Shown here: positions 1 through 64,000 of the stretch, piece after piece
Layout: each line of letters begins with the position of its first letter
Numbering within the stretch: the first letter of the stretch is position 1
DNA from: Cliona cf. orientalis
Lineage: Eukaryota; Porifera; Demospongiae; Clionaida; Clionaidae
Length of the DNA stretch: 64,000 nt
Direction of reading: 5' to 3'
NCBI GenBank assembly: GCA_963930775.1
Contig: OZ005704.1
Location: 1,612,001 to 1,676,000, forward strand
Notes under the pieces: generated by a model
The model's input: only the letters and a program-made list of their open reading frames with translations
Told to the model about the DNA's origin: nothing
Database searches by the model: none
Program-made: the position numbers and the translations under genes

Positions 1-249
1 TGCTGGAGATTCTGATTTTCACACTTAGAAATTTCACAAAATTACCTATTTTGAGATATTTGGGTATTTGTAATGTATTACATATATGGCATATCCGGGC
101 CATCCCTACTTATAGAGTCTACCGACTCTATGATTATAATATTATTGAACTGATATTGTTCAATTACCTTGACATAATGAGTAATTAATGGAGTTATGGG
201 ATACATATCTGTGTTGCTACAATCATCCTATAGATGATATCTATGGTTA

Positions 250-835
250 TACTATATACAACAAGAAATATTTTCAGACGAATATAGTCCATGTCATTAC
301 ATGAGGGCATGGATACGCGTTTTGGATGCACCCGGTTGCTATGAATGCGTGGTGCGGGCGGAGGGAAAGTCCGCACTACAACGCTTAGGATTGGTCAAAA
401 CTGTAGGGTTGTATGCACAAACAAGAGTGCCTCAGGCCATATAGCTAGAGATAGAGATGCATTGTCAAACGATCAGTGCAAAAGCGCCACACTTTTCAAT
501 CGAGAGACCTGCTGAGCAGGCTCTGGCGCTAGTCACCGAGCCTCGAGCGAAGTGAGAGGCAAGATCTATTCTTTATCATAACTATCAATGGTCCAGCAGC
601 AATGTTCGAGCAGAGCGAGAGCGTCACCATTGCACACTTAGTTGGAGCCAGAGCAGCTGCTTGCAGTGAGGGGTGTGGCCCTTGCAATAATAGGTACAGG
701 TTCAAGGTTCATTCCGGGCATGCACACAGTTCTAATGGGCAATCTTGTACAGGTTAATAGATGATCATGTGTACTATATAGCCACACTATCCCATGATTG
801 TGATATTAAATATAATATACTTGTTATAATAATAT
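250..835 (+). repeat. Dispersed repeat family A, copy 1
   Basis: About 580 bp inserted into the duplicated upstream region of the partial GPCR copy and absent from the mate arm near 22980. It shares blocks with 6966-7480 (same orientation) and 8508-8986 (opposite orientation). Shared features include a TTTTCAGACG-type start, a segment with CTGAGCAGGC and GAGGCTCGG, and a terminal CCCATGATTGTGATAT segment. No coding capacity was recognised. It is probably a non-autonomous transposable element; the class is unknown. Confidence 0.65.
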
Positions 836-886
836 TATAAGAAACTAATTTGCATGCACACTCTTCGATTCTCTGAGTCAGTGCAA

Positions 887-2766
887 GGAACCTGCTGTGA
901 AGAAGAGATCACTGTAGGTAGCAAAACATACACCTGGCAAGAAGTCAGCAGGTATACCAGAATTTACCACCTGTGTCCTAATAACATCAAATACTCTGTA
1001 AGCAGATTATGTAATTCTCAAGGAAAATGGGAGGAATTTGACCGAAATGGATGTGGAGTGCTGGATGATCAGCTGTATGACCTTGTCAACTCTAATGTAA
1101 AAGTAATGATAGCACACACGCATACTTAGTACGAATGAAAGCACAGTAATATCCTGGTTATTTTGTCTGCATCAGCTAGTGCTTGCTTACCTTGGATATG
1201 AATTGCATTCACTTGCTGCTACATTGACATAATATTATAGTGCATGTGTTGCTTACCTAGAAGTGAGAACCTGCCTGTAATACCATAATAATTATTATTA
1301 TTCAGAGTCCATAATGTAATACACTTTAGCCTGGATTATACACGAACTGGATTATGATCAATAAAAATTGTTATTCATGGTATAGTTTACTAATGAGACG
1401 GTAGATGAGCACTTGGCAACACTTTCTAATTTTATTGAACAATCACTCGAAGTGGATCAATATGAAGACAATCTAAATACAATTGCCAGCATATTATCAA
1501 ATATCACTGAGCAGATCAATCAATCAGATCAGAGTAGTGATTCAGATGTAAGTTTTCTATTCCCAACTACATAATATTATATTATAGGATGATTAAAGGT
1601 GATATCATGGCATTTAACAGTTTGTATCCGATGTTGTGAAGATAGTGGACTCTCTACTTCAGTGGACGGCAACAGCAGTTGAGGCAAATAGTGGATCAAG
1701 GTAAGGAAGGCTACTGCATGAAGGATAACTGTTGCAAGAATTGACATTAATTGAACTAGTGAACACAATTTTAGAACTATAGTTAAGCTATCTAGGAAAT
1801 AGTCCAGGAGCATAAATTTTTTGTCATTGTATTTCACTCAGGATTATGAAGACATTTGAGGACTTTGTTTCTCAGTATGCTCAGGACATTCCTGAAAACA
1901 CCCCTGAAATCCACAATTCCACCTCCTTGAATATAGTGGCTGAAAGAGTGAGGTTCTGCATGAGAGTTTATTGCCATGGTTAATTCATGCATGTCTCTCT
2001 CCTTCGAAAGGTGAACTTAGATGATTTAAAAACAAACGGGAGAAAATTGTCTGCCAGTTAGTTGATATAATTATCGCCCATTTTTCCAACATAGCTGTTA
2101 GTTTGGTCACTTCTCTACTGCAGTCGATGGAAAGTTGGTGACTGAAAGAAACACTGAAACAAATTCTCTTCGGGAGGGTACAGGGATTGAGCTACCTGCA
2201 TCTCTCTTTCAGCGGCTTGGTGATCAACTCAGTGGTGTTGGAATCTTCTTTGGTCTCTATGAAACAGCCACACTATTTCCCACTGGAGGAGCAAATTCTG
2301 ATTCTGAATCAAGGACAACTGAGATTTACTCCCAAGTTCTAGCAGCTACTGTCGGCCAAAATTTAACCATTCAGAACCTTGAGTCACCAATTACAATTTC
2401 ATTTAAGCCTCAGAACCTTGAGGGAAAAGTAAGCTCTACATTATTGTTTTAACGAACGAGAGTGAGTCATAATTCATTAGTACATAGATCCTTCTTCGAA
2501 AAGATGTGTCTCATGGAATTTTAGTACCCAAAGCTGGACTCCTCATAGATGTATTATTACTGCCGACACCGATGAAATTATCCAATGCAAATGCAATCAT
2601 CTCACCAACTTTGCTATTCTCGTGGTAAATATATAGTGTATCAAGATCATTATAGATAATAATAATAATATTATGTAATCTTTCCAGGAAGCATGCTCAA
2701 GAGAGGCGGATTGTGTCACAGTTACTGTTATGTCCTCCACCATAACACACGGATCTTTCCCAGAAG
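887..2766 (+). pseudogene. Partial duplicate of the adhesion GPCR: HormR-GAIN-GPS fragment
   Basis: Exons read as HormR (about 887-1096), GAIN (1386-1547, 1621-1700, 1842-1947, 2011-2056, 2124-2428), GPS (2481-2624) and a Thr/Ser linker exon (2688-2766). All have open frames, compatible phases and GT/AG borders matching the intact gene at 15535-22888. The GPS motif is complete ([17 protein letters not shown]). The signal peptide and both Ig exons are missing: the upstream block ending GTCAGTGCAA is joined directly to the HormR exon. The second GAIN, second GPS and 7TM are also absent. With no start, secretion signal or membrane anchor it is most likely a non-functional remnant, although the intact frames imply a recent event. 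A rescued soluble product starting at 854 cannot be excluded. Confidence 0.8.
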
Positions 2767-2967
2767 GTTATTGGATTGCAATGCTGCATTGCACTGAACT
2801 GCATATTATACACACACACAACACGAGCTTAAAGGCTATAAGAAGACTGCAGGCAAGAATATTATTATTATTATATTCTGCCAGTATAATTGGTGTAACA
2901 AGAACAATTAAGCGTATTTGCTATGCGGAATAGTATCTTACCCAACCAAGAACCTCGATATCTAATT

Positions 2968-3076
2968 TTGAAGAGTAAAGTAGAGATGGCAGTGCCAATA
3001 AATACACAAACAAGATTTGTAGGGATAATGTATATGTACTGTATAGCTACATCCCTACACTTGGTTTTCTCAATAA
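2968..3076 (+). repeat. About 100-bp repeat family B, copy 1
   Basis: Begins with AAGTAGAGATGGCAGTGCCA and ends with ACATCCCTACACTTGGTTTT. The same head (AAGTAGGGATGG) and tail (CATCCCTACGCTTGC) recur at 4598, 4832 (inverted), 4963 and 6337 (inverted). Head and tail are mutually complementary over GTAGGGATG, so each unit is a small inverted-repeat element. Confidence 0.7.
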
Positions 3077-3124
3077 TTAATATCATACACTTCTGATTCA
3101 GTATATTTTGATGATTGATCCATG

Positions 3125-3290
3125 GGTAGTCAGTATGCAGTGTTCTCCCCAGCATACCTAAGGCATGTCGGCCCAACGAGCCTTCAGTACAGAGTTTCCT
3201 TTGATGTGGGAATAGGGATAATCCATGTGCTTTGATGTGGCCACAGGCTCCACCCAAACCGTGCCCTTCCGTCAAGCCTTGAATTCAGCT
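3125..3290 (+). repeat. Dispersed repeat shared with 35240-35412
   Basis: Two segments about 32 kb apart share CAGAGTTTCCTTTGATGTGG / CAGAATTTCCTTTGATGTGG, followed by GCTTTGATGTGGCC and CTTGAATT at similar spacing. They are the same dispersed repeat in the same orientation. No open frame or terminal repeat was recognised. Confidence 0.6.
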
Positions 3291-3836
3291 TGGTCTGATA
3301 CGCCATTTTTATGATATAATGCGCATGCTCGGAATATGTTGCCATGGTGAAGTCATGTGACAGCGCCTGGCCGGCCCTAGGCGCCTAGCTCAGATGCGCT
3401 AGCGCTATGCACGCGCACGATCGATGACTATTAATATTACCTTTACCAGCTCGTACATCGATAGTGCGTGCAACAGCGCGCTGGACCGATCATGGATATG
3501 AAGGTTCAATGTTTGAGGAGCAGTAAGGCGCTAGGCATAGCCGAGCTACTCACTAGCGCTTGCAGCGCTAGTGCTACGCTGGATCGATCATAGATGTCAT
3601 ACCATCATACTAAGGCGCAAGGCTCGAGCAGACGTATAGATCACAAAAAAATATGCCGGGTAGCTAGCTGCTGCCAACAGTAAAACATAGAACTTGGTTT
3701 CTCCCTAAGCGGAAAAGTATCATCACTACTTGGGCCGCCTAAAGCAGCCTTCTTTGTCATCCTGTTCAGTCATCGGATCAGAACGCAAGTTAATGAGGGG
3801 CGTGGCAAAGACTTTTGCGCACCTCCCATCTTCCAC

Positions 3837-4504
3837 TTAAGGTTACGGGATAGTGTTCCGCCCACGCATGGTCAAAGTTCACATGAATAATAAATGAGAC
3901 AGTTATATTCCAGTTTTTGTCCACGTTCTTTGCACAGTCAAGGCACAGGTAAGTAGCTCTCCTGATGCCTGCCCCATGGTCCACAAAAACGAAAAGCAAA
4001 CCAGCCATTGTCTGTCTGCAAGCGCGGGTAAGTTTTGCAATTTTCTGCGTCAATTTTTGCCAAGGTAAACAGCTTCTATGTAATGACATACAAATGAAAC
4101 GATAGCTTACAAGTCTCTACAGGGCCAAGTATAGCATTTGAGCTCTGTCGAGTTACAAGAACAGAAAGCGAACATAAAAACTTACTGCTCAGCTGCCATG
4201 TGACTCGCTTAATGGCGGCCCTCCCGGACAAAACCTTGTCTGACGACTCACCATCTAAGAATTTTCGAAAAAGCGCTATACTTGGCACTGCTCCGATCGA
4301 TGGACTAGCGTGAACCACAGCGAAGTCAGTTCGTTCGAGTCTCTAGTCTTCAAAACTTGATGCAGAAATTCGGACTTTTGTTTACTTCTGGAAATGGTCG
4401 ACACTCGTTCGCGTTTCTGACAAAACCACATTAAAACATACGTGAATTGTGTCCATGCGCAATCATTTATAAATAGCGCGTTGAATACTATCCCGTAACC
4501 TTAA
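3837..4504. mobile_element. Non-autonomous inverted-repeat element with TTAA borders
   Basis: The left end reads TTAAGGTTACGGGATAGT and the right end is its exact reverse complement, ACTATCCCGTAACCTTAA. The 668-bp segment is bounded by TTAA on both sides, the target-site preference of piggyBac-type transposons. Internal open frames of 80-99 codons on the minus strand show no transposase motif, so the element is probably non-autonomous. The piggyBac assignment is inference from the TTAA borders only. Confidence 0.75.
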
Positions 4505-4597
4505 TCAGAAGTTGTGAGCAAACCATGTAAGATGGCATTGATAAATTACACTAAGTGCAATAAAAAAGAACAGAAACAAGTATGAATAAAATTGAAG

Positions 4598-4925
4598 AAT
4601 GAAGTAGGGATGGTAGGATCAAAAAGTACACAAACAAGAGATAATCGCTTCTACTATACATCCCTACGCTTGCTTTTTGAGGGGTGCAAAAATAACCAGT
4701 AATAATGTGATTGAATCAAACTGATAAACCCGAACCATTGTGATAACTAGGGAACAACCTGCATGAATGTCTCCCACATACCAAACTCAACAAACACGTC
4801 AACCATGATTAATAGGTGCACGATAGTCGAGAAAAGCAAGCGTAGGGATGTATAGTAGAAGCGATTATCTCTTGTTTGTGTACTTTTTGATCCTACCATC
4901 CCTACTTCATTCTTCAATTTTATTC
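4598..4925. repeat. Inverted pair of repeat family B (copies 2 and 3)
   Basis: The arm at about 4598-4680 and the arm at about 4832-4925 are near-perfect reverse complements of about 85-95 bp, separated by about 150 bp of unrelated sequence. Both contain GATTATCTC, TTTGTGTACTTTTTGATCC and the CCATCCCTACTTC end. Transcribed RNA would form a long hairpin. Either two family B units inserted head to head, or the pair is one compound foldback element. Confidence 0.8.
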
Positions 4926-4962
4926 AATTGTTTTTATACTTGTAGTATTAAATGAAATTGAG

Positions 4963-5075
4963 GGGTGAAGTAGGGATGGCAGTGCCAAAAAATATGCAAA
5001 TAAGATTAAATATTTTGTAGGGATAGCATATCATATCGATCACTATACACCCCTACGCTTGCATTTCTCAATGAA
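4963..5075 (+). repeat. About 100-bp repeat family B, copy 4
   Basis: Starts GAAGTAGGGATGGCAGTGCC and ends ACACCCCTACGCTTGCATTT, matching the 2968 copy in layout, including AATATGCAAATAAGATT in the interior. It directly follows the inverted pair. Confidence 0.7.
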
Positions 5076-5088
5076 CACCATTGGTGCT

Positions 5089-5688
5089 AAACCCTCGGCG
5101 CTGTGAGATTTATTGCAGTAGTGACTAGTCTACATGTTGCCAATTTGCAAGCTGAAGCCTGCAGCACTGTGGCTGTTAGCAGTGTTGTAGAGCTAGAGAG
5201 TAACTACAACTACAAGAATGCATTACTGATTGCACGGCATTACGTAATGGGCCCATTACGTAATATCTATAGTACCACGTGGCCACGTGCATGCCAGATC
5301 AGCAGATCTAGCTAGTGCAAAGTAAAACCAAGAAGCGTAGTTGATAGCCTACTGTGACTAGTGATGAGTCAGTCAAGTTACAAGAACTATCGCTTGAGCA
5401 ACACACTAATCTTCTTGAAATGAAGCGGCTACTGTCGCTTTCATCGAGCGAGAGCTCGACAAGAAGCAAACAAGGCCATGGTGGTCAGAAAATGTCGCCA
5501 GAACTTTTGAACAAAGCATTTTCAATGAAATCCACACAATGCATATAGATCTATTGTATCTATGACGAAAAGCCTAATGGCACCTTGTTTTCAACGTATA
5601 AAACAGGTACATGTATGTAGCAGCTAGCGCGGTATACACACTCACACACAGAACGACTATCGTAACCTTCGCGCATGCGCCGAGGGTT
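5089..5688. mobile_element. Inverted-repeat element with AACCCTCGGCGC ends
   Basis: Left end AACCCTCGGCGC at 5089, right end GCGCCGAGGGTT finishing at 5688. The right end is itself a longer imperfect palindrome around GCGCATGCGC. The interior block AATGTCGCCAGAACT...AAATCCACACAAT recurs at about 6005-6055, and the left end recurs at 13975-14100. No transposase was recognised; it is probably a non-autonomous DNA element of about 600 bp. Confidence 0.7.
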
Positions 5689-5899
5689 AATGAAAAACAG
5701 CTGGCTAGAGTTTGATTTTATAGAGTGCATATACGGTACGGTAGCATGATTTACGTGTAAATAGAAATGAGTGCATTGGCAGGAAAGTCAAGAAGCTTAG
5801 CAGTTACTTCGCAGACTATTGGCAGGTAGGCAGTACCTTCACAGGAGTTGTAGCTGGAACTACTTATTTTGTATCTTGAAAAAAGTCTACTGTTGTTCA

Positions 5900-6198
5900 T
5901 TCTGTCCATCGAATAGCTGCCAGGGTGCGTGGAAGGATGGATCTATGGTGGAAGGTAGCGGTCCTGAGCAAATGTCGCCATCAAAGGGCCTGGGTACGAG
6001 GCTAATGTCGCCAGAACTGGAGAACAATGCGTTTTCAGCGAAATCCACACAATACATGCATTTGAAACGCCATAAAGATTCTCATAACACCGTGCTTGAG
6101 ACTCGCAAACAAGGTATGTAGCAGTTAGTGAGTTAACAGACAGACAGACACACACACAGAATGACTACAGTAACCCTCGCGCATGCGCCGAGGGTTAA
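5900..6198. mobile_element. Partial second copy of the AACCCTCGGCGC-ended element
   Basis: Contains AATGTCGCCAGAACTGGAGA and AAATCCACACAATACATGCA, equivalent to 5490-5540 of the neighbouring element, and ends with CTCGCGCATGCGCCGAGGGTT. The left part does not align clearly, so the copy appears truncated or rearranged. Confidence 0.6.
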
Positions 6199-6336
6199 TA
6201 ATTAATATCATACACTTCTGATTCAGTATGTTGCTATACATTTTGATATTGATCCATGGGTAGTCAGTATATTGATTGTCCATTCTTGCATGCATGTGTC
6301 CCATGATATAATATTATGTATGCACAGCTAGCCTAC

Positions 6337-6425
6337 TCAAACAGCAAGCATAGGGATGTATAATGGATATGATGTGTTATTCATACAAATCTTGTTTGTA
6401 TATTTTTTGGCACTGCCATCTCTAC
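6337..6425 (-). repeat. About 100-bp repeat family B, copy 5
   Basis: Reverse-orientation copy: CAAGCATAGGGATGTATAA at the left and TTGGCACTGCCATCTCTACT at the right, complementary to the 2968 and 4963 copies. Confidence 0.65.
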
Positions 6426-6965
6426 TTCACCAGTCCTACAATAGTTTCATGCTCAGTAGCAATTTACTTTTCTGCAGTTATTAGATAATGATGGAGTAAT
6501 CTATGAGGTATTATTGCCAGAAAATTCAGGGCCTCCGTACCGTGGAGCCTTTCTGAGACTTGAAATATTATTATATGTAGAGTATCTGATGCATGTACCG
6601 GTATCCAGCGAATACATTACAAGCTGAGTACTACTTTCTCTGCAAAGTACCGCCGGCCGAACTTCATGCGTTCTCTTGGCTGACGTAATCCCGTGGATAA
6701 ATAAAGCTAGCCTTGTGCTATATATAGCACGCACGCTGTGTGCCATGCTGCGACCAACCTGATGTTCAGAAGCTGTCGAGTTCGTCTCCTGTGATTGAAA
6801 ATTGTCAGTGTTGAGGTTGAGAGTCAGTCTCAGGCTCCATCTCAGCGATTGAGGTGCCGGTATTGATGTGGCTTGGATTATGTTCGCACTATATTGACGA
6901 CCTTTTACCATATGAACCATTATACAGCTACAGATGCAGCTACAGGGCATGTGGTCAACACTAGC

Positions 6966-8986
6966 TATATACAATGAAAACTATTTTTCAGACGGACATT
7001 TTTCTTACAGTCTGTATCCTAACCTGGAGGGGATAAAAGATGCACTCTCCTATAAGTTCAGAGGCTCATGATTCGGATCAGAATTGTTGAGCCGTGTGCA
7101 CAAATGAGGGTGCCATGGCCATAGAGACGCATTTCAAGAGCAGCTGCTTGAACTCACCATGTAAATGGTGACGTTCTCTCTCGTCGAATCTATCACCAGA
7201 CTATGACAAAGAACAAACCTCACCTCTTGCTTCGCTCGAGGCTCGGTGGCCTCAGTGCTGAGCAGGCCTCTCGAAACGCACAGCACCTCGCACCGTTCGC
7301 TTAAGCCTGCAATGAGGGGTGTGGTCTACACCATAATGGCATAGCTTTCATCTATGCATGCGCACTGAACTAACTGCCAATTGTATACTGGTATAGAGCA
7401 TGCAGTTAGTATAAATATTATTATAGCTCATGCATAATAGCCACATTATCCCATGATTGTGACATCAAACATACTTGTAAGAGATAATAAATTATTATTA
7501 TTTATAACTATAGTTCTAGTAGTACAAGGAGGGACTGGCCGCAATTTTTTTCCCTATTTATAATGTCGACACCTCATGTGATGGATGATCGATCCGCTTG
7601 TGCTGCTTCCTGAATGGAGTATTTTATCCCGTGCACGTGCGCAAAGGGGTAAAATAATCAGTCGTGTTGTTGTCATGATCGTCGTTGTGAGCACAAAAAT
7701 CGCCATATCTCGAGACCTAGGCACCTGAGCGACTCGTTAGTACAACGAATCAGGCGAATTCGGCGAAAAACTGGCTTCAGTACATGATGCTTCAAACAGA
7801 GGGACACGATCCACAAGTATCACAAATAGTGCCTTTTTGTTAGCCATCGTAGCCACGCCTATGGACAGTGCCTGCTCTCAATGCATAATGCATAGCTTTC
7901 TGCTCATGCGCACAACTAACTGGCCTAGAATATGAACTGGTAAGGATCGTCTGCTCGTGACTATACTCTACAGTTTGGCTGCTACCCCCTATGGAACCAA
8001 ATCTGACCTGTAAGATAGCTATATTAATACAATGAAATGTATAATGATATATAACAGCAGTCCATATCTTCCTAGTCTAGATCTGGTGCAGAGAGAGAAT
8101 CATTGGCTGACATCACAACTAAGCCATTTCTACTAGCTCATTCTAACCATGCACACAAAAGTAGATCTACAGTTTGCGCAATGTGCGCACAGGGTATATG
8201 CTCTACAGAACTCTAGTTGGACATAGAGTGATCTGTGTCAACTAATCATGTGTGTGGGGATGTGCTTAGCTATTAAATTTTGTTCAAATATGGTTGGAGA
8301 TCGGCTAACTGCATTGTTATTCTACTAATAATAACTCAGCTTACGAGGAATGATCAAGATATTTTGAGTGGAGGCAGTGGTGTTCCCAAGCTTAGCTGTA
8401 AACTGCAGCACTCCATTGTGTTTTTGACTGTAGAAGGTGAAGATAAATATATGTAATCATAGAATGCAAGCTAATAAAATTTAATTAATAGGACTAACAA
8501 GTATGTTTGATATCACAATCATGGGATAATGTGACTGAACACTACTAACAGCACGCTATTGTACAATCGAGTTCCAGTTAGTACAGCGCGCATGCGCAGA
8601 TGAAGACCGCACCACTCATTGCAGGCCAAGAGTAGCTGCCGTGTAATGGCGACGTTCTCACTCCGCTGGAACGTCGAATCTACCACCAGACCATGACAAA
8701 GAGCAGACATCACCTCTCGCTTCACTCGAGGCTCGGTGGCCTGCCGAGCAGGCCTGTCGAAACGCGCGGCGCTTGCGCTGCTCGCTTGAGCTCGAGAATG
8801 CATCTCTATGGCCCCTAGGCCCTGGCAACCTCGTTTGTGCCATGTTTGTGCACACGGCACAACAATTCTGACCAATCGTGAGTCTTCTGAACTTGTAGGA
8901 GAGCGCATCTTTTATGCCTTCCAGGTTAGGACACGGACTATATAAGAAAATTGTCCCTCTGAAAAATATTTTTCGTTGTATATAGT
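6966..8986. repeat. Repeat family A copies 2 and 3 as a large inverted pair
   Basis: 6966-7480 and 8508-8986 are reverse complements of each other with interruptions, around about 1 kb of other sequence. The outer ends share ATATACAA.GAAAA.TATTTTTCAGA and the inner ends share CCCATGATTGTGAYATCAAA. Both arms contain the GAGGCTCGGTGGCC block also present in copy 1 at 250-835. This is either a foldback element or two independent insertions in opposite orientation. The left Ig exon 4 (8345-8427) lies just inside the right arm. Confidence 0.65.
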
Positions 8987-11900
8987 ATAACTACATAGAT
9001 GTACTATATTATTATAATTTGCTGGAGACATGTTATAGATTTAGTATGCACAATCACATACCAGGCATTGATGAGGGTTAGAATGAATGTTGAAGTATTT
9101 CCAGATATAAGCGGAGGTTCGATTACAAAGTGTGATGAATTTGCAATAGTGATTTCATCATCATTCAGCTGCCACGAGTGCCTACTTGGAGAAGGATGGG
9201 AGTATACCTCCACCGTAAACGAGTAGCTACTACCCTGGCGGATGACCGTGACATTCTCCAGACTCCTTGCAATCTCTGGTGGATCTGTAGTGTAGTATAC
9301 ATATTATTATAGAAGTGGAAAGATATACTACTACAGTCACAGATTAATAACTGTGTAGCGCTTCAGAACAGTGAAAACAAAAAAATGGCTCAGTTTGTCA
9401 AGGAAAGTATGCAACTGATGAGGATCCAACATACATGATATAACTCTTAATAAACTTACGGAATCTGAAGATCACAGCTGTTGTGGTTTCAGCGGTTGTC
9501 GCTGTGCCCTGAATGGCCACATAGAAGCCACATGCGAAATTGATTCCGCGCACGTCCTGTGGGGAGGGGACACTGAAATTTTCCACATATAGAGTTAGAT
9601 TGCTGGAGTAGAATCGGTATGATGTTGGGTCCGTAGCAGTGCTGCTCACTGATAAGATTTTGGGATCAATGTTGTTTTGATAGTTCATTATCAGTGATCG
9701 AAATGGATCGCTTCTATCATCATAGAATATATGCCTGTTGACAGCCACTCTGTAGTTGGTTTGTGCTGTGTTCACACCGAGTTCGATACTGCAGGGAATG
9801 GAGAAGTTGTTTCCAATGGTGCCACTCAGGGTGGCTATCTCTGTACTGGAGTTTACTTTGTGAGCTATGAGTTGGAGGAAAAATTAATGAAATCATGGCA
9901 TAAGTAGCAGTGTGTATACATAGCCAGCTGATCACTAGAGTAAGAGATTGATCCTCGGATGACAGCAATGCTCGGATGCTCTAGCGGGCATTAAAGAGGG
10001 GGTGTGGTCTGGACTAAGCCTTCACCAGATAGGGCCTAGACCTAGCATCAACATACATCAGAACAGGATGTGTACCTTGGCTACCTTCAGAGCTAGAGCC
10101 ACTCAAAGGCAACGTCCGATTTCATCAAACCTCGGATAAAAAGTGTCTGTTTTCCAATCACTCAAAGGAGCATCTGGGGTTGGATTCGCAGACCTTGGCT
10201 GGACCTTCACATTCTATCCACGTGGAGTTCCAGCTGTCAATGTGGGTGCACGCACTATATTGACGATCTTTACCATGTTATTATGCTAGTGTGTAATTAA
10301 GTCGTTGCGGTTAATAGCTAACAAAGACTGCTTTGATCTTGCTTTGATATGGGCAATTAATACCGGTCCTATATTCTTCCGATCGCTAATTGCATGCACA
10401 TAATGATCCCTGGCTCTTCCTGGACATGCCCACCACTTACCAAAACATTCGTATGGCTTCCTCAGCCACGCCCCTCAAGATTCGCTCTGGCCTACGTATT
10501 CCGTTTAGCCGAAGGGACCACACCCCCTCCTTAACGCCCGTTAGAGCGGTGTCGTCCGAAGATTAATCTCTTACTAGGCAGATTACATCAAAATTTTAGA
10601 TTATCCCTTACACTTTCTTTGCTACATGTAATACTAAAGGAGGCTTCAAGATACAATTTAGTCTTTGTTCCGTAAAATTTCATTGAGTGGTTGCGGAGAT
10701 ATGGCTGTTTTAATATTTCTAAACATCACAATTTTTCTGCCAGGCTTGTGTGTACTATTCCAATAGGGGAATGGCACGTAACATGTTGATTGCTTTAGAG
10801 GCCTATAACTCAAAAACTACACTACTGATTGACTCCAAACTTGAAATATAGCATGTAAGTACCTCTCTGCTTATTCTACTGATGAATTTAACATGCATTA
10901 ATGAATAAAAAAAATTTGGTGTGCATACTGGTTTGACTGTTATTGTAGCTAATACTTCACTGCCTCAGAATTCCAGAAGCTGACTTCATGCATGATTTTT
11001 TGAAATTTCTAGTTTAAATGTCCACTCAAACACATACATAAACTCTCACAGTGGTACACACACGTGTTCACACATGTATATGCACATTATACACATATTA
11101 ATATTATTTTCTGAAGTGGAATCTATTCTTAAAGTGTAAGACAAGCCCCGAGTTCCTTAGAAGCAACAAAGAGTTTAAAGTGCGTGCACTTTCTATGTAG
11201 CATGTTTTTTGGCAGAAATAGTCTAGCTAGGGGTAGTTTGAGCCAAAAATATTATTTCATTTTTCATATTTTCAACGCATTTTCTCATATGTACACATGC
11301 TATTTTACACAAAGTAAAATGCTGATTGAGCTCTTTTCGACCAAACACTTCAAAAATGGTTGAAACTACTGAAAAATTTGAAATCAGCACCCTGAAGTAC
11401 CCCTAGAAGCATAAAATGCCCTGGAAATGTGAGCAGCATGGAGCAAGTTGAAGTTATCCATTAGCAATATTTGTGTGCCACAGCAGTTGAGTATGTGGTA
11501 TTTTACGGAGTTTTCCTGAAGCCCTGCAATGCCGGAAGTGTTTACAACCCAACACTTTAGATACTGCAGTGTAGTGCTATCTTTTCTGAAGCCTGTGGTG
11601 CAAGTTTGGTGTTCGTAGCACATTGTAGTGAGTAGTTATGATCCCTGAAACTTCATAATATTTAAATGTGTGCAGGTTTTTTAGGCCACTGTTTGTTGTA
11701 AACGTGTTTCTGGTCACATCAGAGCTCACTTAGCCATGCGGGCGGGCGGTTATCATTATTCATTATTCCATTATTTTACCTCAGCATATCCTGTACAATT
11801 TGAACATTTCCTGGACAAACCACAGACAGGATGGTGACATTGATTTTGGTAATTGAACTGAGCATGCGCAGTGCCAAATAATGGCAATAATGGCCAAAAC

Positions 11901-13753
11901 AGGCGGCCTCCAAAATAGCATGCGGGCGGGTGACCAGAAACACGTTTACAACTAACACTGGCCTTATAGGCAATTTTTTATGATTCTGACATGCCTACTC
12001 TTAGGCCATACCTATTTTATTTTATGTTGCGCGGGCCCGACCGACCCTGATTTTCTGCTCCAAAGAAAATAATGATAATTTTGTTATATCATACTTAGGG
12101 ACTTTAGCAAGCTCTCTGCTCCGATCCTAGCTTCCAAAATGGACCCCAGTTGAATCTGGCTGAGTCCAGTGGTGAAAAGAGTGATCAAGATAGATCAGAA
12201 CTCTCGATGCAGCTAGGAAGATTTCTTGGCGAATCCGGAGCTGAAGAGCTCCTACTGTGTAGATTGGTCACGTGATTACTGTTCCTGCTAATCATGTGAC
12301 TATCATTTTTATTTTTAAATCGACCTACCGACCTTACTTGCAAGCCATTTCCGCCCGCGCAACATAAGTTCAAATTGCTACAAGCATACATATTAAGGTA
12401 CCATTAAATTGCGTGGGCGTGAGGTGGGGGATATGACACCTAAACCACATCAAAGTCATTAGTGAGGTGCATGTTGTGTAACCACGCCCTTTTAATTGCA
12501 CAGGTCTCAGGGGTGTGGCTGCTAGAGCCGGAAGTGTTCATTTAATATCCTCCATGGACCGGAAGCCGAGCCGGAAGGGAGGGGCCAGGCCACGCCCAAA
12601 ACAGCCCCACCCTGTTCCCCAAGGACCACCATTCTCAATCAAGTGCCTACTAACCACCGGATGTCCACCGGAAGCCCACAATCAATCCCAATTAAAACAC
12701 ACAGCTTCCTCGAGGCCAAAACACACACAAACACTTGGAGGCCGTTCTGCCACACCGCCCACGCAAGAGCTCACCTCATTTCCTGTGTGGGCGGAGTAAC
12801 AACACGTCATCGCAACCACATCCGCTTCAAACCATCGTCAGCTTCCGTCCAGCCGTACAGGCCCCTCGATCGCACCGCCGTACAGTGCCTCATTAACAGA
12901 CATGGCCTCACCTTTGACCTCCTGCCACGCCCCCAAAGCCTCCTCGCGGGGTTCAAAGGTCACCACCGCTTCCGGGACACGCCCACCTATCGCCGAGGCC
13001 AAGTCCCAGGCGCCGATGTCCAAGCACTGGCCCGTGAAGCCACGCCCAATCGGAAGCAATAAAACCTGCATTAACGCACACGCACACACTCCACACAGTG
13101 CCAGGAACACGCCCACATGCTTAATTAGGCCTAATAAGCTTTTTTTTTTTTTTTTTTTTTTTTTTTGTCGTTGCGGTTAATAGTTAAGAAAGAATGCTTT
13201 GATCTTGCTTTGATGTGGGCAATTACCGGCCTTTTCTACAGGGGCCACTTCCGGTCGCTAATTACACGCGCATAATCATCCCTGGCCGATTCTGGACACG
13301 CCCACCTTCGACCAAAAGCACTCGTATGGCCTCTTCGGCCAAGCCCCTTCACGATTCGCTAATTGAATTAGCCATTCCTGACGCTCACGCCCACGCAATT
13401 AAATGGTACCTTAAACCGCACTCACCATAGAGCTTGAAGGGGGGACTAAGGCTCCCATTGGAGCATGTCCAACTGCCTTCATCAGAAATAAGAACATTTT
13501 CGAAGATCAATCTCGCATCCTGCTTGCGAATGCGTCCCGTCGAATCCATATGTAGTGCTCCGTTCTTGAGCCACTGCACTTCACCTGTTAGATGTATTTC
13601 TCTTCTGCTATCAACGCATAGCAAATTGAGCTTGCCGTTCTGATCCCGCTCGCTATCGACACAGATTTGCACGTCTGGAGCGTCACAGCGAGAATCGTGA
13701 TGCGCAATCGAAGAGATTGCCATCATACAAACGAGGAACGAAAGTTGAATCAT
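8345..13753 (-). CDS. Ig-superfamily secreted or membrane protein, 5' exons (3' end unresolved)
   Basis: Four exons connect in phase on the minus strand: 13426-13753, 9460-9864, 9062-9284 and 8345-8427. Exon 1 opens with a signal peptide (MIQLSFLVCMMAISSIA) and encodes a complete small Ig-like domain (LNLLCVDS, VQWLKNG, DEGSWTCSN). Exon 2 encodes a second Ig-like domain (NNFSIPCSIE to GINFACGFYV). Exons 3-4 encode a third (SRHSWQLNDDE to FTAKLGNTTAS) that lacks obvious core cysteines. Donors are GTGAGT, GTAAGT, GTATGT and GTAAGC. The frame is still open at the exon 4 donor, so at least one more exon must lie to the left; none could be identified. Transmembrane and cytoplasmic parts are therefore unknown. 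Likely role: cell-surface recognition, inferred only from the Ig fold. Confidence 0.7.
9934..10577. mobile_element. Foldback element with long terminal inverted repeats, in Ig gene intron 1
   Basis: The left arm (about 9934-10015) and right arm (about 10506-10577) are imperfect reverse complements of about 75 bp. They share CTAG..TAAGAGATT, GCTCTAGCGGGCATTAA / TTAACGCCCGTTAGAGC and GAGGGGGTGTGGTC. The middle carries a copy of the repeat also found at 13169. No open frame of note. Confidence 0.75.
10301..10500 (+). repeat. Dispersed repeat, copy 1 (copy 2 at 13167-13375)
   Basis: Both copies start GTCGTTGCGGTTAATAG and share GCTTTGATCTTGCTTTGAT, GGGCAATTA and a CACTCGTATGGC / CATTCGTATGGC segment. 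Copy 2 abuts a run of 27 T at 13140-13166, which on the minus strand would be a 3' poly-A tail and hints at a retroposed element. Copy 1 has no such run. Each copy sits inside a different larger inverted-repeat element. Confidence 0.65.
11682..11967. mobile_element. 286-bp inverted-repeat element in Ig gene intron 1
   Basis: Ends share TGTAAACGTGTTTCTGGTCA (left) and TGACCAGAAACACGTTTACA (right), with GGCCACTGTT / AACACTGGCC outside and the GCATGCGGGCGGG / CCATGCGGGCGGG motif inside. The near-perfect terminal repeats total about 35 bp. It looks like a MITE. Confidence 0.75.
12022..12368. mobile_element. About 345-bp inverted-repeat element in Ig gene intron 1
   Basis: Left TTATGTTGCGCGGGC near 12022 and right GCCCGCGCAACATAA ending near 12367 are exact reverse complements. 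The interior shows nothing coding. It lies immediately left of the TTAA-bordered element at 12393. Confidence 0.7.
12393..13414. mobile_element. 1.0-kb TTAA-bordered inverted-repeat element abutting Ig gene exon 1
   Basis: The left end begins TTAAGGTACCATTAAATTG and the right end finishes CAATTAAATGGTACCTTAA. The inverted repeat continues through GCGTGGGCGTGAG, about 31 bp in all. TTAA at both borders resembles a piggyBac-type target duplication. The GC-rich interior carries open frames of 92-139 codons on both strands, but these are overlapping low-complexity frames with no domain. It also includes the 27-T run and repeat copy 2. The element ends only 11 bp from the GT donor of the Ig gene's first exon. 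Confidence 0.75.
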
Positions 13754-14227
13754 GCAGCCAGGCTTTAGGACAACACTTTGCTGCTCAGTTCAATATCGCT
13801 CGAAAATAGACTTTTTCCAACTCACTTTTCTAGTTTCATATGCGTAGTGAGATTACTAATTTTGTTGTTGCTCGAGAGAAGATAGAGGGACATTTCCAGG
13901 GGCTTTCCCGCCGGCGGTACTCCAAGTACGCACCTACGCACGCACGCAGCTCTACCACAATGAAGCACTATAGTGCAAAACCCTCGGCGCAATAGCAATA
14001 GCTTGTCTGCATGTTGTAAATTTGTGAACACTGTTTACTGTACAGTTTACAGTTCTGGTTACTGTAGTTGTAGAGAGTAACCACAAGAATGCACTAATAC
14101 GGTGTCATAATAGTCCCCCAAACCATCCCCCCCCCCCCCCCCACCATTATTGGTAGGGGGCCAATTAAATCAATTCCAACCTGAGTAATAATAATATTTT
14201 AAAGTAATCTTAGATCCATACTTTTGA

Positions 14228-14645
14228 CTTAATTGCAATTGGGTGGAGAGAAGCTGGGGCTTTCTGCATGCATCATTGGTCATTTGACAGGTAGGGCAGC
14301 AATCTTGCTGGAATTTTTATCTCTTCCAAACTGGCCACCTAAATTTGATTGCAAACAACACAGAATTGTATGTAAAGATACCATCTTTAATATCTGCTCA
14401 ATAGCTCACCTTGGGCACTGTTATCATGGCAGGATTTCAAGGTTCTCTCTTTGTCTATGAGAGATCGTGGCACATACTTCCACGTACTCTCTGACTGCTT
14501 GGGAGCCTGCAGGTTCCTTGGAATAATACAGAATATTAATTTCATTTCTCCTTTGGTTCTTCGTGTATCCAGGTGGATATTGGTGGGATTCCAAACACTC
14601 GTATACAGCATCATAGTCCTCCGTGACTTCAAATCCTCAATCTCA
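14228..14645 (-). pseudogene. Eroded retroelement integrase fragment (H2C2 zinc-binding region)
   Basis: Conceptual minus-strand reading, moving between frames, gives YPPGYTKNQRR, then LYYSK, then WKYVPRS..ERTLKSCHD, then GGQFGRDKNSSKI, then CQMTND followed by QKAPASLHPI. This order matches the zinc-binding N-terminal region of Gypsy/GIN-type integrases as I know them (a histidine, a GGHFGRDKT-like stretch, then CxxCQ). Several frame changes and in-frame stops break it, so it is non-functional. Neither the catalytic core nor LTRs were seen nearby. Confidence 0.75.
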
Positions 14646-14837
14646 TAATTTCGAGCTTTTCCAATTGCGAATGGTTAATTACCTACCCTTTGTGCATGTG
14701 CTGGCGAAAATCGGACATCAGCTATGAGCATGCGCACTGCTATGAAATTTTCGTTACCAGAAAGGGAACCAAGGGTAGTTGCATAACATGCTTCACCACC
14801 ATGTGATATCTCATTATTGGTCATAATTAATTAATAA

Positions 14838-15343
14838 TTGTGAATGCATCAAGTAAAAAGGAAACTTTAGGCATAATAATTTATACCTGGCATGATTATA
14901 ATAATATTATTATTTGACCAGCTGTGAGAAAAGGGACTGTTTGGGATTGTTTTATTTGTACATGTAGTATGTATGTAGCATGCAAATTGCCAATGTACTG
15001 TTACAGTTGCCTATGCCTCAAGCTCTGTGTTTATGGCTAAAGCTACACCAGTCTACACTCACAACTACATTATATAGTAGTAGTTTGTAGTGTGTAGCTT
15101 CAAATATTATTATGTACCATCAAGGGCTTATAGACCCCATGCAATGTATACTCTAAGAAGTGTAGTGGATTTACTCTGTGTTTGTGGTAGTAGCTACTCT
15201 GGTACAGGTATATAAACTCACAATAATTTGTAGAAAGCATGTAAGTTGGATATTGAGGTAATAAACAGAAATGGTCCTTTCTGTTGATTTTCTCAAAATT
15301 GAAACTGTGCTTTAAGTTTCCTTTTTATTTGATACATTCACAA
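14838..15343. mobile_element. 506-bp inverted-repeat element, copy 1 (copy 2 at 36022-36511)
   Basis: Left end TTGTGAATGCATCAAGTAA and right end (reverse complement) TTGTGAATGTATCAAATAA, both followed by AAAGGAAACTT: terminal inverted repeats of about 31 bp. The interior has no coding frame. Copy 2, in the same orientation, is nearly identical over its whole length apart from a few small indels, indicating recent mobility. Confidence 0.85.
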
Positions 15344-15534
15344 TTATTAATTATTTTTATCATCTGCTTTAATTGTTAGTGTTTGTCAGGCTGCTATAGT
15401 TCTAGTAGTCTTTCAGCTGTTAGTGCTGTAAAGCAATAATAATAATATTATAGTAAAGTACACACAGTATTAGCTAATCTGCAAGTTCTACTAAAAAATT
15501 AGACTTTAATACCATCAAAAGTTTTAAATTGGAG

Positions 15535-18500
15535 TCATGCAGAATCATTAGATTTTTCCTTTTCCTCCATAGCTTCTTTTTCCAGTTCTGGCTCGGGTTG
15601 CTGGTCTAATTCACTTTTTTCCTCTTCCTCTCCAGTATTTTTATCATCATCTGCTTCTTCCTTTGATTCAGGCTGGGGGGTTGGCTTGTTTGGTTCACCC
15701 TCAGCACTCTCTTCATCCACTGCCTTTTCCTCCATAGTTTCCTTCTCTGGTTCAGGCTGGGGGCTTTGCTTTTTCGGTTCGTCACTCTCCTTCTTTTCAT
15801 CGTCCTCAAATACATCATCACAGACATCATCAAATGGCATACTTACACACACAGAGGCCCGCTCTTTCCCCACTCCAAGCTTTTCCTGAGTGAATGCAGA
15901 ATCACACGAGCTTGTATATTATAGCTATTGTACTTGAGTAGAAATTAATGGTCTTACCTTCCATGGGATAGATTCAGAAGTACTAGGATGAGTACTAGTT
16001 GGAGACTTACACGACGTTTCGACTGTTCCAGTCGTAGCTGTGTAGTTGGGATTTGGTTTTTTGTCAAACTTTTGTTTCTGTGGAGTAGTCATCTGAGGCT
16101 TGATGGTGAAGAAGGCCTTCCACTCCTCTCTGACGTCAGAGCTCATCACACAGAGAAATAAAAAGATGAACAAACCCTGGAAGGAGTTAAAGATTGTGAA
16201 TAAGACCTGAAAAGCTTCACGAAGTCCCGTGACGGAAAAGGTGAGAGCAGCAAAGAGCCATGTAAGTCCAAAGAGGGACATCACTCCACCGATGCTGAAG
16301 ATCACACGAATGGCATCATTCCTGCTGACGGACTGATTCTTCAGACTGGCTGTTTTCTTGACATGCTTGATCAGCACCACAATGACACACACGAATATGA
16401 CAACATTGAAGAGAAAGATGGCTAGGAGCGGGGCAAGAAAAGCTCCCCAGAAGGCTCCAGGATGGGACAGGAAACAGCTGTGCATAATTATTACGTAATA
16501 TTTTTATATTATTATATCTATAATCAGGAGCATATGAGCCGCCCGAAGGGCGGGGAAGGAGCGTCCGACTACCGTAGGGTTGGCTGTACTATGTGTTAGG
16601 CGAAGTCCTTAAGGCTACACTTCCTTATTTGGAACGTGCAGCTGGTGCGGTGCATAGCAGATTACTTTTGTACAACCCACACTGTACTAGCTAATTGACT
16701 TAGTCTGTAGTGTGGTTGTAGACTGTGTACTACGGGCGGTACTATCACTATGGAGCTTAACCAATGGAAATACCCTGCAGCTGGCCACTCCATATAAGGT
16801 CAAGCACTGCTAATGAACTTCGCCTAACACATAGGAAACGCAGTCGGACGCTCCTTCGCCGCCCTTCGGGCGGCTCATATGCTCCTGCTATAATGTAAGT
16901 TTTTTTGTTAACGTACAAAATAAGCTTTCCAGATTTATCTCTTTTTGTCATGATGTCATCCTCAACCTCATTTCCATTTGCCAGTTCAGAAATTAGTGTA
17001 ATTATGACAGGAACGGCTGGTGCAGCTATTAAATGAATAAAATGCAATATTAAATTGCATGTTTAGCATGCTGCATGATGCAGTATGCTAGAGGCTTACA
17101 CCAACAAATAATGGAGAGGATTATGATGTATTTGGTAGTCGTTCGAACAAAAACTATGACCAGTTTCTGGAACATGAGCAGTGCCTCAGCTCCCATCCAC
17201 AGCACTGACGTCAGAGCGAAGTAGTGCACAAGGAGAGATACAAACACACAGCCGCCGTACAGAGCTGGTACACTTTCAGCACTTAGTACCACAAAGGCGA
17301 GAGAGATAATCAACATGAGAAGCAGAGCTAGGCAAAGCTGGATGTGTAATTTGGTGATATCCTTCTGGCGAACATTTCTAGCAAAAAAATTAGTGGTACA
17401 CATTATCATTAGGCTCATCCCTAAATAGTCCTAGGCCAATTTCAATATTGCACACTGAATAGATCTGGGGATGGTGCTAATTTTTAATTTATGATTATTG
17501 TGGATGGAGATAGCTTAAACTAACTTGAAAATGATGAGGCTGATGAGAGTGAGAACAAGTGATGCAATGGAGATAGGCATTCCAATGTAAGAGATGTACG
17601 TCAGTGCCCTTTCGACCTTGGACTCCTCACAGTTATCCTCTCTCAGGCAGATATCCTACAGGTAGATGCACACAAGTCATATAGGCTTATAATAATATAC
17701 ACACTCATTCGCACAAGCATACAACATGCACACACACTCACATATTATACTTAAACACACACACACATACAGTAGTACTTAACTCCAATTAAACGAATAC
17801 GACTATAAAGAGCAGATGATAAAATTAATTATTAATTATCATACCACTAGTGTGCAGAAGTTGGTGAGATGGCTACAGGTACATGTGGCAAATTCCCGAT
17901 TGTGGCTAATCTTGGTTGTACAGCCTCGAGGAGTCCAATCTTGAAGCTCAAAGTCCCACGCTACACATCTCTCACTTCCTGGGATTACAAAGTCCTGAAT
18001 ACAGTACACACAATACTTGTATTGAATGTCATCAGTACAGTGTTACATAAGCATATTATTATGCATGATTGAATAACACGATATGAAATTGTACTCACGG
18101 AATCATTAATATTCAGTCTCAGAGTCACAGTCACAGGTTCACTAAGGTCATCAAGGTGTATGGAGGTGTTGCCAACAGTGGCTGATAGAATGTGGGTGCC
18201 AACCTCTGTCACTATCGTGTCATTGTAGTCTGTTCCGGCAACAGGGAATAAGTTGGTGCTTTCGTAGACACCAAAGACAGCTCCAACAGTTGGTTGGTTA
18301 ATATGTTCAAATAGTGAGCCAGGGAGAATGATGGCTGCGTTTTGCTGAGAGGAAGGTTCACCTGGCCTCACCTGATTTCCGGAACCAAGCATTGTCTCAT
18401 TGATATCAGCTCCTAGGATGTATCGTTGTTGAGTATGATAACGAATATTGTGCTTTGATAATATACATATAAACAATCTTGCATTTTATGCCTCCTATAC

Positions 18501-21500
18501 TGTCTTAATAACAATAATACCTATGGAGAAGCTCCTTCCTTCTTTTGTCAGGTTCGTCACATCCCTCTGTCAACAGCAATATCACATCAATGTTATTCCA
18601 AAAATACAGTATAGCTACCGTTCATACTCACCCTTTCAGTAAGAATGGTCAGCGAAGGCACAGTGAACTTTTGCACCTCATTCAGAGGAGCTCGTTGAGC
18701 TGATGTGGATAATATGACTTCAAAGGACTGAACCACTCTGTAAAATGAATAATTATTATACATGTTATTATATCTAGGAAGGCTAACTTTGAACTGCTTT
18801 CAACGACAACATTTTCAGGATTCCATTGAAGAAGAGAACTGACTACATTGGCCACGTTATTAACAACCTATGGTAGAACATGTACATTTATAAAGCTGAG
18901 AGTGAGAGAGAGAGAGAGAGGGAGTAGACGTAGCTTTCATACATACTGTAGTTGTAATGGCAGTATTAGGTTCGGTGAGAAAAATTTTCAGCTTGTTGAA
19001 ATAGTCAGCAACAGTGCTCAAAAGTTCATCATTTTGTTCAGCTTCGTTGTTCTCTAATTCCATCATAGCATCAGACAATGACTGCACAGCACCTTCAACA
19101 TTCTCTGCCGTTAGCTGTATGTCAGTAAGGTACAATACTCACTTCAAATCAGTGATTATTCGTTAAAATCTCACATTCGAAAAAGTATTGTTGAGCTCCT
19201 CTATCACTGTGATGTATGTGGACATAATAATATGCAGATTAATCATTATTCTATATAGTTAAATCATAGTCATAATATTATTTTTCATTGTTACTAATAA
19301 TTATTGCTGTTGCTGAAACGTATACTTTTGTCGAGAAGATTCTCGACCCTTATTGTTGTTATCTTATTGTAAGTTTGCGGTTTGCGTTGTGTGTGCATTG
19401 CAACCAAATAACCTTCGGTGGGGGGCATTGTGGTGGGGGACACTGTGGTGGGGGACCCTGTGGTGGGGGACACTGTGGTGGGGGACACTGTGGTGGGGGA
19501 CATTGTGGTTGAGAATGCTTCCTGGAAAGATTATATATTATTATTATCTCATTTATTATATTGATACACTGTATTTACCACGAGAATAGCAAAATTGGTG
19601 AGATGATCGCATTCGCATTGGATAATTTTATCGGTGTCGGCAGTAATATTACATCCATGAGGAGTCCAACTTTGGGTACTAAAATTCCATGAGACACATC
19701 TTTTTGAAGAAGGATCTATGTACTGACGAATTATGACTCACTATAATTATTATCATCTATTAAAATAAATAACGTAGAGCTTACTTTTCCCTCAAGCTTC
19801 TGAGGCTTAAATGAAATTGTAACTGGTGACTCAAGGTTCTGAATGGTTAAATTGTGGCCGACAGTAGCTGCTAGAACTTGGGAGTAAATCTCAGTTGTCC
19901 TTGAATCGGAACTTGTCCCTCCAGTGGGAAATAGTGTGGCTGTTTCATAGAGACCAAAGAAGATTCCAACACTACTGCCAGTGAGTTGATCACCAAGCTG
20001 CTGAAAGAGAGACGCAGGTAGCTCAATCCCTGTACCCTCTCGAAGGGTATTTATTCTTTCAGTCACCAACTTTCCATCAACTGCATTAAAGAAGTAACCC
20101 ATGCAATTAACAGCTATATTGGAAAAATGGGTGATAATTGTATCAACTAACTGGCAGAAAATTTTCTCCCATTTGTTTTTAAATCATCTAAGTTCACCTT
20201 CCAAAGGAGAGAGACATGCATGAATTAACCATGGGTAAACTTTCATGCAGAACCTCACTCTTTCAGCCACAATATTCAAGGACTGAGACTCCAAGGTGGA
20301 ATTGTGGATTCGAGTGGTGTTTTCAGGAATATCCTGAGCATACTGAGAAACAAAGTCCTCAAATGACTTCATAATCCTGAGTGAAATACAATGTTGTTAA
20401 TGAGCTCTTGGACTGTCTCCAAGATAGCTAGCTATAGTTCTAAAATTGTGTTTGCTAGTTCAATAATAGCTCTCGAATCTCGATAGTACTTTTTTTTTCT
20501 TGCAACAGTAGTTATCACTCATGTGGCCTTCCTTACCTTGATCCAATATCTGCCTCAACTGCTGTTGCCGTCCACTGAAGTAAAGAGTCCACTATCTTCA
20601 CAACATCAGATACAAACTGTGAAATGCCATGATATCATCTTTAATCATCCTATGATTTAGTTGGGAATGGAAAACTTACATTCGAATCACTACTCTGATC
20701 TGATTGACTGATCTCCTCAGTGATAATCGATAAAATGCTGGCAATTTTGTTCAGATTGTCCTCATTTTGATCCACTTCACTCTCAAGTGATTGTTCAATA
20801 ATCTTAGATAGGTTTGCCAAGTACTCACCTACCGTCTCATTAGTAAGCTACACATGAACAATAATCATAACCCCAATCCAGATCAGAATCTGGATTAGTC
20901 TAATCCAGTTCCTGTGTAAACACCTTTATAATTAATCCAGGCTAAAATCCATACCTTGAAGTGGATTACATTGTGGTCTCTGAATAGTATTATAAATAAA
21001 TAATAGCTACTGTGGTATCCTGGGCAAGCGCCCACTCCTGGGTGGGCACCCATGCACCCCATGCCAATGTAACAGCAAGTGTATGCAATTTATATCCTAG
21101 GCAAGTGTTCATGTGGACCAAAAATTAATTTAATCGTGAGTTATATTTAAGTGGGAAACTGCTGTGCTTTCGTAATCTGGATTGGTGTGAATAAATGGGA
21201 CTGCATGACTATCGTTATACTATAATGTATGCATCTGTGCTGTCATTTTACTTTTGTAGAATTAAGGATATCCAGCTGATCACACAGCACTCCACATCCA
21301 TTTCGATCGAAATCCTCCCATTTTCCTTGAGAATTACACAATCTGCTCACAGAGTATTTTATGTTGTTGGGGCACTGGTGGTAAATTCTGGTATTTCTAC
21401 TGACTTCTTGCCAAGTGTACGTTTTGCAACCTACAGTGATCTCTTCTCCACAGCAGGTGCCTATGTATATGAAAGTATTATTGTTATGGGATCAAGAGGA

Positions 21501-22888
21501 TTCTGAGAAAAGCTAGATCGTAACATTCTTTCAGCTGTCTTGTTCATATGCACATGAGCAGAATTTTCATTATAGCTACTGATTTGAATTTAATTTATGA
21601 CTATGGATTTTTTAGATTCCAAAAAATTACTCACTAGCTAATATCAATTTTCCACAGCATTACTTCTTAATTCAATAATATGCAGAGGAGGGCAATTCTT
21701 GGAAGAATATATGTATTTAACATAATAAGTCATAGCAACCATAAAGCTCAGTCACGCATTAAATTTCTATCCGATAATTATTATTACATAATCATGGCTA
21801 GATTACTAGAAGATTCAAGGATTCTGAAGCCTCAGTAATTGTTACACAAAATTGGCAAAATGAGGATATTATTGCTACATTTTAGACATCTCTGCTAACC
21901 AATTACCCAATGACTTGCTAGCATTAAATTTTACCTTCTTTTGCGAGAGAGACAGCAACGTTTACGATGTCACCACGCTGATGGTTAATACCAGCAATAC
22001 ACTCATACTGACCGACATCACTGCACTGTATACCCTTGCCATCTTTAACATTGACTTGCAACAGAGCTGATGCAGTATACATATACTCCGGCTTGACAGT
22101 GCCACCACTTCCAGCACCAGATGCATTACCACTGCTATCTCCGCTGAATGCATCAATGGTACCACTTTCATGATCACCAGATGTATCTTGTTCACTGCTA
22201 GAGCCATTGCTAGCAGCACTACCACTGCCAGAACCACTCATGCCACGGGATGCTTGAGCATCAACAGATCCAGATGCCCTGGCTTTGTCGAATAATATCG
22301 TGCCATTGCCAGCAATCAGTGAAGACATTCTCCCTATGTAAATTTTGTGCAGTCGTATTATATAATATTGATTGTTTTGTAAAAGAGCAAAGATGTCTTT
22401 AACTTACCATCGGTACGCCGCCAAAGCACAAAGACATTAGGATCATGACTCATAGCAGTACATGTCACAGTGAAATTTTCATCACGGGGTACGGAATACT
22501 CAATTAGATCTCTGTCTTCACTTAGTTGCATAGGACTCAGGGACAAAAACACAGTAGAGTCTGATGAAGGGAAATTTATCATGAAAATTATGCTTTTATT
22601 GCAGCTGCTATTAAAATTAATGCCAAATATACACTGAAATGATGGCAGAGTACTTCAAAACTATGCACCTCATCAATAATATTATTATATTATTATAATT
22701 ATGGACTGGACTACTAGCTGAACAGATGATGACACCCCCTATAATATTATTTCCTGGCCAAAAAAACAAACAAAACACTCGCCATTCTACTGTATTAAAA
22801 GCTTACCTTCTCCTTGCTCGCTGCAGGATATCTGGACCAGTAAACTCATCAACAGTAAAACTAATCCACTGAAAATGTGAAGAGCCAT
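15535..22888 (-). CDS. Adhesion GPCR with tandem GAIN-GPS modules (Ig-HormR-GAIN-GPS-GAIN-GPS-7TM)
   Basis: Twenty-three exons on the minus strand join in phase to about 1362 aa: 22807-22888, 22408-22560, 21935-22333, 21252-21460, 20680-20847, 20537-20616, 20259-20376, 20152-20197, 19785-20080, 19579-19722, 19413-19521, 19175-19206, 18947-19114, 18788-18867, 18632-18737, 18521-18566, 18099-18412, 17845-17994, 17525-17655, 17100-17377, 16917-17025, 15958-16477, 15535-15885. Domains: signal peptide (MALHIFSGLVLLLMSLLV); Ig with a Gly/Ser-rich insert (about 28-211); HormR (about 211-281, CPNN..C...GKW..F..NGC); GAIN1 (281-517); GPS1 (CVSW..CDHLTNFAILV); Ser/Thr/Pro linker (565-600); GAIN2 (612-850); GPS2 (CVAW..CSHLTNFCTLV); seven membrane segments (about 910-1165); acidic Glu/Pro-rich tail. 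Both GPS have the HL-T cleavage triplet. The family couples cleaved ectodomain to G proteins at the plasma membrane. The double GPS is unusual. Confidence 0.85.
16525..16887. mobile_element. 363-bp inverted-repeat element with 7-bp target duplication, in GPCR intron
   Basis: Ends are CAGGAGCATATGAGCCGCCC and its reverse complement, and the arms extend through GGAGCGTCCGACT and GTGTTAGGCGAAGT. CTATAAT flanks both sides (16518-16524 and 16888-16894), a clean 7-bp target-site duplication. CCGCCCGAAGGGCGG inside each arm is itself a palindrome. It lies between the 7TM exons 16917-17025 and 15958-16477. Confidence 0.85.
19416..19508 (-). repeat. Coding 15-bp minisatellite encoding SPTTV-type repeats
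   Basis: About six copies of GTGGTGGGGGACACT (plus-strand view) lie inside the exon after GPS1. In the reading frame fixed by the neighbouring exons, each unit encodes S-P-T-T-V/G/M. The inverted duplicate at 2688-2766 lacks the array and is exactly 30 nt (two units) shorter while keeping phase. It probably forms an O-glycosylated mucin-like linker between the two GAIN modules. Confidence 0.8.
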
Positions 22889-23621
22889 TTTCTGTAAAAA
22901 CACGTATGATACTTGCTCAGACTAATTGTGGTTGCACTGACTCGGAGAGTGTGTAAGACTTGGTTAGTTTCTTATATAACCACAAATATCTATAGGATGA
23001 CTATAGCAACACAGATATGCATCCCATAACTCCATTAATTATCCATTTTGTCAAAGTATTTGAACAATATCAATTCGATATTAGCAATGAGTATATACAA
23101 TACATTATAATAATGCAATTCCAAAATCATTAAATTTAAATTTTTACGACATTACTATAATAGTATTTCTTAGAATGAGTAAATCAGGAATGAAATACTA
23201 TCATTGATTGAGGTCACGTATAATTATTATTATACATGTACCTTATTATGTAAAATATTATACCGGTAAAACACGTGCACTGGCCTACAGTACGTAGAAT
23301 GTCATGATGTACAATAATATTATTATTATTAATGCACTCAATCTGAAATCACACACATGCATGAACTTCCATGCATACTACAGTCATTCTGAGATTGGAT
23401 ATACATGACATTTATTATTATTTGTAGTAATTATTGTACTTGTGATAAATCAATGCTCAATAATTCCATTAAATTTTTCCTTACAATAATTACATTATTA
23501 TTGATAAAAAAGTGGTGTATAACTGTGACATAATAAAGCCCAGTTCAGAATAAAGTAGTACAATAAACTTTGACTCCTAACTGCACCATGCAATAATAAT
23601 TATGACATGCAGTGTAGTTTG
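22889..23621. other. Intergenic region, AT-rich, nothing recognised
   Basis: Lies between the start of the tandem-GAIN GPCR and the stop of the ACBD3-like gene. It contains the putative promoter near 22975, the right arm of the inverted duplication up to about 23100, and simple A/T-rich sequence with ATTATTATT runs. No gene was seen. Confidence 0.6.
22972..22979 (-). promoter_or_regulatory. Candidate TATA box of the tandem-GAIN GPCR
   Basis: The minus strand reads GGTTATATAAGAAACTAACC about 85 bp before the ATG at 22888. The position is plausible for a core promoter. In the inverted duplicate the equivalent site (around 830) has changed to ATTATAAG. No transcription start is visible. Confidence 0.35.
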
Positions 23622-26600
23622 TTAGTGTGATGTACTCTGATAAAATACTTTGTAATAGACCACTTTGGACTCGGCTGGAAAGTGAGAATTATCAAATTTT
23701 AGCGTGTACAGTCCCTGATGCTCGTAGCGATGATTGCCGAGAATCAAATCAACCGAACAGTTTCTCTTAGTCACGGGCAGCAGCTCTTGCATGGGCCACG
23801 AGTGACCAGCAACCTCACTCTTTCGTTGAAACGTCAGGCCAAACCCGATATCCCCTCTTTCCGTCACAAACTCAAAAAAGACGGCAGATGCTTGGGTGCT
23901 TGTCGGTACTTGTACGTCGACGGATTCTCCAGGATTCAAGACGAGTTGGTTCTCAGAATGGCCAGTGGGGGAAGCTGCTCGAACTTGACTGATAAACTGT
24001 TTCGCCGCCTTTGGGTTACACCAGAGCGCCGCTGGGGCAACCACATTGCTGTCCAGTTCGTTGTAGTGTTCATGATGTACGGTCATGGTGTGGTGGAGGG
24101 CTAGGGGTGGGGATCTAGAGGCGGGGTTATTATTGTGGCTTGGCATAGAGTGATGGGTGGAGTTGTGGCCTTCTTTTGCACTCTCGCTGATGATGGGGGA
24201 TCTTGTTGAACTCTATACAAAACATCAATAGGTTCAGTGAACTTCTATAGGTGAGGAGTCTACTATTAGCCAATAGTAGTTAACTTTAATTCATACAATT
24301 TGCATAATATGGTGAAAAGTTCTAGTACAACGGCAGAAAAAGGTTGAGTCTCAGAACCTAAGGGAACAATCCTAGTGTGCATCCATAATAAAAAGAAGCT
24401 CGGAGTGTATACACTGGAATTCCTTTACTACGTATATAGAACACCAGATAAAATTCAGAAAATTTTCTTCTATGAATCCTCGGGAAAACTGTACGTACGA
24501 CATCAATCAGCGCAGCATAGGTAGTTACTAGAGCCACCCAAGAAAGGAACTATATAACTTTATAAGGGGACTTAAGCCAGGATACCTCCAAATTATCGAT
24601 AATTAATTTATAAATAATTGTCATTGATTAGTGAGTATGGGATGACTTAATATTACCTCTGTAGTTTCTCTCTTGTCTTCTAGGCCATTCCTGACATTAC
24701 ACTCGTCTGCGCCTCTCTCCTGCACTTTGACCTCTCTGTATTATAGTAGTAAAAAAAATGGAAACAGGAGGAATTGGCTATTATATTCTAATTACGTACA
24801 GCGTCGTGAGGTCGGGCAATCTTAAGAATCCCAAAACAATTATATGTACTTTCGACATAAATTAACTGTGTTGTACCTTCCCTCACAGCGCAGTACAAAT
24901 CATTTACTGCATATACATTATATTGCCAAAAATTACATGCATCGAGGGTGCACTAACTCGCTCACAAGGAGTGATCTTGCCTTGTAGATGCTCGTATAGT
25001 AACTTATTACTAAAAGTTTAGAAGGGGGAGTTCATTAACTATATACAGTGAATCGCTTGCATAAGCATGTACATGTACATAATATTCTAGCTCTATAGCT
25101 ATGTGACCCTCCACGAGGAAACCAAGCATAATGCGCTGGATATCAATCTAGGATACAGGCCAAAATAGTTGCCCAAGGTGATAATTATCGTTTTTCACAT
25201 TTTGGTATAGATCGATAGAGGAATCATTCCTCTATACAAAAATCTGCTTCGTAGCTTCTAGAACGCTATATTTACCGAGTTATGGCTCGAAGAAGTCAGC
25301 CATGTAGCTAACATTGATACGGAGCCGTTGCCATAGTTGCAGCTAGGCAAGCACAGCAGCTGCACAGAAAAAACTCTCCAGTCACTTCTTTCTCCGATTT
25401 TGCATACTAACGATCTATAGACACGCTTGTCTTTTCGTTCTTTTCCATCGAAACGCCGGCTGCTGCTCTCTTTCCAACGTTTTAGCAGCCATCTGGCTCT
25501 TTGACTTAGTGGGCGGGGCCACATATTTACCATAAACGGCAAATATACGGACTTCCGTGTGCAACGTACGTAGCAATGTTCAATGCAATTTTTGCAATAC
25601 TTGAGTACGGGTGATCCGGGTATATTTTTGCTCATATCTCCATGACTACACAGGCTAGAGACTTCAAATTTGCTGGAGCAATAGTTCAAAGGTTGTAGTT
25701 GGTAATGGTGGCCTTAACTAAAAAAAGGTTTTCCGCGCATTATGCTTGGTTTACTCGTGGAGGGTCACATATGTCTTTTCAGTATAGTATTACCCCTTTC
25801 CCACCTCTAAACCCATGCCTGAAATATTTCATTATTACTAAGGTGATGTTGGGGGGGGGGGGGAGGGGGGGGAGGGCAAACCATCATGCCTTCCCAATAT
25901 GCCCTTTCTTTGTGTTTACCACCATTGTGGCTAACGATGGCCTAGAAGTAGCCTGAAGCTAATTTGAACCAGGTCCCCCCGGGACTGATGGCTTTACACC
26001 CCCTCCGAAGGATGTGCGGTAAAACACCTCCATATTTTCTGGGAGTAGACTACAGGGCAATTTCTACAAGCAGCAGCCATAACCCACAACCTGGCCAAGA
26101 TGTCTTTTCGGTTTGTGGACCTTAAAGGAAGTGAGACTCGAACCTATGACTCTAGGTCAAGAGCCCAAGTCTTTAACACTTGGCCACCAGTAAGAGAATT
26201 CTTTTAAGAGCTTACATATTATTTGTACATGGAGGAGCTCAAGGACACATCTTGATATAAACAAACCAAGATTCTCTGGGGAAAACTGAACTGTTCGGTG
26301 AACTTATCGACATTTCGATTAGATGCTCTAGTCATCCTCAGGGTAAAAGTCAAAATGTTGGCAGGTTTGCTGAATAGTTAAGTCATCCGCAGAGAATCAT
26401 ATCTATTTCTATGCAGATAGTAACAGTTACTGAGAACGATGTCACTCCAACACACCTTGATTTCTCCTTTTCTTCCTTACTCTGCTTGGCCCTCCATCGC
26501 TCCAAAACGGTCTCCTTCATTTGTGAATCTACCGTCTCTAGAAGCTTGATGATCTCCAGCTGGGAGTCCAGTTTAGTCATATCTCCGAGTGCTATCCATG

Positions 26601-27288
26601 CTTTTCTGTAATAATAACATTATTATATGTGTATACATTCCATTGTAGTCAGTACTTATACTATTCATACATTATAAAGAACTAGAAAGGCTAGGAAATG
26701 ACCTATAGAATTTGAGCTAAGCACTCACATGTAATTTGAGTTTTAACATAAGGTAAGACTATACTGTTTCATATTACGTGTACATGTACATAGTGAAGGC
26801 ATAGATATAAAAGCCTCCCCCTGTTAATTATATTATAATGACTAGCAGAATACAGCCAATATGTATATTCATATTTCATCCCTATGGTTATTAACATACA
26901 TAGGATATCTAAATCAAATCATACTATGTGGCCATAATTTTACCTTCTGTCAGAACCAACAACATCGAAGTAGCCAGTCTCGACATCTTTGTCTGGAGTG
27001 AAGGCTCCCAGCTTCTCCTGCTTAAAGTAGGCCAGTAGCTGAATCCTCTTGTCATATTCAAGCTTCAGGTTAAGCTTGTCCTTCTCTGTATGTACATTTT
27101 GAACAGGTCCAAGAGTGTCAAAATTCTATTAGACTGGGCTATAATAATATTATGCGGACTACACACAGATAAGCAGGTATTTTGTTAAATTATAACGAAG
27201 TTCGACGCTCACCTTGTCTGTAGTAGGTCAGCACTAGAGGGAAAATGGCGTTCACAGGAACGCTCCAAACAGCCTTATCTTCTGTCAT
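23622..27288 (-). CDS. ACBD3: ACBD3/GCP60-like Golgi protein (acyl-CoA-binding and GOLD domains)
   Basis: Five exons join in phase: 27213-27288, 26944-27085, 26456-26605, 24657-24735, 23622-24212, giving about 345 aa. The N-terminal half is an acyl-CoA-binding-like domain: QLLAYFKQEKLG, then GYFDVVGSDRRKAWIALGDMTK, then a helical region ending in a charged KEEKEKSR stretch. The C-terminal half is a GOLD domain: VDVQVPT, FFEFVTERGDIGFGLTFQ, LPVTKRNCSVDLILGNHRY and GLYTLKFDNSHF..SKVVYYKVFY. This order and the GDIGFG and LKFDNS motifs match ACBD3, which vertebrates use at the Golgi to bind giantin and recruit PI4KB. It is shorter than human ACBD3 (528 aa), mainly in the middle. The start ATG begins MTEDKAVWSVPV. 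Intron 3 carries an inverted-repeat element and a tRNA-derived SINE. Confidence 0.85.
25101..25770. mobile_element. 670-bp inverted-repeat element in ACBD3 intron 3
   Basis: Left ATGTGACCCTCCACGAG and right CTCGTGGAGGGTCACAT are reverse complements, and the arms continue through AAACCAAGCATAATGCGC for about 38 bp. The interior minus strand has a 143-codon open frame (25258-25689) rich in Arg, Lys and Cys with no motif I recognise. It may be chance or a relic. Confidence 0.8.
25960..26195 (-). repeat. tRNA-derived SINE in ACBD3 intron 3
   Basis: On the minus strand an A-box-like TGGCCAAGTGTT (26175-26186) is followed 30 nt later by the B box GGTTCGAGTCTC (26133-26144), the RNA polymerase III promoter layout of a tRNA. 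The surrounding sequence resembles a Leu/Ser-type tRNA (GGTGGCCAAG...GACTTGGGCTCTTGACC) but has no clean acceptor stem, so it is not a functional tRNA gene. A roughly 150-bp unrelated body extends to about 25960. The left boundary is a guess. Confidence 0.65.
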
Positions 27289-30200
27289 TTCTTTTCTGTC
27301 TCTGCCCCACGTTGAAAATTTCTATCCAATTATACGCTTCTGCGCCCCGCCCCACGAACGCGCAACTTTTCGCGCGCTTTCATGTACGCATGCGCAGTTT
27401 ACGTGCTCGGATACAGTCTGTAACTACAATCTGTACGTTTAGGATGGAATGTATCGTGGAATCTTCACCGGTTCCGCTCTTCAGTATGCTGCGTGCTGCA
27501 TTGCATATTATGTCACTTTATAGTCTGGGGAGTGCCCCTTCGCACGAGCGCGCGCGACACTGAGCCACGCCCACGCAGACTATTCAGTTTCCGCGTCATA
27601 GCAGGGGTTATTAATCAAATTTAGCGTGAAAGAGGCAGGCTAGCCCATTTATAACTGGGAAAATTGATGGCTGAGCTGTCGTGACCGCTATGTTGAATGG
27701 AATTCGCTACAAATCCTTGAATTTGCTAATAAGCATACTTAATAGGGTCACTGCACCCTTGCACTGGGGTTGGGTTCCATTGAAGCCACCATAATTGTGG
27801 GACTTTTACCTCATGCATGACATGTAGGCATAAACAATTTCTAAGCAGTGACAAACATGGCATCCATAGCCTGTATATACTGACTCGACTCGACTGTGGT
27901 GTGACCATGTGACGTACATTCGTCGAATGTGAATCATCACAATATCTAGCGATAATAATTATTAAAAATCCAATTTCTGTGTGCAGCTGGCATGTATTTG
28001 CCAGGCCTTCACATGCATGTTTTCGGGGTCAACTAAATTTTATAATAAAACCCCTAAGTAGCATTTTTGGGAATTTGGAACCACCACATTAATTGCATAC
28101 TTAAAAGTAGCTACAGCTTGGAGCAAGAAATCTTGTCGCTTAATAATAGATTTTTTGTGTTGTGGGAGTAACCTTTATCGGAGGTCACTTTAAAGACTAA
28201 CTGTTATTGTAGCACTAACTATATTATAGTCACAGTGGATGATGTCAGCCGGTATTCGTATACCTGCCAGAATTTACTATCAGAATTCAATTCTTCTTAA
28301 CAATCATTTTGATGTCCATCCTCCCTCTCTCCGGCAGCCACACACAGAAGGGATGACCTTTCCCCTCCGTTCTGGCATGCACATAATTATTATATTAAAT
28401 AGACCATATTATTATTATGCATAATCCAGTTAATCAGTACAGAATAAAAATTTGTGTACTACGATTTAATGTACGTGAGCTAGCATGATTTCAGAATCTA
28501 CATACTAACTGTAGAATAGTATCATTGCATGTAGATAGTGTGGGGGGTATGTCATTGTAAAGTATTAAACATTTCATTTACATTACTATGTCAATAGTCA
28601 TGCATTCTGTCTATTGTAGTTAACGAAGCATGCTATAAAGAAATAGCACTACAGGCTATAGAGTCAGACGGAATTTTCCAGTAATGTGCACGCAGGCAGT
28701 CTGCACGCATGTATAGCACAAAGCAGTGAGTCTTTACAATGTAGATGTCCAAGCCGCGCGCGCATCGCCCCTGGATAAACCACGTGATGTTCTAGCAACA
28801 TTCCATGGGATGCGGAAGTCACGGTAGCTCAGCATCCACCCATCCTTCCGTATAAGGCAAGTACTATACTGCGATACGTAAACATTAGTTACGCGTCAGA
28901 GCACCACCTTGCGGTGCTAATGAACTTAATTAATCTGCGGAAAACGAACGAAACGAGCAAAGCCGGGGGCGGTTCTAACTTGCTATGGTAGCATATTGCA
29001 TGTATGTGCTATGCATACACACTAGATAGCATTGAAGCTGGGACTTCTACAGCTATAGTACAGTACATAGCTAGAGCATGGTGCACAAGTTTATCACTGG
29101 CGTAGAAGCATGGGTGCACCGGGTGCTGGTGCACCCATGAAATTTCAGAGTGGAACACAATGTCATACTTCACTCTGAAGTGTTTAATCAATTATTAGTG
29201 TAAACATAGGCTCCAGAGTGCACGTTTATCAAATCGTCTTCCTACGCCTCTGTTATAATAATATTCCCTATTCTATAGTTGGCATGACTGTGTACAGTGC
29301 TCTCTGCAATGCCAGTAGATACAGCAATGTGTTAAAATTCAATAACAGTACAGCATGTCGATCAGACTACACCTTAAAGAGTGTAATCTATAGACAAATC
29401 AACTCCAGGCAAGCTCTCGGCAATGGTCAGGAATGTAAGCTGTTGCCAACAGTGCTTACTGATAATTACATTTACCATTGTACAAATTGTCGACATCTTC
29501 ACTGAATGCATTCATAATATGCCACACAGCATGCATGGTGTACACTTTAATAGTAATATTATTATGTGCATTAAGAGCATTATTCCACTACACACGCTAT
29601 AATAATTATACGAGCACTTAAATGAAGTCACGCTATGATTACATAGCTAACATTGTATATACATTATTTTTTATTATGAATGGAGTCACTTAGAGAAGAT
29701 CATGTCTAGCTAATTAATGAACACATTATCATGTATATCAAAAATTTCCCATTTAAGATATGTTCTAATATTTAAATTTGTAGCTAGCTATGCTGCTATG
29801 ATAATAATAATTATTATTATAGTTCATACGTATGTAGCTGAGCGAGCTTGTAGTGCATGTTATTGTTGTGCAAGAAACCGTTCATGGATGGCGGGAAGCA
29901 GTAGCCTCATATTCACACGCATTCCCATGTTCATAAAACCAAGTAATCCATGGCAAATGAAAGGCCTGCAGGCATAATAATTATTATGACCTTTGCCAAG
30001 CGGATAATAATTGAATTGCTAACTAAAATTTGTAGCTGCTGTCTTTTATAATAGTCTAGGTGTAGTTTAATGATAGTCAGGTTGCCATAATTAAAATTCA
30101 TGCAGGTACGTAACTACAGCAATTCAAATTAAGCCGAAGTCATTACTTTTTTTCCTAAGTGATCTTAATAGCAATGAATATCTTAACTCTCATTACTCTC

Positions 30201-30984
30201 ATTAGACTAATTACCGACTATAGTAATGATTTTATGTTATGTCTTTGGCGTCACGATCATGAAATCTATTATTGCCTTGGAATGTTTGAAAAACAAACTA
30301 GCTGTATGTCAACAAACAAAACTTATCTATGGTATACTTACTCTAATTCATTAGTCTGACTACATTCTTTCTGGCAATTGGTATTGTAATCATTGTGTCC
30401 TGCACACACTATTACCCAAGAGTATTATGTAAACTTACGCCAAGTGTACAAGTACTGCATGTATGTCAGCGGTAGACTCTTTGACGCATGCTTAATGTTT
30501 AATTACTGACCACACTGATATTTGATAAGGCAAGCAGCAGGTAGTGGACATGGGAAGGCAGTGAGCCCTATTATGTAAACCTTTTGGAAGATTAAAGGAT
30601 GAATTTAGAACTTGCAAAACTTTTTATTGCTCCATCAGTAGTTAGGTAGCATATGTGCACTTACACCATGCAAATTTTGTAGTTTTGCTCAATCAAAGCG
30701 CTAATGATGTTAAATCATTCAAAGCGTTGCATACACTGTGAAAATTCAAGCATTAAATTTTAATTTTTGCATTTCACACATAATAAAAAAGATATTTGTG
30801 GTATCTTATTTGTGGACATTAAAAAATATTATCATAATGGTCATGTAGCATGATACTGTACACAGGTATGCTTCAGTAAAGTTTAGCATAACATAGCTTG
30901 GCTGCAGCTAAAAATGAATAAAAGATGCATGGGGGACATGAGTATACAGCTTGGTAATCATACATAAAGTACAGAACAAGAACG
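27289..30984. other. Intergenic region without recognised gene
   Basis: 27289-27600 is GC-richer and probably holds the ACBD3 promoter. The rest is AT-rich, with only short open frames (up to about 95 codons at 29218-29505) that have no domains or splice partners. Near 28740-28990 there is a second GC-richer island (GCGCGCGCATCGCCC) that could be a promoter of an unseen transcript. No repeat pair was identified here. Confidence 0.55.
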
Positions 30985-31968
30985 TTAGTCCAACTTGAGG
31001 ACAATTTTTCCTCGAGCGCCGCTTCCACTTGCAAGAAGATCGTGTGCTTCGGAAGCCTTTTCCAGTGGCAATTCTTGCCAAATCTTAGGACAGATCCACC
31101 CAGCTTCGATTCCTGTTTGAATAGCATTCCGTGTCTCCAACAACTGCTCGCTGGACATTCTAAAGAAGATAACTCCAATGATCACAATTTCTCTCATGAG
31201 CAAGTCCAAAGGATCGATAGCAACCTCTCCAAGCCCTCCGATTAACGCAATGCGCCCTCCTGCTCCAACCACTTCTAGATCCTTTCTTAAGTTCTTGTTA
31301 GCCACATTCTCCAGCACAATATTTGCTCCTGTCTCTCCAAGAGCCTCCTTGATCTTATTAAGGTACCCTTCTTCGCGATGATTGAAGACATGCTCAGCGC
31401 CGGCATCTTTCACGAGTTTTGCTCCAGCCGTGGTTCCTGCTGTGCCAATCACTCGTAGTCCCATACCGTGAGCCAGTTGAACGGCTGCTAGACCCACTCC
31501 TCCGCTTGCACCATGCACCAGCAAGGTTTCACCCGCTTGAGCTTTGGCGAGATGAAATAGAGCACGATAGGCTGTGAAGTAGGGTACGGGAATGGCAGCA
31601 CCTTGAGAATAGCTCAACGTTTCAGGTAGTGGATGCACGAAGCTCTCCTTCACTGCAATGTACTCGGCATATGCATTGTTCATTCCTTCAGTGGCAGAGC
31701 CGTACACTCTATCCCCTGGTTTCACTGCAGTCACCTTGCTCCCGACTGCCTTCACTGTGCCTGCAAAGTCCATGCCTGGGATGTAGGGGAACGGCTGTGG
31801 TCCAAAGCCACCAGTCCTGACATAGGGGTCAATTGGATTAACCCCCACAGCTTTCACTTCCACCAAAACTTCATTGTCATGAGGTGTTGGTCGAGGTACG
31901 TTTGTCTCGTATTTCAGCTCCTTGGAGTCTCCAAAATTATGTACGCGAATTGCTTTCATGGTTGCCAT
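30985..31968 (-). CDS. CRYZ: Quinone oxidoreductase, zeta-crystallin type
   Basis: A single open frame of 327 aa with no introns. It belongs to the medium-chain dehydrogenase/reductase family, which in CRYZ reduces quinones one electron at a time using NADPH in the cytosol. The N-terminal GroES-like fold includes VGVNPIDPYVRTG and PYIPGMDFAGTV, the position where CRYZ lacks zinc ligands. PVPYFTAYRAL and the nucleotide-binding GASGGVG (residues 153-159) follow, then AGAEHVFNHREEGY and the C-terminal SGSGARGKIVLKLD. Length matches human CRYZ (329 aa). The start could be M1 or M4. It is unrelated to its GPCR neighbours. A retroposed origin would explain the lack of introns, but no poly-A tail or flanking repeat was seen. 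Confidence 0.92.
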   Translation of the reverse strand: MATMKAIRVHNFGDSKELKYETNVPRPTPHDNEVLVEVKAVGVNPIDPYVRTGGFGPQPFPYIPGMDFAGTVKAVGSKVTAVKPGDRVYGSATEGMNNAYAEYIAVKESFVHPLPETLSYSQGAAIPVPYFTAYRALFHLAKAQAGETLLVHGASGGVGLAAVQLAHGMGLRVIGTAGTTAGAKLVKDAGAEHVFNHREEGYLNKIKEALGETGANIVLENVANKNLRKDLEVVGAGGRIALIGGLGEVAIDPLDLLMREIVIIGVIFFRMSSEQLLETRNAIQTGIEAGWICPKIWQELPLEKASEAHDLLASGSGARGKIVLKLD

Positions 31969-34516
31969 TATTTTTGTTGCGAAATCAGCTGCAAGGAAGG
32001 AGTAACAAGTTTCTGCATCTGAGGAAGCGGTTTGGAAATTTCCTTTTTATGCTGAGTGACGGCTGCGATGCCGTGACTTTTGTAATACGCGGAATGTTCA
32101 TTAACCTGGTTATGAATACCCCCTCAAAACATTCGCGGTTTACGTAGTTGGACATGGCGCGTCTAAGCCTCGCGCGTGCCATCTCTTCACCCGCTCAGGT
32201 TTTTGCACGCAAGAAAGGTTAATTAACAAGTAGCGGAACTTTAGCCACGCACAGTAAATCATTTACACGTGCACACCTTTTTTGCACCTTGCAAACTTGC
32301 ATACAAGAAGTATCTAGCAGCTAAAAAAATTATAATATATTATTATAGTTCTGCAAAATAGTGTGGGTGTGGCTGATTAGCCAGCTATAATTGTGGCTAA
32401 TTCAGTTATTGGCTAACTTTACTGTATAATAATAGACTATTAGAGACAAGTTATGATTAATTGCATGACTGGTAGATTGCATGCATGATCACTGAATACA
32501 TGCCGAGCATCTAATAGGTATAATATACATGCTATATTAAATACATCGTTGGCCATTGCCCAATTTCCTCTTGCCATCGCCTATAGCTTCCATTATAGGC
32601 AAATTGCCGACTACTTACCAAAAGTGTGTACATGTAGTAGACTAATGATGAGGGCCAACATTAAAGTTGCAGCCATGGCAGATCTTGATCAAGCATCGAG
32701 CTCATGCACCCCAAATCGTAGTCTCCCCCACCACCACCCCCCCCCCCCCCCCCCCGGCTCTCCGATTCATTTAAAGATATGAGAGCCTGGGGACAGGCTA
32801 CCCAATTGATATCATGTGACTATTACTTATTTAATTTATGACATTGAATCTTTGCTGCATGAATACTGACATGAGAAGCATGCATGTACACAAAGAGATA
32901 TACATCAAAGCAGCTGTATTACTATACTATGGTGCTTGTGGGTACTGCTACGCTCCCAAAATACTTGGCATCTCTCATTGGTTTGAAATAGGCTGCATGT
33001 TCCATAGGAGCAAATGCCCTGCATGCGTGCATGTGTAAAGTACCACATCTGAAGTGAAAAATTAATTAGCCTCTCATCAGTGACATAACTATCATTGCCA
33101 TGACAACTTTTGATGTTTCTGTGATTGTTACAACTACAAAAATGTCTATACTATTTGAGCAGTCATTGTGTCCCGATTCCAGGCTGTGCACATGTATGCA
33201 GATGGAATTGCCTTATTCAAGTTATTATAACCATAATATTATTGACACAAATGAGTGAAATTCAGTTCTATAACTCTACAATGTAGCTAAGCATCAGTCT
33301 GCATGGTGATCACCGTGGCACAAAAATTAACATCTTCATACACCACTAGTAATTACTTTAGTCTGAGTTAAAATTGATCACCTCACCAGCTACTAGTGGG
33401 ATGGCTATGGCTAGCCTCATATCCTGGCTCCCGATTCGTTTGTCAACGCACATGGTATACACATGACATGGCCTAATTGGCCTTGCTTGAATAGAAACGG
33501 GTATGCCTGGTATGTGATTTAGATGGCTCCACCTATTACAAATGTCATAGTTTGGGCACTACTGACCACGTATAGGAATTCCCCTAATTTTTAGATTGTT
33601 AGTCTGGATGACCTTTGATTTGAAATACTTACTAAGGAATTCCCCTACTTTTTGGATCGATAACCCTTGAACAGAATAGTGAAATACTAGATACCAATAC
33701 CATAAGGCAGCTACACAGTATAAGTATCACGTACAAGCATATTTTGGGTTGTACACGTGACACATATGTGGTTGTATGTGCACAAGTGCAAAAGTGCAAC
33801 CTGTTTGTATTGGCAGTATAGAGTGTCATAGCTTTAGATAAAAATCACTACAAAAAACTATGTATACATGATTAGGGACACTGATACTATTGCTCGAGTT
33901 CTTTTGCTGTGGCCAGATGAGCATTATGGGAAAAATTATAATATTATATGAGTCATCAGTGGTGATGTGTAGACTGACATGACCTAGCCTCGTCCCCTTC
34001 ACTATTGTTTTATGCAAAGTAGTAGATCTAGTATTAGAGACCATTTACTGTAAAACCAGCTACTCTCAATGAGTAGCCACTATTCCTTGCAAATTTCTGG
34101 ATTGCTGCACATGATTGCTGCACATGCACGTGCACGCGCATAGCTACAGCAGCAGCAGTATGCATGTGCCTATTAACGACCTTTACCTAGATAATTATGA
34201 GCATATTCATTTTTGACGATCATTACCATTAATGACTGCGAACTAGAACTACGTAGCTACACCTAGCAACGTCGAAGTGCCCACCAATTTAATTTCCGGC
34301 GACAGGTACAGGTAGGGCTACCCGCGCGCCGGTAGATAGGCGTTGATTAACTGACCGCCAACCCGGATGTGCCAACACATTGGTAGGGCAGGCATTCCTT
34401 TGATCTTCGTTACGACACAATACATGCACGTCCTCCATTTATGACCCCAGCTTTGTGAGTGATCGGGCCATTTCTAGTAGCCGTAGCTTTTGTATCGTTT
34501 TGTAACGGAGTACGTG
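31969..34516. other. Intergenic region between CRYZ and the SRCR adhesion GPCR
   Basis: Divergent arrangement: CRYZ is transcribed leftward and the GPCR rightward. 31969-32200 is GC-richer and probably contains the CRYZ promoter; 34240-34516 probably contains the GPCR promoter (GC-rich, GCGCGCCGG near 34323). A run of about 19 C lies at 32737-32755. No gene or paired inverted repeat was recognised in between. Confidence 0.55.
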
Positions 34517-37500
34517 ATGACAGTGCGGCGTCTTGTTGGGACGCTTCTCTTCGTACTGCTACTGGGTACTGCGCCGCAGCACACATTGGCACAGACGGGT
34601 AAGCAGCAAACGTCAGCTGATCTATCAGTGTTTGAGGTATAGAATTGCATGTACCTGCATGCACGGGGCCCCGGACCAGTTATGATCAGAACATTGCTGT
34701 TTCAAGTGTCTACCACAGGCCTGCATGTCTCAGATTGGGGAACACGGAAATAATAGTTATATAAATATAATGTTAGTGAAACACCAGCAAGTTGGGTATC
34801 AGAAAATTTGGACCAGGTTTTGTGTACCTGTACATGTGCATGTCTTGTAAACCTTTCAAAATTTGCGTGTAGCCTGCAGTGGCGTAGCCAATTGCAAGGT
34901 ATGGCAAGCTAAGGTGAGTCTCTCACCACACCACTCTAAGCAACATAATTTTATTTTAGATATTAAACTCTTTTGAACTTGTGCTAAATCTTGGCTCCCT
35001 ACAAAAAAAAAAAGAATTTTCTCAGTCATGTTGCCCCCTTTTTGAAATACTCCAGCTACTGTAACAACTGATGTTCATAAGCTACGCACGCCCCTGTCAC
35101 ATACATTTAATAGCTACAGTGTGTAATATGTACGTAAAAAAATTAACAATGCAGGTACTACTACTTCTACAGTAATTGAACCAACACCTCCACCAGTAAC
35201 TCTACCGCCACCTCCACTGGAGGCCCTTCAAGTTGGTAAGTCAGTACAGTCAATATCCAGTGAGGCATCTAGTACCGACCCAACAAGCCGGCCTTCAATA
35301 CAGAATTTCCTTTGATGTGGGGGAATGGAGGAATCCAAAAGCTTTGATGTGGCCTGCACAGACTTCACCCAATTAATTAAACCACTCGCTCCTATTATGC
35401 CTTGAATTTTCCTTGCATGGTGTGTGCACAGAGGAGGTTGGACATGCATAGTTTAATACATAAAGACAAAAATCTTTGAATTGAGGGGTAATAACTTTGC
35501 CAGTGACTCCATACTGATGAAATATTACATCTTAGCCTGTTAAGATCATCAAAACAGTGTTGCCTGTATAGTGGAGTACATATTTGCACTATACTTTTGT
35601 CGCTTAATTGCATTCCATTGTACATAAAACAGCTCATAAGTACTCCATGGTTGATTTTTTCACGGGGCTTCAGTTGGGCTCTGACATTATTTGACAACAT
35701 AGACTTACTGGCGAAGTTTCATTCCCTAATTCCAAAAATTCCTTCATTATGTATAGGATAATGTCCAACCTCCTCTGGTGTGTGCACGTGTGAGTGTTAC
35801 GTGTGCATTCTGCATGTACATTGGACTATGGACATCAGACCTACATCGTCACTAAAATAGGAATTCCACACCCTTAAATTAGAATAGTCCTAGTGTGTAT
35901 AAATGCTGTCTCAGTTGTGATGCATAAACACCTCTGTTTACACCAGGACCTACAATCATACGACAAACATGCATGATTAGTTAATACAGATTGGACTTTT
36001 GGACCTCCACACCTATAGAAATGTGAATGCATCAAGTAAAAAGGAAACTTTAGGCATAATAATTTATACCTGGCATGAGTATAATAATATTATTATTTGA
36101 CCAGCTGTGAGAAAAGGGACTGTTTGGGATTGTTTTATTTGTACATGTAGCATGTATGTAGCATGCAAATTGCCAATGTACTGTTACAGTTGCCTGTGCC
36201 TCAAGCTCTGTGTTGCTACACCAGTCTACACTCACAACTACATTATAGTAGTAGTTTGTAGTGTGTAGCTTCAAATATTATTATGTACCATCAAGGGCTT
36301 ATAGACCCCATGCAATGTATACTCTAAGTGTAGTGGATTTACTCTGTGTTTGTGGTAGTAGCTACTCTGGTACAGGTATATAAACTCACAATAATTTGTA
36401 GAAAGCATGCAAGTTGGATATTGAGGTAATAAACAGAAATGGTCCTTTCTGTTGATTTTCTCAAAATTGAAACTGTGCTTTAAGTTTCCTTTTTATTTGA
36501 TACATTCACAAATGTATAATAGGTAGCCATAGCACAAGATTAATTGCTGTATTCAATATCTCTGGTTACATAATGTCATACAGAACTAATTCCTGCAAAT
36601 AACACCAATGTTTTTGAGTTGCCCGCCACCTTTTACTGCCGAGTGACGGACACTACCGGGTCATTCCTAGAGATTTTCCCGCAGTGGTTCATTAATGGTG
36701 TACCAGCTGAATTGACCGAAGGACCCTTCGAGGTGGTACTACCGCCAGCAGCTCCGAATAACCTTACTGTCATCTCATCCTTCGAACCACTTTCAGTATC
36801 GTGCAGAACTTCTTTCTATCCAAATATTGATCTTGGAGTGTTTCAAATTTGTGAGTGCTTTGTGAGAAATGTAGTTCCATGTGATTTAATCAGTGTCTAA
36901 TTAAGGGGAATCTGTTTGCATATTTTGTGTTCACTCTTTACGTCAAGAGTGGATGAGGAAGAAAGTATTAACTTTCACATAATTTAAATGTTTTAGCTGC
37001 ATGTATATAGAGATGTTGTAAACCTGTGTTATACCTACATGTATAGCTAGCATCATCTAGGGGCCCTTTAAATTAAGCCATGATATCATTGTTGCATGCT
37101 GATCATATGAAATCAAGGGTTTATAGCCCTTGGGATGGGTCTTCTCAGTGCCTTGAAGCTGCTCTCCTATCTTTCAGTATAAATATTCACAATTTTTCAG
37201 TATTTTGCATGCATTTTCAGTATATTTCAGTATATACGTAGTACAAAGAGCTCCATATAATATTATGGTGTATGTACTAAATTCCCCTAATTTTTCATGC
37301 ATGCAGTATTTTTCAATACATAGCACTAATGCAATCCAGACAGCAGCTGTTACTATATTATAGTTTCAAACCACTGTCTGATTTAAATTTTGCTAGGTAC
37401 ACTATCTTGTATATATATATATATATATATGGCAGTTACATGCCCTCTCTCCCTTTGGGGTCTATTAGCCCTTGATAATACTTAATGAGATATTGTGTAC

Positions 37501-40500
37501 ATGTATGCATATTATGATTGTATGGCATTGTGCTGCAGCGATTCCTGATGTGATCATCGAATTTGACCAGCTGGCTGTGAACGCCAGTGAGGGCAATTCT
37601 GCAGTGGTTTGTGCCTCGGCCCAGTTCAACAATGAGTTCCCCTTTGATGCTGTCTTCTCTACCAACTTGTCTGCTATGGCTGGAACTGCAGGTACGAAAA
37701 ATTAATACACAATTTGTAAGGATATTCCTCCACTCCCACTTCCAAATCAAATTAGCTGAATAGTCATCTAAGAAAGTTTCATAGATTGATACCAAACTCC
37801 AACCTCTACAAGTCTAGCCCAAGGTTCCACTCATTAAGAGCAACCTAGCTACCTGTCCGATTGAATACCAGACTCCAACCTTTGCTTCTTATAATATACT
37901 ACAAGTCTAGCCTAAGGTTCCACTCATTAATAGGGACCTACCCACCTGTCTGTGTGCAAACTTTGCAGCCAGACCTGACCTTTTTATATTAACCCATACA
38001 GATCCAAGTGACTATGGTTCCTTACCTCAACTAAACTTCATCTTCCCATTCGTGTCTCGCCAATGTGTACGTATCCCAATTATCAATGATACTATAACGG
38101 AGGGAGAAGAATATTTCACTCTTCAACTGTCGGTCGCTCCTGGAGATTTCGCTGGATTTACCTTTGTGCCGGAACGTGGCAGTATGACTCGTGTTAATAT
38201 CCGTGAGATGTGTTTTGATGGGGAAATTCGTCTGAGAGATGGCTTTGACGAGAACCAGGGGAGAGTGGAGGTCTGCTTTGGTGGAGTGTGGGGAACGGTG
38301 TGCGGTGATGGATGGCAATCAAATGCAGGATTAAATAATGCACCGGTGGTCTGCCGGCAACTTGGTCTATTTACTTCAGGTATAAGACACAATAACCATA
38401 ATTATACATGTAGCAGATATATAGGGGAATTAATATTACATTTTGGCAAAATCTAATATTTTATTGTTACTACATGTGTACATGATTTATCGTATATTAT
38501 TACACATATATTTTTCAGATACTAGGATCCTCACTATGGCATTGGGATTTGGAAACGCTATCTTTGGGCCTGCCAGTTATTCCCAGCCCATAATTCTGGA
38601 TGACGTACTTTGTGTTGGAAATGAGACCCAGCTGTTGGATTGTCCTCGATCAGATATTGGGGTACATAATTGCCAACACCTTCAGGATGCTAGCGTGGAC
38701 TGTCTTGGACGCTCACCAGGTGGGTGTGGCTACATATGCAGAGAAAGCGAGAAGGGAATAGTGAAAGAGAGAGGCGAGAGAGAGAGAGAGGGGAGAGTGA
38801 GAGGGGGGGTGGGGAGGGGAGGGAGAGGAACAGGGAGAAATTATTGAACTATCAATGCAGTTGGAAAGCCATGCTCAAGGGTCGGTGATAGTCGATTGGT
38901 TGGAGGGCTGGACATTTTCCAGGGTCATGTGGAGGTCTGCACTGAAGCTCTCATCTACAGCACTGTGTGCAGTTTAGGCTGGGACAATCTGGACGCTCAA
39001 GTTGTCTGTCGTCAACAAGGAGTTGATAGTGAGTGGCTAAATGTAACGACATATAGGCCTACATGTACATGCATGTACATGTATTTTGTACTTACTAAGT
39101 AGTGTTTGTACGTATATAATATGCCTTCTTACAACATTAAATTTTCCTACGTGTACCTATACATAATACATGTACAATTTTTTAGGATAATAAAAATTGC
39201 TTTTACAATTACCGGGTGTAGGATAATAGGGTCATACATGTATGTGCACAAACAGAGTATACATATATAATTAAAGGTAATGGCAAAACAGTTGGGAGAA
39301 TAAGAAAAATTAAGAGCGTCAAAGGATCAATCCAGAACATCTGTGCATTGATATCACCTCATTAAATCTACAGATGCTGCTGTCACTCTTGCTTTTAATG
39401 GTGAATTTGGACGAGGGGTTGGGACGGTTCAGCTCGCCAATGTTGCCTGCATTGGTAATGAAACCAGCTTGCTAAACTGCACCAACCAAGGTGCTGCAGT
39501 GTGCTCCAGCCACACCAGCGATGTTGGCGTGGACTGCTTGGGAAGACCTCTACGTAAGTTTCATTCAATCATTGTGTATGCAGGCGTAGTACTGTGTAGT
39601 TGGGGAGAGGGCTACAGTGTTGCAGCAATGTTGATGAATAGTGAATGTGTAAGGGAGAAAGGAGGGAGGGAGAGAGGGGGGAGAGAGATGGAGAGAGAGA
39701 GAGAGGGGGTGGGGGGGGGGGGAGGGTCAACCTTTATAATGTCATTCTTTCACATACAGCTCCTCCGCCTACTATTGGTTATGATACATCAACTGGTAGA
39801 GACTTCTTCCTGAGGGAAGGAGAGAGTATTCAGCTATGTGTAGTGCTTCTGTCTGGAAGTATACCATTCAGGTTCACTTTTGAAGTAGATATTAGTCGAT
39901 CTTTCGAACAGCCAAGAGGTAGGAAAATTAATGGTTGCTACTGTAATGTGTGTTAATTTCATTCACAAAATTTTTTTGTGTTAGAAATATTATTCGTGTA
40001 ACAATATTTTCGTCAACTTCAAGCGTGCACCATAATAGTAATATTATTATATTATTTGCTGTATAAGTTAGTACAGGTAAACTATTTTCACATACAAAAT
40101 TTGTCACTTTGCGCAAAACGAAAATTTTTTAACAATGAAGTTTTCGCGAATTACAGTATTCCAGTTACATACAGTATACATGTACTAACGGTATGTTTTG
40201 GCCAGAGCAATTCATTGTTAATGGCAAACTTTCTAGCCAGAATGTTGTACGTAATATTGTATGTATATTTCTTTCAGATTCTCCCGAGGATTTCAATATT
40301 AGCTCTCCAATAGCGGCAGGCTCGTTCTTTGTCGAGCTGTTTCTTGGCCCTAGTGTCTCTCGCTCTTGTTTCACGATTAACACCATTGACGATGCAGTTC
40401 CTGAGGTCCCGAGTAAAACTTATCAGTTCTTTCTTCCAACATTTTTTGAAGGACCATCCACCTTTCAAGTTTCATCCACCTCAAATATCAGGACAGTCAC

Positions 40501-43500
40501 AATTCTTGATGATGACTGTGAGTTTATATTGATTGAATAATTTCTGATTATTATGCTCTGCCATGGAGAGTCATTTTAGCAAGCCTTAATACTCAAATGT
40601 TTTTAGACTCTACGAATTGTGTGGTTATGACTATCTATTGCACTTAAAACGCCTACAACTTAGAACGCTTACATTTTTTGAAACCCACGACAATTGTATC
40701 AAGTTACTTGGCAACCTCATGGTAGAGTCTAAACAATTGAAGTTAGACACTCCTTTAGACGCTTTTAAAACCCTCAGGTCCTGCCCTCCTGATTTTTTCT
40801 CACTGTTTCAAATCCTGTAACTTAAGGCAGCTTTTTTTAAAGTAATTAAATAAATTTTTTGCTTCCAGTCAATTGTGCTGTTGGTGAAAGTCGGTGTTTT
40901 GAAGCCCAGAGTGCCAGGTGTATCGAGAGTTCTAGCGTTTGCAACGGATTTGCAGACTGCAGTGATGGATCCGATGAATCAAACTGCACAGGTATCTGTA
41001 GACGGACAGTAAAATGTTAGGATTCTGAGATTTACACTAGTACATGTACATGAATATACTCATTGAGGGGGCTAGCTTACCTTACATTGTGTTGCCTTCT
41101 CGTTGACACTCATTGCAGCTAGTGCAAAGCAGTACAAGGATGTAGACTTGGATTTATCCTTGCATTTCTCTGTATTTCATTCTTGCATCTGGTGCGGAAA
41201 ATTTGTGAAATTTTTGAGTATATACCTTTGCGTTTTGCAACCTCAACACAATGCAACACAAGGGCCCTTGCATCATAATTATTGTGAACCAGCCCTATAG
41301 GAACAACTTTCCTCAGTCAATCAGTCAATACATTGTATGTATACCTGTATAGTCAAGTGGTACCACTGCATGTGCGAAGGGGTTATATGACATTGTCCGT
41401 CCATAGTATCAGCCAAGAACAACAATAATTATTAGATAATACTCTTTCCATGTGTGGTGTGCACTATGACAACACTCCCTACAAAAATATTATCCACCCC
41501 ACAGTTGACATAGCACTCTTTCCGAAGTGGTATATATGATATTATATAATACACTATGTAGCCATTATCTTAATGCTTTTATGCTGTGTATATGTATACT
41601 GTAGTGAGGATGTTACGTTAGTATGAACCGTCGGCTAGTGTACATAGCATTAATGGTTGTGGTTTACTGTGATGACAACATTTGTAATGGTGATTAATTG
41701 AAATTTTAGTAGCCAGGCCTTAATCGCTCGTTCCGTTCATATGCTACATGTACGTACATGTACATGTATATACATGCAGCTTTTCAATGTCAGTGTGTAA
41801 GATAATATTAATGATTGCAGTCATAGGCAATTCATAGTCAGTACCCATCCTATAGTATCCTGTGTACCGAATTCGAAGTATAATAATTATTACGCTTTAT
41901 TTTCAGATTATTGCAGTGGCATGACTGGATTCAACTGCCTCTCTGAGAGGCGCTGTGTCCCGCAGGACTATGTCTGTGATGGTGTGCCAGATTGTGTTCT
42001 CTTCGATACCAGTCTGGAGGAACTCAATTGTGGTAGGCCTGATTTCTGATCTATAATACATAAGCAGTATCGTTCCCTCATGGGGTGTTCCATAAGAGAC
42101 AATAGTTTTTCTCTATAGTATAATTCTTCCAATAGTTTCCTCTAGGATAGGATAGAGGATAAGGTCATGAATCTCATCGAAGCTTGAAAAGTTTTGGAGA
42201 GTAGTACTACATATACATCTCCCAAGTAGATCTTGTTGCTCAGAATCAAATTTATTCATATCTTTTATCCATTCTCTCTCTCTCTCCTCCTCCTCTCTAT
42301 CTCTCTCTCATTCTCTCCCCCCCCCCCCTCTCTCACTCACTCTCTCTCACTCTCTCTCTCTCTCCTCTCTCTCTCGATCACTCTCTCTCTCCCCTCTCTA
42401 TCTCTCTCAGATGATTGTATCAATGATATGGTACGTCAGTCCCTCATCGGTGGACTGTCGACGAATGAAGGGCTGGTTGAGGTGTGTGTGGATGGTACCT
42501 ATCTTCCTGTTTCTTTGGACAATGGAAGATTTTCTATTGCAGAAGCCACGGTCATCTGCAGAGAACTCGGCATTGGAAATGGTCAGTTGAATCAACAGTA
42601 TTCTCTTTTGCCTCAGATTTTGAATAGAGCTGTGTTTGCATTAATAACATTTCCTACTTCCTTTTTGTGGGCGTATACGATTTCCTTTGACAATGTACAT
42701 TGTATGAGGGCTTTGCTGTTGGTGGTAGATGTAGATCACCATAGTTTCTGATGTCCCAGCCATTGCCTACAGTATTAATCACTGGGTTGTTCCTTTCAAT
42801 ATACTGCATGAGATTTTCGAGTGCTCATTAAACTTAAATGAGTCTACATGTAAGGGTAAGATAGCATAGCCTTGTCCCAAGACCCTCCCAGCTTGTATCA
42901 TGGAACATTTCTGTTATCAGATCAACTATACGTATATAGATTCACAGATAATTTCGTTGATGCATAGAAACTCTAAAAATCACTATAGCACAAATTCTCT
43001 TGTGGTTAAGTGCGCCTATCATTTGTTCTCTATTTTATCAAATTAATATTTCTAAGTCTTCACTTATTCTGGATTGCGCATGCGGTTTCCTGATATGATT
43101 TCACACCTCACTGTGAACCCACTAGCTTGTAAGGTGGCTGCTATTGCCCTGGATACCTTGAGTTGGGACAGTTTTATGTTTTCTGTGTTTGTTCCAAGTG
43201 GGCCTTGTGAGGCTTTGCTTGCATACATACATGTACATGTCAGTGAATTAATGAAATTCCATAGTAGTGCAGTGTGAGCATGCTGCCCTGCTTATGTATG
43301 CATGCTGATGAATGATTAGTGCCTTATAAGTTAAGTCCATCCATGTTTCATAAACTCGAGTCCTTATCCAAATCCGAGTGTGTCACTGATGTGTGTATAG
43401 GGTAGTGAGAAATTCCCCACTCCTACATTAATATGTGTAGTCTTCAGATACATGATATTCTCTCTCTCTTTCTCAATCTCTCTCGCTCTCTCCCTCTCTC

Positions 43501-46500
43501 TCTCTCTCCCTCCCTCCCTCTCCCTCCCTCTCCCCCTCTCTCCCTTTCTCTCTCCTTTCTCCAGCCGGTATTCCCCTGACATCAACCGATACAGTGTCTA
43601 TTCGTCAGTTTGAGCTGGCCCAAATTGTGTGTGATGGATCTGAGGCTAGTGTCTCGGGATGTGCTATCAGCAAGATTCCAACTGTTTCCTCGGCTCAGGC
43701 ACAAGTGAGATGCTTTCAGCAAATAGGTACGTATATTATATATGCAGACGTACCGTATACTTTCTAATATAGGTGCCGCTAAAAATAATTGCAGATCACG
43801 CAGGCACCCCCAATTAGAACCGAAAAATTCATGAGCAGGTCAAAGGGTGCCTATAATTATTAGAACATATGCGGTAATCAGGTACACACGGTTACTTTCT
43901 CCTTATATACATGTATAAATGAGGGATCGATCGAGGCCGGGCTAGATGATCAAAGTTTGACAAAATTTATTTCCTCTGGCCGTCTTTCATATTGATTCCT
44001 ATGATTATGCATGTCACCCAAGTACATGAATATTATGCTGGAGTATGTCAAAGGGATGCGTTACGTACTCATGATATGAGTGTTCAGGTTAGCTCTGACT
44101 ACCATGCAGCTGCAGAGTTTCTTGTGGCTTACATGTAGCTTGCACCTCATTTTCATCTGCATGTGTTAATGATCCCCAGTGTGCCAGACAATTCACACAT
44201 CTAAACAGCTATTGGATATTATGTGAGAATTAATATCAGGACAGATCTTGCCAGTATTGCAAATGGAATAATTATTACACTTGAGTGTGCGGAGTAGGAC
44301 AGCTGTAAAGAGGCTAACTACAGACCTGTACACACATTTGTAATGATCAGTGCATGGATGGTCTATTACTTCCAGCTTCCCTGACTTGATAATGAGCTAT
44401 AGAATTACATTTGTACTCCTCACACAAATAAACAATATCCTTATTGAAATTATTCTAGTCACGTCTTTCCACTTTAGAGAGCAAATTAAGCTATACAAAA
44501 ACTTCAAGGAAATTGCCAAGAATCGATTTTTATCGCCATACATGTATATATAGAAGCCTTATATCTTGTACTCCTATAGGGATACCACTGGAATTTCATA
44601 CAGACTTAATTAATTATCGCACTTTTTACATTTATTTATTATTCCAGAGCCCCCTTGTCAAGATGGAGCTATTCGCCTTTCTCCCGATGGTCCCAGCCCT
44701 AACGAAGGTCGCGTGGAGATATGCTATGATAACGTATGGGGTGCTGTCCATGATCAGCAGTGGAATGAGTATGATGCTGCCGTTGCCTGTGCTCAACTTG
44801 GATTCGACAGAAATGGTCAGTACTGTAACGGTGCATGATGCTAATTATAGGCATTACCATATTTGGTATATATGTGGTACCTAAAAATAGTTGCATGATA
44901 CGAGTAGCTGCTTACATCACGTCGAACTTATGTGAGATATATATTATTTTCACAGGAGCTATACCAATCGTTGGAGTGACCTATGGCTCTACTGACACTC
45001 TCTCCATAGCGTACAGCAATCCATTCTGCGTTGGCACCGAGGCCTCACTGACAGACTGTCCAGTGATTTCCAGCATTGTAGAGGGACCTGGAGGACCCGT
45101 TTCGGGATCAATTGTCACGACTGCCGTAGGAGAAACTGGTATTTATCAGAACAGTGCAAGTGTGCCGGGAAGCCTGGTTGGTGTCAGATGCGAAAGTAAG
45201 TAGCTTCTTCAATACCTGATGAGAGAGATCTAGACTTACATTGTATCCTTTACATAATATTATTATGTATATTATTTGTAGGGGATATTCCCTATGTAAC
45301 AAAGATCAGTATTAAATGTACATCACAGCGTCATTTAGGCTTACATGTCCCCAGGTCTCAGCTTTGCATGGGAGGGAAAGTCCAATTGCAAGGACAAGGC
45401 TAAGTATACATGTACATGAGCATCTACATGTATGCTTGTTGTTACATGTACATGCATGTTATGATTATCATTTATGCACACAGACCGTCCCAGATCTTGT
45501 ACTTATCTCGACACAAGACTGACCTTCAGAAGTACTGATTCGACGGGAATCCTGGAAGTGTGCGATGAACTAGGCCAGTGGAGCAGAGTTTGTGCCGATG
45601 GCAGCATATTAATCAGTGATGCATTTGTCGCTTGCAACCAGCTTGGATTTGACCCCAGTTTCCCTCCTAATATTGACATTGTCCCTCTAACTACTAACCC
45701 AGCTCTGAGCGACGGTGGTCAACCGGTGTCGTTCCGATTTGTTGAAAATAGTCTGGGGTGTCTAGGCACTGAGCAGAATCTGACGTCATGTCCCGGTGTT
45801 AGCATGCCCACTGAGCCTCCACCAATTCCACTTAGACGAAGGAGACAAGCTGGTGAACCACTACCACTGACGTGTGGCTCTCTTGTTAGGATTGGCTGCT
45901 CTGGTAAAAAATACTACCTAAAGTATATGCATGCATGCATGCATGCATAGATTTGTTTCAAGGAGGGTGACTAGATATACAGTGATGTACTGTATCATGG
46001 AATTAGAAGGACAGTGGACATTACAGGGAGGATAGAGTGGGTGGGGGAGGGGGGGGGATTGTTTCAGGGGAGACACTAAATTCTCTTTTAGATTTTTGTC
46101 CTACCCCCTACCCCCAGTGTGTTTTGGTATAATATACATGTACGGTACACTTACAGCATATCAGTGTGATCTTCTACTACAGTGGTATCTCGATCATAAT
46201 TATTATTATTATTATTATTATACCGTATGATACTCTGCAGCTCCTCCTATGGTGACATTCGATCCTCCGAGTATTGGTGGAAGCTATGAAGTTGAGCTGG
46301 GAAGGCAGTTTAGCCTCAGCTGTATGTTCAATCGAAACATCTATCCCACTCCTATTCTGTTCGAAGGTTCCAGGGCGTCTGCTGGTATGTGCAATTCCAT
46401 TTCTTATCCTGTTTGTGGAGAGGCTAACAAAAAATTTTCAGCAGATGAAAATATTACATTCAGTTACCATCAACACAGACATGAATGATTATTAAGGCTG

Positions 46501-49500
46501 ACCATGGCCCCATCCATATTAGCCTAATCCTCAACTGTTGTATGCATGTGGTTACATTATATCTTCTTTCATTCTCAGAGAGAGTCAGACGCGGTGCAGC
46601 TCCGGTAGGGAGTAATTTTCTCAATATCATTTCCAGCGGTCCTATAGGTCTCAGTGATGCTGATGTCTACTATTGTCAAGGCTTGTATGGTGCTCAGTCC
46701 AATTTCAGAGAGGGTGCTCAGGTCACTGTAAGAGGTATAAACCCCCTCTTTTTTCAGCTACCTTGGTTTCATGACCAATAATATTAATATACTGCTACAA
46801 ATTATACAAAAACTGAGTATAATATTATAATTTGTAGGACCTGGTGGTATGAATGAGACTGCCTACATTCGTTTCTCCATTGCAACTGCCATTCGTCTCG
46901 ATGTCTCGTCATCTGTTGAACTTGCAAATTTCCTAGGAGCTCTGGTATAATAATAACATGTACACTAATAACCAGGAATAGATTATAGCATGATAAATTG
47001 TTTATTGTTATAAGGAAGTGAACCAATTATGAAACATGTACCAGTTATGAAACAAAGAGCTAATTAGATCTAGTTTCACCTAAAAGTCAGTTTACAACTC
47101 ACGGTTTCATAACTGGAACTGTTTCATAACTGGTTCATTTACCTTAACTATTCTACAATTCATTTATAGGTGTTAGTGTTTATTCCTGAAGAGCTCCCAG
47201 GACTGCAAGTCATTGATTACTGTGTGCCAGTCAACAGGTTAGTGCTCGTTTATTTTGTGTGTGTGCATGTACTAGTTAAAAACTCGCCAATTTAATTTAA
47301 TGCATGTGTGCCTATGGCAGTAATTATAGCATTCAAATCGCAAAAAAATTAAACTTTGACAATACCGATGGAGAGCTATTTTACCAATTTTAATGCTCGC
47401 CAAATTTACCCGCTATAATAATAATATAATGGTATGTGTTCTTGCTGGCATGTTATTGTATAGCTATAAAGTTAATTATAGTCTATTTCCAGCCCACTAG
47501 GTGGTGTACATATGAATTAAAGACGTTCCACTATACCACAATAATAATATGCTCAGTCATGTAGATTGCTACATTAAGGAGAAGTTTATGATTATATCAT
47601 CTACTTATCTATAGTACTGAGATGGACATTGGGAGGGGTCTAGAGCGTATTGAGTGCAGAGTGACCCAGTATTCTAACAGCGGTGAGTCAGTGATGCCAG
47701 TGGAGCAGGTCCTGGAGCGTGTCAGTGTGGATCTGCCTCGTGCCTTCAAAGTCTTCAAAAATCCAGCTGACGTTTCAGGTAATACAGCACTCAATACCTA
47801 TACATTTTGTTGACCATCCACCTAGCTTTATAATAATACATGTACATGTATGGGTAAATTGCCGGCTACCAGAGTGGTGTAAATTAGTCCAACGATGAGA
47901 GGAGTCATGGGCCAAACTGTTGCATGTATTCGTCATTGTCTCAAGGAGTCTGGGATAAGCATCAAATTCACTGTCCCTGCCAAACTTCTTATCGGAAGTG
48001 TTCTACTACTCCGGTCAATGTTGTTATAATGTTAACTTGTCCCCGCAGTGACTGGATTCTGTGATGCTGAGGAGACCGTGTCTGACAGTGGTACCACATT
48101 TGTTTGGCCTGAAACGCTTGGTGGGGACACTGCCTTCTTCATCTGTCCACTGAGCCCTTCATTCAACGCGACACGACCGTGCAATTTCGGAGGGGAATGG
48201 CAGCTGTTTGACGAGATGGCTTGCGGTGTTGTTCTTGGAATTCTCAACACCCTTAACAACTCCTTCTCTAATGTAAGACTATTATCAAGAGTACTATGAC
48301 ATTGTATAATATTTATGAGCCTTTGGGATAGTTATTCAGGGAATTAGTATCAACCATTTAAACTAGTGTAACTACATGTAATATACATGTATAGTGTAGT
48401 TGATCCAGTGAAGCTGTAGTGAGCTATATATAATAATATTATACAGGATCAGGCAGATCATTGAAGAGATGTTTAACCACAGCATCACTCTTAGATTAAT
48501 TTCATTCTAGAGACTTTCTGATCGAGGGTAAATCTGTGGGCAATTAGCATCTTCACGTACATGTACATGTATATATCTACTGTAGCATTTACTGGGAGTG
48601 TCTTGAATTTTCCTAACGATAATTTTTACCACTCCATGCAGCTGACTGTTGAGACATATGTTGCATCAGTGGCTATGCTGTCCCAAGTCATTGAAGATAC
48701 AGAGAACGCCGAGGTGGAGCAGAATAGTGGGGTGCTGGGATCTGTCGCTAACTATTTCGGAGAGTTGGCTGTATTTGTCAATACCTCCAATATCACAATC
48801 AATGTTACCGTGAGTCTCTATAGCAATAATAGGACTATATTAAATTAAAAAAAAAGCACCTATGAATCTGAATTTTATTTGCGATGTACTGCATGTAGGT
48901 CATTGATGATGTTGTTGGTGTGGTGAGCTCTCTACTCCAGTGGCAAGCATCAAATGTCCAAGTGGCAAGCAGTTCAAGGTACAAGCATGTCCATTATTAC
49001 GTATGGAGCCATGCATGAGAGTGTGCAGGCCAGATTCAATTTGGCAAGTTGATTTTGTTGGTTTGGCTTCCAATGCCATACATGCACTTATTCATGAAGC
49101 TATGCTGCCAAGCAAATTAAAACCTGTATAATATAAACCTATACTAATTCAGCATTGACCATCTGTGTTTGTTTGTGTAGTGTTGTTGAATCTTTTGAAG
49201 TGGTTGTTTCCATCTATGCTCAACAACTTTCCCTGAACGAGAACCAAACCTTTGTCATGCCTTCTATTACACTTGTTGCAGAATTGGTAAGTATACACTG
49301 TAAGTATTCACACATGTTTTGAATTATTGGCAGTACATGTCTGCCTTAGCAACCATCAAATTCAAATCTGCATAATAATGGTAATCCCATACCAAACTGC
49401 AAATTAAGAATAAATCTGTGAATAATCCGGGTGATTTTGGCTCCAAATGCCACATTTTAATTCCAACCAATGTTTCCAGAAAAATGATGTGTGTATTGTG

Positions 49501-52500
49501 TAGATTACTTTCATTACTTTTACTGTTTTGCAGAGGAGCGTGGAGACTCTCAGCCAAACTGGAAGAAGCTTTGCCATAGGTAAAAAAATATGTAGCACAA
49601 TAATAATTTTTGCGTGATAGGTTAGGTTAATCTATCGAACCTAATGCTGTCTTGATACCATACGTACCTCAATACGTGCAATTTTTATAATTAAAGGGGC
49701 TGACTCCACACACACTCACTTGTATGTACATGTAGGTGGCAATGAACTTGAGCTTGCCGATGGCGGCCAAGTGATGGCAGGTCAGCTTACCCCTCAGCAG
49801 ACTGCAGCGATCAACCTTCCAGCCTCCCTCTTTGCAATCATCAACGATCGACCAAACGTTGGTGTATTCTTTGCCCTCTACGACACTTCAGTTCTGTTCC
49901 CCGTTAATAGCGGGAGAGATAGAGAGGCGATTCGACGCGCTGAAGTGGTCACGGACATCCTAGCGGCTACTGTTGGTCCAGGAATAGTCTTTGAAAATCT
50001 GGAGGAAGATGTTACTATTGTGCTGCGAGTGCAACCACCTGTAAACATGGTGAGAAAAAAAATAATAATCTGATTGGCATGTCTTTCATTATCATAAGCA
50101 GGGTTTCATCCAGTGGGAGGGACAGGGGGGAAGCTTCCCCTCCAAATTCCCTAGCTTTCCCCCCCCCCCTAAAAATTTGATTTTAATTACATAATATCAC
50201 AGTAAATCACCAAATAAAATCACTAGCATTTGTTTTTGATCAAAAATTATCTGAAATAATAATATAGAAGAATTAAAGAAATTCTCCTAAAATACGTCCC
50301 AAGGAACTTGGCGTGCTGAATACGCCCACTCATTTATCGCGCTTCCACCCCAAATTTTTGTCGCTGGATGAAACCCTGATAAGAGTATGTGTATTAATAA
50401 TTATTATCCCCTACGCAAAAGTTCAATGCTGTAGCTACTGCAATCTAAAACTTGTCACTATTAAAATTTAATTTTTGTAGTAATGGACTGATGTATAAGC
50501 AATAATAATAATAATAATATTATGCAGAGCATGGCACCTGGCACAGAGCGGTGCGTATCTTGGGACTTCATCACTCAAGATTGGACGCCAAACGGATGCA
50601 CTACCATCGTCGGGGAAGATGGCATAGTCACTTGCAGCTGTAACCATCTCACCAACTTTGCTGTCCTTGTGGTAAGCCATCCTACATGTATAACATATTA
50701 TTGCCAAATTCCTTAATGCAAGGCAATTAACAGTTACTAATCTGCTTCACATCTCGTATTACATCTGTATGGTGCTACAAAGTACACATACCGTATAGCC
50801 GGAAATATTGGCGGGAATTAAATTTGGCGGTTGAGCCCCAAATCGCTATAATTACAAGAATATTGGCGGATTTAAATTTTGGCGGTACGGTACAGAATCG
50901 CCATACATATTATATGCGAGTAGGAAATTTTGGCGGATTTTAGTTTGGCGGTTGTAATAATATAGACTGCCAATTAAATCGCCAAATTTAATTCCCCGCC
51001 AAATTTTCCGGCTATACGGTATCCAAAGTAATACCACACCTAGCATGATAATATTATTATAATGCTATTATTATTTGTGTGAATCTTAATTTAAGGCAAG
51101 GTATGTACCTATGGGTACCTACCCTGCTACCTTTAAGGTGTATAGGTGCACACTGTCATTTCAATGGTCTCTTGTAAATTTGGTTTGACTGAAAGATGAT
51201 CTTTATGAATTTTCATGTAAACATGGCCATAGTTGTCATTAATAATAAGTCTTATATGCACCTTCCACTAAATTTTCACATTTTTTCTTAATTTGTTTTG
51301 CAGGATGTGTGCTTGAGGCAGGAAAACTGTGAACCTTCCAATACTGGATTTGAAACTGCTCTAACCTTCATCTCATACATTGGCATGTCCATCTCTCTTG
51401 TCTCTCTGGTGATCACCATCATCACACTGCTGCTATTCAAGTGAGTATTGTAATTTGAGAATTGATTATCGCTAGGATGTCCATAAGCAATCACATGGTT
51501 TATTCACATGCACTATGCCAAACATCCATAGCTGATACTCAAATACCGTAAGTTGTTAATAAGCGCACATGCTATTAAGCTGATATTCAAATACCGTGAA
51601 ATCTTGTTAATAAGTGTACAATGTTAAGTGCATATTTCCTTCCTGTTTTTAAGTAATGTCTAATAAGCTTCCGATTATGCCTCCATGAACTACCTGAGGT
51701 TTTCTCAACAATCGTTGGTTTCGTAACTTGCTGGCCTTGTGCTTGAGCACTCGAATGGGCAAAGTCCAAAGTTCACTCCCACATAAGCTGCACCCAATTT
51801 CAGGGGTTAAAATTCGATTCTTACGAATTGCAAATTTACAATAATATTACTGCATTATAGGAAACTTCGCCAGAAGGATACATCAAAATACCACCTTCAG
51901 CTCTCCCTAGCCATCCTATTCATGCTGATAGTCTCATTTGTGCTTGTTGCACTGAGTGCCGAGAGTGTGGCCTCTCTCTATGGAGGTTGTGTGACAGTGT
52001 CTATCCTCGTGCACTATTTCACACTGGTGGCTGTGATGTGGATGGCAGCTGAGGCACTGCTCATGTTCCAGAAACTTGTCATTGTTTTCGTTCGAATCAC
52101 AACAAAGTTCATAGTTGGCATTTCTATTCTTTGCTGGAGTAAGTGTAATGTTCACATGCACCAATTCATTAGTATGAGTGCGTTTTTTTTCTTCTAAATT
52201 GCAGCTGCACCAATTATTCTGGTACTCATTCCCCTTATCGTGGACCTGGCAACTGGTCATGCTGTCGCTGATGACATCGTTGTTCGGAGAGGAGTTGAAA
52301 TTTCCTTGTAAGTACAATCCCTTCACCCTTTTATCTATTACATGCATGTATAATAATATTGTGTAATCCTTGATATACGACATTGTGTATAATATTATGT
52401 CTAGGATGCATTAGATTATGATTGAGTATCGACCTGTAGCCTGTAGGTCTCTCTGAGGTTTATAAATCAAATAAGATGATCGTTCTCTTTATTTTTGCAG

Positions 52501-53434
52501 CTGTTTCCTGTCTCATCCTGGGGCCTTCTGGGGAGCCTTCCTAGCCCCCATTATTGCAGTACTTATATTTAACACTGTCATCTTCATCTGGGTGATTGTG
52601 GTGCTGGTTCGTCACACTAGGGGCACAGCTGCTCGAATGAAGGAGTCAGTCAGCACAAAAACCATCATACGTTTGATGATCAGCATCAGTGGAGTGATGT
52701 TCCTCTTTGGAATCACCTGGCTCTTTGCTATCCTCACCTTCTCTGTTACTGGATTGAGAGAGACTTTCCAAATCCTCTTTGTAATCTTCAACTCTTTCCA
52801 AGGCTTCTTTATCTTTCTGTTCTTCTGCGTCTTGAACAAGGAAGCGCTCGAGTCTTGGAGAGAGTTCCTTTCCTGTGGAAGATACAGGTCGAAGATGCTC
52901 CATCCTTCACAAGCTGGCAAGTACAGCTCTAGCACTGGGACCAAGAAACCTAAGCAGACCAAAACATACAGCACGGGCTTCGGATCATCGTCTGCTGGGG
53001 GAAAGAATGCCATCGCCTCGGAAGTATCAAAATCTGACTACGACTCAACCACTTTTTTGAAACAGAAGGATTTTGAGTCGGAAGCTGACATGCAGGAAAC
53101 TACTCCCTTGAAGAAGGTGGACTTGGGCACTCCTGAGCCAGCTATTGTGTTGGTGGATATGACTAACCGGAACGAGAATCAGAATGGAAACACGGAATCC
53201 GTCGAGGCCAGTAACGAAGGAAAAGGAGAGGAGGAAGAAGAAGCAGCTGCTGCAGCCAGTCTGGGACAGAAGAAGAAGAAGAAATCAAAAGGCTTGTCGC
53301 TGAGGGCTCGAATCAAGCGCTACTCGACAAAGAAAATTTCCAAGCACCATGTGGAGGAGGTTGAGGTAGACTTCCACTCTGACGACAGCAGCAGCGGGAG
53401 CAGCGGAGAAGAGGAGACCACCGACCGAGTATAG
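34517..53434 (+). CDS. Large adhesion GPCR: Ig, Calx-beta, SRCR x5, LDLa x2, Ig, HormR, GAIN, GPS, 7TM
   Basis: Thirty-three in-phase exons give about 2163 aa. Signal peptide 34517-34598 ([17 protein letters not shown]); Pro-rich linker 35155-35235; Ig 36584-36850; Calx-beta 37539-37691 and start of 38002-38379; SRCR1 to 38519-38719; SRCR2 38861-39028, 39374-39553; Calx-beta 39760-39918, 40278-40517; LDLa 40869-40991, 41907-42032; SRCR3 42411-42581, 43565-43726; SRCR4 44648-44815, 44956-45195; SRCR5 45484-45903; Ig 46241-46384, 46579-46734; unassigned module 46838-46944, 47170-47237, 47615-47778; HormR 48049-48272; GAIN 48642-48809, 48899-48978, 49181-49286, 49534-49579, 49736-50049; GPS 50528-50671 ([11 protein letters not shown]); TM1 51304-51440; TM2-4 51861-52138; 52205-52307; TM5-7 and tail 52501-53434. 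The tail is Glu- then Lys-rich. Predicted plasma-membrane receptor with a cleaved ectodomain. SRCR and LDLa repeats suggest protein or particle ligands; no ligand is shown by the sequence. Confidence 0.88.
35240..35412 (+). repeat. Dispersed repeat shared with 3125-3290
   Basis: Second copy of the segment containing TTTCCTTTGATGTGGG and GCTTTGATGTGGCC. It begins within a few bases of the exon 2 donor of the SRCR GPCR. Confidence 0.6.
35429..35777. mobile_element. 349-bp inverted-repeat element with 9-bp target duplication
   Basis: Perfect 17-bp terminal inverted repeats CAGAGGAGGTTGGACAT / ATGTCCAACCTCCTCTG. GTGTGTGCA flanks both sides exactly (35420-35428 and 35778-35786). A 9-bp duplication is typical of Mutator-like elements; the assignment is inference. 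It lies in intron 2 of the SRCR GPCR. No coding frame. Confidence 0.85.
36022..36511. mobile_element. About 490-bp inverted-repeat element, copy 2 (copy 1 at 14838-15343)
   Basis: Same orientation and nearly the same sequence as copy 1, with small deletions (for example the GGCTAAAGC stretch of copy 1 near 15038 is missing). Terminal repeats TGTGAATG and CATTCACA are retained. It is located in intron 2 of the SRCR GPCR. Confidence 0.85.
38750..38835 (+). repeat. (GA)n purine tract in intron before SRCR2
   Basis: GAGAGAGAGAG and GGGAGAGG runs occupy the short intron just before the acceptor at 38861. A second similar tract lies at 39655-39725 before the Calx-beta exon at 39760. The paralogous introns in the gene at 53878 lack them. 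Confidence 0.75.
42270..42410 (+). repeat. (CT)n microsatellite serving as extended polypyrimidine tract before exon 42411-42581
   Basis: About 140 nt of TCTCTC/CCCC repeats run directly into the AG acceptor of the SRCR3 exon. A second tract of about 105 nt (43458-43562) precedes the next acceptor at 43565. Open frames reading through these tracts are artefacts. Confidence 0.85.
43751..43876. mobile_element. 126-bp inverted-repeat element (TACCGTA type) in SRCR GPCR intron
   Basis: Left TACCGTATACTTTCTAATA and right (reverse complement) TACCGCATATGTTCTAATA, each followed by an AGGTGCC / AGGCACC step. It is a short MITE related in its ends to 54184-54384. Confidence 0.65.
47011..47146. mobile_element. 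136-bp inverted-repeat element in SRCR GPCR intron
   Basis: Left TAAGGAAGTGAACCAATTAT and right (reverse complement) TAAGGTAAATGAACCAGTTA. Both arms repeat CCAGTTATGAAAC internally. The arms cover most of the element, so it can fold almost completely. Confidence 0.75.
50099..50378. mobile_element. 280-bp hAT-like inverted-repeat element in SRCR GPCR intron
   Basis: Left CAGGGTTTCATCCAG and right CTGGATGAAACCCTG are exact reverse complements. CAGGG termini are typical of hAT elements. The flanks share ATAAG (5 bp), short of the 8 bp expected for hAT, so the class is tentative. Confidence 0.7.
50788..51022. mobile_element. 235-bp inverted-repeat element (ATACCGTATAGCCGG ends)
   Basis: Left ATACCGTATAGCCGGAAA and right TTTCCGGCTATACGGTAT are reverse complements. 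TTGGCGG motifs recur through both arms (more than six times), giving internal sub-repeats. It lies in the intron between the GPS exon and TM1 exon. Confidence 0.8.
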
Positions 53435-53877
53435 CTATAGCAGCTAACAGTGGCAAAGACTTTGATGTTATGTCGTAGTTTTATTCAAATCATGATCACG
53501 AGCTGGTACTTGAGATAGCATAATATTAAATTTTTATGATCCCTATCATTATTTTAGTGCATTATCATAAGAATATTAATTTTATGGCTGTGAATCGTGC
53601 ACCCAGTGACAATGAACAGCTTGCCCAAGTGACGACCTTTACCAAACACATGATGTAATAGTAGTGTATCGCGTACCGAGTGACAATAAACAGCGTGCCC
53701 ACGTGACGATCTTTACCAAACACATAATTTAATAGTGCACTGTAGGGATTTCTTCCTCTCAAAGCGGATGCTGGCAGCCATAGCGCCCACTGCACTTTGG
53801 TACCTGTCATTATAATTGACCACTGAGCAGCTAATAAATTCATTTTTACCAGCCCAGAGTGATATAGCTAGCTAGTC
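53435..53877. other. 443-bp gap between tandem GPCR paralogues, with a 75-bp tandem duplication
   Basis: 53593-53667 and 53668-53742 are a direct duplication (GTGACAATGAACAGC / GTGACAATAAACAGC; GTGACGACCTTTACCAAACA / GTGACGATCTTTACCAAACA). AATAAA occurs at 53685-53690 inside the second unit and again at 53833. The gap must hold the 3' end of the first GPCR and the promoter of the second. Confidence 0.8.
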
Positions 53878-56800
53878 ATGGCATGGCTGAAAGGCACTGT
53901 GCTGCTTTGTACCATCACAGTGGGAATGCTGCTACTCTATCCCACCCAACTACAAGCTCAAAGTAAGTCCTATAACAATAGCTACTAGTAAAGTACAATA
54001 TGAGATAGGTAGCTTAGTCTTCTGCATCTTTATGTATATGTATAGCCTGCATATGTCACTTATTGTACATTTTTCATATTAAGGTGATGAACCTCCTTTG
54101 AATGAGGTGCCACAACCAGAGGATTTTACAGCTGGTGAGTTAGCTAATGGCAGGCCGCATGGGTGATGAAATCCGTCGTGACATACCATAAAAGTTCTAA
54201 TTACAGCGCCAAAAGAAAAATGATTCAGAATCGTGCTTGGCACTCCATTAAAAATTATTTAAGGTGCCAGTTTTCATATCTCTGACTGTACTTTGCGCTT
54301 TAATTAGAACGAAAATAATACTATCCAATGCCATGCAAGTGGCGCTTACATTAGAGCGGCGCTGTAATTAGAACATTTACGGTAATAATGCTGGTGAACA
54401 CTCAACAGCGGTAACAATACGAAGAAGTTTTAATAATAATGCTAGGACAGTGAACTATAGCTCATGGTTTGGTGACTCTATACTGAATAGCTTTACTATA
54501 GCTGTAAGTAATGCCAGTATTGCATGGTGTCATTAATAGGGGTACTGGTGCATGAGAATGCATCCCAGCATTATGCAACTAGCTATCGTGTTGCCCCAGG
54601 ACTTCATTTCAATTCATCGATCATTGGCCTACCCCGCCAAGATCACCCTTAAGCCCTTTATATAAACTTTGGTTGTGCCTATAATATTATTTACTTGGCT
54701 ACCTTCCGTTGCGTCAATGTAGTAACAAATTTATGACAGATTTCCTTGAAATGTTATCCATTGGCTACAGATCTGATTCCAACAAATAACACCATAATTA
54801 ATCAGCTTCCAGCTACGTTTTACTGTCTCATCACCGACACAATGTTTGGCATGAACATTTCTACCGATTGGTACATCAACGGTGCTCTCATAGAGCAAAA
54901 TTCGTTATTCATGGAGTATACAAGGATTGGTCCGGAAGGAGCAAACACCAACCTGACCATAATTTCATTAGGATTCGCTGATAGCTTGGAACCATCTGTG
55001 GAAGTTTCCTGTCGCACTTTACTCTTTCCTAATGCTACTTTTGGTGTCTACCTAGTTGGTAAGCCCTGATCCAATAGCTATATTATAAAAGCTAGCTATG
55101 GCTAAAATTATTTTGAAAAGATTATAAATACAGAAAGGTTGATTGATTTGTGAAAGTTTAACTATCCGTTCACTCTACCCAATCAAGAGAAGCACTTATC
55201 TATAATTAGTACATGATTTATATTGTGTTTTTCCATGTAGTGAATCCAGGCTTCACTCCAGTGATGGTCTTCTTCGAGCAAGATATTGTTGATGGTCTCG
55301 AGGGGACTACTGCAGTTGTGTGTGCTACAGTCGTTTTTCCAAGAGGGCCACTAGAGAGACAAACTGAGGCACAAGTGATGGTAGATGTGTCTGTCCTTGA
55401 CCAAGGCTCTGCTGGTATTAAAATTTTATGAACTAATAGTAATGATCTTATTATTATTTTCATATTTTGAATAGGTCCACGTGACTATGGGCCTATACCA
55501 GAACGTTTGAATTTCCTGTCAAGCGATCAAAGGCGCTGTTTCGGCATTGTACTTATCAATGACACACTCAGTGAAGGAGTCGAAAGCTTTACTCTTGAGC
55601 TATCACACAGCACTAGAACAAATACTCAAAATGCTATTAGCAACGACGCTATCCTCATCCCCATGGCAATGAACAGAACAACTGTTAGAATATTTGAACC
55701 ATGCATTGGTGGAGACATTCGTCTGAGAGGTGGCTTTGATGAGAATCAGGGGAGAGTGGAGATCTGCCTCAATAGCGTGTGGGGAACGGTGTGTGATGAT
55801 GGAGGCTGGACGGTGGGAGGAGGGAGACAAAATGCTAGAGTCGTCTGTCGGCAACTCGGGCTAGAAACTGAATGTAAGTATCCACTAATCAATCTTTACC
55901 TATATACATGTATGTCTAGCTACAGACAAAGATTGTTAGCTGCATGGTGTCAGAATCATTTTAATTCCTTTGCAGCTGCTGTGAGTTTATCAGGAGCAAT
56001 CTTTGGACCTGGCAGTGTTTTTGCACCCATATACCTAGACAACGTATTTTGCATTGGAAATGAATCAAACCTGCTCGACTGTAGGAGTAATCCTATCAGT
56101 GTGCACGATTGCAGTCACAGCCAAGACGTGAGTGTGGACTGTCTTGGACGAGTTCGAGGTACAATCCATACATATACCCTCTTTTTTACTTCATTTTTGA
56201 TTTATTGTGCATAGTCGGAGAGCCATGCTCAAGTGTCGGTGAGATTCGATTGGTCGGAGGGATGGACGAGTTCCAGGGTCGTGTGGAGGTCTGCACTGAA
56301 GATTTCATCTACAGCACTGTGTGCAGTTCTGGCTGGGACAATCTGGATGCTCAAGTAGTCTGCAGACAGCTAGGATTTGGTATTTAAAGCAGTCCTATTA
56401 TATACACTGTGATAATCAACGGTATGCATGAAACTATGTAATAACTTTACAGATAATGGTGCCATTGCTGCTAGAGATGGTCTATTTGGACTGGGAGTTG
56501 GAACGATATTGTTTCAAAACGTGAACTGCATTGGCAGCGAGGGAAATTTCACGCAGTGCACTAGTGATGTCCAGGCTTCAACCTCCTGTACGCATTTTCA
56601 AGACGCTGGAGTGGACTGCTTAGGGAGACCTCTACGTAAGTTGCAATTGGCTATGCTTGCATGTTTGTACATGCATTTGTATGTGTGTGTTTGTTTGCAG
56701 TGCTCTTATGTAAACTTGTGTGGGTATGGATGATATGTGGGTCGTCTGTGAATGTACTAAGCTAGCCCACCGCCCAAGAGCTAATTAGGTTTCATTTTGT

Positions 56801-59800
56801 AGAAACTTCCTTTCAGGAGAAATGTCTATCCCTGGTACATGTGTGGCTTCCTAGATGAAAGGCCACCTCAAGCCTGCCTTGGTTATGATAGAGGCCTTAA
56901 GTAGGTACTACTTCAGGAAGCAAGTGTTACAGATCATATCCTGTCCTTCAACCAAACTACTAATGTAACTTTGATTGCACATTATTATGCAATTTTGTAG
57001 CTGGTGCACCACTTATTGGTTTTGAACGAACTGCTCAAGATAATGGGAACCTGCTGGCAATCAGAGAGGGCGGGGCACTGGAGCTATGTGTGGTACTCCT
57101 ATCTGGCACTCTGACATCCGAGACTGCAGTTCAAATCTTTACAAGTGGAGCGGTAGAGGAGTTTAGGAAGCGGCAAACTCAGGCAATAGGTAGATAACTC
57201 TGCCAATACCAATAGGGGCTAACCCATGAAGGTTTACACAATCTCCTAAATATTTAAGATCGTGAGTTATAGAAATCCAATTAATAATAATTATTATACT
57301 TTTTAGTCCATTCCCCTCATTATTAATCTGGGGCTAACCCATTATGATTCTTGGTACTTCAATTAATAAATATTCACTACATTTTGGAATCTAATAGATG
57401 GAGTAGATTTCACAGTGCAAGCCCGCCGAGCCGCCAGAGAAGGACCTGGTGTGTATGAGGTGTTGTTTGGTGTTAACACAACTCGCTCCTGCTTCAACAT
57501 CATAGCCATTGATGATAGTATAGCAGAGGACACACTGGAGCCGGTTGAGATCAGAATTAGTCTGACAAGGCTAGACCAGGTCTTCATTCAAATATCACCA
57601 TCTGCTGAAACAGTCAGACTTGGAATACTGGACGATGACTGTGAGTTAGTTACTCCATAATAAGATATCTACAATGCCTACTAAGTACATGTATACATGG
57701 CATTAATGACCCCAGTATAACCCAGGCTCGTATCCATGCAGGCTTCTCACTCCTTTCATCTAGCTCTCTCTCTCTCCAATTCAATTGCAAGCAAACCTTA
57801 ATTGACTCCCTCTTTTTTTTATTTAGCATGCAATATTGAAAAGCTGGGAGTTGGTCCCAGGAATGAAGCTAAGATACATTCTCAATTTAATTGTAGCAAT
57901 TAAATTTTATATCTGGTCAATAGCATCACAGCCAACTTTCTGTTTATATTTGCTACTTCCAGTTGCCTGTTCTGAAGGTGAAAGGCGCTGTGTTGATCCA
58001 CTCAGGGCTAGAGTTTCATGTCTTTCAAGTGTGCTTGTGTGCAATGGATTATCTGAGTGTAGTGACGGATCTGATGAACTCAACTGCACAGGTACATAAA
58101 ATTATACTATATTTATAGCAGCTAGTGTGCAGTACTCTCCCAGGAATTTTATGAGTAGAGATTGCAACTGTCTTTTATAGCTTTTGTGGTATATATTACC
58201 TGCTTTAGGGAGAACGTACAATAATTATACCATGCTAACTATTTCTCTTTTCTGTTGCTTGCAGACTACTGTTTAGAAGCTGGAATGGAGGGATTTAACT
58301 GCCCAGCAGAGCGATTTTGTATTCCATTTAGTTATCTGTGTGACGGTGTACCTGATTGTGGTACTGTTATCACTCCAGCTGTAGATGAGAGCTCACAGCA
58401 ATGCTCTGGTCAGTATATAACAATTTTAGATCCTAGTTGTAACAAATACTGTTATCTGATTGGTCAGAAGCAGGTATCTATTTCTCATATAAACCTGTAA
58501 ATTTTTCATATAAACCTGTAAAAAAATTGTTGCCTATGGCTAGGATTGTTGCTAGGCAGCAGTTTATATGTCAAGCCTATGAGCATTGTTGCTAGAATCT
58601 AAAGTTGTTAGACACTGTTTAGTCGGTTTCTATGTGATTTAGAAGACCTCAGGGCTCAGTAGAACCCCCGCTTCGCTCGGGATTCTACATAGAGCCCTTC
58701 GGTCTTCTAAATCACATAGAAACCTCCTAAACAGTGTCTAACTATTATATAATATTATTATCACATTTATAATAATTATTATGACAACTACAAAGAGATC
58801 CCATATACACGTCACCTCACTCTTTGTGAATAATATTAACGTTGACCTTTTCAAAAGTATTAAATTTGCAAAGGACGTTGAGTTCAGTATTTAATTTTGC
58901 TCAATAGCCTAATTTTTTGCTATCTTGCTATTCTTACAGATAATTGTAGTCCCGGTGATGTGCGTAGCCCCCTTCTAGGTGGTGGATCCGAGAGAGAGGG
59001 AATAGTGGAGGTCTGCGTGGATGGCAACTATCTCCCAGTCTCACTGAACAATGGAAGATTCTCCGTGAGGGAGGCCACTGTCATTTGTAAACAACTTCAA
59101 CTAGGCAATGGTGGGCTACAAAGACTGTGTGCATGCATGATCTAAGGTGTCATGTTGAAACCTAAACCATAAAACATTTCACAACTTCCTGATATTTTCT
59201 TGTACAAGTTAACATCAAAACCTGGCAACTGACTACCTACTATGGGTGTGCCCGTATGATGTAATGTGTGCATATGTGATTTAATTATAGTACAAGTGTC
59301 TTTGAAGCATAACTTCCCCTACAGACCACACAAGGTCAGAGACCCCTCTCTGTACACATTGGAGTTCACTTAGCTGGCTCTAGTTTGCACATAGCATGCT
59401 TAATATGACTACCCTACAAGGTGTATTGCTGCCCTATAGTATAGTCTATTGTCATGATTTATTGAATCTGAGGAGTCCCTAGACTGTAAATCTAATTCAA
59501 GCGTAAATACTGAAAATATTTTGCTATCTGCTGATCGACTTTTAACAACAGATACCATAATAATTTGCAATCCTAAGCATCACTTTGCAAGTATTTTCAT
59601 AGATGATCCTTACCAGCTTACTTGAATTATCATTTGCAGCTGGCATTCCACTGTCTGGAGGTAGCATTGGTGTCAATCTACAGACTGAGCGGCTAGCTCT
59701 CGTCAACTGTGTCGGAAATGAGAACAGACTTCGTAGCTGTCGCTTAACAAGCACTGCCTTGTCATCGAGTCTTTCAGTAAATCAACAAGCACGAGTCAGA

Positions 59801-62800
59801 TGTTTCGATCAGCAAGAAGGTGAGTACATGTTCAGCAAGGTTCAGCAATGTATATACACATACTATAATATTATAGACGGAGGAAGAATGTTAAAAATTA
59901 AATATTAAATAGGTTAATAGGTTAATAATTGATTATCATGCGTATTCTAAAGAGTTATTATGGGGCCCAGATATATATGTGTATTTGGGAGTGGGGGAGG
60001 GATTTTAGCCCCAAAATCCTATGCATGCCTATAACATGTTGTCAGGGATTGCTAAAGTCACAAAGGCGCAGAACACTGATGATATTAACTGAAGTCGGAA
60101 GGGACCAATGAACAACAAAATCACACAGCTTAAATAGAATAAAACTGGCTAAGATACGAAAAAAATAAACTCTACAATAAGACCTCAGGCCTCTTGCAGG
60201 GTCCCACGCATAGATACAAAGAAGTTAACCTAGTATAAAGCATAACGCTAGAATACATGTATCTGGTACAAGGTCACTATGTACATAAATACTGGTGAGC
60301 ACAAAGAAACCAAGTAGTCACAGAAGTACATACACTATTATACAACATTACATAATCATGCACAAAGAACCACTCATACAACCAAAAGAAACCAGAAGTT
60401 ACCTAACAAGTGATAATAACTCCTAAGCAGGGGCGTAGCTTAGTTGTTTCTTTGTTGCCCGGAAACCCCCCCTGGCAGTCAGATTCAGTATTATCATAGT
60501 ATGATCTGGCTATCAGGAAACCCCCTTGGTTTTCGGATTCAATGTGCAGGCACTAAAACTTCCTGAAACTTAGCCTAGATCTCCTCCTTTTATGCTTTTC
60601 TCTGCCAAAATCTCGAGAATCCAGCAAACTCTTGCTGAAAATGGCGATCGTTAATTAGAGGGCGTGGCCAAAAAGTGGGCGTGGTCATTTAATTTTTCAC
60701 GTGCAACAACTAAATAGCAATCCTTTACATATGTCCACGGGTGAGTATAGCATTTGTAATTGCACACAGAGCCTTCCTGTGAAGATGGGATGATTCGTTT
60801 GTCCCCTGATGGTCCTAGCCCTAATGAAGGTCGTGTGGAGATGTGCTACCAGAACGTATGGGGTGCTGTCTATGATCAGAGCTGGTCTCAGTTTGATGCT
60901 GCCGTTGCCTGTGCTCAGTTGAATTTCAGCAGAGCAGGTCAGAAGAATTAATTTCAGGCTCATTTTCAAATTGCCTGCAACTCTCAATCTTTTTCTTCTA
61001 CATATTTAATTTCTAGGAGCATTACCAATCACTGATGTCCTCTATGGCCCTGTTGATAATATTCCATTCGTTTATGCGAGTCCAAATTGCATTGGTAATG
61101 AGACCTCATTGCTGGATTGTCCTTCAAGCAGGCAGCAGCAGCAGCTGGGGCAGACAGGCTTCTATCAAGACCAAAACAATGGGCTGGAGAATTCTGTGGC
61201 AGTAAGATGTGAAGGTACGTGAGGAATTTTAGAATAATACTTTCAGGGAAGAATGCGGACATACACAAGTGCATTCAAACTTGTGTCCATATACTAACAC
61301 ATGGAGTGATGAAAGATGTATCAAGGTCAAATTTAATTGTTTACTTTTACAGATTTTCCAGCCACTGGCTGTAACTTTTTGGATGCAAGGCTAACTTTCA
61401 GGAGAGCTAACTCGACAGGACACTTGGAAATATGCAATGAATTTGGGCAGTGGAGTGTTGTTTGTGGTAGTAGTCAAATCTCAGTGAATAATGTCAGGGT
61501 CATCTGCAATCAGCTTGGCTTCGATCCTAATTTTGTTCGATCAAACAACCTCCCTCAGTCTACTTCAGTGCTGAATGTTGGTAGACCTATCACCTTCATC
61601 CTTTCAGCCCAGATATTTTGTAGTGGAAATGAATCAGATCTCACAGACTGTGATATACTAGATAGCCTTCCAGGAAGTCCAGGAAAGAGACAAGCAATTG
61701 AGCCAATTTCACCCGTAGCTCAATGTAGTTCATTGGAGCTTCAATGTGGTGGTGAGTATCGTCAAGCCATATACGTATAGAACATCATTATATTTCTCTC
61801 TCTCTCCATCATTCTTGGCATAATACTGCAGCTCCTCCAAGGGTTACCTTCAACCCACCAAGTGTAGGTGGGGTCTACATCGCAGAACTTGGACGTCGTT
61901 TTTCTTTGTCCTGTTCTCTTGATCGAAGCATTCACCCATTTCCCAACACTTTTGGAGTCTCAAGATTGAATGGTAATTACATAAGCCTCATGTCATTGAG
62001 AGTTTTAAAATTCCAGAATAATATAATAGCATCAAATCCAGAAAGATATTAATTTCGCACTCCTACTATGTGTAGCTCACTCTCTCTAATAGCTAACACT
62101 CTATTTTGAATTCAGGTGATATGGCTATATCCAGTCAGTCTGGAAGTTTACGAGTATTGGAAAGTCAAGGTATCACCCTCGCGGATGCCGATACCTACTC
62201 TTGCAATGGTACTTATGGCAATGACCAAGTCTTTGAAGAGAGTATCGATATCATTGTTAGAGGTAATTTTTCATGCATATACTGCATCATCTAGTGCTTT
62301 CTATACATATTAGCAATTGGCAGTGGGTGGCTAAGAGGGAGCTGGAGATTTATTATAATATATTATATATAGCTTATAATATTTCTTTCTGTAGGATTTA
62401 CAGGAATTGTTAGCACAGCGTATCTACGCACCTCTTTCAAATCGATCGATCGAATAAATGCCAGTGGACTTATCACTTCATCCAATGAGGAGATAGTGAA
62501 TAACTTGGAGGACTTGGTATGCATATAACATTTTACTACTAGTAATATTCATGCTAAATTTTTACATAATATTATTATTATTATTATGCGCGACACATTG
62601 TAGATAATATTTGAGTTAATACCAGAAGGAGTGCCTGGAGTGCATGCTGTCAACTGCACAGAAGCTAGCAGGTAATATTATTATATTATTGGAGCATAAT
62701 ATTATAGTGGGTAAAATTGGTGACCAATTTTGATACTGGAAGAATGTAAATTGGGTGGACGGTCCTAAATTGCCATATTAATAATCCTGCCTAATTTCTA

Positions 62801-64000
62801 ATTATGATATATCTCTCAAAGTGTATAATATTATTATGAAGCAATTCTGCTTTGTGTAACTCTGAGTAAAATAACCCTGTTTAATTTTGTCATAGACGTG
62901 CATTTGATATTGAGAGGAGACTTGACCGTGTAGAGTGCAATGTGACTCAGTACTCTGACCCCGGAGAGAGTGGGGTCGTTCCCGTCATTGATGTGGTAGT
63001 ACATGTTGCTCAGCTCCTTCCTCGTTCAAATAGAATCTTTCAGGATCCAGTAGACGTTTCAGGTAATTATTATAATATTATTATTAGCCTGCATGACTCT
63101 GAATCAGCAGTGGCCAAACTAAATTAGCCTTGCTCCCAGGGGCCCTATTCCCAGAGTTCAGTGAGGCTTAGGATAAGGCTAAAATTAATTAAGCTAATGC
63201 CCCTAATTGGAGGATACCATGCATGCTTGCATGCCTATTGTATAGTATAATCATTACTCTACGTCACTACTATAGCTACTGGTTTCTGTGATGAGGAGAC
63301 TGTTGTATCTGAACTGAGTGGCACCACTTTCCTCTGGCCAGAAACTCGGGCTGGACAAACTGCCATGTTCGTGTGTCCACTTGATCGAATCATGACTCCT
63401 AGAAGTTGTGGTGCTGGAGGAGTGTGGGGTCAGTTTGATGAAACCACCTGTGGTTCCAGTGTTAGTGGACAGCTCAACGGTCTCGTCGACTTGTTCAGTA
63501 ATGTAAGATAAAATAAATCACTACAATAAAGACTATAAAATTATGATATACATATACATAGTTGACCACTGAGACTTATGAAACTGCTGTATCAAGTCTA
63601 TCTACAATTATTGAGCAATCTGAATCAAGCACAACTGAGCAGAATAGTGAAGTATTGGACACTGTCGCCAACTACACTGCAGAACTTGCATCATTTGTGG
63701 ACGACTCCAATGTGATCATTAATAACACTGTGAGTATTAGGCTGAGGCTCGAGAAGACAAACTTAACATTATAGAGATAATAACTTTGCTTGTGACTCTA
63801 GGTTGTTCAAGATGTGGTAGAAGTTGTGAGTTCTCTCCTTCAGTGGAACCCAGCAAACATTGCGGTAGCCAGTAGTTCAAGGTTAGATTTTTTTTATTGA
63901 AGCTAGTGAACTGATACAATTAATTATACTCCTATTGTATCACACGTTACTGTTCTGTTTTGAACAGTGTGCTTCAGTCGTTTGAAGAGGTTGTGTCTCG
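53878..64000 (+). CDS. Tandem paralogue of the SRCR adhesion GPCR, 5' part (truncated by window end)
   Basis: Twenty-six exons in phase, about 1500 codons visible: 53878-53962 (signal MAWLKGTVLLCTITVGMLLL), 54084-54134, Ig 54771-55058, Calx-beta 55241-55414 and start of 55475-55873, SRCR1 to 55976-56158, SRCR2 56215-56379 and 56453-56635, Calx-beta 57001-57189 and 57398-57640, LDLa 57963-58091 and 58265-58408, SRCR3 58940-59110 and 59640-59819, SRCR4 60770-60937 and 61017-61214, SRCR5 61353-61751, Ig 61832-61972 and 62116-62262, unassigned module 62395-62516, 62604-62671, 62896-63062, HormR 63276-63502, GAIN 63562-63729, 63802-63881, 63968 onward. Exon order, phases and most lengths equal those of the gene at 34517, so GPS and 7TM exons are expected beyond base 64000. 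All visible exons have open frames and GT/AG sites. Confidence 0.87.
54184..54384. mobile_element. 201-bp inverted-repeat element (TACCGTA type) in paralogue intron 2
   Basis: Left TACCATAAAAGTTCTAATTA and right (reverse complement) TACCGTAAATGTTCTAATTA, both followed by CAGCGCC. It is related in its ends to 43751-43876. Confidence 0.75.
58607..58742. mobile_element. 136-bp near-perfect palindrome in paralogue intron 12
   Basis: Arms GTTAGACACTGTTTAG and CTAAACAGTGTCTAAC are followed inward by GGTTTCTATGTGATTTAG / CTAAATCACATAGAAACC and AAGACC / GGTCTT. Only the central GCTTCGCTCGGG region is unpaired. It is a hairpin-forming MITE. Its position just before SRCR3 has no equivalent in the upstream paralogue. 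Confidence 0.8.

Follow-up and report, generated by a model that had tools for sequence, protein, structure and literature searches.

The 64,000-nucleotide stretch of DNA analysed here, hereafter the window, was found to carry one adhesion GPCR model on its minus strand at 22888-15535, consisting of 23 exons and encoding 1362 amino acids. In this hand-built exon chain all 22 introns are GT-AG and the phases are consistent from the ATG at 22888 to the stop codon at 15535, which bears out the initial annotation of a chain in phase throughout. A spliced aligner with the receptor's own protein as query recovered identical exons for residues 259-1180. The order of domains is HormR1, GAIN1-GPS1, linker, GAIN2-GPS2 and one 7TM. 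Exon 1 (22807-22888; all exons of this model lie on the minus strand) carries the start codon and a hydrophobic segment that resembles, by eye, a signal peptide. Exons 2-3 (21935-22560; 22560-22408 and 22333-21935) encode a region with a Ser/Gly-rich insert, judged by eye to be Ig-like, for which the Pfam search of the spliced protein gave no Ig match. HormR1 was assigned to exon 4 (21252-21460) by alignment with other HormR domains, its Pfam HRM match (E 0.0044; 17.8 of 26.2 bits) lying under the cut-off.

The two GAIN-GPS modules follow in series. The pre-GPS part of GAIN1, supported by profiles, occupies 19785-20847 (20847-20680, 20616-20537, 20376-20259, 20197-20152 and 20080-19785), and the GPS1 exon (19579-19722) contains HL-T and the tethered-agonist-like sequence TNFAILV. 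Next come a Thr/Pro-rich, mucin-like linker exon (19413-19521), most of which is taken up by 6.2 tandem copies of a 15-bp repeat (19417-19509), and a small linker exon VIEELNNTFSN (19175-19206; phase 1 in, 0 out), the latter found also by the spliced aligner. The pre-GPS exons of GAIN2, likewise supported by profiles, lie at 18099-19114 (19114-18947, 18867-18788, 18737-18632, 18566-18521 and 18412-18099) with phases as in GAIN1, and the GPS2 exon (17845-17994) contains HL-T and TNFCTLV. The previously proposed span of both modules, 17845-20847, is thus exact: 20847 is the first position of GAIN1 and 17845 the last of GPS2. The 7TM exons (15958-17655; 17655-17525, 17377-17100, 17025-16917 and 16477-15958), with a single 7tm_2, are followed by the last exon (15535-15885), encoding an acidic C-terminal tail and the stop. 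A single 189-bp intron separates the end of the GPS2 exon from the TM1 exon, in agreement with the earlier statement that the second module stands directly before TM1.

The identity of each module was examined by motif, Pfam and profile analyses. Two full GPS with HL-T had been described, and both were found, CECDHLT followed by NFAILV at 19597-19617 and CTCSHLT followed by NFCTLV at 17863-17883; the HL-T triplet and a hydrophobic Stachel are present twice in the predicted protein (HLTNFAILV and HLTNFCTLV). Pfam detected two GPS stretches in the spliced protein (E 2e-20; 1.3e-8 for GPS2 alone) and one stretch of 7tm_2 (PF00002, E 2.5e-33). The Pfam GAIN model reached 22.7 of 26.5 bits with GAIN1, under the cut-off, and gave no match to GAIN2 in the spliced protein. 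A family profile of five GAIN1 sequences matched, among solved GAIN structures, that of ADGRG6 (E 2.2e-15), and a GAIN2 profile, made of five GAIN2 sequences and the single GAIN of the receptor K described below, matched those of ADGRG6 (E 4.9e-9) and ADGRL3 (E 3.4e-9). Alignment of the two profiles covered 278 columns with 32% identity and a probability of 100. The two modules of the window receptor have a common six-exon layout with equal phases, the exon lengths being 168/80/118/46/296/144 nt for GAIN1 and 168/80/106/46/314/150 nt for GAIN2.

At least 13 two-GAIN loci, including the window receptor, were detected on three contigs with divergent sequences. This number is a lower bound, since four wider-spaced GPS pairs were left out of the count (C12, 4402693/4410706 and 4497192/4508693; C17, 1138122/1147414; C18, 7596581/7611493). 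Nine of the loci (A-H and J) form an array on contig C16 that begins at the right edge of the window, and the others are C1a, C12a and C16u on contigs C1, C12 and C16, respectively. In all these 12 loci two GAIN-GPS modules are followed by a single 7TM; for the models of D, J and C12a, Pfam gave two stretches of GPS and one of 7tm_2. In six array copies the modules are separated by a second HormR (HormR2). HL-T is retained at GPS2 in all 13 doubles and at GPS1 in 12, where the GPS1 cysteines and the Stachel pattern around HL-T are kept as well; GPS1 of C16u has HL-G. GAIN1 of the window receptor is 40-42% identical to four other GAIN1 domains. Homology served as the guide in modelling the exons of the paralogues, and in-frame stops remain in G (one) and C1a (four, in forced pieces), which may be pseudogenes or mis-modelled. 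An ordinary receptor with a single HormR-GAIN-GPS-7TM, K, also lies in the window (48049-52852, plus strand; start of the HormR exon uncertain). Judged from these sequences, the window receptor is a member of a local family of two-GAIN receptors.

The initial annotation had relied on an inverted copy with the same arrangement of GPS1 and linker. Such a copy was indeed identified at 884-2766 on the plus strand, comprising HormR, GAIN1, GPS1 (2481-2624) and, at 2688-2766, a linker exon that starts with EACSREADC. GPS1 and the linker exon are present as described, but the copy is partial and rearranged, and makes poor support for the double architecture: tblastn at E 1e-3 detected neither GAIN2 nor 7TM 3' of it on the plus strand, and a matching 7TM tail lies on the opposite strand outside the window. 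The real confirmation comes from the paralogue array.

Selection was then estimated from five close pairs of array copies. Purifying selection acts on GAIN1, GPS1 and the HormR2 linker, with dN/dS of 0.13-0.44 (0.15-0.26 for GPS1); the linker value applies to the HormR2-bearing array copies, as distinct from the Thr/Pro linker of the window receptor. For the D-E pair, dN/dS was 0.29 for GAIN1, 0.17 for GPS1, 0.16 for the HormR2 linker, 0.36 for GAIN2, 0.04 for GPS2 and 0.20 for 7TM. As far as substitution rates indicate, both modules are under selection in the array copies.

Other explanations of the double architecture were considered. An artefact, either a misassembly or exons of two broken genes joined by chance, might be suspected in a region that contains near-identical tandem copies (A, B and C) and a rearranged fragment. 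It is very improbable: phases match throughout the window gene, and two modules with one 7TM recur at 13 loci, on three contigs and in divergent sequence, which speaks strongly against misassembly. A chance GPS motif is rejected too, since Pfam gave two GPS stretches for each of four models. Improbable, to a lesser degree, are two transcription units or alternative transcripts, one for a secreted HormR-GAIN1 ending past GPS1 and the other for a single-GAIN receptor starting before GAIN2. Read-through of the post-GPS1 intron in the window would meet a stop after nine codons, the partial copy holds the first half only, and an in-frame ATG precedes the small linker exon (MINLHIIMSTYIT, then VIEELNN), although we think that this segment makes no convincing signal peptide. 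Against such a division stands the shortness of the introns that separate GPS1 from GAIN2: in eight array copies (A-G and J) they measure 59-111 bp, leaving scant room for a terminator, a promoter and a signal peptide; those of the window receptor are 57, 206 and 60 bp. This argument does not extend to H, in which an intron of about 2.8 kb separates GPS1 from the linker exon, as two units would allow, nor to C16u and C12a, whose introns are longer too. The reading frame continues through the linker exon, which is under purifying selection in the HormR2-bearing copies. Separate genes are thus disfavoured by the short introns, the kept frame and the linker selection, and the window locus very probably encodes one polypeptide.

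The remaining alternative accepts one polypeptide and supposes that GPS1 is uncleaved or its cleavage irrelevant. HormR1-GAIN1 would then serve as an extra module for adhesion or spacing, with GAIN2 as the one working GAIN. The HL-G of C16u would fit such a role, and a section of PMC13197933 describes certain GAIN domains that occur uncleaved. Furthermore, GPS1 is not beside the membrane, and its Stachel would be out of reach of its own 7TM unless rearranged. On the other side stands the retention of HL-T in 12 of the 13 GPS1 together with the cysteines and Stachel pattern, and the low dN/dS of GPS1 points in the same direction; neither is decisive, since a folded uncleaved domain would be conserved likewise. 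Altogether we regard an inert GPS1 as unlikely, and cleavage at both GPS sites is predicted with fair confidence.

As to the origin of the doubles, the linker exon opens with [DEN]xCx5C, the Cys pattern that normally precedes TM1, in 10 of the 13 (A-H, J and C1a) and in the partial window copy. This TM1-type motif in a linker therefore suggests in-frame fusion of adjoining HormR-GAIN-7TM genes. The doubles would have arisen within a tandem array of such genes: a deletion would have taken out the 7TM of one gene and left the beginning of its TM1 exon fused, with the frame preserved, to the HormR exon of the gene that follows. The motif is absent from the window receptor, C16u and C12a, and in the window receptor the Thr/Pro-rich repeat occupies the place of HormR2 in other copies. 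A single origin was sought in GAIN and 7TM trees, both constructed without the poorly modelled locus C18a, and was not found. Neither GAIN1 nor GAIN2 forms one clade, and single GAINs are interspersed. The best GAIN tree needs six changes for GAIN1 and six for GAIN2, well-supported branches alone forcing one and two, respectively, so that one origin of GAIN1 is still compatible; the 7TM tree needs six changes, at least two of them by well-supported branches. With clades mixed in this way, one fusion, several fusions and losses are indistinguishable.

The exon chain, the 13 loci, the short introns and the selection uphold the initial proposal that two GAIN-GPS modules belong to one receptor and precede its single 7TM. 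The reading that we favour, on balance, as a whole is a single two-GAIN receptor of gene-fusion origin with two serial non-covalent joints. Self-cleavage at GPS1 and GPS2 would take place while the protein folds, and the mature receptor would consist of an N-terminal fragment, a middle chain (Stachel1, linker or HormR2, and GAIN2) and Stachel2-7TM, these three chains being held together through two successive buried Stachel strands. GAIN2, adjoining TM1, would be the activating joint. By analogy with other adhesion GPCRs, from which its mechanical role is taken, GAIN1 could be a second separable joint, with a chance a little short of even; its break might shed the outer adhesive part or cap the load, and need not expose an agonist at the 7TM. 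Possible, but rather doubtful, is the wider proposal of a three-piece adhesion GPCR family, formed by fusion of adjoining genes, whose serial joints grade the response to pull. One break would then shed the outer fragment with no signal and expose a Stachel-like N-terminus on the middle chain, while the 7TM would be fired by the other break; a shed middle fragment could also present its Stachel to other receptors.

The interplay of force, fragment release and tethered agonist in adhesion GPCRs is still debated. A natural two-GAIN receptor, existing in many related versions with and without HormR2, could show which of the two sites controls shedding and which signalling, and if both joints work, a single receptor may have two points at which it can break. 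Fusion inside a tandem array, in a probably early-branching animal whose genome resembles that of a sponge, is also a suggested route to multi-module receptors.

For comparison with known systems, about 8,000 candidates were scored in each homologue search, one of which gave 269 matches with the best 120 listed. All 139 homologues fetched from the protein database have one GPS, as counted by an HMM from the two-GAIN family and eight of the hits, and no report of a tandem-GAIN receptor was found among the papers listed; the absence of two-GPS homologues is no proof that they do not exist. The closest named proteins among the matches listed are single-GAIN adhesion GPCRs of Ephydatia muelleri and Amphimedon queenslandica, 31-45% identical (P0001-P0005, P0012 and P0014-P0017), and the homologues fetched from these two sponges have one GPS each, in contrast to two in the window receptor. 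By eye, P0001 and P0002 contain HormR-like, GAIN and 7TM parts as in the window receptor. The predicted fold of P0001, the single-GAIN Ephydatia homologue (mean pLDDT 70.5, pTM 0.47), gave Foldseek matches that include adhesion GPCRs, with the HormR-GAIN of BAI3 (4dlo) at a TM by target of 0.65 and rmsd 8.9. Polycystin-1 is described as an 11-TM protein in a section of PMC9672506; unlike PKD1 and polycystin-1-like proteins, the window protein has one 7tm_2 after GPS2 and no 11-TM region, Pfam detecting no other significant membrane-domain match in it. Class B1 (secretin) receptors have HormR directly before 7TM without GAIN, whereas GAIN2 intervenes here. The features of class B2, namely 7tm_2, GAIN-GPS before TM1 and HL-T with Stachel, are all present in the sequence, and the two modules depart from the single GAIN that is usual, though not strictly defining, in that class. 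The window receptor thus resembles the HormR-GAIN-7TM adhesion GPCRs (ADGRL latrophilins, ADGRG6 and ADGRG2) in its 7tm_2, in the GAIN/GPS with HL-T directly before TM1 and in the HormR N-terminal of GAIN, and its GAIN profiles match the structures of ADGRG6, ADGRG2 and ADGRL3. It differs from ADGRL and ADGRG receptors in the addition of a complete GAIN-GPS module upstream, away from the membrane, to which six array copies add HormR2.

The adhesion GPCR gene at 22888 to 15535 of the window (minus strand) was assembled by hand as a chain of 23 exons and 22 introns, all with GT-AG borders and consistent phases, giving a single open frame of 1362 residues closed by a stop. Its product is predicted to carry, in this order, a hydrophobic leader, an Ig-like region with a Ser/Gly-rich insert (leader and Ig-like region both assigned by eye), HormR, GAIN1, GPS1, linker, GAIN2, GPS2, 7TM and an acidic tail. 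Pfam detected GPS twice and 7tm_2 once in this protein, while HRM stayed below cut-off. The segment 17845-20847, for which the initial annotation had claimed two GAIN-GPS modules in series, is exactly the block from GAIN1 to GPS2. The exon chain, the Pfam matches and the related genes altogether indicate that two modules before one 7TM are real, on stronger grounds than that first reading could know. An intron between 7TM exons contains a short MITE-like element (16521-16890) with terminal inverted repeats of about GGAGCATATGAGCCGCCCGAAGGGCG, recognized by eye. Upstream of the receptor lies a long open frame (23622-24212, minus strand), which may be GOLD-domain-like.

The Pfam GPS profile spans only the last 45 positions, and with the Pfam GAIN model GAIN1 of the window receptor remained below cut-off and GAIN2 gave no match. 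Single-sequence searches of solved structures led from GAIN1 to ADGRG2 (residues 51-283) and from GAIN2 to ADGRG6 (residues 74-287). Better matches, both to ADGRG6, were obtained with small profiles, at 2.2e-15 (span 37-282) for GAIN1 of the window receptor and array loci D, J, F and H, and at 4.9e-9 (span 22-282) for GAIN2 of the same receptors plus the single GAIN of K. The two profiles aligned over 278 columns with 32% identity and probability 100. In the window receptor, the exons measure 168/80/118/46/296/144 nt for GAIN1-GPS1 and 168/80/106/46/314/150 nt for GAIN2-GPS2, with identical phases (0/2/0/1/0/0). This common exon layout and the profile alignment argue that the GAIN module was duplicated whole, introns included. 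A single-GAIN Ephydatia relative was predicted, with moderate confidence (pLDDT 70.5), to fold into a helical part followed by a beta-rich part with its final strand at the Stachel (tethered agonist); the PDB matches of this structure include BAI3 HormR-GAIN and full adhesion GPCRs.

The window corresponds to positions 1612001-1676000 of contig C16 in a 217-Mb genome, in which a PF01825 search gave 113 matches. Between 1.676 and 1.80 Mb of contig C16, eight GPS pairs were spaced by 1.46-1.77 kb and one by 4.2 kb. Loci were then modelled with our own spliced protein-to-DNA aligner, which, with the window protein as query, reproduced the hand model over residues 259-1180 as a self-check. In nine of the 11 C16 loci aligned (A-H, J), a pair of GAIN-GPS modules precedes one 7TM, and the other two (I, K) are ordinary single-GAIN receptors. 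Nine further loci comprised six with one GPS inside the fetched 10-14 kb and three doubles by spliced alignment: C1a (C1, 11.106 Mb), C16u (C16, 1.56 Mb) and C12a (C12, 4.27 Mb). No 7TM was found between paired GPS in a tblastn scan of the C16 array, outside which these last three lie. The doubles thus number at least 13, window receptor included, and the HL-T triplet is intact in 12 of 13 at GPS1 and in all 13 at GPS2. At GPS1 of the distant double C16u (C16:1561635-1561729, minus strand), HL-G takes the place of HL-T, which marks this upstream GAIN as a candidate for a naturally uncleavable one. Stop-free models were obtained for the window receptor, A, B, D, E, C16u, C12a and F (first pass), and for C, H and J once two passes were combined or the linker exon was added; one stop remains in G, and four in forced pieces of C1a.

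Several fragments accompany these genes. The window receptor also has a second copy, divided between HormR-GAIN1-GPS1-linker (window 884-2766, plus strand) and a 7TM tail (C16:1609451-1610332, minus strand); this copy looks like an inversion-broken gene. Inside the array, an isolated 7TM C-terminal fragment (C16:1766034-1766321, plus strand) is probably a receptor remnant. Upstream of K, an open stretch (window 44964-45159, plus strand), where the aligner's placement was forced, appears SRCR-like by eye; SRCR repeats in sponge adhesion GPCRs are described in the available part of PMC4302439.

As a measure of selection, dN/dS was computed with our own Nei-Gojobori script between the members of five close pairs (D-E, A-D, A-E, C-D and A-C). 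The values were 0.13-0.44 for GAIN1, GPS1 and the linker HormR2, 0.14-0.47 for GAIN2, 0.13-0.24 for 7TM and 0.26-0.50 for HormR1. For GAIN1, GPS1, HormR2, GAIN2, GPS2 and 7TM, D-E gave 0.29, 0.17, 0.16, 0.36, 0.04 and 0.20, and A-D gave 0.25, 0.17, 0.38, 0.38, 0.24 and 0.24. The short GPS parts hold few changes (0 to 13 per kind). In four further, more distant pairs, dS was saturated or undefined in several cases. The upstream GAIN1, GPS1 and HormR2 are thus under constraint of about the same strength as GAIN2.

The linker suggests that the doubles originated by gene fusion. In six array doubles (A-E, J) it is one exon, phase 0 at both ends, coding for HormR2, the cysteines of which align with those of HormR1 in all three receptors tested (A, D, J); the top HRM match of D is HormR2, above cut-off (E 2.2e-7). 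C16u and C12a seem to have HormR2 too (HRM E 0.0032 in C12a, below cut-off), and F, G, H and C1a have a short linker. The linker opens with [DEN]xCx5C in 10 of 13 doubles (A-H, J, C1a), the pattern found after GPS2 just ahead of TM1 (for example DICLRQDNC); the likeness is short, with 3-5 of 9 residues identical within the same receptor. The motif is absent at this position from C16u, C12a and the window receptor, whose Thr/Pro-rich linker consists largely of a 15-bp tandem repeat reading TTVSP. Since the split copy in the window retains it as EACSREADC (2688-2766), the repeat has probably displaced it in the window receptor. The linker is flanked by introns of 59-111 bp in eight array copies and of 57, 206 and 60 bp in the window receptor, which leaves hardly any space for another promoter and signal peptide; they are longer in H (about 2.8 kb), C16u and C12a. 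In the window receptor an ATG in frame lies ahead of the small linker exon; it does not seem to open a convincing signal peptide.

In the simplest reading, two neighbouring HormR-GAIN-7TM genes would have fused through an in-frame deletion running from the start of the TM1 exon of one into the HormR exon of the next, and HormR2 would afterwards have shrunk or been replaced in some lines. In the GAIN tree, from which the poorly modelled C18a was left out, GAIN1 of A-E groups with J; a second GAIN1 group holds the window receptor, F, G, H and C1a with the singles I and C19a (support 92/83); C16u and C12a stand apart, and singles are interspersed among GAIN2. The 7TM tree, also without C18a, is as mixed, and neither tree shows a single origin event. 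Repeated fusion, gene conversion and loss of GAIN1 are all compatible with these trees.

In known adhesion GPCRs, GAIN is described in the available parts of PMC13197933 and PMC12716839 as self-cleaving at the GPS; the Stachel then remains bound within it, and this agonist becomes exposed to the 7TM when the N-terminal fragment is released. For isolated GAIN domains, Stachel dissociation is given as about 95-160 pN in the part available of a 2026 review (PMC13197933). By analogy, the GAIN2 Stachel would be the one able to reach the 7TM, and if GPS1 is also cut, the mature receptor would comprise three polypeptides, linked in series by two non-covalent joints. Both joints would carry equal load under pull, so that the weaker one should yield first: if GAIN1, the outer fragment would be shed and the 7TM spared; if GAIN2, the receptor would fire.

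The best named database matches, among those listed, are from the sponges Ephydatia and Amphimedon (31-45% identity), and none of the 139 homologues fetched has a second GPS, each having one. Two GAINs in one receptor are not mentioned in the available parts of PMC12716839 (choanoflagellate GPCRs), PMC4302439 (Amphimedon GPCRs), PMC13197933, PMC11697300 (14,435 GAIN models) and PMC5548486, and the term 'two GAIN' does not occur in those of PMC13197933, PMC12716839 and PMC11697300. None of the literature matches listed describes a tandem or double GAIN; 'two GPS' together with 'GAIN domain' led to one paper, where two mutants are meant. As judged from the gene models, Cliona has a family of tandem GAIN receptors, many with HormR-GAIN in tandem, which represents a novel form of adhesion GPCR.
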